A model generated the notes under the pieces. That model made no database searches. It was not told the origin of the DNA and saw only the letters and a program-made list of their open reading frames with translations. From assembly GCA_001789205.1 (NCBI GenBank), contig MFYT01000078.1, positions 1-47,958 on the forward strand: a stretch of DNA of 47,958 nt, given 5' to 3'. The position numbers were made by a program, and so were the translations under genes. Positions 1 through 47,958 of this stretch are shown piece after piece. The stretch is from Candidatus Raymondbacteria bacterium RIFOXYA2_FULL_49_16 (lineage in GTDB: Bacteria; Fibrobacterota; OXYB2-FULL-49-7; XYB2-FULL-49-35). Each line of letters starts with the position of its first letter. Position 1 is the first letter of the stretch.

Positions 1-26
1 AAACCCGCCCCTACACATGATCCTCG

Positions 27-446
27 TCAGGAAATCTCAATCTGACGCGCTTCGGGCTTTTCCGTCTTTTTAATCTTCAATTCCAAAACGCCTTCTTTGA
101 AAGAAGCTTTGATATCATTTTCATCAACATGAGCTCCCAGGTTAAAGGAGCGTTCGAATGATCCATAGCTCCGTTCGCTGTAATAGTATCCTTTCTCCTG
201 CTCGTGCTTTTCATGTTTCTTCTCTCCTTTGAGCGTCAATACGCCGTCGTTCACCTCGATCTTGACGTCTTCTTTGGCAAGTCCCGGCATTTCAGCCAGA
301 AGCCTGAAGTGGTCCTTTTCCTCCCTGACCTCGACCGATGGAAACGTCGATGATAAGTCCCTGGGCCTGGACCAAAATTCATCGGACCAGAAGTCGTTGA
401 ACCAGTTGGTCAGCGTTTTAGGTTCGTACCTTGTTAAGAGTGCCAT
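27..446 (-). CDS. Hsp20 small heat-shock protein
   Basis: ATP-independent holdase chaperone of the alpha-crystallin family, cytoplasmic, about 139 residues, which is normal for bacterial Hsp20. The alpha-crystallin core is visible from about residue 36 to the end, with the family signature around AEMPGLAKEDVKIEV and the strand GVLTLKGEKK. An aromatic N-terminal arm (NWFNDFWSDEFW) precedes it. The frame is open further upstream, but the ATG at 446 is chosen because a strong AGGAGG lies just before it and the upstream residues are low-complexity lysine-rich. It is a single gene. The tmRNA lies upstream and is separated by a terminator, so it is probably transcribed from its own promoter near 495-510. 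The family is clear; the natural clients are unknown. Confidence 0.95.
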   Translation of the reverse strand: MALLTRYEPKTLTNWFNDFWSDEFWSRPRDLSSTFPSVEVREEKDHFRLLAEMPGLAKEDVKIEVNDGVLTLKGEKKHEKHEQEKGYYYSERSYGSFERSFNLGAHVDENDIKASFKEGVLELKIKKTEKPEARQIEIS

Positions 447-494
447 ACATTCCTCCTTTTTTTTGTTTTTGTTTCTCGCTTCTGTCCCGTATAT

Positions 495-510
495 AACAAA
501 GGACATGCCA
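495..510 (-). promoter_or_regulatory. possible sigma-54-type promoter for hsp20
   Basis: Read on the minus strand the sequence is TGGCATGTCCTTTGTT. It fits the -24/-12 pattern (TGGCAYG, four bases, TTGCW) except for T instead of C in the -12 GC. It lies about 50 bp upstream of the hsp20 start codon. I saw no well-spaced -35/-10 pair in the same interval. Short motifs like this occur by chance, so the call is tentative. Confidence 0.35.
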
Positions 511-599
511 AATTTTTCTCTGTTTATTATCAAGGACTTGCAAAAACAGCGCTTTAGAAAAGTATTTAATAATGAAATGCCATGGTTGCAGGACTAAAC

Positions 600-629
600 A
601 AAAAGCCCTGCCAAATGGCAGGGCTTTTT
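600..629 (-). terminator. rho-independent terminator of tmRNA
   Basis: A nine-pair stem (GCCCTGCCA against TGGCAGGGC) with a very short loop is flanked by A5 and T5. On the minus strand it follows the tmRNA 3' end directly and ends in a T-run. The A/T flanks make it symmetrical, so it could also stop plus-strand transcription. Confidence 0.9.
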
Positions 630-630
630 A

Positions 631-992
631 TGGAGGCGGCGGGAATCGAACCCGCGTCCGAAAACCCCTGAACAGAAACTCCTACATGCTTTTTCCTTCA
701 TTGTTTCTCGTGCCGCCGTTCCCGAAGGACAGGGTACCGGTTACACCAGCCGCAGTATTTCTCGCCCTGCGACGCTGCAGCGCCATCGCAGGGCCAGTCC
801 GCATTGATGACGCCCTTTAAGCCCGCCGCGGACAGAGCAAGCAAAAAGGACGGGCTACGCTATATTAGGCAGCCATGGCGTAAGAGTATTCTTCGCCGTT
901 TGTTTTTTTCTGGATGATTAACGAGGCCAACCAGAATCCTCGGCATGCAATCTCCGCACATAAGACTTCCGTCGAATGCCAAGATCGCCCCC
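631..992 (-). ncRNA. ssrA: transfer-messenger RNA (tmRNA)
   Basis: Rescues stalled ribosomes by acting as tRNA and then mRNA. The 5' end (GGGGGCG at 992-986) pairs over seven bases with CGCCTCC at 638-632, leaving discriminator A at 631. The T-arm with GTTCGATTCC next to the 3' end and the 5' segment containing TTCGACGG are typical of one-piece tmRNA. The tag reading frame lies at 865-903 and gives TNGEEYSYAMAA then TAA; the exact resume codon (ACA or the next) is not certain. The ending AMAA replaces the more usual ALAA. CCA is not encoded (UAA follows the A). A strong terminator follows. The 5' end lies only 17 bases past the stop codon of the STAS gene. Confidence 0.96.
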
Positions 993-1001
993 GTGTCAGT
1001 A

Positions 1002-1030
1002 AATATACCTTAATTCGCGGAATTTATCCA
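1002..1030 (-). promoter_or_regulatory. putative tmRNA promoter
   Basis: On the minus strand TGGATA (1030-1025) and TATATT (1007-1002) are 17 bases apart, and TATATT ends nine bases before the mature tmRNA 5' end. The -35 matches TTGACA at four of six positions. The promoter overlaps the 3' end of the STAS gene. Confidence 0.4.
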
Positions 1031-1684
1031 TCCCAGGAGCGCTTCGTCCCGGGAGTTGTACAGTTTGATGATAGTGGTAAGCCGGTTCACTTCAAGAAGC
1101 TGGCGTACCATGGCGTTTGCGCCGAAAAAACGCACAAGGGCCCTGCCTTCCTGAATCAGTTTAAAAAGGCGTACCAGAACGCCGATACCCAGACTGTCGA
1201 TATATTCGATATCGCCCATGTCGATGAGCATTTTTTGGCCATCGTGTATGATTTTATTGACAATATTAAGAAACATGGCTGAATCACGGGAATTTTCAAT
1301 AGTGCCCGAAAACTTGAAGACGCCTATTCCCTGGTAGGTTGTATAATCGAGCTGCAGAATAGAACCGGATTGCACTGAGTGCTTAAATTCTCCTCCACTC
1401 GATTTTTCGACCCTGAGCACGCGGATGAGATTGGTGAGCGTGAGTATCTCCTCGACCTTTGGCGTCAGGTTCCTGAGCACCAGGGAGCGTCCCCGTTTAA
1501 TACACTTGTTGGTCAGGCTAACCAGCGCCCCAAGAGACCTGCTGTTGAGAGTGTGCAGCCCGGAAAGGTCCACAAAAAAGGTCGTGGTTTCCGTTTGGTT
1601 GAGAAAAGCCGTTCCCGCCTCCTGCAAGTCTTCGTGCAGTGTGTCCATGCGCTCTTTTACAGGGGTAAAAATGTAGTCATTCAT
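1010..1684 (-). CDS. tandem-STAS protein (anti-sigma factor antagonist-like)
   Basis: A 224-residue soluble protein with two STAS domains in a row, about residues 5-95 and 105-220. The first has FVDLSGLHTLNSRSLGALV, the second LIDMGDIEYIDSLGIGVLV. Both keep a serine where SpoIIAA-type antagonists are phosphorylated (S in LNSRS and in IDSLG). The family normally binds an anti-sigma kinase or acts in a partner-switch; no RsbW-type kinase or PP2C phosphatase is seen nearby, so the partner is unknown. It is the last gene after resB and ccsA, 49 bases downstream of ccsA, and may be co-transcribed with them. Two STAS domains in one chain is less common than one. A second, single-STAS gene lies on the other side of the ccs genes at 4170-4493. 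Confidence 0.85.
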   Translation of the reverse strand: MNDYIFTPVKERMDTLHEDLQEAGTAFLNQTETTTFFVDLSGLHTLNSRSLGALVSLTNKCIKRGRSLVLRNLTPKVEEILTLTNLIRVLRVEKSSGGEFKHSVQSGSILQLDYTTYQGIGVFKFSGTIENSRDSAMFLNIVNKIIHDGQKMLIDMGDIEYIDSLGIGVLVRLFKLIQEGRALVRFFGANAMVRQLLEVNRLTTIIKLYNSRDEALLGWINSAN

Positions 1685-1733
1685 GGCTTTAGAAAAATAA
1701 TGTCTAGTGCTCCTCTATGCAATGGTGATGAAA

Positions 1734-2552
1734 TCAGTTCCCGTACGAGTGCAGACCGCCCAGGATCATGTTCGAGAAAAAGGTAAAGAGCGCCATGAGA
1801 AATCCCGCAATGCTCAGAAAAGCGGTTGCCCTGCCCCGCCAACCTTTTATCAACCTAACATGGAGATAGACCGAGTAGATGATCCACACGATAAGCGAGC
1901 TGGTCTCTTTGGGGTCCCAGGACCAAAAATTTCCCCATGCGCGATAGGCCCAGATAGCGCCGGCAAAGAGCGCTCCCAGGGTAAAAAGCGGATAGCCAAT
2001 AACGATTGCTCCGTATGTTATCTGGTCAAGCCTCTCCGCTTCGGGTAGCCGGGATATAAAATTTCCGGGGTTTGGCTGTTGCACGCCCGCTTTTATCAGA
2101 TAGAGCAGGGAAGAAACAAAGGCCACGAGGAAAACCGCCTCGCTCGCGGCGGCCATGGATACATGGATTTGCAGCCAGTAACTCTGGAGCGCGGGTACAA
2201 GCTGCTGCTCAGCCTTTTTGGGAAGCAGGGAAGCGCTCACGTACAGCATGAAGATGACCGGTCCTGTAATGGCCTGCACAATCTTTGATTGAATGGAAAA
2301 AATCGATACAATATATGCTGCTCCGGCAAACCAGGCGAGCATAGTGATGTATTCGTACATGTTGGTCAGAGGCACGTGGCCCGTATGCACTGAGCGGACA
2401 ATCAGGGCCGCAGTCTGGGCCGCAAGACCAGCAACCATGAAAACAGCAGCAACATGCCCAAGCCGTGTCCGGTTTAATCCCAGAAAGAGGACATGAAATA
2501 TCGTTGCCGTAAAATAAGCCGCAAACGAGATCCAAAACAACTGTATGTCCAT
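1734..2552 (-). CDS. ccsA: cytochrome c biogenesis protein CcsA (heme handling, System II)
   Basis: An integral membrane protein of 272 residues with about eight hydrophobic segments. It carries the tryptophan-rich WWD-type heme-binding motif WGNFWSWDPKE near residue 210, the hallmark of the CcsA/CcmC/CcmF family. His residues at the ends of helices (for example in QIHVSMAAASEAVF) are the expected heme ligands. Known role: with ResB/Ccs1 it exports heme and attaches it to apocytochrome c on the outer face of the inner membrane. The start codon lies three bases after the resB stop codon, which fits the usual two-gene System II unit. The presence of this pair implies that the organism makes c-type cytochromes, although none is encoded in this window. 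Confidence 0.92.
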   Translation of the reverse strand: MDIQLFWISFAAYFTATIFHVLFLGLNRTRLGHVAAVFMVAGLAAQTAALIVRSVHTGHVPLTNMYEYITMLAWFAGAAYIVSIFSIQSKIVQAITGPVIFMLYVSASLLPKKAEQQLVPALQSYWLQIHVSMAAASEAVFLVAFVSSLLYLIKAGVQQPNPGNFISRLPEAERLDQITYGAIVIGYPLFTLGALFAGAIWAYRAWGNFWSWDPKETSSLIVWIIYSVYLHVRLIKGWRGRATAFLSIAGFLMALFTFFSNMILGGLHSYGN

Positions 2553-2555
2553 ATG

Positions 2556-3572
2556 CTATTCCCTCTTTTTCTTCCGTAATAACAGCGGTCCATAGAAAAT
2601 AAGAACAAGCCCGAGTGAAGCAAGGCCTATGCCGGCCCACACCAGTGGTACGCCTGGGTTTTTCCGTATCTGGATACCGGTGAAAAGTTGCGGCGTATAT
2701 GAAGTAAGTTCTATTGAGACTACAGGGTTTTCCTGCATATGAAAGCCTTTGTGCAGGGCAAAAAGCCATGAATCGAAAAGCACTGACCCGAAACTGTCGA
2801 AAAGAGAGGCCTTGAGCGCCGGATTGTTGTGCGTTTCCGAACGTGACGAGGGTTCCCGGGTTTTCATATCAATGACAAAATCGCCGAAAAAATCGTGGAC
2901 ACACACAAACATCCCCCGTTTTCCCAGGGCAATGGTATCGTCATATGGAACGGAAACCATTGTATCAATGGCCATGAGGTCTGACGATATATGGAGCACG
3001 GCGTCCTGGATGACATAGGGGTCTTTGCCATACGAACTCTGGTAAAAATGGATCCCTTCAAAAATCAGGGGATCGTTCACCTGTATCTTTTTTGTCACCA
3101 AAACAACGCTGTCACGAACAATGGAAAGGGTCGAGAAATAATCTTTAATTTCACCTTTGCTGTTGTTATCAATAGAGAAGTCATCGACCCTGAGCAAAAA
3201 ATCCCGGTCTTGCACTGGCATGGTCGCGCCAATGCCAAGGCTGCCGTACCGGATGTAGCCCATTTTCTGGCTTGCCACACCGCCCGCGAAAAGGAAGATG
3301 ACTCCTGTATGCAGGACAATGGAACCCAGCGCCCTTGCCCGGCCTGCCGCGTCCGGTCCAATGGTCCGCAGGGAATGGAAATTCCTGCCAATACGCACGA
3401 TGATGCATGCAACAAGGTTCAGGATAAAAAGATAGAGACACACGGCAAAAACAGGAGAGTCAAAAACCCCGGGGTTGACGACACCAACAAGGGAGAGTAC
3501 TCCGATAAGGGCGAAAAGCACGATTGACACCCGCAGATCAGACAGTTTGACAAAAATGTTCCAGGGTTTCAC
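2556..3572 (-). CDS. resB: ResB/Ccs1-like cytochrome c biogenesis protein
   Basis: A 338-residue membrane protein, partner of CcsA in System II cytochrome c maturation. Transmembrane segments are seen near residues 15-33, 42-62 and 83-102 and again near 305-330, with a large extracytoplasmic domain between. Family-typical stretches are the start KPWNIFVKLSDLRVSIVLF and the loop motif with NDPLIFEGIHFYQSSYG. The ResB family varies in length; this one is short, as in proteobacterial and FCB members. It is the first gene of the minus-strand run resB-ccsA-STAS and starts 35 bp from a divergent gene at 3608, so the promoters of both directions must share the AT-rich gap at 3573-3607. Confidence 0.9.
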   Translation of the reverse strand: MKPWNIFVKLSDLRVSIVLFALIGVLSLVGVVNPGVFDSPVFAVCLYLFILNLVACIIVRIGRNFHSLRTIGPDAAGRARALGSIVLHTGVIFLFAGGVASQKMGYIRYGSLGIGATMPVQDRDFLLRVDDFSIDNNSKGEIKDYFSTLSIVRDSVVLVTKKIQVNDPLIFEGIHFYQSSYGKDPYVIQDAVLHISSDLMAIDTMVSVPYDDTIALGKRGMFVCVHDFFGDFVIDMKTREPSSRSETHNNPALKASLFDSFGSVLFDSWLFALHKGFHMQENPVVSIELTSYTPQLFTGIQIRKNPGVPLVWAGIGLASLGLVLIFYGPLLLRKKKRE

Positions 3573-3607
3573 GTAGAAAAGATAATAATTATATTTAAGA
3601 ATGTACT

Positions 3608-4186
3608 ATGGCCAATATTCTGCTGATAAATGCCGGGAACAAAACCCTTTCGCTCTTTAGAAGCGCGGTTGAAACCGTACCACACACCATACAAGCGCTC
3701 TCGTTTGCAGAAGCGGACCAACAGGCTTCTGGCGATTCATATGATATTGTCTTTATAGAATCAGCGATAAACAATCCGTCTCTCACTGAAAAATGCGGCT
3801 CTTTTCAGGAAGTTTTCAAAAACGCATATATTGTCCTTATACTGCCTGCATTTGATAAAATCGCGGTCCAAAAAAGCTATCTGATGTGCGACGGATCAAT
3901 TATTTTGCCCGCAGAGCACGAAAAGCTGCGCAGAATAATCGACTGGTACGTTGCCGCAGACCATATGCGGCGGATCGAGGCGGTAAAAGAGACCAGTAAT
4001 CATACGATAAAAGCCCTGGCAACATCCCTGATTAAAAATAAAGCCCTCATTATCTCGGTACTACTGCTTACCATGTTCCTGGGCGCCATCATTGGGCTCT
4101 TCTGGTCAGAGAAATCGGTCAAAAGTCTTGAGGACCCTCAGCCCCAAACCATAAAGGAGAAAATATTGCATGAATTACGAAAATAA
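3608..4186 (+). CDS. degenerate receiver-like protein with C-terminal membrane anchor
   Basis: A 192-residue protein of unknown function. Residues 1-120 have the length and strand pattern of a response-regulator receiver domain (ANILLINAG, DIVFIES, YIVLILP, GSIILPAEHEKLRRII). The phosphorylation chemistry is lost: the acidic pair after strand 1 is absent, the phospho-acceptor Asp is Glu (VFIES) and the conserved Lys-Pro is LPA. A single transmembrane helix follows at about 146-166 (ALIISVLLLTMFLGAIIGLF), then a short charged tail. So this is probably a membrane-tethered pseudo-receiver. It overlaps the next STAS gene by 17 bases, and the two are almost certainly co-translated. The receiver assignment rests on pattern only. 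Confidence 0.6.
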   Translation: MANILLINAGNKTLSLFRSAVETVPHTIQALSFAEADQQASGDSYDIVFIESAINNPSLTEKCGSFQEVFKNAYIVLILPAFDKIAVQKSYLMCDGSIILPAEHEKLRRIIDWYVAADHMRRIEAVKETSNHTIKALATSLIKNKALIISVLLLTMFLGAIIGLFWSEKSVKSLEDPQPQTIKEKILHELRK

Positions 4187-4493
4187 TATCATCTATAACG
4201 AGACGGCAAAAGAAGTCGTCGTATCGATAACCGGCACCTTCGCATTACCCGGCGATCCTCCCCTTTCCAGGACGCTCGAACCTTATTTTAAAAAAGACCT
4301 GAAAAAAATAACCATTAATATCAGCAACCTGACCATGATAACCTCGACAGGAATACGTCATCTGATCATTTTAAAAGAATATGCCGTGAACACCGCGACC
4401 AAACTGGTGCTCAGGTGCTCTAACACCCAAATATACAACTCTCTGTGCGACCTGAACCTTGATGCGGTTTTTGTTATTGAAAAGTCTGACTAA
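4170..4493 (+). CDS. single-domain STAS protein
   Basis: A 107-residue cytoplasmic protein formed by one STAS domain. The core INISNLTMITSTGIRHLIIL corresponds to the strand, loop and helix that carry the phosphorylatable Ser/Thr in SpoIIAA-type antagonists (S or T in ITSTG). The start ATG at 4170 lies inside the preceding gene (17-base overlap), suggesting translational coupling and a shared complex with the membrane-tethered pseudo-receiver. It may be part of the same partner-switch as the tandem-STAS protein at 1010-1684; that is inference from proximity. The stop is followed by two hairpins that separate it from the convergent gene at 4617. Confidence 0.8.
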   Translation: MNYENNIIYNETAKEVVVSITGTFALPGDPPLSRTLEPYFKKDLKKITINISNLTMITSTGIRHLIILKEYAVNTATKLVLRCSNTQIYNSLCDLNLDAVFVIEKSD

Positions 4494-4504
4494 AAATTCG
4501 TGAG

Positions 4505-4608
4505 TCAGCCACCCCTCGACTCCGTTCGGGGTTCGGCTGATCTCGTCTAAACAAGCAGCACTGTATCCACACAGCCACGGCCCCTAAGCGAAGTCGAAAG
4601 GCCATGGC
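4505..4608. repeat. pair of REP-like hairpins between convergent genes
   Basis: Two imperfect palindromes fill the gap between genes ending at 4493 (+) and 4617 (-). The first pairs TCAGCCACCCC (4505-4515) with GGGGTTCGGCTGA (4528-4540). The second pairs GCCACGGCC (4574-4582) with GGCCATGGC (4600-4608). Their loops, with CTCGACTCCGTTC and AGCGAAGTCGAAA, are roughly complementary to each other, so the two look like inverted copies of one REP-type element. They may serve as a bidirectional terminator. Confidence 0.6.
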
Positions 4609-4616
4609 AAAAGCAC

Positions 4617-5594
4617 CTACAAACTCCATTCCCTTGGATTTAGATTGAGCCCCAACGAAAACATGTGCGAATGGCCAAGCCCTGAATTATGGTAGATAAA
4701 AGCATAGTCAACCGAGAACATGCCATAGCGGAAACCAACTCCGCCCATCACCTGTACTGGATTGGGCCCCTGCGCGCCTGCGCGTATGCAGAACAACGGA
4801 TGCGGATAGACCTCCACTCCCCCATGGCCTTGCACAAAGTTCCCCGGCGTCCACTCAAGGTCTGACGAAACAGACAGAAGCTCCTTATATGGCCGTACGC
4901 TTGCCCCAAACCTGAAAACACGCGCCAGTTCATCATTGTACCCGTTCTCCCATCCAAAACTACCAAACACATTCTGGCACGATGCAGCAACCTTAATTCG
5001 TTCCAGAGGATGATACAATATCCCTATATCACCGCTGAACCCGCTTGCACGCGACTCATCCAAGCGCTGCATATGATATTTGCCTGCAATGCCGAAAAGC
5101 AGTTTTTCAGTCAGACCTCCACTGGCCCATAAAAAGAAGGTATTCTCCTGGTCAGCAAATTCACCGGTCAACATCCCAAATTCACTTCTACGTTCAATTG
5201 CGTCTACCCCGTATTGGACATAACCAATGCCAACAGCTGATGTGTAAAATGGCAATGGCTTTACCAGACCGCCAAAATAATGGTTTCGGTCTAACGTAAG
5301 CTTCTCGTACGATGCTGTCAGATGCGCACCAATAGCTGTATCAGCGGCAACCAGGGCGGGATTCACCACAGCCGCCGCGGCATCGCTCCCAAGCGCTGCC
5401 ATTGCCCCGCCAACACCTGCTGAACGCGCGTCAACCGGCAGTTTGAGATACGATAATGCACTGTTTGAGGCATCAGCAACATAGTTCTCACCTGTAACTG
5501 CGCTGGCCGGGGAAAACAACAACCCTGCACTTGCCAAGCAGATCAGCATCCAAACCTGTGTAAACCGTGAACGCATGTACGCTCTGGTAATCAT
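4617..5594 (-). CDS. PorV/PorQ-family outer membrane beta-barrel protein
   Basis: A 325-residue exported protein: signal peptide to about residue 32 (ends SPASA), then the family opening LKLPVDARSAGVGGAMAAL and NPALVA, followed by alternating barrel strands to an aromatic C-terminus. PorV/PorQ relatives are FadL-like barrels that, in type IX secretion, shuttle or anchor cargo at the outer membrane; many FCB-type genomes hold several with undefined roles. The start ATG overlaps the stop of the upstream propeller gene by four bases (ATGA), so it is translationally coupled as last gene of the run that begins near 15307. The link suggests that it serves the secreted proteins encoded just upstream. 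Which PorV/PorQ subtype it is cannot be told by eye. Confidence 0.82.
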   Translation of the reverse strand: MITRAYMRSRFTQVWMLICLASAGLLFSPASAVTGENYVADASNSALSYLKLPVDARSAGVGGAMAALGSDAAAAVVNPALVAADTAIGAHLTASYEKLTLDRNHYFGGLVKPLPFYTSAVGIGYVQYGVDAIERRSEFGMLTGEFADQENTFFLWASGGLTEKLLFGIAGKYHMQRLDESRASGFSGDIGILYHPLERIKVAASCQNVFGSFGWENGYNDELARVFRFGASVRPYKELLSVSSDLEWTPGNFVQGHGGVEVYPHPLFCIRAGAQGPNPVQVMGGVGFRYGMFSVDYAFIYHNSGLGHSHMFSLGLNLNPREWSL

Positions 5595-7243
5595 TTAATC
5601 ACCGCGATCTTGAGTATCTTGCTTTCGCTGCCGCCGTCCCTGTACCTCACAATCACTTTGGCAAAATAGACACCATTGGCAGCGTTGGAAATATCCCAGG
5701 TAAACGCAGCCTTGGTGTTTCCCTGTACGCCCGACCTCCTGAAAACCTTTACCATTCGTTCGGCAGTATCGTAGATCAAGACCTCAATATCGCCTGGCTT
5801 TTGGATAAAATACTGTATTTTCGATACCCGTGAAGCAGGGTTTGGATAGCCGTACGTGCCATCCTGAAAATTCAGGGGTTGCGGTGTTCCCGTCAAATCA
5901 AAAGCGTATAAAGAACCATTCATGGTCGCCATATAAAGCCTGCCATTGGCAATGGCTGGAGAGGAAATAATATCACCATCAAGAGTGTCTGACCATAATT
6001 TCGCGCCTGTTTTTGCATCAAGACAATAAGCCATTCCCTCTCCCCATCCAAAAAAAACCTTGTTGTCCGCCACAACAGGCGACGAACAATATCCAAGCTT
6101 TTCGCTGTTTCTTAATTCAGCGTAATACCAATTCTCGTTCCCTGTTTCTTTATCCAGGGCAAAAATGGTAAACCGCGGCTTGGGGTATCCCAATTCCTTC
6201 TGTATCACATACACCAAGTTCGGACCCACTGCCACGGACGATGTTTTCATGTCGCCATAGGGATAAAAATCCCAGACACTTATACTGTCGGCCTTGGAAT
6301 CCGTTGATTTACCCAGTTGTCTGGTAAAGACTTTTGGGACTGATATTCCACGCTTTGCCAGACGATCTATTGCCGCTTGGCGATGAACAGGACTGAGGCG
6401 CAGAAGTTCAATAAATTGTTTCGGTGCTATTAATCCGGATGAACCTATAGTATCCGCCCTTCTTTTCGCAACAGGTATACCGTAACTTTTCCAGTGCAAC
6501 TGGCCGGTACCAGCGACCACGCGGTAAATATTCATGTCATAATTGCCCGGAGCGAAAAAAGCCGTACCATTGTCTATTGCCGGGCTTGAAAGATACGCGC
6601 CGCCGTTGGTCTGCAAAGTCCAGGCAATTCTCTTCCCAGAAAGACTAACCCCATACAGCAGTCCGCTATTGTCGGCAACAACAGACATACCCGATGAAAT
6701 GGCCGGGGAAGAATAGGAAATCTGTCTGAAAGGCAAAAACCATTTCGTCGCCGGGTTGCTCAGATCGTAAACGCCAAAACCATTGAACGGCGGACCTAAA
6801 CTTGCGAGAACCATGCTATCGTCAAGCACTGCCGGTGACGATAGCTGGAGACCCGCATTGAGCGTGGAAAGGCTGTCCCCGGTTGCCAGATCGAACACGT
6901 ATATTCTGCCGTCCCGGCTTCCTATAATGGCCTTTTTCTGAGACACCGTTGGAGAGCAATCGACCCAGCCTTGTGTTTTCCGTTTCCAGCGGAGTGTTCC
7001 ATCCCCTGTCTCCAACGCATACACACTGCTGTCACGCGCACCGATTATGAGCAGATTGTCAGCTACTGAAGGCGAAGAAACAGTAGTGTTTCCGAGCGAA
7101 TATACCCAAACAGGTTTGTCGCCGGGTATTCCCACTTTCTCGGTGCTGTACCCTGTCCGCTCCAGGTTGCCCCGGAAACAGGGCCAATCACTGGCATAAG
7201 CGACGACCGCGATAAACAAAACAATCAATAAAGTCTTTGCCAT
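5591..7243 (-). CDS. secreted PQQ-type beta-propeller protein with C-terminal Por/FlgD-like module
   Basis: A 550-residue secreted protein. A short signal peptide (about residues 1-18) is followed by DWPCFRGNLERTGYS, a common opening of PQQ-like propellers, and then by repeated blades of the type 'SSPSVADNLLIIGARDSSVYALETGDGTLRW'-like strands (only the short core YALETGDGTLRWK is quoted as evidence), repeated with YVFDLATGDS, FALDKETGNENW and YCLDAKTGAKLW. The last 85 residues (from NPASRVSKIQYFI to the end, with VYFAKVIVRY) form a FlgD/Por-secretion-type beta module that could act as sorting signal. No enzyme active site is seen, so it is more likely a binding or scaffold protein than a quinoprotein dehydrogenase. 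It lies 13 bases after the giant gene's stop and overlaps the barrel gene. Confidence 0.85.
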   Translation of the reverse strand: MAKTLLIVLFIAVVAYASDWPCFRGNLERTGYSTEKVGIPGDKPVWVYSLGNTTVSSPSVADNLLIIGARDSSVYALETGDGTLRWKRKTQGWVDCSPTVSQKKAIIGSRDGRIYVFDLATGDSLSTLNAGLQLSSPAVLDDSMVLASLGPPFNGFGVYDLSNPATKWFLPFRQISYSSPAISSGMSVVADNSGLLYGVSLSGKRIAWTLQTNGGAYLSSPAIDNGTAFFAPGNYDMNIYRVVAGTGQLHWKSYGIPVAKRRADTIGSSGLIAPKQFIELLRLSPVHRQAAIDRLAKRGISVPKVFTRQLGKSTDSKADSISVWDFYPYGDMKTSSVAVGPNLVYVIQKELGYPKPRFTIFALDKETGNENWYYAELRNSEKLGYCSSPVVADNKVFFGWGEGMAYCLDAKTGAKLWSDTLDGDIISSPAIANGRLYMATMNGSLYAFDLTGTPQPLNFQDGTYGYPNPASRVSKIQYFIQKPGDIEVLIYDTAERMVKVFRRSGVQGNTKAAFTWDISNAANGVYFAKVIVRYRDGGSESKILKIAVIK

Positions 7244-7256
7244 TTTATACCAATCG

Positions 7257-10200
7257 TTATTCTAATGTAAACGCGTCCAAATTCTGACTAGTGGTGCCGA
7301 AAATCACCAATGTATTTCCAACATCTATCCATGGCCCTGTGTTGCTGTTCCCGCTGGCGTTGGTATAGGGCCAATCTGTGATCAGGCTGGCGGAGGAACC
7401 GAGATCCTGTATCGCGTAATAACGGCCGTCGTACCTTCCGAAATAGACGACGCCGTTGTATTCAATAGGGCCGGATTCGACGTTGTTTCCAGCGCCATAG
7501 GTCCAGGTCACGCTTCCCGTGGCCCCGTTATCGGTCACTTTCTGGATACTGGTGCCCGCGGCGACATAAATATCCTGGCTGCCCGAGGCGCAAAAGGCCG
7601 GGCCCGTGCTCGCCGCGGCAAGGGACACAGGAGAGCCCCATTTGGCGGTCATGGTTGAAGCGTTGACCGCATACAGGTTGGCGCTGTTTGGGGTGACATA
7701 AAGCGCCGAACCCTGCACCAGCAGGGGCTGGAGCACCCCGGCCCCTGCGTTGAAGGAGGAGAGCGGCGTTCCGTCCTCGTCGTATTTCCAAACCATTCCG
7801 CCGGTTGTGGCCACATAGATCTCATCGTTGAACACCACCGGGTCCGCGGTCCTGCTCACATCGGCCAGGGCCTGCGGCCAGCCGGCGATGTTCGCGCCGG
7901 TGGTCATGCTTTTTTTTGTGATGTTGCCGGTATAAGCCACGTAAAAGGTAGCGTCGTCCGGGCTGGCATAGGGGTTGCCGGGAGAGGCCAGGGCCTGGGG
8001 AGGAAAAAGCTGCGTAGACGGGATGATACCCTCATCCTGCCGGCCGATTACGTAATTACCCGCTGAAGCCACAATTTTGTACTTGGAATTGGATCCGTAT
8101 ATATAAGTCGGCGTGCCGCAGGCTCCGTAGGCCGAGGCATCATAGATCCAATTGGTGCTGCCGGTCGCGGGGTTCAGGCCGATCAGTTCCTGCCCGCTTT
8201 TATCCGTGCCCACAAAGACCGGTCCCCCAATGGACCCGCCTTTAACCGTGCCGATGGAATTCCTGGACCAGACCGGCGCCAGGGAGGAGACACCCCAGTT
8301 GATACTTCCCGACGTCTCGATTTCCGAAGCGTCGCCACTCACCCATCCTGTTCCGGTTGTGTAATCGCTCATGGTAACGATGTCCCCGGGAACCGTGTTG
8401 ATTTCAACGCTTTTAGTGCCCGAACCCAGGTCCTGGAAGGCCAGGCCGGTGAAGAGATACCCGTTCCAGCCCGAATTCGTCACATGGAGATAACAGATGG
8501 CGGAGGATTGGCCTGAATAGAAATAGGTATTTGTGAAGGTGCGGCCTGTTCCGCCCGTGCCGGATAGGGTCAGGCCCGCGTTACTCAGGTTGTAAACCCG
8601 CGCGCAGTTGATTTCCACGTTTCCGGCAAGGGTCATGCCGTAATTACCCGATCCGGTGTTTTGCACCATTGCGTATCCACCAGCAAGCTGGCTTGTGCCG
8701 GAGACCTTGAAGGTACTCCCGACAGCGGCGGAAATGGCGCCGCCGGTGTAAAGAATCGTGTTGTTTTTCAGATCGAGTGTTCCGTTAAGTGTCAAGCCGG
8801 CGGTAAGGGTCAGGTTTTTGCCTGAGGCTACGATCAGGCCCGAACCGGCGTCCACGGTAAGGGCGCTGCTGACCGTGATAGTGGAATTCAAGGTATCTGT
8901 CCGGTTGTTGGTGATGGTCAGGTTATAGAAGGTCTTACCCTGGGCGTTGATTTGCCTGTCGCTTGCGCCGGTCATGGTCACCCGGCCCGTGCCGGCGATG
9001 AGCGTGCCCGTGGATTGAATGATGAAATCCCCGTAAACCGATAACGTGTTGGTTCCCAAAGAAAGCGTCCCATTGGTGATGGTGATTCGCCGGCAGGAAC
9101 CGCCTGCGCCAGGTATGGCTGGATCAAAGGTTTGGTCGGGGATTAGGATATCGTCCGTACTCGTAGGCTCGCCCACCGGGGACCAGTTGCCGGCTGTGGC
9201 CCAGTCCGTGGTCCCGGCGCCGCCGGTCCATATCTTGTCGTAGCTCCAGGTGATATTGCCGTCCACGGGGCCGTCCCAGGTTTCGCTGGTTGCGACCACC
9301 CCACGTGTGCCCAGGGCGTTCACCATGGTAATGGTCGCACCGTTGGGCGCGGTCACGTTCGGGTTCGCGGTCCCGTCAAAACTGCAGAAATAAAACAGAT
9401 AGGATCCGCTGGCCGCCCCGACGCTCAGGTATTTCGTCCCGTTGGAGAAATAGCAGTTGTCTATTTTCGTGATGGCCGCTCCGTTTGCGATATCAAGGCC
9501 ATTGGCACCGGGATAGTCGATGTTCAGTCCGTCCACGTTGATCGTTCCGCCGGAGGATACGGCCAGGGCGTAGTTCGCCGTGCCCTGGCGCGTGATGATG
9601 GGCCGTGGGGAGCCGGAGGAGAACAGCGTGCCGCCGCTCTGGACGGTAATCGAACCGGCCACGGCGCCGTTGCCCAGACGGAGCTGCGGCGCGCTGGAGG
9701 CAGTCTGGAGCTTGAGCGTGCCGCCGGAAGTGACGGTGACGGCGCCGCGAAGCGTGACCGTGGCGGTGTTCAAATCAAGGGTGCCGGAAATAGACGCAGT
9801 TCCGGTCACGTCATTGGCTGTGCCTGTGCCGCAATCAAGCGTTGAGCCGGTTGAAACGGTCAGATTGCCGTCCACATCCAGCTCATAGGCGCCCAGGGAA
9901 GCCGTGCCGCTGGTCGATACGGTGAGGTTGTAAAAATTGTTGATGGCCGCGGTGACAATCGCCGGAGAGGCGCCGTCCAGGGCGACGGTCCCCAGGGCGG
10001 GGGCGAAACTTCCGCCTGCGTCGTTCCAATCGCCCGCCACGGTATGGGTGAAATTGCCCGGCGCAAAGGTTCCGCTTGAAAGGATGAAGTTTCCGTTGAT
10101 GTCAAGGGCGCGGCTCGCTGTAAGGCTTACCCCTGCGTTCTTAGCAACTTCCACGTTTTGAAAAGAAGTTTGAGATGCGCCATTATCTATGGTCGCCGCA

Positions 10201-13200
10201 GTGGCTCCTGTAAATTTAACCGTGGAGCCAGAACCGGAAAAAAGGGCGCCATTGTTGGTCCATCCGCTTGTCTGCAAAGCTATGGTTTTGCCCGCAGCAT
10301 TCAATTCACCAGCTGTCAGCACAACGCCCCCTCCAATGACAGTCAGCGCCGGGCTGCCCGTTGCGTTTATCGTGGTCTGTCCGCTTTGGAGCGTAAACCG
10401 GTAAAAATTGGTTGAAGAGGAAGTTCCGGAGAGTATGCATGTCGCTCCCAGAAAGGTGAAGTTGCCGCCGGTATTGGCGGACATGGAACCATTGTTGGTG
10501 AATATCCCCGAAATATTGATGAGACTGGCGATGTTTACCCGGGTATTTCTAAACTCTCCATCGCTATTGATGGTAAGATTGGTCACTGCTAAGGTGTTGT
10601 TGTTTGTTTCCTGACGGAAAAGACCGCTGATTGTCAGTGCCTGCACGGTCACGTCTCCCGCGGCTCCGGACATGATATAGGTACCACCGGAATTGATGGT
10701 CATCGTAGCATTGGCAGCGGTGAAATCACCGGCGCCGGAATGCGTATAAGTACCGCCTAAAATAACGGATGTTCCGTCAATATTGACCGCCGCGGTAGTG
10801 TGGGTCACAGCGCCGTTGAAAATAGCATTGCCGTCTATCTGCAAGGTATAGGTTGTACCATTATTAAGATTCAGGGTGGCGCCGCCCACAAGCATCAGAG
10901 TACTGATTCGGTTAGCGCCAGTTGCATTCATGTTCAGTTGAGGCTGGTTGGGCATGCCTGACAGAATCACCACGCTGTCGGTACTTACAGGAACTCCCAC
11001 AGGCGTCCAGTTATTAACATTGTTCCAAGCAGTGCTTGCCGATCCATCCCATCGCTTTCCATAAACCCAGGTTATGTTGCCGTCGATAGTCCCGTCGTTT
11101 GCCTCGCCATTGGGTTCAGCGCCCCTTGCGCCTGCGGCGTTATTCATCACAATCGTCGCGCCGTTTGGCGCGGTAACATTGGGGTTTGCGGTACCGTCAA
11201 AATCGCAAAAATAGAATACATACGAACCGCTGTTCGCCCCAACACTCAGGTATTTGGTGCCCAGGGAAAACGCACAATTGTCTATTTTGGTTATGGTGGC
11301 GCCATTTGCGATGGCAAGGCCGTTAGCGTTAAGATAGCTTAATGTCAGACCATCCACGCTGATCGTTGCTCCGCTTGCAATGGTCAGACCATAATTCGCC
11401 GTTCCCTGGCGGGTGATGAACGGCTTTGGATAACCAGAGGCGGTCAAAGTCCCGCCGCTATTCACAGTGATAGAACCGGCGACAGCGCCATTTCCCAGTT
11501 GAACTGTAGGCGCGCCAGTCGTGGTAGCCAATTTAAGCGTACCACCGGAATTGACAGTGACAGCGCCGCGCATAATGGTAGTGCCTGCGCCCATATCAAG
11601 TGTCCCGGAGATACTGGCCGTTCCTGTGACATCATTAGCAGTACTTGATCCGCAATTGAGCGTTGCTCCTGCGGAAACGGTCAACACACCGTTCACGTCA
11701 AGTTCACTGGCACCCATAGAGGCTGTGCCGCTCGTGGAAACCGTAAGGTTATAGAAATAATTGCTCGCCAAAGTGGTAATGGATGGCGAAACGCCCTCCA
11801 GAACAATGGTACCCGCGGCTGGAACAAAACCGCCTCCAGCATCACTCCAGTTTCCGGCCACGTTATGCGTGAAGTTGCCAGGAACAAAGTTGCCAGTGGC
11901 AATGGTAACATTGCCGTCAATATTCAACGCCTGGCTTGCGGTGAGGTTTTGACCCGCGGTCTTGGCGATTGTCACGTTCTGAAAGGTCGTTTGAGTAGTG
12001 CCGTTGTCGATGTTCACCCCGTTTCCCAGGGTGAACTGGACGGTGGAACCCGCCCCGGTGAGCGTGGCGCCGTTGTTGGTCCAGCTTCCGCCCGCGACAT
12101 CCATCCGTTGGCCCGCGGCGTCCAGGACTCCAGCGGTCAGTACTGCGCCGCCGGCCAGTGCCGTGAAGGCCGGGGCGCCGGTGCCGTTCAGGGTGGTCTG
12201 CCCGCTCTGCAGCGTGAAACGATAGAAACGGGTGGTGGTGGAGCTTCCTTCAATGACGCTTGCGGCCCCGGAAAAGGTGAAATTTCCGCCCGTGGAATTG
12301 GACATGGTGCCATTGTTGGTGAAATCCCCTGAAATATTGACAAGACTGGCGGTGGTGACACGGGTGTTCCTGAATTCACCGCCGTTGTTGATGGTGATGT
12401 CGGTTGCGGTTAGTGTGTTGTCATTGGTCTGTTGCAGGAAAAGGCCGTTGACGACCAGCCCTTGCACAGTGACGTTCCCGGCTGCACCGGACATGGTATA
12501 GGTCACCCCCTGGTTCACGGTCATGGTGGCATTGGCCGCGTTGAAGTCCCCGGCACCCGTGTGGTTGTAAGCGCCGCCGATGGTGACCCCGGTTCCCAGG
12601 ATGTTGACCGTGGCCGTGGTATGGGTTACGGTACCGCTGACGCTGAAACTTCCGTCGATTTGCAGGGTATAAGCCGTGCCGTTATTGAGATTGAGTACCC
12701 CGCCCGCAGCGATGGTAAGGCTTGCGATGCTGTTGGCGCCCGCGGCGTTCATGTCCAGAACAGGGTCGTAAGTCACGTCAGGGATGACCACCTCGTCCCC
12801 GGTAACGGGTATGCCGGATGGCGACCAGTTGGCCGCATACGCCCATCGTCTCCTATTGGCGGCCCCTCCGGAACCGCCGACCCATGTCTTGCCTGTGGCG
12901 GTTGTGGCCTGCGGCAGGTAAGGGTAAGAGACCAGATCACTGAGGTAGTTTCCAGAGCCGTCCACCAGAACCAGCTTGAAATAATAAACCGCTCCCTTGG
13001 ACACATTGGTCCAGACGGGCGTAAGGGAAAAGTCCCATTCCGCGTACTGGGTTGAAGGAACCGATAAGATACCGGCTGAGGGGACGTTTTCCGCGAAGTG
13101 CTCCCTGATGTTGGAATTGGTCAGGCGCGTAAAACCCACTTGGTCGCCGTTTCCGCCCATGCCGTCCGCATAGCTCCAGTGCGCCGAGGTCCCCAGGTCA

Positions 13201-14114
13201 GTCCACGTACCCGTAGTCCCTTCACGGTACCGCAATGCCACATAAGCGCCCACCCAGGCGTAGGACATGTCGTTTTGCGCCTGGAGGCGAAGGCGCAGGG
13301 TGGTTCCGTTGGCGACATTGGTAATGGCCGTATTCTCCGCGGCCAGGGCCGTGGGGTTTTCGGCGTTGTCGTTCTGGTACCAACGGTATCTGGACTGGTT
13401 CTGGCCGCGTACAACTTTTGCGTCGTCGACCCACAGCCCGGTGTTACCGTTTACATTGTCCCAACTGAAAGAGCCGCAGTCGAAGTCATTGAAGTTGGCG
13501 AATGAAGCGTTGGCCATGACGTAGATGGAAACCCCGTCCAGATAGAGCGTGGTGTTGACGTTGTCGCGGATCCACTCGACCTTGTGCCAGCCCAGGGTGC
13601 GGTCAATCGACGAGAAGGTAGTGGCGATGAGCTGGCTTGTATAACAATATTTGGTGGCGCTGGTCGCGTTTCTGATGACGATTCCCGCCCACTGGTTACC
13701 GGTGTTGTTGTCGGCGCAGATATATTGTCTTTTGGTGGCGGCCATATCGTCGTAGAACCAGATTTCAGCGCGGCCGTTGGTTATTGCGCCTGCGCCCCCA
13801 AAGCCAGGGGCGTTCCAGTCGCCTATGCCCTGGCCCGCGTTGCCGCCGGAGGAATACATGGATTTGGATCCGCCCTGCGTGTTGTTCTGGGTGTTGACGG
13901 TCGTGGCGTTGGCGGTGTACCATCCCCCTGCGCCCGCGATGGTCCAGCCATCACTGTTGGGCGGGGAATTTCCCAGGGTGGCGGACTCAAAATTGTCGGA
14001 GAAATGTATCTCTTCTTCTGCAAACACTGACACGGAAAAAAGAAGACTCCATAGGCACACCATACCCGTAAATTCCAGCAATAACGTAATTACAGTCCAA
14101 TTGCGAGCTGTCAC
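7257..14114 (-). CDS. giant secreted repeat protein (LamG-like N-terminus, beta-solenoid repeats, C-terminal propeller)
   Basis: A 2285-residue exported protein, start GTG at 14114 with an AGGGA ribosome site that overlaps the stop of the peptide gene upstream. Signal peptide to about A32. Residues 35-240 look like a LamG/concanavalin-type domain (EIHFSDNFES, WHKVEWIRD, LYLDGVSIY). Three long units follow, each opening with a W-A-x-NWSPxGxP element near residues 408, 1020 and 1625; the first two are about 605 residues each and clearly duplicated, rich in Gly, Thr, Asn and Ser with strand-turn repeats typical of a beta-helix. From about 1940 to the end a PQQ-like propeller (VWKYDEDG, NLYAVNAS). 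Almost no Cys or Lys in the solenoid. Probably a cell-surface or extracellular adhesin-type protein; no catalytic motif recognised. Base composition changes inside the gene (see findings). Confidence 0.85.
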   Translation of the reverse strand: MTARNWTVITLLLEFTGMVCLWSLLFSVSVFAEEEIHFSDNFESATLGNSPPNSDGWTIAGAGGWYTANATTVNTQNNTQGGSKSMYSSGGNAGQGIGDWNAPGFGGAGAITNGRAEIWFYDDMAATKRQYICADNNTGNQWAGIVIRNATSATKYCYTSQLIATTFSSIDRTLGWHKVEWIRDNVNTTLYLDGVSIYVMANASFANFNDFDCGSFSWDNVNGNTGLWVDDAKVVRGQNQSRYRWYQNDNAENPTALAAENTAITNVANGTTLRLRLQAQNDMSYAWVGAYVALRYREGTTGTWTDLGTSAHWSYADGMGGNGDQVGFTRLTNSNIREHFAENVPSAGILSVPSTQYAEWDFSLTPVWTNVSKGAVYYFKLVLVDGSGNYLSDLVSYPYLPQATTATGKTWVGGSGGAANRRRWAYAANWSPSGIPVTGDEVVIPDVTYDPVLDMNAAGANSIASLTIAAGGVLNLNNGTAYTLQIDGSFSVSGTVTHTTATVNILGTGVTIGGAYNHTGAGDFNAANATMTVNQGVTYTMSGAAGNVTVQGLVVNGLFLQQTNDNTLTATDITINNGGEFRNTRVTTASLVNISGDFTNNGTMSNSTGGNFTFSGAASVIEGSSTTTRFYRFTLQSGQTTLNGTGAPAFTALAGGAVLTAGVLDAAGQRMDVAGGSWTNNGATLTGAGSTVQFTLGNGVNIDNGTTQTTFQNVTIAKTAGQNLTASQALNIDGNVTIATGNFVPGNFTHNVAGNWSDAGGGFVPAAGTIVLEGVSPSITTLASNYFYNLTVSTSGTASMGASELDVNGVLTVSAGATLNCGSSTANDVTGTASISGTLDMGAGTTIMRGAVTVNSGGTLKLATTTGAPTVQLGNGAVAGSITVNSGGTLTASGYPKPFITRQGTANYGLTIASGATISVDGLTLSYLNANGLAIANGATITKIDNCAFSLGTKYLSVGANSGSYVFYFCDFDGTANPNVTAPNGATIVMNNAAGARGAEPNGEANDGTIDGNITWVYGKRWDGSASTAWNNVNNWTPVGVPVSTDSVVILSGMPNQPQLNMNATGANRISTLMLVGGATLNLNNGTTYTLQIDGNAIFNGAVTHTTAAVNIDGTSVILGGTYTHSGAGDFTAANATMTINSGGTYIMSGAAGDVTVQALTISGLFRQETNNNTLAVTNLTINSDGEFRNTRVNIASLINISGIFTNNGSMSANTGGNFTFLGATCILSGTSSSTNFYRFTLQSGQTTINATGSPALTVIGGGVVLTAGELNAAGKTIALQTSGWTNNGALFSGSGSTVKFTGATAATIDNGASQTSFQNVEVAKNAGVSLTASRALDINGNFILSSGTFAPGNFTHTVAGDWNDAGGSFAPALGTVALDGASPAIVTAAINNFYNLTVSTSGTASLGAYELDVDGNLTVSTGSTLDCGTGTANDVTGTASISGTLDLNTATVTLRGAVTVTSGGTLKLQTASSAPQLRLGNGAVAGSITVQSGGTLFSSGSPRPIITRQGTANYALAVSSGGTINVDGLNIDYPGANGLDIANGAAITKIDNCYFSNGTKYLSVGAASGSYLFYFCSFDGTANPNVTAPNGATITMVNALGTRGVVATSETWDGPVDGNITWSYDKIWTGGAGTTDWATAGNWSPVGEPTSTDDILIPDQTFDPAIPGAGGSCRRITITNGTLSLGTNTLSVYGDFIIQSTGTLIAGTGRVTMTGASDRQINAQGKTFYNLTITNNRTDTLNSTITVSSALTVDAGSGLIVASGKNLTLTAGLTLNGTLDLKNNTILYTGGAISAAVGSTFKVSGTSQLAGGYAMVQNTGSGNYGMTLAGNVEINCARVYNLSNAGLTLSGTGGTGRTFTNTYFYSGQSSAICYLHVTNSGWNGYLFTGLAFQDLGSGTKSVEINTVPGDIVTMSDYTTGTGWVSGDASEIETSGSINWGVSSLAPVWSRNSIGTVKGGSIGGPVFVGTDKSGQELIGLNPATGSTNWIYDASAYGACGTPTYIYGSNSKYKIVASAGNYVIGRQDEGIIPSTQLFPPQALASPGNPYASPDDATFYVAYTGNITKKSMTTGANIAGWPQALADVSRTADPVVFNDEIYVATTGGMVWKYDEDGTPLSSFNAGAGVLQPLLVQGSALYVTPNSANLYAVNASTMTAKWGSPVSLAAASTGPAFCASGSQDIYVAAGTSIQKVTDNGATGSVTWTYGAGNNVESGPIEYNGVVYFGRYDGRYYAIQDLGSSASLITDWPYTNASGNSNTGPWIDVGNTLVIFGTTSQNLDAFTLE
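9240..12900 (-). repeat. two diverged 1.8-kb coding repeats within the giant gene
   Basis: Two adjacent units, roughly 12900-11055 and 11055-9240, encode the same order of motifs: NWSPxGxP-type opening, LNLNNGTxYTLQIDG, GDFxAANATMT, EFRNTRV, FYRFTLQSGQTT, DVTGTASISGTLD and TANPNVTAPNGATI. The period is about 1.82 kb. A partial third unit begins near 9240. Nucleotide identity is moderate, so the duplication is old or has been remodelled. Confidence 0.8.
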
Positions 14115-14126
14115 ACTATTTTTTCC

Positions 14127-14291
14127 CTATGATGTTGATGGCAACTGCATGCACGCATGCTGCCTATGCGGACCGGTCCGGCATTTCCCGCACGATAATG
14201 CCCTGCGTTCGAAAACCGATTCCGATTCAATGGTCGGCGGTTCGTATTCCGCTCTCTTTTTATCAGCAGTTTCTTTCTGTTTCCCGTTCAT
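14127..14291 (-). CDS. candidate RiPP precursor peptide of the adjacent radical SAM enzyme
   Basis: A 54-residue peptide. Its ATG (14291-14289) overlaps the TGA stop of the radical SAM gene (ATGA), and its TAG stop lies 12 bases before the GTG of the giant secreted protein. I translated it codon by codon. The N-terminal part is charged and leader-like (MNGKQKETADKKRA), then an acidic stretch with EPPTIESE, then SVFERRALSCGKC and a basic tail with one more Cys. Cysteines are at 34, 37 and 47. Small peptides with an ALxCGK-like motif next to SPASM enzymes are, from memory and unchecked, a recurring pattern. The three Cys would suit thioether crosslinks, but the modification is unknown. No Gly-Gly leader cleavage site or dedicated protease/ABC transporter is seen. 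The gene is too short for standard length cut-offs and would easily be missed. Confidence 0.72.
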   Translation of the reverse strand: MNGKQKETADKKRAEYEPPTIESESVFERRALSCGKCRTGPHRQHACMQLPSTS

Positions 14292-15307
14292 ACAACTCCC
14301 ATGCTTTTTTGTTCCAGCGCTTTTGCCCTTTTACACAAACTCGGTGATGCGTCCTGCCAGAGGCCTGTTTCAACAAACGAAAGCCCGGGACACCGTGAAC
14401 AAAACCTTTTGGTTGAACATTGCGTACACTCTTGTCCCACGTTTTTTTCATCCATACGATATTGATGCGCTGCTTGGCTGTTCCAGATAGAATATATCGG
14501 CATTTCTCCAACATTTCCCCATAATAGAGGTAATTGGATGCAGGGATATACATCGCCGTAAGGGGTAATGCCGCCAAGGTTCCTGCCCGCATCGCAGTGC
14601 AGATTATCATCTGCATCGGTTTTAGGACCAGCCACTGCTCCCCCAATGCCCATATCATCAAAAAATTGCTGGTACTGCTCAATTTCTACCGAGAACATTG
14701 AAACAGCGAGGTGTTTACCGGAAAAAATAACCGCGTCACATTCAAAAAATGCGTTTTCTTTCTCTGCCATTTTTGACAATGCTCTATATTGGCCAAAGTT
14801 CTTGTTCGACACTGTATGTTTCATGATAACAGGTACATTGTTTTCCTGCAGCAGTTTCATGCCTCTATAGGCTGCTGCAAAGCTGCCAGCGGAACCTGTG
14901 AGCATATCATGAATAACCGGATCTGCAGCATGAAAACTGACTCCCACATCGACCACGGAAAGTTCTGAAAGACGTTTTGCCTTGTCAGCGTCGATAAGAG
15001 TGCCATTTGTGATAAGACTTACGGCAAAAGAAAATTTTCTTGCTCCCTCAATTATTTCAAAAATATCACTGCGTGCAAAAGGTTCGCCTCCGGAAATAGT
15101 GAGAAAGAGACATCCCATATCAGCAAGGTGTGCAAAAACTTGTTGCCATTGACTGGCGGTTAGCTCTGATCTGCCTGCATCTGGACAATTATAACAATAA
15201 TAACATCTAAGATTACATGCGTAGGTCACTTCAGCAAAAAAATTCAGAGGAATATTTTTGCACGCAGCGGATTTATTGAGCTCATAAGGGATTGATGTGT
15301 TTTCCAT
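14288..15307 (-). CDS. radical SAM/SPASM peptide maturase
   Basis: A 339-residue cytoplasmic enzyme. The radical SAM [4Fe-4S] motif CNLRCYYC is at residues 31-38, preceded by the usual AEVTYA strand and followed by TISGGEPFARSD (SAM-binding GGEP). The C-terminal SPASM region has CDAG, PYGDVYPCIQLPLLWGN and the cluster CTQCSTKRFCSRCPG, ending with a further Cys (SLCKRAK), giving ligands for auxiliary Fe-S clusters. SPASM enzymes mostly modify ribosomal peptides (sactipeptide, ranthipeptide, mycofactocin types); some are anaerobic sulfatase activators, but no sulfatase is nearby. No N-terminal peptide-binding RRE domain is obvious. I chose the ATG at 15307 over a TTG at 15319. It overlaps the small peptide gene and heads the run down to 4617. 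Confidence 0.9.
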   Translation of the reverse strand: MENTSIPYELNKSAACKNIPLNFFAEVTYACNLRCYYCYNCPDAGRSELTASQWQQVFAHLADMGCLFLTISGGEPFARSDIFEIIEGARKFSFAVSLITNGTLIDADKAKRLSELSVVDVGVSFHAADPVIHDMLTGSAGSFAAAYRGMKLLQENNVPVIMKHTVSNKNFGQYRALSKMAEKENAFFECDAVIFSGKHLAVSMFSVEIEQYQQFFDDMGIGGAVAGPKTDADDNLHCDAGRNLGGITPYGDVYPCIQLPLLWGNVGEMPIYSIWNSQAAHQYRMDEKNVGQECTQCSTKRFCSRCPGLSFVETGLWQDASPSLCKRAKALEQKSMGVV

Positions 15308-15339
15308 TGTTTTTTCCAAAAGCCTACATATATAATTTA

Positions 15340-15359
15340 ATATAAAAACGTTTTATATA
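15340..15359 (-). promoter_or_regulatory. AT-rich palindrome upstream of the radical SAM gene
   Basis: A near-perfect dyad centred on AAAACGTTTT, with ATAT arms on both sides, lies about 35-55 bp before the start codon. On the minus strand TTGTAT and TAAATT, 17 bases apart, overlap it. It would fit a repressor-controlled promoter, but AT-rich sequence makes chance matches likely. Confidence 0.3.
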
Positions 15360-15388
15360 CAATATAAAAAAGGCATGGGAAATCGCAC

Positions 15389-15688
15389 GGAATTGGGCAT
15401 TGCAATTCGTACGTGCGTCATTCATCAATAAAGGCCTGCCACGCAATTGGGCATTGCCACCCTATCTATTACCCACATCTTTTTCGGCGGCGCGGCGCCG
15501 CCGGCTAATCAGTTATTTCCGTTTTTTAATGGGCCAGACGGACGGCCCATTAGGCGAGGCCGTCTGGCCTCGCTATAAATAGGCCTAAAATACATTGATT
15601 AGGCGGCGCCCTCCGCGGTGCCGCACTTATGGGTAATAGATAGCATTGCCACCTGTACGGGCGTCATTCATCAATAAAGGCCTGCCAC
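15389..15688. repeat. tandem repeat of about 54 bp, second copy interrupted
   Basis: Unit 1 (about 15389-15442) and unit 2 share an exact 28-base stretch at 15415-15442 and 15661-15688. The preceding part (AATTGGGCATTGC) is also repeated, at 15391 and again at 15445. Unit 2 is split by the 180-bp element at 15463-15642. Removing that element and one copy of its flanking duplication restores two adjacent units. Only two units are present, without a constant spacer pattern, so this is not a CRISPR. Confidence 0.75.
15463..15642. mobile_element. MITE-like palindromic element
   Basis: A 180-bp element without coding capacity. Terminal inverted repeats TATCTATTACCCA (15463-15475) and TGGGTAATAGATA (15630-15642) are perfect over 13 bases, and the arms continue to pair imperfectly through GC-rich sequence and TAATCA/TGATTA. 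An 11-base direct repeat, GCATTGCCACC, lies on each side (15451-15461 and 15643-15653), as expected for a target-site duplication with one extra base on the left. The centre holds two perfect hairpins (15527-15552 and 15554-15573). No transposase is in the window, so it would be mobilised in trans, if at all. Confidence 0.65.
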
Positions 15689-15723
15689 AGAAGAATGACG
15701 CCCCCCACCCCCTGGGGCAATGC
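15643..15723. repeat. long imperfect hairpin
   Basis: GCATTGCC (15643-15650) pairs with GGCAATGC (15716-15723), and inside it GGGCGTCATTC (15659-15669) pairs with GAATGACGCCC (15693-15703). The left arm is the second tandem-repeat unit. The remainder of the gap up to 15966 is AT-rich; it has two near-identical pieces (ACCTGGTAAAAGCTTC and ACCTGGCAAAATCTTC near 15770-15810) and presumably the promoter of the export operon, but no convincing gene. Confidence 0.5.
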
Positions 15724-15966
15724 CCTCATGAAATTGAAAAACAACACTTTGCATGCTAATACCATCAAATACCTGGTAAAAGCTTCAAAACACCTGGCAA
15801 AATCTTCCTATGTCTGCAAAATGGAACAAATTGTTAACAAAACCTTAAAAAACTTCTTTAAATATCGTTATAACTTTCGATTTTTCAAAAAGATATCAAG
15901 TGCCAACCAATTATTTCCGATATACTTCAAATGGAGGACAACCTGTAATAAACAGATATTAACAAC

Positions 15967-16176
15967 ATGAAACAGATAAACCTTAATTCACTGAAGCTCT
16001 ACAACCTGGTCGAAATATCAAAGGCCACGGGAATTAGCCTTAGCACGCTGCGCAATGCTATAAAAACAAACGAGTTGCGGGCACGAAAACTAGGGCGCGA
16101 ATACAAATGCACCATGACGGAGATTCTCAGATTCATACAAGTAACCGATGCCGAGATACCGGAGGTGGCACAATGA
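15967..16176 (+). CDS. small excisionase/MerR-type helix-turn-helix protein
   Basis: A 69-residue putative DNA-binding protein. The sequence YNLVEISKATGISLSTLRNAI followed by LRARKLGREYKC matches the HTH_17/excisionase type: a helix-turn-helix and a short wing that reads a primer-like K/R-rich edge. Such proteins act as excisionases of mobile elements or as small transcription factors. It is the first gene of an operon; its TGA stop overlaps the ATG of the Wza-like gene (ATGA), and an ideal GGAGG for the next gene lies within its 3' end. That coupling makes a regulatory role for the polysaccharide genes more likely than excision, although the repeat-rich sequence just upstream keeps the second option open. 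Conserved wing residues were not checked by alignment. Confidence 0.72.
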   Translation: MKQINLNSLKLYNLVEISKATGISLSTLRNAIKTNELRARKLGREYKCTMTEILRFIQVTDAEIPEVAQ

Positions 16177-16898
16177 AGCGCCTCATTTTCCCTGCCTTTC
16201 TCTTTCTGCTACTGGCATGCGGCTGCATGCCCAAGGGAATTCAGTACAACCATCCTGATTTTGAAACAATCACAAAAAAAACCGCCTTTGATAAAACCTA
16301 TATTATAGGCATGGACGATGTCCTAAACGTGATTATCTATGAAAAATGGCCCTATGCTCGCGACGCGTACGAAAAAAAAGTGGTTGTCCGCGATGAAGGC
16401 ACCATTATAGTCCTGCCTATTGGCAAACTGAAGATTGAGGGCCTTACTATCAAAGAAGCTGAGGAAGAAATTATAAACGGCCTCAAGACCTATCTGAAGA
16501 AGCCCTTTTGTGAGATTGAGATTATTGAATACAACAGCAAAAAGGTCTGCGTTCTGGGAAACCTGGAACGGGCCGTGGTGTTTGGCTTGAAGCCAGGCCA
16601 GCGCCTTGTAGAGACCGTGGCCCTTGCTGGCGGCAATGCTGAGAAAAGGTATCTTGGCCCGGTCAAACTGGTGCGCAAGGAAAAAGGCGAAGTACGGGTG
16701 TTTGACATTAACATGCGCCGCATTGTAATCGATGGCCGCCTTGATGAGGACGTGCTCCTTGCCGACGGTGACATCCTCTTTGTTCAGGAAAGCAAACTTA
16801 CTGAAGCCAAGCGGATCATTGACCTGCTGACCTTGTGGGTTCCCGCGTACTTTGCGGGCCGCACTCTGACCAGCGACATTGGCATAACGGGGAATTAG
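16173..16898 (+). CDS. Wza-like polysaccharide export outer membrane lipoprotein
   Basis: A 241-residue exported lipoprotein. Signal sequence with lipobox near LLLAC (residues 13-17; a second Cys two residues later could also be the acylated one). A polysaccharide-export domain begins at about residue 42 (TYIIGMDDVLNVIIYEKW) and is followed by a SLBB-type domain (KVCVLGNLERAVVFGLKPG, LVETVALAGG). In capsule and exopolysaccharide systems this protein forms the outer membrane channel and docks on a Wzc-type protein, which is the next gene six bases downstream. The start at 16173 has GGAGG upstream and overlaps the HTH gene stop. It is shorter than E. coli Wza (379), close to the compact Wza/GumB-type proteins. 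Confidence 0.88.
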   Translation: MKRLIFPAFLFLLLACGCMPKGIQYNHPDFETITKKTAFDKTYIIGMDDVLNVIIYEKWPYARDAYEKKVVVRDEGTIIVLPIGKLKIEGLTIKEAEEEIINGLKTYLKKPFCEIEIIEYNSKKVCVLGNLERAVVFGLKPGQRLVETVALAGGNAEKRYLGPVKLVRKEKGEVRVFDINMRRIVIDGRLDEDVLLADGDILFVQESKLTEAKRIIDLLTLWVPAYFAGRTLTSDIGITGN

Positions 16899-16904
16899 AA
16901 TACT

Positions 16905-19900
16905 ATGCATAAGTTTGAAATGTCTATAATGGAATATGAATATATCCTGAAAAAGCGATATAAGATCATTCTATTGTGCATTATCCTGGTCATGGGGTCG
17001 AGCCTCTTCTTCATGCGCTCGCAGACGCAGCTGTACAAGGCCTTTTCGAGCGTAAAGATCGACAAGAGCAAAAAGCAGGAAGACATGCTGGTCACGGACA
17101 GCTACTGGGACAACATGGAAACGCAGGTATTGGTGGTCAACAGTTTCCCGGTCATCGAACTTGTGGCAAAAGACTTGGGCCTGGTGGACAGCACAATCCC
17201 TTCGGAAGTCATCAAGCAGAACGAGAAACTGATCAGAACCATAACAGGCCTCAGTTCAAAGGTGTCGGCCAAAGTCCGCGGCAGTTCAACTATCATCGAC
17301 ATCACTGTTGTATCAGCGAACCCGACAGAGGCGAAAAACATCGCCAATTCAGTGGCCAACTGCTACAAACGCTTCACACGCCAGGAAAAAAGCAAGGCGA
17401 TCCGCGATACCCGCGTGTTCATAGAACAGCAGTTGAACGCCTGCAAGGCCAGTCTTGCGAAAAACGAAGGGGAGCTCAAAGACCTGATGCGGGAAAGCCA
17501 GTTCCCTTCCCTCGACGAGAAGATACGGCGTACTATTGAACAGCAGTCTGACCTCATGAAGGACAACAAAGAGCTGAGCGGAAAGATAGAGGCCATATTG
17601 AGCCAGACCCAGGACCTGCAGAAGCGCAAAGAATGGTCCTCGTTCAACATCAACGAAAAGAATAAGCCTGATCAACAGCGGCCCTACATGGACTGGATTT
17701 CAGGTATTGGAGAGACTGATCCCGGTCTTGAACAGATGAACCGGAAGCTCCTTGAGCTCGAACTCCAAAAGAGCGAACTACTCAATTTCTACAACCCGAC
17801 CCATCCGAAGCTGCATGATATCGAGACTGAAATATTCAATATAATCAGCCAGATACTGCGTGAGTATACGAACCGGGTGAATTTCTACCAGAAAAAATAC
17901 GCAGCCAATACGGAAACCATTACCAAGCTCCAGGAGACCTTCAAGGAAATCCCTGAGGAGCAACGCCAGTTTTCCAGCATCCAGCGCAACATATCGACCA
18001 ATACGAAACTGTATGAACTGCTCTCAACCCGGTACCAGCTCGCGCTCATCAGCGAAGCGGGCAGCGCTGACGAAGTAGTGGTCCTCTCCTATGCGGTAAC
18101 GCCCAATAGCCCCTTCAACGTGAATTCCAGCAAAGTGCTCATCATAAGCCTGGTGCTGGGCATCATGCTCGGGGTCATCATCGCCCTGGTGCTTGAGACC
18201 TTTGATACCTCCATTGGCACCATCGAGGACATGGAGGAATATCTCCAGGTCCCGGTCATTGGCGTGCTGCCGCATATTGACAAAGACGGCGTCCTCGACA
18301 TTATAAAGACCCGCATGGGCGAATACGCGGTGGCGAACGATCTTCCGGCAAGCCACCTGATCTCCCACTTTGACCCCAAGTCGCCCGACGCGGAAGCGTA
18401 CCGCAGCCTGCGCACAAACATCCAGTTCCTCGATATTGACAAGAAGATCAAGGTCATTAATTTTACGAGCTCAGTCATGCGCGAGGGCAAAAGCACCACG
18501 CTCGCCAACTTGGCGCTCACCATTGCCCAAGCCGGATACAAAATCCTGGTCATTGGCTGCAATCTGCGGCGGCCTTCGCTCTACAAGACCTTTGGTTTTT
18601 CCATGGGACCGGGTGTTGTCGACATCCTGATTGAAAAGGAAAAATGGCAGAACTGCATTAAGACGCTCGCTGATTCTGAAATTGAAGCGCTGCGCAATTA
18701 CGACCAGTTCGGTTACTCAAACCTGAGCAACCTGCACTTTATAGAATGCGGCGCCATTCCGCCCAACCCATCGGAACTGCTCCAGTCGCGCAACATGGAC
18801 AAATTCCTCGCAGAGGTGCGTGAACACTATAATATAGTCCTGATCGACTCTCCGCCAACGCTACCGGTCACGGATTCGGCCATCCTTGGCACCAAGGTAG
18901 ACGGTACGGTGATTGTATATCAGGCGGGCCGCGTGCCCCGGAATGCCCTGCGTCGCGCCAAGATGAAGCTGGAAAGCGTGAAAACAAAGGTGCTTGGCCT
19001 GGTGCTCAACGACACCAAGTCTGAAATGAGTGGTTATTTCAGCGGCTACTACAAATATTATATGGACGACAAAGGATCGCGCAAGCGTAAAAAGAAACAT
19101 CGCAGCGCAACAGCCCATTCCCTGCTCTTTTCGCTCGCAACAGGTACTGGAGCATCAGTGGCTGTCGAGGCGATCAGGAAATATTCCCTTATCGGCATCC
19201 TGGCCGCGGCAATTCTGGGTCTTGGCGCGTTCAAGGCAATTTCAACCAGCCGCTCTGACAGCGAACGCAACAAGGCAAAAGCGCGGGAACTATTACCGAT
19301 GAAAAAGAGTCCGGTTGTTCCAACGCCTCCTGTGGCAAAACCCGCGCCAAAAGCGGCAAAACCCGCTGAGCCAATAAAGGCGCTAACTCAGGCGCCCGTA
19401 CCAGTAACCCCAACCCCTGCGCCAGTACTGGTCGCGGTAAAAGTACCGGAAAAGCGGGAAACCCCTGTGGCTGTCAAACCGCAAACCGCGCCCGCACCCG
19501 CGGTCAAAATCACCGTGCCAGCGCCAATTGCGGCAAAGACATTGGTAAAAAAAGAAGCTCCTGTTGCCGCCAAACCGCAGCCCATGGCCGCGCCCGCGGT
19601 CCAAGCCCCTGCGCTGTCAATTGACGAGGAATTTTTCTTTCTCCAGCTCTCCTCCCTGCCCACCATTGAATTGGCGCAAAAGGAACGCGAACGGCTGCGC
19701 AAACAGTATGGCATTGACGTTTACATACGGCCCCTTGTGCGCGACGGCAAAATAACCGCGTGCAGGGTCTGCTTTGGCGCTTACAGAACGCGCCACGAGG
19801 CCCAGGCCGCTCTCGAAAGTTTCCCCATTAAACGGGGCGCCAAGAACGCATTTGTAAACCAGGGGCTTGCCGCGTCCAAGGAACTTGCCCAGCTCCTGAT

Positions 19901-19910
19901 GCAGTACTGA
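16905..19910 (+). CDS. Wzz/BY-kinase fusion (Wzc-like) with C-terminal SPOR domain
   Basis: A 1001-residue inner membrane protein. Order: N-terminal helix (about 19-36), Wzz chain-length domain with long coiled coils (40-400), second helix (about 410-430), bacterial tyrosine kinase (440-705), Tyr cluster YFSGYYKYY (about 707-716), a third hydrophobic segment (about 758-780), a Pro/Ala/Lys-rich linker (795-905) and a SPOR-like domain (FFFLQLSSLPTIE to the end). Known role: Wzc-type proteins control polymer length and export with Wza. Walker A is present (MREGKSTT, near 525) and Walker B (IVLIDSPP), but Walker A' reads VIGCNLRRP instead of a DxD-type motif, so both usual Asp are missing. SPOR domains bind denuded peptidoglycan, an unusual fusion here. 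No glycosyltransferase genes follow. Confidence 0.87.
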   Translation: MHKFEMSIMEYEYILKKRYKIILLCIILVMGSSLFFMRSQTQLYKAFSSVKIDKSKKQEDMLVTDSYWDNMETQVLVVNSFPVIELVAKDLGLVDSTIPSEVIKQNEKLIRTITGLSSKVSAKVRGSSTIIDITVVSANPTEAKNIANSVANCYKRFTRQEKSKAIRDTRVFIEQQLNACKASLAKNEGELKDLMRESQFPSLDEKIRRTIEQQSDLMKDNKELSGKIEAILSQTQDLQKRKEWSSFNINEKNKPDQQRPYMDWISGIGETDPGLEQMNRKLLELELQKSELLNFYNPTHPKLHDIETEIFNIISQILREYTNRVNFYQKKYAANTETITKLQETFKEIPEEQRQFSSIQRNISTNTKLYELLSTRYQLALISEAGSADEVVVLSYAVTPNSPFNVNSSKVLIISLVLGIMLGVIIALVLETFDTSIGTIEDMEEYLQVPVIGVLPHIDKDGVLDIIKTRMGEYAVANDLPASHLISHFDPKSPDAEAYRSLRTNIQFLDIDKKIKVINFTSSVMREGKSTTLANLALTIAQAGYKILVIGCNLRRPSLYKTFGFSMGPGVVDILIEKEKWQNCIKTLADSEIEALRNYDQFGYSNLSNLHFIECGAIPPNPSELLQSRNMDKFLAEVREHYNIVLIDSPPTLPVTDSAILGTKVDGTVIVYQAGRVPRNALRRAKMKLESVKTKVLGLVLNDTKSEMSGYFSGYYKYYMDDKGSRKRKKKHRSATAHSLLFSLATGTGASVAVEAIRKYSLIGILAAAILGLGAFKAISTSRSDSERNKAKARELLPMKKSPVVPTPPVAKPAPKAAKPAEPIKALTQAPVPVTPTPAPVLVAVKVPEKRETPVAVKPQTAPAPAVKITVPAPIAAKTLVKKEAPVAAKPQPMAAPAVQAPALSIDEEFFFLQLSSLPTIELAQKERERLRKQYGIDVYIRPLVRDGKITACRVCFGAYRTRHEAQAALESFPIKRGAKNAFVNQGLAASKELAQLLMQY

Positions 19911-20033
19911 CCTCTTCCAGGCATTCGGTCAGTCAACCGCACCAGCAATACCATCTCCTGAAAACCCAGCGCCCTGACCCCGAAAGAACCCAGAAAGAAG
20001 GGGTGCCGGAAAACTACGCCCAATTATACGATT

Positions 20034-20447
20034 ATCTACCTTGAGATGGTCTCCCTTTTTCGAGGGTCACTTCGCAGAATACCGAACCAAAGGCTATTCT
20101 GCATTGAAAGTAATCAGGGTAAACAGAGCAAATTATATCGCAAGTAATGGTGTCAGCGATTTTTTGTGCGAAGTGACCGGTAAATTCAGCTTTCAATCTG
20201 AAGGCAAAGGCGATTTTCCCACAGCAGGCGACTGGGTCATTGCGTCAGAGATATTGAACGCTGGGAAAGCTATCTAAAACTAAAAAAGGAATTCGCATAT
20301 ATAGCCGATCGCCAGACCATGAGTGAGATTGTCGTTGACCCGGTCCTGGACCCCATTTCAAGCTTTAACAATACAACCGTGACCACATGGAAAAACAACA
20401 AAAAGAAAACAATAGACCTGAGGACAATCTTGAAAAAGGGTAAATAG
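20034..20447 (+). pseudogene. collapsed copy of the rsgA/WG-repeat gene pair
   Basis: Three pieces match the intact pair at 23796-25534 in the same order. 20036-20255 matches the RsgA N-terminus (about residues 6-70, with NRANYIASNGVSDF and GDFPTAGDWV). About 20258-20320 matches the RsgA C-terminus (WESYLKLKKEFAYIADRQT). 20322-20447 matches the C-terminus of the WG protein (DPVLDPISSF, TWKNNKKKTI), ending at TAG. The GTPase core and most of the WG gene are missing. The first junction shifts the frame, so the N-terminal reading stops at 20277; the second joins rsgA and WG ends in one frame. The start codon region is also altered (CTTGAGATGG). It is a duplicate reduced by two internal deletions. 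Confidence 0.88.
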
Positions 20448-20471
20448 GCCTACGACCATTCAACAGGCCGG

Positions 20472-21479
20472 CTAGAAATCTATCTTATTCTCTTTGCACG
20501 CCCTTAAAAGTCTCTTCTCCCAGCCGGGACCTCTTTTAATGAGCGATGCACGTGCGGCATCAAGCTCTCCCGGATAGTCCTCGCGGAGGACCTCAAGCAA
20601 CAACTTTGCCTGCATAATGTCTTTCTGTTTTTTCGGTGCTGAAGTGGTTTTTCTTTCCTGAGAAACGAGCAGTTTGTGTAACGCAAACCGGGCAGGCTGA
20701 GGCACGGTGACCAAAAAGGGCGTGCCGCAGATAAACGCCGCCTTGATAGGCCCTTCAATCAGATAGTCCAGAAACTTGAGCGGCTGAGCAGCGGCATTGA
20801 ACCGGGGTATATGTACCGGCGCTTCCCTCCCCTTTTTTTGAGAGGTAAGCAAATCAATGCGGAGCGCTTTACCGCGTATGGCATAGGATGTTGACGGCTC
20901 TTTTCTCGAAAATCCTGGAACAGGGAAAAAACCTATTTGCAAAGATTCTATAGCCGACGGAATATCTGCAGTTATGCCAGGCACGGCAAGTGCAATACGG
21001 AGCCCCCCGGCAAGGTCAATGTCCTGCGTCGTGGTGACATGGTTTCCGAACTTGAATCCAAGGTGGGTCTCCAAAACCTTGAAGCCCATGCTCCCTACCA
21101 GGATGGCGCCGGCATGAAAAACACCGCAATCCGCCAACCTGCCGATTATCCGCGCTATTTCCGACGGCACAGGGGTCACGGTACCGGCAATGATCTGTGC
21201 GCCAAGACGCTTAAAGAGGGCATGGTCTGCTTCTATCTGCGATGCTCCCATTTTCCGGCGTTGAATCAGGTCCTGGATACCATCGGAGTCAGGGCCAAGG
21301 TATATCTGCGTTCTACCTCCGGGAAGCGTTGCCTGGAAATAATGATACGTGACACCTTTAATCTTTTTTGTCGTGAATTCTCCGGGGAGCGTGGCCACGC
21401 TGCGCATGGCGTCATATATCTCAAGGCGCTCGTGTAAATCAGCGTAGAGCGCTATGGTTTCACTGTTGATTCGCGTCAT
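20472..21479 (-). CDS. nucleotidyltransferase-fold protein
   Basis: A 335-residue cytoplasmic protein. Residues 125-165 hold the minimal nucleotidyltransferase signature: LVGSMGF followed after about 20 residues by TTQDIDLAG (GS, then DxD). An N-terminal region with YHYFQATLPGGRTQIYLGP and a C-terminal helical region (KQKDIMQAKLLLEVLREDYP) resemble the NTP_transf_8/GSLUG group, which transfers nucleotides to unknown targets. Some members are toxin-antitoxin or defence components, but no partner gene is adjacent. Start ATG at 21479 has GGAGG eight bases upstream. A 10-bp dyad (21500-21532) sits in the leader. It is a lone gene between the collapsed rsgA copy and a divergent unknown gene. Confidence 0.72.
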   Translation of the reverse strand: MTRINSETIALYADLHERLEIYDAMRSVATLPGEFTTKKIKGVTYHYFQATLPGGRTQIYLGPDSDGIQDLIQRRKMGASQIEADHALFKRLGAQIIAGTVTPVPSEIARIIGRLADCGVFHAGAILVGSMGFKVLETHLGFKFGNHVTTTQDIDLAGGLRIALAVPGITADIPSAIESLQIGFFPVPGFSRKEPSTSYAIRGKALRIDLLTSQKKGREAPVHIPRFNAAAQPLKFLDYLIEGPIKAAFICGTPFLVTVPQPARFALHKLLVSQERKTTSAPKKQKDIMQAKLLLEVLREDYPGELDAARASLIKRGPGWEKRLLRACKENKIDF

Positions 21480-21499
21480 TGACCCGCCTCCAAAGCAAA

Positions 21500-21532
21500 G
21501 TTATACTCACCTTCTAACATAATGAGTATAAC
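21500..21532 (-). promoter_or_regulatory. dyad in the leader of the nucleotidyltransferase gene
   Basis: GTTATACTCA (21500-21509) and TGAGTATAAC (21523-21532) form a perfect 10-bp inverted repeat with a 13-base centre, 20 bases before the start codon. It could be an operator or a leader hairpin. On the plus strand it is followed by T7, so it could also end transcripts coming from the left. The following stretch up to 21831 (about 300 bases) holds no gene I would support; it must contain the promoter of the next plus-strand gene. Confidence 0.5.
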
Positions 21533-21831
21533 TTTTTTTCCGAACAAAATCAATCTTTATCATCAGTTAAAACCGCCACCGTATCCGGACTTGCTTAATT
21601 GAATGATTATTTATCTTGATATGACTTTGGGTAGATTGCATATTTAACATGCAATACGTCATGCGTGCGAAAAACAGATAAAGGACGAATCGTAGGAAAC
21701 TATTGGGTGCACAATTTGTGCCGGGCTGGGCATGTAGGACGACGGCAGTGATACCCTGCACACGTTGTACGCCTCTATAAGAACACAATAAAACCAAAAT
21801 GTCGTTCAAAGCTAAACAAACCGAGACAAAC

Positions 21832-22512
21832 ATGAATACACTAACAAATGCTCTTGATTTCATCAACGAATCCATGTTTTACTCACGCCCAATCCCTCAA
21901 ACCCAAAAACGGAATCTCACAGCTTTGATTACAGACAGGCAAGGCAAGCCAGGAGCATACAGCACCATGTTCGCGCCCTTCCCAAAAGAAGACATCTCCC
22001 ACTACCGTCTTTTTACCGGAGAATCTCCCTCTCCCCTGTCTGCAATTCATATAATAGGCGAAGAATGCTGCCGGGCGCTCTTGCTCCTGGGAATACATAA
22101 TCATAAAACAACCACAGCTATATCAAAAGCAAATGAGGTTATCGTAGTAAACCACCTTCAGAGAAAGCGCAATCCCAAACAAACATTTCCCAAGGCCTTC
22201 TTTTGCTGCCCAAAATGCACCTGTGGCCTTTGGCGGCATTATTCCGCGCGTACAAACGCGACTGCGGAGAAAGTCCTGTCAGACGGCATGAAGGCCTTGA
22301 AACAGTGGCGTAATGGCAAAGGAGGATGGACCCAATTTCCGGCATATTACACCCTCTTTACCCTGCTTGAAATAGACATGCCACAAGCCCGCAAGGAATT
22401 GACCTATGCAGCCAAGTCCTGCGAGGCCACGATTACAAAACTCCGCGCGCCCAGGGGAACATATGCGCAGAGACGCGTGGATGTCTTGAAAAGAGTCTTA
22501 TCTTTAGTGTAG
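21832..22512 (+). CDS. conserved-looking protein of unknown function with a Cys cluster
   Basis: About 226 residues from the ATG at 21832; an ATG at 21799 in the same frame would add 11. Neither has a good ribosome site. Not recognised with confidence. Visible features: a mixed alpha/beta N-terminal half, then a cluster CCPKCTCGLWRHYS near residue 125 that could bind a metal, then a Trp-rich part (KQWRNGKGGWTQFPAYYTLFTLLEI) and a helical, basic C-terminus (TYAQRRVDVLKRVL). Similar Cys-Cys-x-x-Cys plus WRH proteins occur in anaerobes under misleading names; I recall this only loosely. It precedes the flavodiiron gene by 43 bases and may be co-transcribed with it. No signal peptide or membrane segment. 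Confidence 0.65.
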   Translation: MNTLTNALDFINESMFYSRPIPQTQKRNLTALITDRQGKPGAYSTMFAPFPKEDISHYRLFTGESPSPLSAIHIIGEECCRALLLLGIHNHKTTTAISKANEVIVVNHLQRKRNPKQTFPKAFFCCPKCTCGLWRHYSARTNATAEKVLSDGMKALKQWRNGKGGWTQFPAYYTLFTLLEIDMPQARKELTYAAKSCEATITKLRAPRGTYAQRRVDVLKRVLSLV

Positions 22513-22555
22513 ATTGTCTTACAAAAGAAAAAGACTCTTTTACGGAGAATAAACC

Positions 22556-23740
22556 ATGAAAATCACGAACAATGTCAGCTGGGTCGGCAAAATTGATTGG
22601 GAATTAAGAAAATTTCACGGGAATGAATATTCAACACACAAAGGGTCCACGTATAATTCATACCTTATCAAAGAAGAGAAAAATGTCATTATCGACACTG
22701 TCTGGAAACCATTTGCCAAGGAATATGTTGAAAAGCTGAAGAAAGAAATAGATTTGCAGAAAATTGATTACGTGGTTGCCAATCACGCCGAAATAGACCA
22801 TAGCGGCGCCCTTCCTGAATTAATGCACCATATTCCTGACGTACCCATTTATTGCACGAAAAATGCAGTCACCTCTTTAAAAGGCCATTACCATAAAGAT
22901 TGGAATTTTGTCCCTGTAAAGACCGGTGATACAATTGATGTTGGCAATGGAAAGTCATTGGTTTTTGTTGAGATGACAATGCTGCACTGGCCCGACAGCA
23001 TGGCCTCGTATTTGACTGGAGACAACATCTTATTCAGCAACGATGCGTTTGGACAGCATTATGCAAGCGAATATATGTTTAACGATCTTGTTGACCAAAA
23101 CGAGCTGTTCCATGAATGCATTAAATATTATGCCAACATTCTGACTCCTTTTAGTCCCTTTGTCACAAAGAAGATACATGAAGTCCTGGAAATGAAAATT
23201 CCGATTAATATCATAGCCACCAGCCATGGGGTAATCTGGAGAGACAATCCTGTTCAGATAGTTGAAAAATACCTGGCCTGGGCAAATAAGTATCAGGAAA
23301 ATCAAATCACCATTCTTTACGACACAATGTGGGATGGTACCAGAATAATGGCGGAAAATATTGCCGTGGGAATTAAGAAGGCCGATGATAAAGTCAATAT
23401 TAAATTGTTTAATGTTTCAAAAACCGACAAGAATGATATTATAAGTGAAATATTTAAATCTAAAACCGTATTACTGGGCTCCCCTACTATAAATAAGGGT
23501 ATTTCAGTTGCAATAGCGGGCCTATTGGAAGAGATTGAGGGATTACAGTTCAAAAATAAAAAGGCTGTTGCTTTTGGAAGCTATGGCTGGAGTGGTGAAT
23601 CAATTATAAAAATCACCAATGCACTTGAAAAGTCCGGATTTGCTATGATAAATAAAGGATTTAAATGCCTGTGGAATCCAGACGATGACAGCATCCAACA
23701 GTGCATCTCATTAGGTGTTGAGGTTGCAAAGAGTCAGTAA
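22556..23740 (+). CDS. flavodiiron protein (A-type flavoprotein, FprA family)
   Basis: A 394-residue cytoplasmic enzyme that reduces O2 to water and/or NO to N2O in anaerobes. The N-terminal metallo-beta-lactamase-like domain keeps all diiron ligands: H77, E79, D81, H82 (NHAEIDHSG), H144 (LHWPDSM), D163 (SNDAFGQHY) and H224 (ATSHGVIW). A flavodoxin domain follows from about 252 (ITILYDTMWDGT, FMN phosphate loop; VLLGSPT; AFGSYGWSGE). No rubredoxin domain is fused, so an external rubredoxin or similar donor is needed; none is seen here. A GGAG ribosome site precedes the ATG. The gene is markedly AT-rich (hand counts of 37% and 20% GC in two 60-base lines) against about 50% around it, suggesting recent acquisition. 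Confidence 0.95.
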   Translation: MKITNNVSWVGKIDWELRKFHGNEYSTHKGSTYNSYLIKEEKNVIIDTVWKPFAKEYVEKLKKEIDLQKIDYVVANHAEIDHSGALPELMHHIPDVPIYCTKNAVTSLKGHYHKDWNFVPVKTGDTIDVGNGKSLVFVEMTMLHWPDSMASYLTGDNILFSNDAFGQHYASEYMFNDLVDQNELFHECIKYYANILTPFSPFVTKKIHEVLEMKIPINIIATSHGVIWRDNPVQIVEKYLAWANKYQENQITILYDTMWDGTRIMAENIAVGIKKADDKVNIKLFNVSKTDKNDIISEIFKSKTVLLGSPTINKGISVAIAGLLEEIEGLQFKNKKAVAFGSYGWSGESIIKITNALEKSGFAMINKGFKCLWNPDDDSIQQCISLGVEVAKSQ

Positions 23741-23795
23741 TTCCCGTCCAAGGCAATTTCTAACAAAATGCGGCACTCACTTTAAAAATAACAAG

Positions 23796-24866
23796 ATGCA
23801 ATTAACCGGCTTGGGATGGTCTCCCTTTTTTGAGAGTTCTTTTGAAAAACATCGCCTCCAAGGCTATTCAGCGTTGAGAATAGTCAGAGTAAATAGAGCA
23901 AATTATATCGCAAGTAATGGCGTCAGCGATTTTCCCTGCGAAATAACCGGCAAATTCAGCTTTCAATCCGAGGGCAAAGGCGATTTTCCCACAGCAGGTG
24001 ACTGGGTCGTTGCATCAGAGATTCCAAAGGAACAAAAAGCAATGATCCATGCGGTTCTTCCCAGAAAGAGCGCCTTCAGCCGCAAAGTCGCGGGCCAGAA
24101 AGCAGATGAACAAATTATTGCCGCAAATATTGATACTGTTTTCATTGTCACTGGATTGGATCAGAATTTCAGTTTAAGGCGGATTGAACGCTACTTATCA
24201 TTGGCCTGGGAAAGCGGGGCAACACCAGTCGTGGTCTTGAACAAATCCGACCTGTGCCAGGATGCAGAAGAAAAAAAAGCCGCTGTTGAATCCATTGCAC
24301 ATGGGGTCGATGTTTGCACACTCAGCGCCAAATGCCAGAGCGGCATGGACCTTTTAAAGAACTATATAAAATCAGGAACAACTGTTGCCTTTATTGGTTC
24401 TTCCGGGGTGGGCAAATCCACTATCATTAACGCGGTTCTTGGGTTTGACCGGCTTGCGGTAAATGAAGTCAGTGAATTGGGCAGCCGCGGCCGTCATACG
24501 ACAACGTTCCGGGAATTAATCCTCCTTCCCAACGGAGGCATGGTCATCGATACCCCTGGCATGCGTGAATTACAGGTATGGGGGGATGAAACAGGATTGG
24601 AACACACTTTCAGTGATATCGAACAGTTGTCAACGCGTTGCCGTTTCAAAGACTGTGCTCATGAAACTGAACCTGGCTGCGCTGTGCAGGCAGGCATACA
24701 GAATGGCGCCCTCGATGCCAAACGCTGGGAAAGCTATCTAAAACTGAAGAAGGAATTCGCATATATAGCCGATCGCCAGACCATGAAGGCAAGTGCAATT
24801 GAAAAAGCCCGTTGGAAAAACATCAGTAAATATGCCAAACAACTGAAAAAGGACGCCAACAATTGA
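23796..24866 (+). CDS. rsgA: ribosome small subunit-dependent GTPase RsgA
   Basis: A circularly permuted GTPase of about 356 residues that assists late 30S maturation. N-terminal OB-like domain (about 1-95), then G motifs in the permuted order: G4 NKSD near 149, G1 GSSGVGKST near 203, G3 DTPGMREL near 251. A C-terminal zinc-binding part carries CRFKDCAHETEPGC. I placed the start at 23796 because homology to RsgA and to the collapsed copy at 20034 begins there (WSPFFE), although the frame is open upstream to 23715, overlapping the flavodiiron gene. Its TGA overlaps the TTG start of the next gene. It resembles the longer RsgA type with basic C-terminal tail (KKDANN). One collapsed paralogous copy lies 3.8 kb upstream. 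Confidence 0.95.
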   Translation: MQLTGLGWSPFFESSFEKHRLQGYSALRIVRVNRANYIASNGVSDFPCEITGKFSFQSEGKGDFPTAGDWVVASEIPKEQKAMIHAVLPRKSAFSRKVAGQKADEQIIAANIDTVFIVTGLDQNFSLRRIERYLSLAWESGATPVVVLNKSDLCQDAEEKKAAVESIAHGVDVCTLSAKCQSGMDLLKNYIKSGTTVAFIGSSGVGKSTIINAVLGFDRLAVNEVSELGSRGRHTTTFRELILLPNGGMVIDTPGMRELQVWGDETGLEHTFSDIEQLSTRCRFKDCAHETEPGCAVQAGIQNGALDAKRWESYLKLKKEFAYIADRQTMKASAIEKARWKNISKYAKQLKKDANN

Positions 24867-25534
24867 AAACCGCTTTTTTCTTCTGTCTGTTATTCAACGT
24901 AATTGTGTCCACTCTATCGGCCAGACTGATGATCAGTTTCTCAGATTCATGCACCTGCAATGGAAAACGCACAGATTGTTATGGCTTCAAGGACGAAGCC
25001 GGTCGCATTATCACTGCGGCAAAATATCAGTTCATCGACCAGGACACAATCTATTCCAGCCATTATTACGCCATCAACTGCAACGGCGAGTTTCTGGCCA
25101 TCGACAGCACCGGCAAAGAGCTTTTCACCATCTTCCCCTTTGATAATGGTCCGGATTACGCTTCAGAAGGTCTTTTCCGGTATATCGAAAACGGAAAAAT
25201 CGGGTTTGCGGACACAAATTACGCTGCTGTCATCAAAGCCCAGTACGACTTTGCCACACCATTCAACCACGGATTGTCCGCGTTCTGTGTTGGATGTAAA
25301 AAAACCCCGGTTTATTCAATAGATCACAAGACCCGCAAAGAGACAATAGAGGAGTACCCAGAGCATTGCTCGTACACTGGCGGCAAATGGGGATTTATTA
25401 ATGCTAAGAATGAGGTTGTCGTTGATCCGGTCCTTGACCCCATCTCAAGCTTTGACAGTACAACCGCGATCACGTGGAAAAACAATAAAAAGAAGACAAT
25501 TAATCTCAAGACAATCCGGAAAGACCGGAAATAG
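24863..25534 (+). CDS. secreted WG-repeat protein
   Basis: A 223-residue exported protein. The start is TTG at 24863, overlapping the rsgA stop (TTGA), and a GGA-type site lies upstream. Signal peptide about residues 1-19 (FFFCLLFNVIVSTLSA). Then WG (KWG leptospiral-type) beta repeats: YGFKDEAGRIITAAKYQFI, IGFADTNYAAVIKAQYDF and WGFINAKNEVVVDPVLD. WG-repeat proteins are usually surface or periplasmic and of unknown function. Six Cys in the secreted part (SCTC, DCYG, INCN, CVGC and others) could form disulfides. The C-terminus is very basic. The pairing with rsgA is duplicated in the collapsed locus at 20034-20447, so the two genes have moved as a unit. Confidence 0.82.
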   Translation: MKTAFFFCLLFNVIVSTLSARLMISFSDSCTCNGKRTDCYGFKDEAGRIITAAKYQFIDQDTIYSSHYYAINCNGEFLAIDSTGKELFTIFPFDNGPDYASEGLFRYIENGKIGFADTNYAAVIKAQYDFATPFNHGLSAFCVGCKKTPVYSIDHKTRKETIEEYPEHCSYTGGKWGFINAKNEVVVDPVLDPISSFDSTTAITWKNNKKKTINLKTIRKDRK

Positions 25535-25561
25535 CCTCTTATACGACAAGAGCACCTTATA

Positions 25562-27154
25562 TTAGCTATCCGACAGACGAAACACCATTTTACACCTGGG
25601 AATCTGAAGCACATCAAAACCAATTACAGTAACCGTTTTGTGCACTCTCAACAGCTCAGCTAGTTTCTCAAGCGGGACATCCCCTTTTGATACAGAAACC
25701 GGTTCTATTTTCACATCCGCCAGATCAGCCTCTGTCTCTTCTCTTGAGGTCCAATTCCCCATGCTCTGCGTTGTGGTATTGACCCAGTTTTTGACCCTTG
25801 GAACAAGGTCCACGATATCCAACATCTGAGTATTCCGTGGATACCATATATTCTGCACCTTGGCCATAAAATTCATTGAATCCGGCGAACCAGAATAGAA
25901 ACGCACTGAATTGATAGCTCCTTGAGCCATAATAGGGTCAAAATCCTTTTCTGTCAGTGTTTTAATGGAAAAACTGCCAAGGTCAACACATGTTTCTTCC
26001 ACGCCGCCCCACAAACGTCTCTGTTTCTCAGGCACAAACGCCCCTATGTTCTCAAAAAAACCCATTGCGCTGCCCGTGCCGTCCAAAGTCGCCTGGAGCG
26101 AACCAGGATAATAACAAAACGCACCTTGGTCAGACAGGTAATATTTTTCAAACCTGACTCTCACAAAGGTCTCAAAGGATTTTCGGGCTTTTTCCTTGTT
26201 TTCCCGTGAAACTCCTTTCCACAAATACCGCGTGAGAAGCGAAACGCCTTTCCCTGTTCTCAGCGTCCATCCATGCCATTCATCGAGGTCGCTGATATCA
26301 GGTGGTGGTTCAGCCATAACCAGGAGTGTGTTCGCGAACATTTTATCTTTGTACCGTAAAGGAAACAATACGTGTCTATCATTGCCATTGTTATCCACAA
26401 ACGCTTTGACAATTGACCCGGTATTGTGCAGGTCCAGTTTTAGCAATTTTCCAGAAAAACGGGACCGCGGCCCCCAAAACCCGGTTTGAGGGTCCTGATT
26501 GTCGTATAACCATTTTAAAAGCGCCTGCTTCCATTCAGGGGAAAAGGTGTATAAATGGTATTTGTTGACAATATCATCGTCCCTGGAATAGCCCGCAAGG
26601 TCACGGACCATATGAAAAGAGCTTTCCGGCAATTTGGCCGCAAGCCAGCCGATATTGGCAAGATCATCCAGATAGGCGGTTAATTTTTCAGGCGTATTGA
26701 TTGCGTCAAAAAATGTTAGCGGATATTTGAGCTGCATAGGCTGCCCGGTTTCCTTTGCCAGGGCATCGAGAAGCAGCAATACATTGCCTGTTGGCCCTTC
26801 ATAGGTGCAATAGGGCGCTGCATCGTCCATGAACGCGCCTGTTTTAGGGTTTTGGAGGTTAAGATAAAAGTCCATCTCCTGCTTTTTATCCGTGAATGCG
26901 GGTAATTTGATTAACCCCTGCCGTGCTTTGAGCTGTTTGTGATATTTTCTAATGCTAGAGACTGCTTTTTCATACTGCCCCTTATCGAGATCATAGGCAA
27001 AGCCCAACATCTTGAACTCAAATTCAGCCATGTAATAGCCTTCTTCCTGACACTCTTTGTTCAATCTGAATAAATCAGGAATAAGCGAGAAACTATGCGC
27101 CCATATGCCGAGTATCACGAGCAGGGACGAAAGAGTAATGCCTGCGGTCACCAT
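25562..27154 (-). CDS. membrane-anchored toroid-fold protein (terpenoid cyclase/prenyltransferase-like), function unknown
   Basis: About 530 residues. The frame opens at 27175 directly after the upstream stop, but the ATG at 27154 is preferred: an AGGAGG lies nine bases before it, and the residues that would precede it are simply the translation of that site. A single N-terminal hydrophobic segment (about 3-22) anchors or exports the protein. Repeated elements such as FYLNLQNPKTGAFMDD and LYDNQDPQTGFWG are the Gln/Gly-Phe-type turns of alpha/alpha-toroid enzymes (squalene-hopene cyclase, prenyltransferase beta, polysaccharide lyase-like folds). No DXDD cyclase motif or zinc triad was recognised, so the activity is open. 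It is the third gene of the PadR-controlled operon, after the barrel protein. Confidence 0.72.
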   Translation of the reverse strand: MVTAGITLSSLLVILGIWAHSFSLIPDLFRLNKECQEEGYYMAEFEFKMLGFAYDLDKGQYEKAVSSIRKYHKQLKARQGLIKLPAFTDKKQEMDFYLNLQNPKTGAFMDDAAPYCTYEGPTGNVLLLLDALAKETGQPMQLKYPLTFFDAINTPEKLTAYLDDLANIGWLAAKLPESSFHMVRDLAGYSRDDDIVNKYHLYTFSPEWKQALLKWLYDNQDPQTGFWGPRSRFSGKLLKLDLHNTGSIVKAFVDNNGNDRHVLFPLRYKDKMFANTLLVMAEPPPDISDLDEWHGWTLRTGKGVSLLTRYLWKGVSRENKEKARKSFETFVRVRFEKYYLSDQGAFCYYPGSLQATLDGTGSAMGFFENIGAFVPEKQRRLWGGVEETCVDLGSFSIKTLTEKDFDPIMAQGAINSVRFYSGSPDSMNFMAKVQNIWYPRNTQMLDIVDLVPRVKNWVNTTTQSMGNWTSREETEADLADVKIEPVSVSKGDVPLEKLAELLRVHKTVTVIGFDVLQIPRCKMVFRLSDS

Positions 27155-27175
27155 AATGGTACGCCTCCTGAGCAT

Positions 27176-28252
27176 TTAAAACGCTTCTTTCAATTTGATA
27201 TACTTCACCAATTCCCCGTCGCTGTTATATGCCAGGTCGAACCGGATATTGATATTCTGCTTCCTTTGAACAGCTATCCTGAATCCAATCCCGGCCGCTG
27301 CCTTGATATGCGACCCAAAGTCTTGGAACGTATCCGCCGTTTCGCCTGCGCCGGCAAAAACAGTTGCGCCAAACCGCCACCAAATGGGAAAACGGAACTC
27401 TGTTTGTCCTGCAATGCAGTTTCTCGCTTTATAGCGGCTGCCTCCAAACCCTCTGACAAGCTTATTGCCGCCCAGGGACGGCAAATAATTGATTGGAACA
27501 TCACCGCGGGTCGTTTCCCCCTTTATATGGAACCCTAAAACGCACGTGGAAAAAAAAGGAATATAATACCGGTAGCTCAAGCCGGTATATTCGAATTGCG
27601 ACGAACTGAGCAATGCGGGTGAGTAATAGGTGCTGGTTAAGGATATCTGGTATCCGCTTCTTTTATATATTCCCGGGTTTGTGGTCTTATAGAGCAGACC
27701 GATCCCCAGGCCGGAGCTCTGTGTCTCATCACTTGCCACCAACTCATCATCCACAAGAATATCGCCTGATTCTATATCACGTATATCATGATACAAAAAA
27801 TCATACATAGCGCTGACATAGAAATGGTCCAAAACGCTGAACGAATATGAGACGCCAAACGGCACATCAATCGAGGTAAACGTCTGCTTGTCAGCATTAG
27901 TCGCATGTTCACCATCGCCATAGAAGTAGTCGATGTATTTCTCACAACCGAGGACTACATTGAGCGCACGGTCATTGCCTTTAAAATTCTTGGTGACTTC
28001 GCCGTGCACATTGGCCCCGCCATTCAGGGAAATGGTGGTTGTCAGGTCCAGCTCATCCAATTCCTGTGATGCATTGTCCGGATCAGGGTTAAAATAAAAC
28101 GCGCTGTGCGCTCCAAAGGTCCAGCTTGCGTCATCATCATATCCAATAATAGGCTGAACGCCAACACCCCACCGGTCTTTTTCCTCTGCAGCCATGAGGC
28201 GCACAGAGCACAGAAGCACCACGAAAAGTATTAAACCATAGCAACGATGCAT
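27176..28252 (-). CDS. Omp85-type outer membrane barrel protein without POTRA domains
   Basis: A 358-residue exported protein with signal peptide to about residue 21 (RLMA). The rest is a beta-barrel with alternating strands. The C-terminal half has the surface antigen/BamA-type signature: LPSLGGNKLVRGFGGSRYKARN (the LRGF-type lock loop), then TEFRFPI and AAAGIGFRI. It has no POTRA repeats and is short, so it is more like a patatin-less, PlpD/BamL-type barrel than BamA itself. The ATG overlaps the PadR stop by one base (TGATG), and the stop abuts the next gene. Its likely role is as a channel or receptor controlled by PadR; substrate unknown. Confidence 0.8.
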   Translation of the reverse strand: MHRCYGLILFVVLLCSVRLMAAEEKDRWGVGVQPIIGYDDDASWTFGAHSAFYFNPDPDNASQELDELDLTTTISLNGGANVHGEVTKNFKGNDRALNVVLGCEKYIDYFYGDGEHATNADKQTFTSIDVPFGVSYSFSVLDHFYVSAMYDFLYHDIRDIESGDILVDDELVASDETQSSGLGIGLLYKTTNPGIYKRSGYQISLTSTYYSPALLSSSQFEYTGLSYRYYIPFFSTCVLGFHIKGETTRGDVPINYLPSLGGNKLVRGFGGSRYKARNCIAGQTEFRFPIWWRFGATVFAGAGETADTFQDFGSHIKAAAGIGFRIAVQRKQNINIRFDLAYNSDGELVKYIKLKEAF

Positions 28253-28818
28253 CAGGCCTTCCCTTTTTCAATATTTTCCTTCAGAAACTGCATGGTCTCT
28301 TTTGCCCATTTGACGTTCGCCTTGGTCACATACCTGCCCCTGCTTAGAACAATCCGCCAATAGGGCAGATTGTCCTCTTTTCCAGAGAGCCTGAGATATT
28401 CCTTTAGCTGTTGTTCGACCATATCAAGCTGTTGCAATTCTCGCTTATACGCCATCAACCGTTTCTCCACCTGCGCATGGAGCTTTTCAAATCCAATATG
28501 GGACGAATGAAGCACCCGCACCAAAAACGCATTGCGCTGGTCTTCTCCGATGGTTTCTGGCGGATTTTCCAGCCATTGGGCAAGGCTTTGTTTGCCCTGT
28601 TTTGTTATTCCATATACGCGTTTATGCGGCCCTTTGTCGCTTGGTTTCACCTTGGATTGAATGTCCCCCTTCTTTTCCAATGATTTTAATTCCCGGTAAA
28701 TCTGGCTGGTTTCAGCTGCCCAGAAAAAATTGATTGAGTCGTTAAATATCTTTTTAAGGTCGTATCCGCTCATGGAAAAATAGTTGAGCAGGCCGAGTAA
28801 TCCATACGGTAATGACAT
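28252..28818 (-). CDS. PadR-family transcriptional regulator
   Basis: A 188-residue cytoplasmic repressor. N-terminal winged helix (about 1-80) with the PadR features LPYGLLGLLNYFSMSGYDLKKIF, TSQIYRELKSLEKKG and the wing KRVYGITKQGKQSL; C-terminal Vir-type helical dimerisation domain with Trp and Tyr at about 150-165 (NLPYWRIVLSRGRYV). PadR proteins respond to phenolics, antibiotics or stress signals and often repress an adjacent membrane-protein operon including themselves. Here the gene heads a three-gene operon (PadR, barrel, toroid protein), and a strong promoter with an overlapping 10-bp inverted repeat lies just upstream, which fits autorepression. The ribosome site is GGAAGGGAG. Confidence 0.9.
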   Translation of the reverse strand: MSLPYGLLGLLNYFSMSGYDLKKIFNDSINFFWAAETSQIYRELKSLEKKGDIQSKVKPSDKGPHKRVYGITKQGKQSLAQWLENPPETIGEDQRNAFLVRVLHSSHIGFEKLHAQVEKRLMAYKRELQQLDMVEQQLKEYLRLSGKEDNLPYWRIVLSRGRYVTKANVKWAKETMQFLKENIEKGKA

Positions 28819-28832
28819 GATAGCTCCCTTCC

Positions 28833-28877
28833 ACTATTCTACTTGTTTAATATATTATTTGTGGAATAGTTTGTCAA
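28833..28877 (-). promoter_or_regulatory. sigma-70 promoter with probable PadR operator
   Basis: On the minus strand TTGACA (28877-28872) and TATATT (28854-28849) are separated by exactly 17 bases. An inverted repeat, ACTATTCTAC (28833-28842) against GTGGAATAGT (28861-28870), with one mismatch, brackets the -10 and spacer, as expected for an autoregulatory PadR site. Confidence 0.72.
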
Positions 28878-28971
28878 CAATAAACCTGAATACGCCCGCC
28901 CACGAAGATATTCAGCATCAGCCTGAGAAAACCAGAAGCATTTTTTAACACTTTTATTCAATCATAATTAA

Positions 28972-29012
28972 TTGTTTAAACATTCATTTAAATGTATATT
29001 ATAACCAGGAGG
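28972..29012 (+). promoter_or_regulatory. toxin-antitoxin promoter with paired palindromes
   Basis: Two perfect 10-bp palindromes, TGTTTAAACA (28973-28982) and CATTTAAATG (28985-28994), lie 12 bp apart centre to centre. They overlap a weak TTGTTT / TATATT promoter (28972-28977 and 28995-29000). An AGGAGG (29007-29012) precedes the antitoxin ATG. This fits cooperative autorepression by a Phd-type antitoxin. Confidence 0.6.
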
Positions 29013-29016
29013 TACT

Positions 29017-29310
29017 ATGACATTCAGCCTTAAAACAATACGTCCTATTACAGAACTTCGAACCAGGGCCGATGACCTGTTCAAGCTTTCAAAAAAATCA
29101 GACGGCCCGGTCGTCATCACCCAAAACGGGGTCGCTGTTGGCGTTCTCATGGCCGCAGATATCTACGAGCGACTACAGGACAATGTTGAGGAATCACGAT
29201 TGCTCGAAATGATGGATGAAGCTGAAAAAGACATTAAAAATAATGACACATTCAGCCATGCTGAGTTCAAAAAACGTGTTGAGACAGCACTTAAGAGTCC
29301 GGCCAAATGA
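29017..29310 (+). CDS. Phd/YefM-type antitoxin
   Basis: A 97-residue DNA-binding antitoxin. The N-terminal Phd/YefM fold is seen in TIRPITELRTRADDLFKL, GPVVITQNGVAVGVLMAADIYERL. The C-terminal part (EESRLLEMMDEAEKDI and onwards) is acidic and helical, as in the segment that wraps and neutralises the toxin. The ATG of the toxin overlaps its TGA. Expected to repress its own operon through the palindromes just upstream. Confidence 0.92.
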   Translation: MTFSLKTIRPITELRTRADDLFKLSKKSDGPVVITQNGVAVGVLMAADIYERLQDNVEESRLLEMMDEAEKDIKNNDTFSHAEFKKRVETALKSPAK

Positions 29311-29606
29311 GCTGTCAACATTCATTAGTCTATACCCGTTCATTTTTAAAAGACGTTCTAAAAGCAATCTCTTACAAATTGGACCAGGGGCATTCGGACG
29401 CACCGGTTTTTTACCAGGACATGTGCGCAAAAATTGAACACCTTAGGGACCATCCGGAGATTGGGAGCAAACCTGCGCACTTTCCAGTATTTTGCGCCCG
29501 TGGATACCGGTTCCTGCCCTATGGTTCGTTCAACATCTTCTATGCGGTTAGAGGCAAAACAGTAGTATGCATGCGGTTACGGCATACCAGCAGGCAACCC
29601 ATCTAA
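29307..29606 (+). CDS. ParE/RelE-superfamily toxin
   Basis: A 99-residue toxin, four-base overlap with the antitoxin. The fold pattern is that of ParE/RelE: an N-terminal helix pair (YTRSFLKDVLKAISYKLD, DMCAKIEHLRDHPEIGSK) and C-terminal strands with YRFLPYGSFNIFYAVRGKTVVCMRLRHTSRQ-type ending (quoted core: NIFYAVRGKTVV). The final RLRHTSRQ resembles the conserved hRhlHxxR end of the family. Whether it cleaves mRNA (RelE) or poisons gyrase (ParE) cannot be decided by eye; the sequence looks closer to ParE. The corrinoid activator gene starts only 12 bases downstream, which is unusual for a toxin-antitoxin operon. Confidence 0.88.
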   Translation: MSCQHSLVYTRSFLKDVLKAISYKLDQGHSDAPVFYQDMCAKIEHLRDHPEIGSKPAHFPVFCARGYRFLPYGSFNIFYAVRGKTVVCMRLRHTSRQPI

Positions 29607-29618
29607 AGGGAATGATAT

Positions 29619-31124
29619 ATGAAAAACATCGCCATTCACCAGGGCGACAAAGTCCTGCGCGCACAAGCGCCCGAAGGCACTCGCCTGCTCGATGTTATTC
29701 AACAGAGTCAGCGCCACATCCACGCCCTGTGCGGAGGCAAGGGCACGTGCCGAAAATGCACGGTCGAGGTGGAGGGTGAAGGCAAGGTCCTTGCCTGCCA
29801 ATACCTTGTACACAAGGACATCTCAATCAAACTGTCTGAAAAACACGCGGCAAAAATACTCGAATTGTCTGAAACGCTTGAGAAAAAAGTCATGTTTGAC
29901 GCTGGACTGGCCTCACCAGCTCCGGGTGACAACCCTGTCTATGGCATTGCTGTTGATATTGGCACAACAACCATTGTCATCTATCTTGAAAACCTCGTTG
30001 ACTATTCCCTTGTCGATGTGGCCGCGTTCCTTAATCCCCAGCATATTTATGGCCAGGACGTCATCTCCCGCGTCAACTACACAATAGAAAACAGGCAGGG
30101 ACTCGATATCCTTCAGAAAACCATCATTGATGCGACCAACAATTCCCTGATGACCCTCTGCGCCAGAAACAACATTGATAAAATCCAGATCGCCAAGGTT
30201 ATTTTCGTGGGCAACACCATCATGCTCCACCTGCTTCTGGGCATAGACCCCTCGCCCATTGCCGTGGCGCCTTTCACCCCGCGCTTTGTGGACATGCAGC
30301 AAAGAACCGGCAAAGAGATGAACCTGTATGCGGATCCGGGGGCAATAGTAAAAACCCTCTCCTCCCTTGCCGGATACGTTGGCGCGGACATCATTGCCGG
30401 ACTTGCGGCAACCCCGATTCCGTTTTCTGACAAATACTCACTCTATCTGGACATTGGCACTAATGGCGAAATTGCCCTGGGAAACAAAGACAAAATCTAT
30501 TGCTGCGCAACAGCCGCGGGTCCGGCTTTCGAGGGTGCGCGCATTGCCTGCGGCACCGGCGGCGTCGAAGGTGCGCTCTCAAAGTTCAAAAATGGAAAAT
30601 ACGAAACCATTGGCAATGAAAAAATCGCGGGTATCTGCGGTTCGGGTCTCATAGACGTGATAGCGTATCTGCTCGACAGCAATGCGATTGATGAAACCGG
30701 GCACATGGAAAACGACTTTATCATTGAAAAGCAGGCACATACCGGCACCGACCACGACATTGTGCTTACGCCAAAGGACATACGCGAGACCCAGCTAGCA
30801 AAGGCTGCCATCTATGCGGGCATTTTAATTATGATGAAAGTCGCCAAGATCAGCTTCGAACAGATTGATACCGTCTATCTGGCCGGAGGGTTTGGCAATT
30901 ACATGGATCCGGACAGTGCCATGCGCATAGGCCTCATACCCCGTGAATTAGGCGGAAAAATAAAACAGATCGGCAATGGCGCAGGCACTGGCGCGCGCCT
31001 GGCGCTGAAATCAGTTGAGTTTGAACGCGAAATAGAAAAAACAGTAAAGCAGTGTGAATATATTGAGTTATCAATGCGCCAGGATTTTAACGATGAATAT
31101 GTGAATGGAATGATGTTTATTTAA
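29619..31124 (+). CDS. corrinoid-protein activating [2Fe-2S] ferredoxin-ASKHA protein (RACo-like)
   Basis: A 501-residue cytoplasmic redox protein. The N-terminal plant-type ferredoxin domain has C38, C44, C47 and C60 (LCGGKGTCRKC and LAC). A linker region follows, then an ASKHA/DUF4445 ATPase domain with VDIGTTTIVIYLE (about 108-120), VGNTIMLHLLLG, LDIGTNGEIALG and LAGGFGNYMDPDSAM. Known role: RACo-type proteins use ATP to drive electron transfer that returns an oxidised Co(II) corrinoid to Co(I) during methyl-transfer catalysis. The activation target would be a corrinoid protein; none is in this window, but the homocysteine and pterin methyltransferases on the opposite strand (32202-33980) belong to the same chemistry. 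The ribosome site is AAGGGA. The gene is 12 bases past the toxin stop. Confidence 0.93.
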   Translation: MKNIAIHQGDKVLRAQAPEGTRLLDVIQQSQRHIHALCGGKGTCRKCTVEVEGEGKVLACQYLVHKDISIKLSEKHAAKILELSETLEKKVMFDAGLASPAPGDNPVYGIAVDIGTTTIVIYLENLVDYSLVDVAAFLNPQHIYGQDVISRVNYTIENRQGLDILQKTIIDATNNSLMTLCARNNIDKIQIAKVIFVGNTIMLHLLLGIDPSPIAVAPFTPRFVDMQQRTGKEMNLYADPGAIVKTLSSLAGYVGADIIAGLAATPIPFSDKYSLYLDIGTNGEIALGNKDKIYCCATAAGPAFEGARIACGTGGVEGALSKFKNGKYETIGNEKIAGICGSGLIDVIAYLLDSNAIDETGHMENDFIIEKQAHTGTDHDIVLTPKDIRETQLAKAAIYAGILIMMKVAKISFEQIDTVYLAGGFGNYMDPDSAMRIGLIPRELGGKIKQIGNGAGTGARLALKSVEFEREIEKTVKQCEYIELSMRQDFNDEYVNGMMFI

Positions 31125-31133
31125 AAAGGCTTA

Positions 31134-31214
31134 AAGGGTCAGAGATCCAAAGGGACAAAGTTTTTGTTCATGAAGACGCCCTTGACTCTTTGGCCCTTTG
31201 CGCCTCTGACCCTT
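31134..31214. terminator. long hairpin between convergent genes
   Basis: AAGGGTCAGAG (31134-31144) pairs with CTCTGACCCTT (31204-31214), and inside it CAAAGGGACAAAG (31148-31160) pairs with CTTTGGCCCTTTG (31188-31200) with one mismatch. The right side is followed by a T-rich stretch. It probably ends transcription from both sides. The right arms lie inside the coding region of the minus-strand gene that ends at 31168 and encode its last residues. Confidence 0.7.
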
Positions 31215-32205
31215 CCTTTTTGACTTCCCGTATCGACAAATTCATCCTGAAGTAGAAAAATATTCCTGTCACTACCACAGGCGTCCAACTGAGCAGATGA
31301 TAGAGTATTGCCACAGTGACCGCGTCAGCGGGATTGGCCCCGAACAATACCAGACCCTCTTTGCATGCCAGGTGAAGCGGCCCGATGTATCCTGGTGAAG
31401 ACGGTACGGCAACACCAAAAGCCACAACACTCATGACAAAAGTCGCCTGCAGCGGCCCAAGTGATATCCCCAGCATGTTCGCAAGAAGCCAGAGACACAA
31501 TCCATAACAAAGTACAATCAGGGGCGAGAGAACAGCCACGCCCGCAACTTTTTTAAGATCAAAAAGCCAGGCAGTGGCGCTGGACATGAGTTTGAGCCCG
31601 TGGCGGATGCCTTTGGCCAGAAGAGCAGGACTTCGCAGAGCAATCGCCCCCCCTATCCGTACGAAGAGATTGGGGAAAAACCGATAAAAAAGAATGGCCC
31701 CGATTATTCCGGCAACGCCTGCGGCGGCAATATGCGCAGGAACAATGACATCAACCGTACCGAAGAATTTTTTTTCAGCGAGGTCGACAAAAAAGATTGG
31801 AAACATCAGGAATATGCCGTACAACAGAGAATCGAGAACACGTTCAAAAGCGACCGACCCAAGTGAGGCATGTACGGAATACCGGTTGTTCTTGCATAGA
31901 AAATAGACCCGCGCAGCCTCGCCAATACGCGCGGGCAGCACGCTGTTGATCATAAAAGCAACCGTGGCAAGCGGAAAAAGACCTTTTTTGGAAGCACCTG
32001 GTTCGTCGGGCAGAAGCAGACCCCAGCGCGCGCCCCGTAAAAACAGGGAGAAAATAACCAGAACCACCACAAGCGCGGCAGTGATTGGGTTCACACGTTT
32101 GAACGATTCAGCCACAGCATGACCGTCAACGCCCTTGAGAAAAAAATAGAGAGCCACTACGGTAATGGCGATGCCCGCACCTATTTTTACACTCTTTGAT
32201 CTCAT
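31168..32205 (-). CDS. LPG_synthase_TM/UPF0104-type integral membrane protein (flippase-like)
   Basis: About 345 residues with roughly eight transmembrane segments. Family features: RVNPITAALVVVLVIFSLFLRGARW, FMINSVLPARIGEAARVYFL (the conserved N-x-x-x-P-x-R-x-G-E motif) and AFGVAVPSSPGYIGPLHLACKEGL (P-x-x-P-G-x-x-G motif). These match the membrane half of MprF and the stand-alone AglD-like proteins, thought to flip lipids or lipid-linked sugars. No synthase domain is fused. The start is placed at the ATG at 32205, which overlaps the stop of the upstream homocysteine methyltransferase gene (ATGA). The last 18 residues (KKEGSEAQRAKESRASS) are encoded by a terminator-like hairpin and are probably an accidental extension. 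Confidence 0.85.
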   Translation of the reverse strand: MRSKSVKIGAGIAITVVALYFFLKGVDGHAVAESFKRVNPITAALVVVLVIFSLFLRGARWGLLLPDEPGASKKGLFPLATVAFMINSVLPARIGEAARVYFLCKNNRYSVHASLGSVAFERVLDSLLYGIFLMFPIFFVDLAEKKFFGTVDVIVPAHIAAAGVAGIIGAILFYRFFPNLFVRIGGAIALRSPALLAKGIRHGLKLMSSATAWLFDLKKVAGVAVLSPLIVLCYGLCLWLLANMLGISLGPLQATFVMSVVAFGVAVPSSPGYIGPLHLACKEGLVLFGANPADAVTVAILYHLLSWTPVVVTGIFFYFRMNLSIREVKKEGSEAQRAKESRASS

Positions 32206-33083
32206 GAATGCGTCTGTTTCGTTGCGCTGCAGAGCGACTTGATATGCGCGGGCGTGGTACCGCAGCATCCGCCCACGACACGCACGCCCTTTTCAACTAG
32301 CTTCCGCGCATGCAGGGCAAAATCCTCAGGAGTCATGGTATAAACAGTCTGGCCGTTCTTTATCTGGGGCAGCCCTGCATTGGCTTTTATCCATATGGGC
32401 AGATCGGTCTCTTCAAGCAGACCTTCGGCAATGGAGACATAGTTCTCGATACCCACTCCGCAATTGGCGCCAACCATGGCTGCTCCGGCCTCTTCCGCGG
32501 CGCGAACCATCTGTTCAATAGAAACACCCATCATGGTAAAGCGGTTGTCTTTGCCGCTGTCAAAGGACATGCTTCCCACAACAGGTAGGCCTGTGGCAAC
32601 TGCGGCAAAAAGGGCCGCGGAATATTCTTCGAGATCTCCCATGGTTTCAACCACAATGCCATGCGCGCCCGCTTTTTTAAAGGAATCGGCCTGCTCAAAA
32701 AAAGCATCGTAGAGGTCTTCGGGGTTCACTTCGCCCATGGCGATCATTTTACCAGTGGGCCCCATGGAAGCAAAAACCAGGGCTTTTCCCTGGGCCGCTT
32801 CTCGGGAAAGGGAAACACCCAGCATGTTGAGCTCAGCGGCCTGTTCCTCAAGACCGAATTTTGAAAGCGCGATCCTGTTTCCGCCAAAGGTATTGGTGAG
32901 AATAATAGTACTGCCCGCGGCCACATAGGATTTGGCCACCTGGCTGACAATGTCCGGGTTTTCCTTGTTGAGCAGTTCAGGACACTCGCCAATGCTGTAC
33001 CCTTTCTTCATGAGTTCAGTGCCCCAGGCGCCATCACTGAAATAAACGCCGCCTTTGAGAAGAGCATTCACCGAAATAGTCAT
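32202..33083 (-). CDS. homocysteine S-methyltransferase domain protein (MetH-module type)
   Basis: A 293-residue cytoplasmic zinc enzyme. It keeps the family opening SDGAWGTELMKKGY, the substrate loop NTFGGNR and the zinc ligands C208 (GANCGVG) and C273, C274 (GGCCGT). Members move a methyl group to homocysteine or related thiols; the length equals the N-terminal module of cobalamin-dependent MetH. A separate pterin-binding methyltransferase lies 21 bases upstream in the same orientation, so the two form a split MetH-like pair that needs a corrinoid protein from elsewhere. Donor and true acceptor are not proven. The stop overlaps the flippase start. Confidence 0.9.
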   Translation of the reverse strand: MTISVNALLKGGVYFSDGAWGTELMKKGYSIGECPELLNKENPDIVSQVAKSYVAAGSTIILTNTFGGNRIALSKFGLEEQAAELNMLGVSLSREAAQGKALVFASMGPTGKMIAMGEVNPEDLYDAFFEQADSFKKAGAHGIVVETMGDLEEYSAALFAAVATGLPVVGSMSFDSGKDNRFTMMGVSIEQMVRAAEEAGAAMVGANCGVGIENYVSIAEGLLEETDLPIWIKANAGLPQIKNGQTVYTMTPEDFALHARKLVEKGVRVVGGCCGTTPAHIKSLCSATKQTHS

Positions 33084-33104
33084 GGGCAGGCCTTTCAGAC
33101 AGTT

Positions 33105-33980
33105 TTATTTATAGAATTTTTTGATCCGCGCTATGGTATCCATGCCACCGGCGACAATGGCCTCGTTAAGGGCCATGAGCGCCTCATCGCCGGGTGAGAG
33201 TATCCGGTATTTCTTTCTCATGCTGCCAATAACATGGTCAAGTCCGCGCGGCATTGCCAGGGTGATAAAAGCGCTTTCAAGCGGCGTTTTCACTAGCCCG
33301 CCGTCTTTGCGCTTTGGTGGCAGCATCTGGGTAAAGTTTGAAAGCCCGACCGACATATGAACGCCGTTGAGTATTGGGTCTGAATGAATAAGCGCCATGG
33401 CGCCAAGCGTGGCCTTGGTGAGATACTCGTAATCAGCGCCAATAGGCGCAAGCCCCGGATCAATAATAAGCCGTTCGTTGGGTATGCCCTGGGCGTTTGC
33501 CGCTGCTGCCAGGCGCTGCGCTGTGGCGTGGATCTCGGGCGCGGTCTTGTTCGGCATGGGCCCGCTGTTTTCAAGACGCTCGGTGCACATGAGTATGGGC
33601 ATGCATGGGATAATGGTGTTAAGCTCGAAAAAATCGGGCCGCAGTTCGGAGACTGAATTGACAACAGGCATTCCGCCGGCACGGTCCTTGTCGTAGGCCG
33701 CAAACGCCGCGGCCTGGATGTCGAACGATGGCGAATCAATGCTCAGCCGTACGCTCACCGCCGCCTGAATAGCGACAACAACCTCTGCCATAAACGCGGG
33801 CTCGCGCGAACCAACATTGACGTCGATATACGCGGCGCCCGCCTGCGCCTGGCTGCGCGCCAGTTCGACAATCGCGCCGATGTCGCCCCTGTCAAAGAGT
33901 TCCTTGGTCGAGGGAATGGAGTCGTTTATGCTTTCGGCAATTATCGAAAGTCCTAGTATAGGCATATACTGTTTTTCCAT
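33105..33980 (-). CDS. pterin-binding methyltransferase (methyl-H4folate:corrinoid type)
   Basis: A 291-residue TIM-barrel protein of the DHPS/pterin-binding family, as in AcsE or the second module of MetH. Features: IAESINDSIPSTK near residue 13, AAYIDVNVGSRE (Asp and Asn of the pterin site), LSIDSPSFDIQAAA, PVVNSVS, LIIDPGLAPIG and the GLSNFTQMLPP element. These enzymes pass the methyl group of methyltetrahydrofolate to Co(I) of a corrinoid protein. Co-directional with the homocysteine methyltransferase gene, and likely its partner. It is first in the run 33980-31168. No clear ribosome site is seen before the ATG at 33980, so the start could be M6. Confidence 0.9.
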   Translation of the reverse strand: MEKQYMPILGLSIIAESINDSIPSTKELFDRGDIGAIVELARSQAQAGAAYIDVNVGSREPAFMAEVVVAIQAAVSVRLSIDSPSFDIQAAAFAAYDKDRAGGMPVVNSVSELRPDFFELNTIIPCMPILMCTERLENSGPMPNKTAPEIHATAQRLAAAANAQGIPNERLIIDPGLAPIGADYEYLTKATLGAMALIHSDPILNGVHMSVGLSNFTQMLPPKRKDGGLVKTPLESAFITLAMPRGLDHVIGSMRKKYRILSPGDEALMALNEAIVAGGMDTIARIKKFYK

Positions 33981-34038
33981 AAGGTACTAAAAATTGTTAA
34001 TATCGGCTGGAGGTTTCAATGGGAATTACGCTTGATGG

Positions 34039-35025
34039 CTAAAAACGCTGCGGTACGTAGTTGATAGGAGGAGGCGTAAACTGCGGATTGGTTTTCTGTT
34101 GCTTTTCTTTTTCCTCTTGCTCGCGCTTTTCTTTTTCAGCATCCTCGTTTTTGGACCGCTCGCAGGAATACTGGTCCTGGAACGCACGGGATTGGGTCTG
34201 ATTCATGACGAAAACCTTGAGTTCAGGGCCGCACAGGGTCTTCAGTGAATCACCGTCCATGGCGCTTGGAAGAAAAAGATAAAACTCTTTAAACAGCCAT
34301 CTTCCGTTCTTATCAATGCTGTTGTCCATGGAAAACGTCCTGCCGGTCAGGGCCGTAGTGTCTTCGCAACGGATGCCAAGTCCATCCCTGGTGAAAAATC
34401 TGACCCTGCTGTCGCTGATATTGTCATACCCGCTTCCCCGCTCCCGGTACCGTTCATAGCCGGAAACGAGGGTAAACCCGTCATAGACGAACGTAACGTC
34501 CTCCGCGCCTTTGTCTCGCTGCATCCTGTGCTTGAATCTGCATTGGCCGAAACATACGACAGGAAACCCCGCTGATAGGATATTCACCAATTGATCGCTG
34601 GATAGGCCGTCAAGCTGCCATACCGGGCGTCCCGAGCGCGACCTGCCTGATAGCCACTGCGTATGGTCGTACGAAGAGCGGTCCCGTTTGCCCAGAAATT
34701 CGTCCTTGTGGTTGATGGGCGGGACGCTGCCCGAAAAGCCAAACGAGTCGCCAACAGCCGCATAGGCCCTGGCCGCATCAAGGAACATACCCTGAAGAAT
34801 AAAAAAATCATTCAAGGTAATGCATTCAAATTTCAAATCCTGGAGAATACGCGATTCCTGGGGAGGTATGGCGGGCAGGTCCAGGGTAAACAGCCGATGC
34901 GCGCTATTGCCACTTTCAACACCCACAAGATCAGGGTTTACAAAGACGCCGCTGCACGATGCAAGGATCCATGCGATCGCGAGAAAACAGAGAAAAGGAC
35001 GCGTCCTGATTAGAAAAATATTCAC
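34039..35025 (-). CDS. putative lipoprotein of unknown function
   Basis: A 328-residue exported protein. A signal sequence ends in a lipobox LASC (Cys near residue 24, followed by SG), so it is probably lipid-anchored. The body has no recognised domain; it is mixed alpha/beta with motifs such as RSSYDHTQWLSGRSRSGRPVW, FGQCRFKHRMQRD and several Cys. The last 45 residues are low complexity, first a charged helix of Glu/Lys (EKEKREQEEKEKQQK) and then a proline-rich tail (TPPPINYVPQRF). It is separated from neighbours by 58 and 84 bases, in the same orientation. Not recognised beyond being a surface or periplasmic lipoprotein. Confidence 0.75.
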   Translation of the reverse strand: MNIFLIRTRPFLCFLAIAWILASCSGVFVNPDLVGVESGNSAHRLFTLDLPAIPPQESRILQDLKFECITLNDFFILQGMFLDAARAYAAVGDSFGFSGSVPPINHKDEFLGKRDRSSYDHTQWLSGRSRSGRPVWQLDGLSSDQLVNILSAGFPVVCFGQCRFKHRMQRDKGAEDVTFVYDGFTLVSGYERYRERGSGYDNISDSRVRFFTRDGLGIRCEDTTALTGRTFSMDNSIDKNGRWLFKEFYLFLPSAMDGDSLKTLCGPELKVFVMNQTQSRAFQDQYSCERSKNEDAEKEKREQEEKEKQQKTNPQFTPPPINYVPQRF

Positions 35026-35109
35026 GAAATGAAAATAGCTTCTTATTGACTACCGCGTCAAGCGCTAAAAAGATAGTTGCCCCGGCTTGTCCCTTTCCAA
35101 CGGGAAAAT

Positions 35110-36834
35110 TCACGAAAATTTTTGCGCATGGTCCCGGTAGGCGTCGAAACGCGAACAGACCCGCGCGATTGCTGCGCGGAAATCAGCCCATTCACCGTCC
35201 CTGCCCGCCGCCTGGAGCAGCTCCTTCAACAAGTACCAGGTTTCAGTGAAAAAGGGATGGAGCCTGAAAGAACGTTTGAGGCATTCAATGGCCGTATCGA
35301 GGTCTCTGGACTTGTACACCTGGGCGAGAAGAAAATGGACTTTATAAGACGCGGGCAGCAGTTCCGCCGCCTTCTCAAGGGCCTCCCCGGCCTCGGCCAG
35401 CCTTCCCGCGCCGGCCAGCAGTTCGCCGGCCCGCGCGAAACAGTGGGCTGCAAATAGACTTTTTATATGGTCGAGATTGCCGTGGAGGCGGTAGTGATAC
35501 ATATTCAGGTGCCAGAGAGGGAAAATCTCCTCGGTATTAGGCAATACCGGATATCCGTCAAAATCATTAAACAAGATTGCTCCCTGCGCTGCCGCGGCAG
35601 CATCCAAATATCCGTGAATAGACTGTTCCCTGCCCAGCAGATGCTCGGTAAGCAGCGCTTTGTTAAAAAGGGCCGGGACAAACCGCGGATTTTTGCCCAA
35701 ACATTTGCCGAGCCAGTTCTCCGCCTTCAACAGACAGTCGTTCTTGTCCCTGCCCTGGGCGCTCAGGCCGCTGATCAGGTAAAAAACCGCAATGGCGTTA
35801 AGTGACACGTGAGATTCCTCGCTGTTTTCCGCAGCCGCAAGCAATGATTTGACCGCAAAACCGCTGGTGCTCTTCCCATCCGAGGCGAGAATATGCTGTA
35901 TGCCCTCCTCGAGCGCGCGTACGTACGCGGGCAACGCCTTCCACTGCTCCCGTTTCCCCCATGCCTTGCCGCTGATAATGTCCTGAATTTTTGAAACCAG
36001 CACCCCGGCGTTTTTAATTCCCGTATAATGCGATATCTTTTCCCGCGCCCGCTCCACCGTGGCCACCCGCAACGCATCGTTTTCAACATATTTGAGCACC
36101 ATATCCTCAAAGTCGATTTCATCGTACAGCAGTGCTTCGCGTTCAGGCTCCAGGAAGTCCCCTATCTCAAGGTTGGACGACTCGATAAAAAGCAGTGATC
36201 CAGAAGCCGCCGCCTCGTACGCGCGCATGTTCATTTCCCCACGGATGCTCCGGTTGAAGGTAATGCGGCATTCGTTGAGAAACCGGTTGTACTCCTCGTT
36301 GAAGATACCATTGGCAATGCGCACGGAAAGGTGGTCAGGAAGCTGCGTAAGCCGGTAGAGCCATTGCGAACGTTCTTTATGGATGGCGTGGTTTATATTA
36401 CCCGCGAATCCGATATCGTATTTCTTGTCAACGCCCAGCATTTTAAAATTCTTGCGCACATTGTGGCCAAACATGGGCCAGTAATCGACATTGGCATATC
36501 CGAGTTTCTTCAAGACCTTCACGCCAGCCTTGTCGGCGAAAATATGATCAAATCTTTTCAGATTTTCCCGAAGTTGGAAATATCCCAGGTTCCAATCGGA
36601 GACAATGGCGAACACTGGATATGGTGAATCTTCGATTCCATGGGGAATAGGAAGATACATGGGTGAAAAAATGAGCACCGCGTCGGGACTGAAATCGTCA
36701 GGAAGTTTGCGGAGAACGGCGGCAAAATCCTCTGTGCCAAGGTCGACCTGTATATTGGCCTGAGGCGCATTGCAAAAAGTCATGACCCGGTGGCCAGGAG
36801 GCAGACTGACGCCTGAATTAGCGAGAAAATTCAT
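35110..36834 (-). CDS. CgeB-type glycosyltransferase with C-terminal TPR region
   Basis: About 574 residues. The N-terminal half (1-290) resembles CgeB/GT-B spore-maturation-type glycosyltransferases: DAVLIFSPMYLP, YPVFAIVSDWNLGYFQLRE, DIGFAGNINHAIHKER and the donor-site region FNRSIRGEMNMRAYEAAASG with LFIESS. The C-terminal half is made of helical TPR-like repeats (FARAGELLAGAGRLAEAGEALEKAAELLPASYKVHFLLAQ-type periodicity; short core AEAGEALEKAAELLP). The start is placed at the ATG at 36834, which overlaps the ogt stop (ATGA) and has AAGGAG seven bases upstream; a GTG at 36840 is less likely. The acceptor is unknown; protein or surface-polymer glycosylation is plausible. It sits in a minus-strand run with a membrane glycosyltransferase 750 bases further up. 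Confidence 0.8.
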   Translation of the reverse strand: MNFLANSGVSLPPGHRVMTFCNAPQANIQVDLGTEDFAAVLRKLPDDFSPDAVLIFSPMYLPIPHGIEDSPYPVFAIVSDWNLGYFQLRENLKRFDHIFADKAGVKVLKKLGYANVDYWPMFGHNVRKNFKMLGVDKKYDIGFAGNINHAIHKERSQWLYRLTQLPDHLSVRIANGIFNEEYNRFLNECRITFNRSIRGEMNMRAYEAAASGSLLFIESSNLEIGDFLEPEREALLYDEIDFEDMVLKYVENDALRVATVERAREKISHYTGIKNAGVLVSKIQDIISGKAWGKREQWKALPAYVRALEEGIQHILASDGKSTSGFAVKSLLAAAENSEESHVSLNAIAVFYLISGLSAQGRDKNDCLLKAENWLGKCLGKNPRFVPALFNKALLTEHLLGREQSIHGYLDAAAAAQGAILFNDFDGYPVLPNTEEIFPLWHLNMYHYRLHGNLDHIKSLFAAHCFARAGELLAGAGRLAEAGEALEKAAELLPASYKVHFLLAQVYKSRDLDTAIECLKRSFRLHPFFTETWYLLKELLQAAGRDGEWADFRAAIARVCSRFDAYRDHAQKFS

Positions 36835-37295
36835 AAGCACACTCCTTCGAGACGCAGCAATTTTCGTTTGAGGCCAATGCCGCTACTGAATCCGCCCAGC
36901 TTCTTGTCGCTTGTAATGACTCTATGACAGGGTATCAGCAAGGGCAGCGGGTTGTTGGCCATGACTGTGCCAACAGCCCGGGCCGCTCCGGAAAAACCGG
37001 CCTTGGCGGCCAATTCTCCATATGAAATCATTGTACCGAATAATGTTTTCCTGAGAACCGAAAGCACCCTTCCCGCAAAGGTAGATTTATTATATACATA
37101 GGGAGCAGAGAAACTGACCGGCATACCTGAGAAATAGGCGTCCAACTCGCATGCAAGGGATGCGAAATCAAAGCCGTTGTTGACAGTACTTCCTCGGGAA
37201 AAACGTACGCTGGTGATTCCTAATGAGGTTGCCGTAAAATAAAGATCGCAAAAAGGGGCCTGGTAATAAAACCGGGAAAAAAGTGGGTTGTTCAT
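36831..37295 (-). CDS. ogt: methylated-DNA-[protein]-cysteine S-methyltransferase
   Basis: A 154-residue suicide DNA repair protein that takes alkyl groups from O6-alkylguanine. The active-site motif IPCHRV has Cys123; the helix-turn-helix arginine finger is in GAARAVGTVMANNP (R106), and ISYGELA, typical of the DNA-binding domain, precedes it. Length and layout fit Ogt/MGMT without an Ada domain. It overlaps the glycosyltransferase gene by four bases and lies about 70 bases after the tRNA-Gln gene. The functional link with the glycosyltransferase is not obvious. Confidence 0.95.
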   Translation of the reverse strand: MNNPLFSRFYYQAPFCDLYFTATSLGITSVRFSRGSTVNNGFDFASLACELDAYFSGMPVSFSAPYVYNKSTFAGRVLSVLRKTLFGTMISYGELAAKAGFSGAARAVGTVMANNPLPLLIPCHRVITSDKKLGGFSSGIGLKRKLLRLEGVCL

Positions 37296-37366
37296 CAGTC
37301 AGGAAATAAATATAAAATCCAGACCAGGGCTTTGCTACTGAATAAAAAAAAACGAAATAAAATTAA

Positions 37367-37438
37367 CTGGGGCGCAGGGACTCGAACCCCGATACCCGGA
37401 ACCAAAATCCGGTGTCCTGCCAATTGGACGACGCCCCA
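37367..37438 (-). tRNA. tRNA-Gln (anticodon TTG)
   Basis: A full cloverleaf reads on the minus strand. Acceptor TGGGGCG pairs with CGCCCCA; anticodon stem CCGGA/TCCGG encloses loop TTTTGGT, anticodon TTG; T-arm GGGGTTCGAGTCCC. The U1-A72 pair and discriminator G73 are typical of bacterial tRNA-Gln. CCA is not encoded (TTA follows). Confidence 0.95.
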
Positions 37439-37460
37439 GGGAATCAAATCAAAATAAAAT

Positions 37461-37486
37461 CCCCGGGCAACGTGTACGTTCCGGGG
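37461..37486 (-). terminator. hairpin terminator upstream of tRNA-Gln
   Basis: CCCCGG and AACGT pair with ACGTT and CCGGGG around a small GC bulge and a GT loop. On the minus strand it is followed by ATTTTATTTT and lies about 105 bases after the stop of the membrane glycosyltransferase, so it probably ends that transcript. The plus strand also has a T5 run after it. Confidence 0.7.
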
Positions 37487-37592
37487 CGTTTTTCATAGGG
37501 CATAAATATACTTTTACCATAGTACTTTCTCCAAGACAATTCAAGTTGTACGATGAGATATCCAAAAAAACTGTATGATTTGGAGGTGTTCT

Positions 37593-39212
37593 TCAAGGCC
37601 CTGGACAGGTCGCTGGATTTTCCCTCAGGAATATTTTCGGGCCATCGAAACCGATTGTAGAGAAGGAACCCGATGGGAAATAATAATAGCCCACATTTTC
37701 CATTACGGCGATCTTCCGGTAACCCAGGCTATTCAGCGCCCTGCCGTGTTCGCTTGCATCGCTTAAAAAAATGAACAGGTCGCGATTGTCAATGGGGATG
37801 CTTATGTCCTGGCATTCACCAAGCCTCCCGTGCGCAAACCGGGTATGTGATATGAATGAATAATTTCTCTGAAAAATAAATTCGTGCGCCTCAACATCCG
37901 GGAAATAATAGTTGGCGAACCGGAAATTCCAATCGGAAAAATTGGTGAAGATAAAAAGCGCCGGCCGCTGCTTTCCGGTCTTTTCCCGGAGCGACGAAAC
38001 AAAGGCGTCATTCAGCGCGTCGCTGTATTTCACATCATTGATTGTATAGCGGAAAAGGCGTTTGAACGCCGCAGAGGCCTTGTTCTGTCCGGCGGATAAT
38101 TGCAGGGGAATTTCGTTGCCACCCACACCGGGCGAGAACAGATAGACAAGCCCGGGCACGGCTATGGCGATGGAAAGCGCCGCCGCCTGAACGCGCGACC
38201 GGCTGAACGCATCGATTGCCGCGGCCGTTATAACAATGACGGGAATGATAATCGCCAGCAGGTATCCCGGTTTGGCAATATAGACACCGCAGAAAAAGAA
38301 AAGAGAAGGGAGTATCCACAAGGCAAAAAAGACGCCATACCGGCGCCAGGGCAGTGGTCTCAGATGTATCGCGATAAGCGCGGAAGCGAGGAGCATGGGT
38401 CCCATAAAGAGCATTGTCCAGCAAAAAACCTTTAATACCATGAAAAGGTTCCGCGCCAGGGGCGCCCCGTAGAAGACAGAATACTCCTTGAAATAGAACA
38501 GCAAGGTCTCGCGATTGAGGCGCATATATTCGCCAAGACCCCCGCAATTGGCAATGGTGGGGATCGCCCATAGCGCTGTCGCGGCTATCAAAAGCGCCAG
38601 GCAGAGCAGTTGTTCGCGCCTGCGCCGTCCCGTGCGGAACACCATATAGAGCCACAGGGGGATCAGGAACACCTCGACATTTTGACGGAAACCGCCCGCA
38701 ATACCGAGCAGCAGGGATCCCCAGTAAAGCGGAAAAATCCTTCCGTGACAAAAGTGTTTGAGAAACAGATATCCGAGACTTGCGCTTAAGGCCGCCTCGA
38801 TCGAGTATATCTCGGCCACTTCGCCGCAATACCAAACCAAAGGGTTGAATACGAACAATCCAGCCGCGATATACCCGGTGCGCACGGAATAAAGCAGCCC
38901 GCCGATACGGAATAAAAATACCATTGCCAAAAGGCCGGCAATACAATTCAGCACAGGAAGCATCCGAAACGGGTCGTGGATCACATGGAGCATCAATTTG
39001 CCCAAAAAAACATAAAAAATGTAGCCTGGCGCGTGGGGGGTTGTGTTGGGTATGGAAAAATGGTAAAGACCGAACGCATAATTGACTGAATCGTATTCAT
39101 AGGGGGTATGCGAGATAAAAAAAAGACGCGTGGCCACGAATACAGCGCACAGGGCAACAAATGGAATGTGGCGCCAATATGATTCTTTCATCAATTTCTC
39201 TTTCGGGCGCAT
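37593..39212 (-). CDS. GT-C-type integral membrane glycosyltransferase
   Basis: About 539 residues from the ATG at 39212. The frame continues to a TTG at 39299, and an ATG at 39191 is also possible; the start is uncertain. Around ten transmembrane helices fill residues 10-370, with a soluble C-terminal domain. The first loop has the acidic motif HTPYEYDSVNYAFGL, as expected for the catalytic Asp/Glu of GT-C enzymes (PMT/GT39 or DUF2723 type), which take sugars from polyprenyl phosphate on the outer side of the membrane. Helical segments such as GGFRQNVEVFLIPLWLYMV support the assignment. Substrate unknown. It is divergent from the YkgJ-type gene and followed by a terminator. Confidence 0.8.
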   Translation of the reverse strand: MRPKEKLMKESYWRHIPFVALCAVFVATRLFFISHTPYEYDSVNYAFGLYHFSIPNTTPHAPGYIFYVFLGKLMLHVIHDPFRMLPVLNCIAGLLAMVFLFRIGGLLYSVRTGYIAAGLFVFNPLVWYCGEVAEIYSIEAALSASLGYLFLKHFCHGRIFPLYWGSLLLGIAGGFRQNVEVFLIPLWLYMVFRTGRRRREQLLCLALLIAATALWAIPTIANCGGLGEYMRLNRETLLFYFKEYSVFYGAPLARNLFMVLKVFCWTMLFMGPMLLASALIAIHLRPLPWRRYGVFFALWILPSLFFFCGVYIAKPGYLLAIIIPVIVITAAAIDAFSRSRVQAAALSIAIAVPGLVYLFSPGVGGNEIPLQLSAGQNKASAAFKRLFRYTINDVKYSDALNDAFVSSLREKTGKQRPALFIFTNFSDWNFRFANYYFPDVEAHEFIFQRNYSFISHTRFAHGRLGECQDISIPIDNRDLFIFLSDASEHGRALNSLGYRKIAVMENVGYYYFPSGSFSTIGFDGPKIFLRENPATCPGP

Positions 39213-39332
39213 TCTTTTTTCGACCTCTTCGTCAGGAAAATAACCCTTCCAAGCCGCGAAAACAAGAAAATAACAAAGTGCGGCCGCTGCCGGATCCAAA
39301 TTGTCTTTTCATGGATTCCAGCCCTATTAATT

Positions 39333-40106
39333 ATGCATTTTTATCCCATGCGCGATTCCCTGAACGCCCTATATACCCAGCCGCCGCCCGTTCCCTGTCA
39401 GGGCTGCGGCCAATGCTGCGTCTCGCCAACCTGTACAGTGGTTGAATTTGTGGTGGCGTGCGAATATCTGCTGGAAAACTTTAGCAAAGAAAACACTGAA
39501 AAAATTCTGCTTGCCCAACCTAAAATCCATCCTAATTACGAAGGCAACCTTTTTTGCAAATTCCAGGACAAGGAAACACTGCGCTGTATCATTCATCCCG
39601 CCCGCACCATGGCGTGCCGCCTCTTTGGTTTGCCGGTAATCGACGAACTGGACCTGAACAATATCGAGAATTGCAGGAAAATGAATATCGCGTCACTGCC
39701 CAAGGTATCTCCTGAAAAGCTCAAGGCCTGGCTTTCCCTGCTCATGGAAATGAACGAACCCCTCGCCCCCTATTACCAGGAACCCTATTGGGTGGCCGGA
39801 TTCAATATTGAATGCTGGCTTGCGGTTTACTTTGATCCTCTGCTCGACGATGAGGTCTTTGGCATACTGAAAAAACTGCTCCGCGAGGAATTGGATCTGC
39901 GCTTTCTGGAAGAGAAATTCATAGACAAAACAGAACTCAAAGATAAAACCGGCAAGATCTTGCTGCTCTACGAAATAATCCGGTCCGGCGATACGCAAAC
40001 AGCGCTCTCACTCATTGACCAAATCCGGCGCTCCTATCCGCTTACCGGCGCCTATTATTTTGAAGAGCTCCAGAAATTACAAAACCTGATCACATCCCAT
40101 CAGTAA
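39333..40106 (+). CDS. YkgJ-family cysteine-cluster protein
   Basis: A 257-residue cytoplasmic protein with the YkgJ/UPF0153 pattern: PCQGCGQCC near residues 22-29, followed by Cys at about 34, then FCKFQD, LRCIIHPARTMACRLFGLPV. These Cys probably bind zinc or an Fe-S cluster. Members are widespread and mostly of unknown function; some are linked to maturation or modification of other proteins. The C-terminal 100 residues are helical and not part of the core family. The ATG at 39333 has no strong ribosome site, and M6 is an alternative. It precedes the large protease gene by 23 bases and may share its transcript. Confidence 0.85.
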   Translation: MHFYPMRDSLNALYTQPPPVPCQGCGQCCVSPTCTVVEFVVACEYLLENFSKENTEKILLAQPKIHPNYEGNLFCKFQDKETLRCIIHPARTMACRLFGLPVIDELDLNNIENCRKMNIASLPKVSPEKLKAWLSLLMEMNEPLAPYYQEPYWVAGFNIECWLAVYFDPLLDDEVFGILKKLLREELDLRFLEEKFIDKTELKDKTGKILLLYEIIRSGDTQTALSLIDQIRRSYPLTGAYYFEELQKLQNLITSHQ

Positions 40107-40129
40107 CTTTTAGTATATTTTTATTACGT

Positions 40130-43100
40130 ATGAACAAAGCAGCAGCCGGCCTTTTTCTGGCGGTCATATTCTGCACCAATCTGCAGGCAAACGTTACAAT
40201 TATAACTGATACAAGGGACCAGTGCGTTTTCGAGGTCACTCTTCCCAATCCCCGGCTTGCAATCATAAAGACCGCTGAAGGCGTCTTCACACAAATCGTA
40301 CTTGACGGCGCTGATTTCCGGGGCGAGGAAGGACTGCCCGAACTGCCCCTCTTTCAGTATTCAATTGGCATACCTGCGGGCGCATATTCCGTCTCAAGCG
40401 CCGCAAACGATCGGGTTTCGCTGCCTCTCTCCTCTCCAATAATTCCCGCGCCAACGCTCAGCAAGCGGGAAAACAGTGCTATGGCTGGCTACAGCTATGC
40501 GCCCGACAAAGCCGCCTACGCCGCAGCGCAGCTGCCCGCAACAGGCATTGTCACCAGTGCCGTCAATTATATGGGCGCGCAGCGTATTCTCACCATCGTC
40601 CTCTGGCCTATCAGGTATTTTCCTCAGGCACACGCGCTTGAGATAAACAAAAAAATCAGGGTCACTGTTTCTTTTACTCCGCGCGGCTCGTATAGCGCCG
40701 ATCCAACGTTTGAACCCGTGCTCCAGCGGTCGCTTCTTAACTACGCCACGGCAAAGAATTTCCGGATCAGGGGTGATCTGGCAAAAACGCGCTCCCTGCC
40801 GGGCGATTCACCCTTTCTGTACAACAAAGTCCTCAAAATCCGGATAAAAAGCCGCGATGAATTCTCCACTGAAACCCAGGGCATGTACAAGATCCCCGCT
40901 GCATCCGTTGAAAACTGGGGCATGAACCTCTCAAGTGTCGATATTGATGACATCAGGATGTTCGCACCCAGTTTCTTCGTGCTCAACAGGGATTGTTCCG
41001 ACTCCACAGAAGCAAACGCTCTTACCGAAATCCCTATTGCCATTGTCGACCGCAACACCAATGGCCTTTTTGATAACGTGGATGAAATCAGGTTCTTCGG
41101 CCATGGCGGCTCCCGTTTTTTCCCCAACGATACCTCATTCTCTTTTCAGAACCATCCTTTTGATTCCGCGAACTACTATTGGCTGGTTCTCGACGCGCAG
41201 ACAACAAGCGCTCCAAAACGCTTCAATACGCTCCCGGCCCTTTCCAGCGTTGCCAATCGCAGGGTCGCCTCATTTACCGAACGGCTGCACAGGGAAAATA
41301 ACTGGTCAAACCCCTCAAACGGTACTGGCCACTACAAAGTCTTCTGGCTCTGGCGCATTTTGCCCAATCCCGGATATGCCCGTCCCGATACTACATTGAG
41401 TCCATTTCTTTTTGATATTGCCGGGTCAAACGGCGCCCTGTCACTTCGTACAGTACAGGCCGATAAATACTCGACGCGAGTCAACCAGGCGCTTCATCTG
41501 GGTGTCAGGCTCAACAATATAGCCATGACCAAAGTATCGAACGAATGGTTCACCTTCTCGACCCTGAATACGGACGGCCGCGACACCATTTCCATTGGCA
41601 CCGATTCGAGTGAATACAGCGATACCTATGTCGACTGGTACGAACTCTATTATCCCAGAAAACTCACGGCACACAATGCCTCGTTGGTTTTTTTCGGCAA
41701 ACCCGGGCCTGATTCAACCTTCACATACGCGCTGACCGGCTTTTCAGACAGCGCGCTTTGCCTCGACGTATCAGATCCACTGAATCCCGCGTATGTACCT
41801 GTCGCTATGTCTAACGATACCCTGCTGCTAAAAAGACGCGGCTATGCGCGGTCGCGTGATTCGCTCGAAAACCGCGTCTTCTGCTTATTCGACGAAAATG
41901 GCCTGAAACCAATCACCAACGCCCAAATAGTCACCCCGTCCCTGGACAACATTATACCCCGCGACCTGCGAAGCCGGAACACGCGACTCGACTATCTGGT
42001 GGTTACTCCCGCTGCCTTTTTCGAGGCGTCCAAGCGTCTGGCAAAACACCGCGCCTCCTTCAGCGGCGATGCGGTAAAAACCGCTGCTGTCGTGCTCACC
42101 GAAGACATATACAATCAGTTTGCCGGCGGAAAAACCGACCCCACAGCAATAAGGAATTTTCTCTTCTATGCGAAAAAATACTGGGGAACAACCCACGCTG
42201 TGCTCATGGGAAACGGCCATTGGGATTTCAAGGGTTACCTGGGCATTACCATGCCCAATTTCATTCCTCCGTACGAAAGTTTTGAGTCTTTTGAGAACGA
42301 TCTGGTCGCCTCGCCCATGCGGCGGTCGGGCGGCGGAGTCACGGATGAATTTTACTGCGGATGCGCCGATAGTGCCGGTTTGGTCCTCAATATAGGCCGT
42401 CTGCCGGTAAAAAGCGTTACAGATGCGTATCTCATGGTAAACAAGATCATGAATTACGAGACGGAAAACCTGTACGACAAAACATGGAAGAACCGCGTCA
42501 TTCTTCTTGCCGACGACGATCAGCAGCTCACGGGACCGGACATTATTAACAACAACACCCCGCATATCGGCGTCACCGAATACGTAGCCCAGCTCATGCC
42601 CGCGTCCATGGAAAAGGTGAAGGTCTATCTTCAGGAATATCCCGTGGATCCCATGTCGCGCGAAAAACCTGAGTGCGAGCGCGACCTCATGGACGAAATA
42701 AACAAGGGTTCACTCGCCTATTTTTTCGTTGGTCACGGCAGTTTTGCGCAATTGACCGATGAAAAAGTCTTTACTATCAACCGTTCTATCTCCCGGCTGA
42801 AGAACTATAATAAATATGGCCTTTTCTGGGCAGCCTCGTGCAATGTGGGCGAATTCGACAATCCGAACGATGAATGCATCTGCCAGAAGCTGATGACCAT
42901 CGACAACGCCGGCATGGTAGCGTCGATCGGCGCCTCGCGCGAGTCGCAGCCATCACCCAACAGTTCGCACATGCGCGAATTCTGCCGCCAGCTTTTTTCC
43001 AATTCCCCCGTTGGAGCGCCGCTTTCCCTGGGCCAGGCCATGAGCGCGGCCAAACGATACATGCATAGCGTCAATCGTGAAAACGCGCAGCTCTACAACC

Positions 43101-44278
43101 TTCTCGGCGACCCGGCCATGTACCTCTATCCCCGCTTCGCGCAGGTAGCGGTGACCAATGCGCACCAGTACGACACACTCTCTTCGCTACAGCGTCTCAC
43201 CGTCACAGGAACGGTACATGACCTGCAAAATATACCGGTTGAAGGCACCATCGCGGTTCAGCTTATCGCTCCGGCCGATACAGTGAATATCACCTACATG
43301 CGCACTGAATTACTCGACAGCACCATGCGCATTGCCAAAGACGGATATCAAATTTCCTCGAACCTGGCCACTGTGCACAACAACAGCTTTTCCCTTGACT
43401 TCATTGTTCCCAAAAGCATCCCATTTCTCAGAAGAGGGGCCAAACTCACTTTTTTCTCGTGGTACCAGGGAAAAATCGCGGAAACCGCCTTAACCAACAT
43501 ATATTTCTCAGGCAGCGTGGGCTCGACAACGGACAATAGCGGCATAGGACCGCAGATTTCAGTGTACGTCAGCAGCAAAAAGGGCGTGGGCACCGACTTT
43601 ACCAATCCCCCTGCAGGCGAAACCATGGTCATCCAGAAAAATTCGATCATCACTGTGGTCCTCGAAGACAGTGACGGCATCAAAACATCGGGCGCAATGG
43701 TCAACGAAGGCGTGCTCTATGAATTCAAGGGCCTCTTTGACCGGAGACGCATGATCTCGCTGAACAGCTTTGATAATACCCCCAACAAAAAATACTTCAA
43801 CCTCAATATGGAAACCGAGCTTTTGGGTATTACCCAGGAACTCGCGGGTAGCGAATACGATTTCATGATCATGGTCCAGGACAACTACGACAACCGGTCG
43901 CGGAAAACGCTCAAGGCCCGGTTTGTGGACGAAAAAACTTCAACGCTGAATTCAGGGGAGGTTTTCAACTATCCCAATCCGTTTACCAATGAAACCCGTT
44001 TCATCTGGCAGACACCGGTTGAAAGCGACATTACCATCAAGATCTTCACCCAGGCTGGAAAACTGATTAGGGTGCTTAAGAGCACTGCCGTACTAGGACC
44101 GTATGATCAGCGGGCAAGCAGTGTTTGGAACGGCGCTGACGAGGCCGGCAATACGGCTGCGCGCGGCGTCTATTTTTATGCAATCAACTATAAAAAGAGT
44201 GAAACATCCTCAGAGTCCTCGGACACGCTCTCCTCCGCCAATCAGACGCCTTTTATCGGTAAAATGTTGAAGTATTAA
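40130..44278 (+). CDS. PorU-like gingipain-family (C25) surface protease
   Basis: A 1382-residue exported protein. Signal peptide about 1-20, then a propeptide-like N-terminal region (to about 500), then a C25 peptidase domain beginning near DYLVVTPAAFFEASKRL. The catalytic pair is visible: H869 in FFVGHGSFAQL and C904 in WAASCNVGEFDN. Further markers are HAVLMGNGHWDFKG, NIGRLPVKSVTDA and NLLGDPAMYLYP. After it come Ig-like regions and a C-terminal FlgD/Por-type module (FNYPNPFTNETRFIWQTP to the end, with GVYFYAINY). In type IX secretion PorU is the sortase that cleaves the C-terminal signal and attaches cargo to the cell surface. Size and layout fit PorU better than a secreted gingipain. The PorV/PorQ-like barrel at 4617 is a possible partner. 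Confidence 0.85.
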   Translation: MNKAAAGLFLAVIFCTNLQANVTIITDTRDQCVFEVTLPNPRLAIIKTAEGVFTQIVLDGADFRGEEGLPELPLFQYSIGIPAGAYSVSSAANDRVSLPLSSPIIPAPTLSKRENSAMAGYSYAPDKAAYAAAQLPATGIVTSAVNYMGAQRILTIVLWPIRYFPQAHALEINKKIRVTVSFTPRGSYSADPTFEPVLQRSLLNYATAKNFRIRGDLAKTRSLPGDSPFLYNKVLKIRIKSRDEFSTETQGMYKIPAASVENWGMNLSSVDIDDIRMFAPSFFVLNRDCSDSTEANALTEIPIAIVDRNTNGLFDNVDEIRFFGHGGSRFFPNDTSFSFQNHPFDSANYYWLVLDAQTTSAPKRFNTLPALSSVANRRVASFTERLHRENNWSNPSNGTGHYKVFWLWRILPNPGYARPDTTLSPFLFDIAGSNGALSLRTVQADKYSTRVNQALHLGVRLNNIAMTKVSNEWFTFSTLNTDGRDTISIGTDSSEYSDTYVDWYELYYPRKLTAHNASLVFFGKPGPDSTFTYALTGFSDSALCLDVSDPLNPAYVPVAMSNDTLLLKRRGYARSRDSLENRVFCLFDENGLKPITNAQIVTPSLDNIIPRDLRSRNTRLDYLVVTPAAFFEASKRLAKHRASFSGDAVKTAAVVLTEDIYNQFAGGKTDPTAIRNFLFYAKKYWGTTHAVLMGNGHWDFKGYLGITMPNFIPPYESFESFENDLVASPMRRSGGGVTDEFYCGCADSAGLVLNIGRLPVKSVTDAYLMVNKIMNYETENLYDKTWKNRVILLADDDQQLTGPDIINNNTPHIGVTEYVAQLMPASMEKVKVYLQEYPVDPMSREKPECERDLMDEINKGSLAYFFVGHGSFAQLTDEKVFTINRSISRLKNYNKYGLFWAASCNVGEFDNPNDECICQKLMTIDNAGMVASIGASRESQPSPNSSHMREFCRQLFSNSPVGAPLSLGQAMSAAKRYMHSVNRENAQLYNLLGDPAMYLYPRFAQVAVTNAHQYDTLSSLQRLTVTGTVHDLQNIPVEGTIAVQLIAPADTVNITYMRTELLDSTMRIAKDGYQISSNLATVHNNSFSLDFIVPKSIPFLRRGAKLTFFSWYQGKIAETALTNIYFSGSVGSTTDNSGIGPQISVYVSSKKGVGTDFTNPPAGETMVIQKNSIITVVLEDSDGIKTSGAMVNEGVLYEFKGLFDRRRMISLNSFDNTPNKKYFNLNMETELLGITQELAGSEYDFMIMVQDNYDNRSRKTLKARFVDEKTSTLNSGEVFNYPNPFTNETRFIWQTPVESDITIKIFTQAGKLIRVLKSTAVLGPYDQRASSVWNGADEAGNTAARGVYFYAINYKKSETSSESSDTLSSANQTPFIGKMLKY

Positions 44279-44284
44279 AAAAGC

Positions 44285-44313
44285 TTGCATCCTGAACGCT
44301 TGTTCACTATATT
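44285..44313 (+). promoter_or_regulatory. lexA promoter with SOS box
   Basis: TTGCAT (44285-44290) and TATATT (44308-44313) are separated by 17 bases. Between them lies a perfect palindrome TGAACGCTTGTTCA (44293-44306), of the GAAC-N4-GTTC type used by Gram-positive and several other LexA proteins. The site overlaps the promoter of lexA itself, as for autorepression. The predicted start of transcription falls on or next to the ATG at 44320. Confidence 0.82.
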
Positions 44314-44319
44314 ATAGGC

Positions 44320-44946
44320 ATGAAAGAAACACAGGAACTTACCCGCCGCCAAAAACAAATCTACGATTTTATTGCGGATTATATAAAGCTTCATTCCAAG
44401 CCCCCTACGTTCCGCGAAATCGGCGCTGAATTCGACATCAGGTCCACAAACGGCGTACGCTCCATCCTCTCTGCCTTATCGCAAAAAGGCCATATCACCA
44501 TTGAATCCCGGGTTTCGAGGGGAATCCAGTTAGTCCATACCCAAGCGCCTTTAGATCAAGCTGTTGAAATCCCCATCGTGGGTAGAGTTGCGGCCGGAAG
44601 TCCGATACTCGCGGTTGAGAATATTGAGGGTACTGTGGTCGTCGACGCCACCTTTTTCAGACGTTCCAGGGACATCTTTGCTCTCAGGGTCCAGGGCGAC
44701 AGCATGGTCAATGCCGGCATTTTTGATGGCGACCTTATCTTTGTCCGCCAATCGGTTCCTGCCTCAAAAGGTGATATCGTAGTAGCGGTCATTGGTTCCG
44801 ATGTCACGGTAAAACGTTATTTTCCCGAGTCAAATCGCATTAGGCTCGAACCCGAAAATCCCCAGTACGGCCCTGTCATTATCGATAAAAATGTCCCCGA
44901 TTTCCGCATTGCCGGAAAGGTCGTCGGTATCCTAAGAAAGTATTAA
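44320..44946 (+). CDS. lexA: LexA repressor (SOS response)
   Basis: A 208-residue repressor with N-terminal winged helix (1-72; LTRRQKQIYDFIADYI, REIGAEFDIRSTNGVRSILSAL) and a C-terminal S24 self-cleavage domain. The cleavage site is A92-G93 (VAAGSP), the catalytic dyad S128 (QGDSM) and K165 (VTVKRYF). RecA-activated self-cleavage lifts repression of DNA repair genes. An SOS box in its own promoter is present. The mRNA may be leaderless or nearly so: the -10 ends only six bases before the ATG, and no Shine-Dalgarno sequence is visible. Confidence 0.97.
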   Translation: MKETQELTRRQKQIYDFIADYIKLHSKPPTFREIGAEFDIRSTNGVRSILSALSQKGHITIESRVSRGIQLVHTQAPLDQAVEIPIVGRVAAGSPILAVENIEGTVVVDATFFRRSRDIFALRVQGDSMVNAGIFDGDLIFVRQSVPASKGDIVVAVIGSDVTVKRYFPESNRIRLEPENPQYGPVIIDKNVPDFRIAGKVVGILRKY

Positions 44947-44999
44947 TCAATCATTTATATTGTATTTTTCTTTACAAACCATTTATTTTAAGCAATAAG

Positions 45000-45245
45000 A
45001 TGCCTTTTCATGGTATTTATATTCTTCTCTGCCTGACAGTAGTCCTTCTATTTCTGCTGTTTTTTGTCATTTTAAGCAAATTAAACGCGTTGAATCGGCG
45101 GGTGCAGCGAATGCTTGCCATTTTAAAACAGTTCAAGGAAATAGAAGATGTGGGCCTGTCTGAAATCATTAAGGAGAATGCAACACCTCAAAAAGCAGAA
45201 AGCACCCCCGCTCCAACCAAACAAAACTCCAAAGGAGGTAAGTAA
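45000..45245 (+). CDS. small single-pass membrane protein
   Basis: An 81-residue protein. A strong hydrophobic helix at about 6-27 (YILLCLTVVLLFLLFFVILS) is followed by a short basic, probably coiled-coil segment (ALNRRVQRMLAILKQF) and a Pro/Ala/Lys tail. Function not recognised. Its TAA is immediately followed by the GTG of the next gene, whose AGGAGG lies within this gene's 3' end, so the two are translated together and probably work together at the membrane. Confidence 0.7.
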   Translation: MPFHGIYILLCLTVVLLFLLFFVILSKLNALNRRVQRMLAILKQFKEIEDVGLSEIIKENATPQKAESTPAPTKQNSKGGK

Positions 45246-46073
45246 GTGTTAGAAGTGTTAACGCAACCTAATGTATTGGCGCTCCTTCTTGTTCTCATCG
45301 TTGCGCTGCAGCTGTTGACCCTTGTCTTTGTATTCAATCTGTCGGCAAAAATCACGGAATTGGGCTCACAGAAAGAAGAAGTCCATCCTCAGGTAAATGC
45401 CAAGGTCGACGATGCTCTCAAACAGGTGAGCGACAAACTCCGTAACGCGGAAAAAGAACAGGAACGCATCCGCCGTAATTTTGACGATCCCCGTAACAGG
45501 GAAAACAAAGACAACCGCGATCGCGCCCCCCGGCCCCAGGAAGTTCAGAACCGCAACCGCGACCAGGGCCGTGACCGCGACCGCGACCAGGGCCGTGACC
45601 GCGACCGCGACCAGGGCCGTGACCGCGACCGTCAGGGCAACTGGAATAATCGCGACCGAAACCGAAATTTCCGAGACCGTGATCGTAACCGCGAATTGCC
45701 CGGCAGTAACAGGCAATTCGAGAATGAGAGTGCTCCGAAGACCGCTGTGCCCGACCAAAAAATCAACCAGCCGCAGGAAACCCCGGTCAAAATGGTCAGT
45801 GAAACAGAACCAAAGCTTTACATTCCTGAAACAACTATAATCCAAGCTGAGAACCCCAGCGAACAAACCGAGGATGCTGGTGAATCTAAGACTGAGATTT
45901 TTCATGGACGCAGGCCTGTTTTCAAACGCCGTGCCTTGAACGAACTCCAGCAGGAATCTCAGAATGGCGCGGAACTCGGTTCAGTAATGGCCGAAAACCA
46001 GCCCGCTGGTGAAGAGACTGCTCCTATTCAACCGGTTCAAGCTGCAGCCGAGGAAAACAAGGAACAGGTGTAA
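45246..46073 (+). CDS. membrane-anchored Arg/Asp-rich low-complexity protein
   Basis: A 275-residue protein, start GTG with an ideal AAAGGAGG. Hydrophobic N-terminal helix (about 9-32), then a coiled-coil-like segment (ALKQVSDKLRNAEKEQERIRRNF), then a strongly charged low-complexity region from about 78 to 155 made of RDRD, DQGR, NRN and similar steps, and finally a Pro/Glu/Gln-rich tail. Three exact or nearly exact 24-base units encode part of the charged region. RD/RG-rich tracts bind RNA or other polyanions in other proteins; here that is only a possibility. No known domain. Layout is like the preceding 81-residue protein, with anchor, coil and disordered tail. Confidence 0.7.
   Translation: MLEVLTQPNVLALLLVLIVALQLLTLVFVFNLSAKITELGSQKEEVHPQVNAKVDDALKQVSDKLRNAEKEQERIRRNFDDPRNRENKDNRDRAPRPQEVQNRNRDQGRDRDRDQGRDRDRDQGRDRDRQGNWNNRDRNRNFRDRDRNRELPGSNRQFENESAPKTAVPDQKINQPQETPVKMVSETEPKLYIPETTIIQAENPSEQTEDAGESKTEIFHGRRPVFKRRALNELQQESQNGAELGSVMAENQPAGEETAPIQPVQAAAEENKEQV
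45561..45632 (+). repeat. 24-bp tandem repeat, three units, in coding sequence
   Basis: Units at 45561-45584, 45585-45608 and 45609-45632 begin GACCAGGGCCGTGACC; the third differs in its last base. Each encodes eight residues, DQGRDRDR, so changes in copy number keep the frame. Confidence 0.93.
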
Positions 46074-46102
46074 GGGATCACCCCTATCCTGTCACAAAAA
46101 TC

Positions 46103-46399
46103 ATGATAGCCACGTGTGTACATGTACAGGTAAAGTCCGAACACGTGGCTGGTTTTATCGAGGCGTGCCGTAAAAACCATCTTGCCTCTGTCAGCGAACC
46201 CGGGAACATCAGGTTCGATATTCTCCAGAGCAAAAACGAGCCCACACGTTTCATGCTCTACGAGGCGTTCAGTTCTGAAGAGGCCGCGGCAGCTCATAAG
46301 CAAACAGACCATTATTTCATATGGAAAGACACGGTCGCCCCGTACATGGCCAAACCAAGACAGGGCGACCCCTTTACCATGCTCATGCCGGAAAAATAA
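46103..46399 (+). CDS. LsrG-like antibiotic-biosynthesis-monooxygenase (ABM) fold protein
   Basis: A 98-residue cytoplasmic protein with the ABM dimeric ferredoxin-like fold. It resembles LsrG: VHVQVKSEHVAGFIEACRKNHLASV, EPGNIRFDILQ, PTRFMLYEAFSSEEAAAAHKQT and a C-terminal PFTMLMP. LsrG acts on phosphorylated autoinducer-2, while other small ABM proteins are quinol monooxygenases. No lsr transport or kinase genes are present, so AI-2 breakdown is not established. It is followed after eight bases by an iron alcohol dehydrogenase, and the two form a probable operon. Confidence 0.85.
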   Translation: MIATCVHVQVKSEHVAGFIEACRKNHLASVSEPGNIRFDILQSKNEPTRFMLYEAFSSEEAAAAHKQTDHYFIWKDTVAPYMAKPRQGDPFTMLMPEK

Positions 46400-46407
46400 C
46401 CAAGACT

Positions 46408-47559
46408 GTGAATCTCCACTTCGCAATTTCCCCCATACCAAAAACATTTTTCGGCCCCGGAAAAATACATGTAGCGCCCAAACTTCTGGAACCATTTCAA
46501 ACCAAAGTTTTAGTGATCACGGGAAAGCGCTTCGCGGAAACACCCGCATGGGAGATTTTTAAAAAATTTCCGAGCGCACCAATCTTTGGCGAGCCATCAC
46601 CTAAAACCATCGACAACCTCGTCACTAATTTCCGGCCGTATAACATCAAGGCTGTAGTGGCAATTGGCGGCGGCAGCGTCATTGATACAGGTAAAGCCGT
46701 TTCCGCAATGCTGCGTGTTGACGGTTCTGTCGCAGACTATCTCGAAACAGTTGGCAGCCGCATCCACTCCGGGGAGAAAGTCCCTTTTTTCGCCATACCT
46801 ACGACTGCGGGAACCGGTTCAGAAGCGACAAAAAACGCCGTTATCAGCGTTGTCGGATCCGCGGGCTTCAAGAAATCCCTGAGGCATGACGCTTTTATGC
46901 CGAATTATGCCATCATTGATCCGGAACTCACGCTTTCCTGCCCGCGCAGTCTTACCGCATGCTGTGGCATGGACGCACTTTCCCAGCTTCTGGAATCATA
47001 CGTTTCCACCAAGGCAACGCTTTTTTCAGAGACTTGCGCCTTTGACGGTCTTTGCTATTTTGGAAAATACTTTAACCGGGTTTTAGCAAACGGTAGCGAT
47101 CTCGAAGCCAGGACTGGCCTGGCCTATGCTGCCTATCTTTCAGGCCTTTCCCTCTGCTTTGGTGGTCTGGGCGCGGTTCACGGTCTGGCAGGCGCAATCG
47201 GCGGCATGTGCCAAGTTCCTCACGCACAAGCGTGCGCAACCCTCATGTACCAAACTAACCGGGCCACGATACAGAGGCTCCTCGAGAAAGAAGGCCCTAA
47301 CGGACCTGCTGTTGCCAAATTTGTAAAAGCAGCACACGCTCTTGTTGGCACCGGTACCATGGCTCCTAAAGAGGCGTGTGAATATCTATTGGAAAAAATA
47401 GCCCAATGGAGCGCTTCAGCTGGTTTAAAAAAGCTTGCAACGTTCGGTTTTTCCCATACCATGGCAGAGACAATCATGAGAAAACCGGATTATAAAAACA
47501 ATCCCGTTCCCCTATCTGAAGATGAAATTAATACTATATTTCAAGAGCAATTACAATAG
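46408..47559 (+). CDS. iron-containing alcohol dehydrogenase
   Basis: About 383 residues from the GTG at 46408, which I prefer because the frame further upstream runs through the LsrG-like gene. Family features: FGPGKIHVAPKLL, the dinucleotide loop VVAIGGGSVIDTGKAVSA, IPTTAGTGSEATKNAVI and the metal-binding region with D in CCGMDALSQLLESY, HGLAGAIGG and PHAQACA (His ligands of the metal). Members oxidise alcohols or reduce aldehydes with NAD(P). The substrate is unknown; pairing with an LsrG-like protein suggests a small-aldehyde or hydroxyketone pathway. The C-terminal part is somewhat shorter than in classic members. No RBS is strong. Confidence 0.88.
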   Translation: MNLHFAISPIPKTFFGPGKIHVAPKLLEPFQTKVLVITGKRFAETPAWEIFKKFPSAPIFGEPSPKTIDNLVTNFRPYNIKAVVAIGGGSVIDTGKAVSAMLRVDGSVADYLETVGSRIHSGEKVPFFAIPTTAGTGSEATKNAVISVVGSAGFKKSLRHDAFMPNYAIIDPELTLSCPRSLTACCGMDALSQLLESYVSTKATLFSETCAFDGLCYFGKYFNRVLANGSDLEARTGLAYAAYLSGLSLCFGGLGAVHGLAGAIGGMCQVPHAQACATLMYQTNRATIQRLLEKEGPNGPAVAKFVKAAHALVGTGTMAPKEACEYLLEKIAQWSASAGLKKLATFGFSHTMAETIMRKPDYKNNPVPLSEDEINTIFQEQLQ

Positions 47560-47676
47560 CACAGGTTGGTACTGTAGAAATTTCATTGATTTGAATCCGC
47601 CAATAGATTAATATTTACTTAATTATTTTAGGGGAAGATAACTGTTTTAACCAACCATAAAAAGTACGGAGGATTC

Positions 47677-47958
47677 ATGAGAAAATTGCATGGGTTTTTC
47701 CTGCTGCTATTAGCAGGGCTGGTCTTTGGCCAGTACGAGTATCTCGATCCGTCGAATTATCCCAATGACATGAAGTGCGATACCACTGGTATGGGCGCTG
47801 AACACAACCAGCACTGGCAGGGTACGTTGAAATACAAAGTCTATTTGCCACCGGCAAACCCGGAGAATCCTGACCGGTATCTTTCGCCGGTCATCGACGG
47901 CACACTCGATTCCAATATCTGGTCCTTTGCCGATACCCTTGTCATCAATAGCTGGGAA
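47677..47958 (+). CDS. start of a secreted protein, cut by the window end
   Basis: The first 94 codons are seen and stay open to the end of the window. A GGAGG lies five bases before the ATG. A signal peptide (MRKLHGFFLLLLAGLVFG, cleavage near residue 18) is followed by QYEYLDPSNYPNDMKCD and a region rich in aromatic and polar residues. No domain is recognised in this part. The 117 bases between the dehydrogenase stop and this start are AT-rich and probably hold its promoter. Confidence 0.8.
   Translation, partial: MRKLHGFFLLLLAGLVFGQYEYLDPSNYPNDMKCDTTGMGAEHNQHWQGTLKYKVYLPPANPENPDRYLSPVIDGTLDSNIWSFADTLVINSWE

Follow-up and report, generated by a model that had tools for sequence, protein, structure and literature searches.

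A conserved short gene beside a radical SAM/SPASM gene in Fibrobacterota: candidate precursor of a RiPP family associated with secreted beta-propeller surface proteins

Introduction

Does a 54-codon frame that overlaps a radical SAM/SPASM gene encode the substrate of that enzyme and, if so, what would the product be for? We addressed this question in contig MFYT01000078.1 of Candidatus Raymondbacteria bacterium RIFOXYA2_FULL_49_16, analyzed over its whole stretch of 47,958 nt (hereafter, the window). A first-pass annotation had proposed that the frame and the enzyme are a peptide precursor and its maturase. Most SPASM-modified peptides that have been studied are antibiotics, signals or free cofactors. 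We propose that the frame encodes the precursor of a RiPP family not described before, and that its product serves a secreted propeller surface assembly, a reading to which we assign a probability of roughly 0.6.

Results

The short frame is a conserved gene

The frame encodes MNGKQKETADKKRAEYEPPTIESESVFERRALSCGKCRTGPHRQHACMQLPSTS (Table 1), in which a variable, Lys-rich N-terminus is followed by the leader motif YEPPTIESESVFERRALS and by the core CGKCRTGPHRQHACMQLPSTS, with cysteines at positions 34, 37 and 47 and a terminal Ser. Its ATG shares an ATGA overlap with the TGA of the SPASM gene, and a GGGAG resembling a ribosome-binding (SD) sequence lies immediately 5′ of the ATG. The frame, the overlap and the three Cys positions had all been reported in the first-pass annotation and were confirmed. 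The peptide matched no Pfam or NCBIfam family in profile searches of both libraries. Since chance ORFs of 40–60 aa are numerous in the window, we discarded length as coding evidence, and we consider the frame to be a gene because its orthologues are conserved. Reading AL[AS]C as a lipoprotein motif was also dropped, as no hydrophobic stretch precedes it.

Table 1. Positions of features in the window and the basis of each assignment
Feature	Position	Strand	Basis
PorV/PorQ-family outer-membrane protein (T9SS shuttle type)	4617..5594	-	NF033709
550-aa beta-propeller of BamB/PQQ type; T9SS type A sorting domain at the C-terminus	5591..7243	-	Pfam, NCBIfam, AF2 model
2285-aa secreted repeat protein; G8-like segment, PQQ-type beta-propeller at the C-terminus	7257..14114	-	Pfam
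Precursor peptide gene (candidate), 54 aa	14127..14291	-	Frame list, orthologues, dN/dS
Radical SAM/SPASM enzyme	14288..15319 (probable start ATG 15307)	-	Pfam, orthologues, alignment
Spacer between divergent operons	15320..15960		
46-nt direct repeat in spacer (89%)	15397..15442 / 15643..15688		
Perfect 14-nt inverted repeat in spacer	15462..15475 / 15630..15643		
Exopolysaccharide export genes (Wza-type Poly_export/SLBB, Wzc-type kinase)	16107..19910	+, divergent	Pfam (Wza-type), sequence (Wzc-type)
78-aa frame, truncated duplicate of RsgA-like N-terminal part	20041..20277	+	Alignment over 78 residues
RsgA-like GTPase gene	23715..24866	+	

When a 39-residue query was run, six further genomes of the phylum yielded orthologues, with E-values of 4e-19 to 8e-12 that were clearly separated from the next matches (2e-3) and identities of 63–77% over the 39 residues. 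According to a scan of the named contigs, the genomes carrying them are Fibrobacterota MAGs, mostly Chitinivibrionales. Weaker matches in one large genus (g3; E 0.004–0.05) were classed as noise, as the two that we opened (L040 and L043) were unrelated genes, and the same was found for L059 and L060 outside that genus; no match to the peptide was obtained in viral contigs. When the window peptide was paired with each orthologue by the Nei-Gojobori method, dN/dS was approximately 0.1 or less for five of them and below 0.18 for the sixth and most distant, with synonymous sites near saturation and nonsynonymous change of 16–34%. These values are far below the ratio near 1 that would have spoken against selection on the frame.

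The most conserved segment of the peptide is its tail, CGKCR(T/S)GPxxQxACMRLPSxS, while the first 15 residues vary in the alignment, which is the reverse of the variable tail that had been expected. Across the five genomes having both the peptide and the radical SAM gene, mean pairwise identity was highest for the peptide (79%), against 46% for the SPASM enzyme, 44% for the propeller and, where this could be compared, 34% for the PorV-like protein; no other part of the operon is as well conserved. These sequence comparisons establish the 54-codon frame as a genuine gene under purifying selection.

The overlapping gene encodes a SPASM enzyme scoring below the cut-offs of the equivalogs listed

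As annotated at first pass, the overlapping gene encodes a radical SAM/SPASM enzyme (Pfam Radical_SAM, 1.1e-21; SPASM, 7.5e-11), in which the CxxxCxxC motif and the SPASM cysteines are kept in alignment. Its nearest PDB relatives are SkfB and PqqE. The enzyme scored far under the cut-off of every NCBIfam equivalog among the matches listed, whether for sactipeptide enzymes (SkfB, 75 against a cut-off of 300; AlbA, 72.8 against 850; StsB, 101.9 against 625), for PqqE (128.7 against 381.35) or for enzymes of other cassettes (ScmE of SynChlorMet, 120.3; GeoRSP, 91.3; ACGX, 61.6; all against 400).

The peptide is carried by all five of the phylum genomes in which an orthologous radical SAM gene was found, and we saw no relative that keeps the enzyme without it. 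In the other two of the seven peptide-bearing genomes (G029 and G131, both incomplete assemblies), no orthologous radical SAM gene was detected, as might be expected if the peptide were a small protein that stays unmodified, such as a metal-binding CxxC peptide or a regulator, and the SPASM enzyme had another substrate. We consider this highly improbable, as PqqD and SPASM enzymes lie alongside the peptide in several phyla and the leader bears a motif reported for lasso leaders (PMC10368454). The pairing of precursor and maturase appears well supported by the orthologues, by purifying selection and by the recurrence of neighborhoods containing PqqD, a radical SAM enzyme and the peptide. A contig scan using a single radical SAM sequence as query gave no match; the peptide alignment succeeded as query.

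The peptide gene lies in an operon for secreted surface proteins

Five minus-strand genes, encoding in order the SPASM enzyme, the peptide, the 2285-aa secreted protein (hereafter, the giant), the propeller and the PorV-family protein, run from 15319 to 4617, with each pair of neighbors overlapping or spaced by 13 nt at the most. The giant gene begins 12 bp past the peptide stop, and the start of the PorV-family gene overlaps the propeller stop. The sorting domain of the propeller (Por_Secre_tail) was above cut-off in both libraries (TIGR04183, 29.8 against 23; PF18962, 28.3 against 27), and the AF2 model (pLDDT 79) predicts a BamB-like fold with a C-terminal beta-domain, the best PDB match being BamB. 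We considered a PorZ-like attachment protein and rejected it, because the fold disagrees and PorZ was not among the 50 PDB matches listed. The PorV-family protein scored 97.7 bits with NF033709 (cut-off 90) and did not reach the PorV and PorQ equivalogs. A T9SS is present: of the 168 phylum genomes, 160 have SprA above cut-off, and the source genome is one of them.

The divergent exopolysaccharide genes are part of the neighborhood and do not necessarily belong to the peptide system; such genes also occur close to the cassette in genome G007. Direct and inverted repeats occur in the spacer between the two divergent operons, and further along the window an RsgA-like GTPase gene lies 3.5 kb downstream of a truncated duplicate of its own N-terminal part.

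Peptide and propeller co-occur, and a second cassette exists in the same genome

Across the 168 phylum genomes searched, the propeller (E ≤ 1e-30) and the peptide were found in the same seven genomes and in no others. The probability of such a match by chance is 1/C(168,7) = 1.5e-12, a figure that overstates the association because one operon has been inherited in common, and the match is partly a reflection of that inheritance. In relatives within the phylum, the peptide adjoins giant, propeller or PorV-like genes, with counterparts of the giant downstream of it in most, and PqqD is located 5′ of the SPASM enzyme wherever the two share a contig. Genomes G007 and G055 have four and three propeller matches, respectively, and one detected peptide each. 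Two contigs of G007 (C16 and C10; L093 and L094) carry further pairs of propeller and giant genes with no recognizable peptide close by, and several propellers may share a single peptide.

At the window locus we found no PqqD, kinase, peptidase or exporter, which agrees with the earlier remark that no protease or exporter is adjacent. A paralogous cassette elsewhere in the genome, on contig C55, does carry a peptidase; it comprises an HprK-like gene, PqqD, a SPASM enzyme 35% identical to that of the window, an S26-like peptidase, a diverged peptide beginning MKYLKPAVESDLIYETQALGCAQC, a giant and two propellers. The propellers are of PQQ and BNR type, both with T9SS-type tails, that of the PQQ-type protein being under the Pfam cut-off. 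The peptidase (L069, 6637–7089) has GYCMSP where relatives have GxSMxP, so that Cys replaces the usual Ser nucleophile. Another contig, C88, has a second PqqD with NTP_transf_5 and an HprK-like gene among polysaccharide genes. Taken together, the contents of C55 and C88 indicate that the genome owns parts that are missing from the window locus.

The precursor belongs to a wider family

Profiles built from the peptide matched relatives in Planctomycetota (L076), a deltaproteobacterium (L077) and several further lineages. The alignment has the leader consensus YxxPx[IV]..E..FE..AL[AGS]C followed by a Cys core; shared traits are YxxPx[IV], an acidic stretch with FE, AL[AGS]C and a second Cys. Ser is the last residue in 30 of the 35 family peptides. 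Recurrent neighbors are PqqD, a SPASM enzyme, a kinase with the HPr kinase fold, NTP_transf_5 and an S26-like peptidase nearest to an archaeal signal peptidase model. For the modeled HprK-like protein (pLDDT 83), PDB matches at E ≤ 1e-3 were nearly all PEPCK and HPr kinase/phosphatase. We found neither a Pfam or NCBIfam family nor an open-licence paper describing the precursor family.

A large PQQ-type or FG-GAP propeller protein occurs near most family loci, and was absent near L076, G286, G254 and all three G413 loci. At some loci the giant is embedded among the RiPP genes, with the order PqqD, giant, peptide in L077 and L127, and radical SAM or PqqD, then giant, then peptide in L126 and L156–L158. 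One genome (G270; L119–L125) has about ten precursor copies, which share a conserved core peculiar to that genome; three of the copies lie in tandem on C6. We had taken propeller adjacency in G270 as strong support and downgraded it to weak evidence after counting 177 PQQ_2 domain matches in 3 Mb, because propellers are so abundant there.

PQQ, which is made from PqqA, occupies quinoprotein propellers, and maturation of the peptide might likewise yield a small cofactor, of redox or metal type, housed in the propeller. Such a role would fit a core that is near-invariant while the enzyme diverges, the exactly matching phyletic distributions of peptide and propeller, the presence of one peptide for several propellers in G007 and G055 (one cofactor, many users) and the position of PqqE, which together with SkfB is structurally solved and closest to the enzyme. 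We nevertheless regard it as unlikely, since the propeller as modeled is closest to BamB and not to quinoprotein dehydrogenases among the PDB matches listed, cores diverge greatly between phyla, and FG-GAP propellers are among the partners.

Alternatively, a SkfB-like SPASM enzyme and a Cys-bearing core could indicate a bacteriocin or signal of the sactipeptide or ranthipeptide type, which the surface operon adjoins by chance. This is distinctly improbable in view of the extreme purifying selection on the core across families and of the surface-protein genes that recur beside the peptide in most relatives and on C55; moreover, neither an exporter nor an immunity gene was recognized.

Discussion

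The family fits the general description of a RiPP system, a short conserved precursor adjoining a modifying enzyme, and its closest likeness in leader and tail is to phosphorylated or phosphoglycosylated lasso peptides (paeninodin, pseudomycoidin and the bsf peptide of Bradymonadales). These share the YxxPx(L/I/V) motif, a PqqD-like leader binder, a C-terminal Ser, an HPr-kinase-like kinase and a nucleotidyltransferase; in our family, PqqD is encoded in relatives and elsewhere in the source genome, and the kinase on C55 and C88 but not in the window. Lasso leaders carry YxxPxL, and the characterized bsf cluster includes a kinase and a nucleotidyltransferase (PMC10368454). That cluster is bordered by an FG-GAP protein judged uninvolved by its authors, and a link to propellers may reach lasso peptides too (PMC10368454). 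Lasso clusters encode a transglutaminase-like B2 protease and an asparagine-synthetase-like cyclase, neither of which was present among the neighboring ORFs that were scanned; our family instead has a SPASM radical SAM enzyme. It also differs in its Cys core, its S26-like peptidase and the lack of a recognized ABC exporter.

Sactipeptides and ranthipeptides of the SkfB type are alike in having core Cys and a SPASM enzyme with auxiliary-cluster cysteines. Our family differs in its discrete PqqD, where they have a fused leader-binding domain, in matching no NCBIfam precursor, in its surface-protein operon and in that the thioethers or other crosslinks suggested for it at first pass are putative. 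PQQ biosynthesis shares PqqD, a PqqE-like SPASM enzyme and a PQQ-type propeller partner, but has another precursor; here the propeller is BamB-like and the PqqE score is under the cut-off. SynChlorMet and GeoRSP likewise combine a PqqD-family chaperone with SPASM enzymes, and the products of these and of ACGX are uncharacterized, as here, whereas the equivalog scores of our enzyme are far under their cut-offs. Finally, the propeller sorting domain, the PorV/PorQ-family protein in the operon and SprA in the genome are those of T9SS type A cargo with its shuttle; the difference is that a radical SAM peptide cassette sits inside the operon. We found no report in the open-licence literature of such a cassette within a T9SS cargo operon, nor of an HPr kinase with radical SAM RiPPs matching the family. 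Each kind of component is known; their combination and the partnership with surface propellers are undescribed in the family libraries and open papers searched.

We propose the following pathway. PqqD, encoded elsewhere in the genome, would hold the YxxPx[IV] leader while the SPASM enzyme modifies the Cys core, a step that we consider very probable. There is about an even chance that this modification would be a thioether at C34 and/or C47. The -3,-1 rule governs signal peptidase cleavage sites, and AL[AGS] followed by Cys conforms to it; an S26/S24-like peptidase could cut before that Cys to leave a core with an N-terminal Cys, a step that we suggest tentatively. By analogy with lasso peptides, the HPr-kinase-like enzyme could plausibly phosphorylate the terminal Ser, given the prevalence of that residue and the PEPCK/HPr kinase-like fold, and NTP_transf_5 might then add a sugar. 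Operon spacing, the seven-genome match, the C55 layout and the giants embedded among RiPP genes lead us to favor, by a little, a mature product that binds to the secreted beta-propeller surface assembly, as one of its parts or as a ligand, rather than acting as an antibiotic.

More speculatively, and in our judgment with somewhat less than even odds, the loci could represent a cross-phylum RiPP class in which a radical-SAM-modified, C-terminally phosphorylated or phosphoglycosylated peptide serves secreted beta-propeller surface proteins as their dedicated component or cofactor, with a lasso-like leader and tail and a SPASM enzyme replacing the lasso cyclase. If the proposal is true, the family alignment would supply a precursor motif overlooked by existing family models, the modules would gain a testable logic of leader, Cys core and terminal Ser, orphan groups of PqqD, HprK-like, S26 and NTP_transf_5 genes in Fibrobacterota, Planctomycetota and other lineages would be accounted for, and RiPP chemistry would be part of surface-protein assembly or function.
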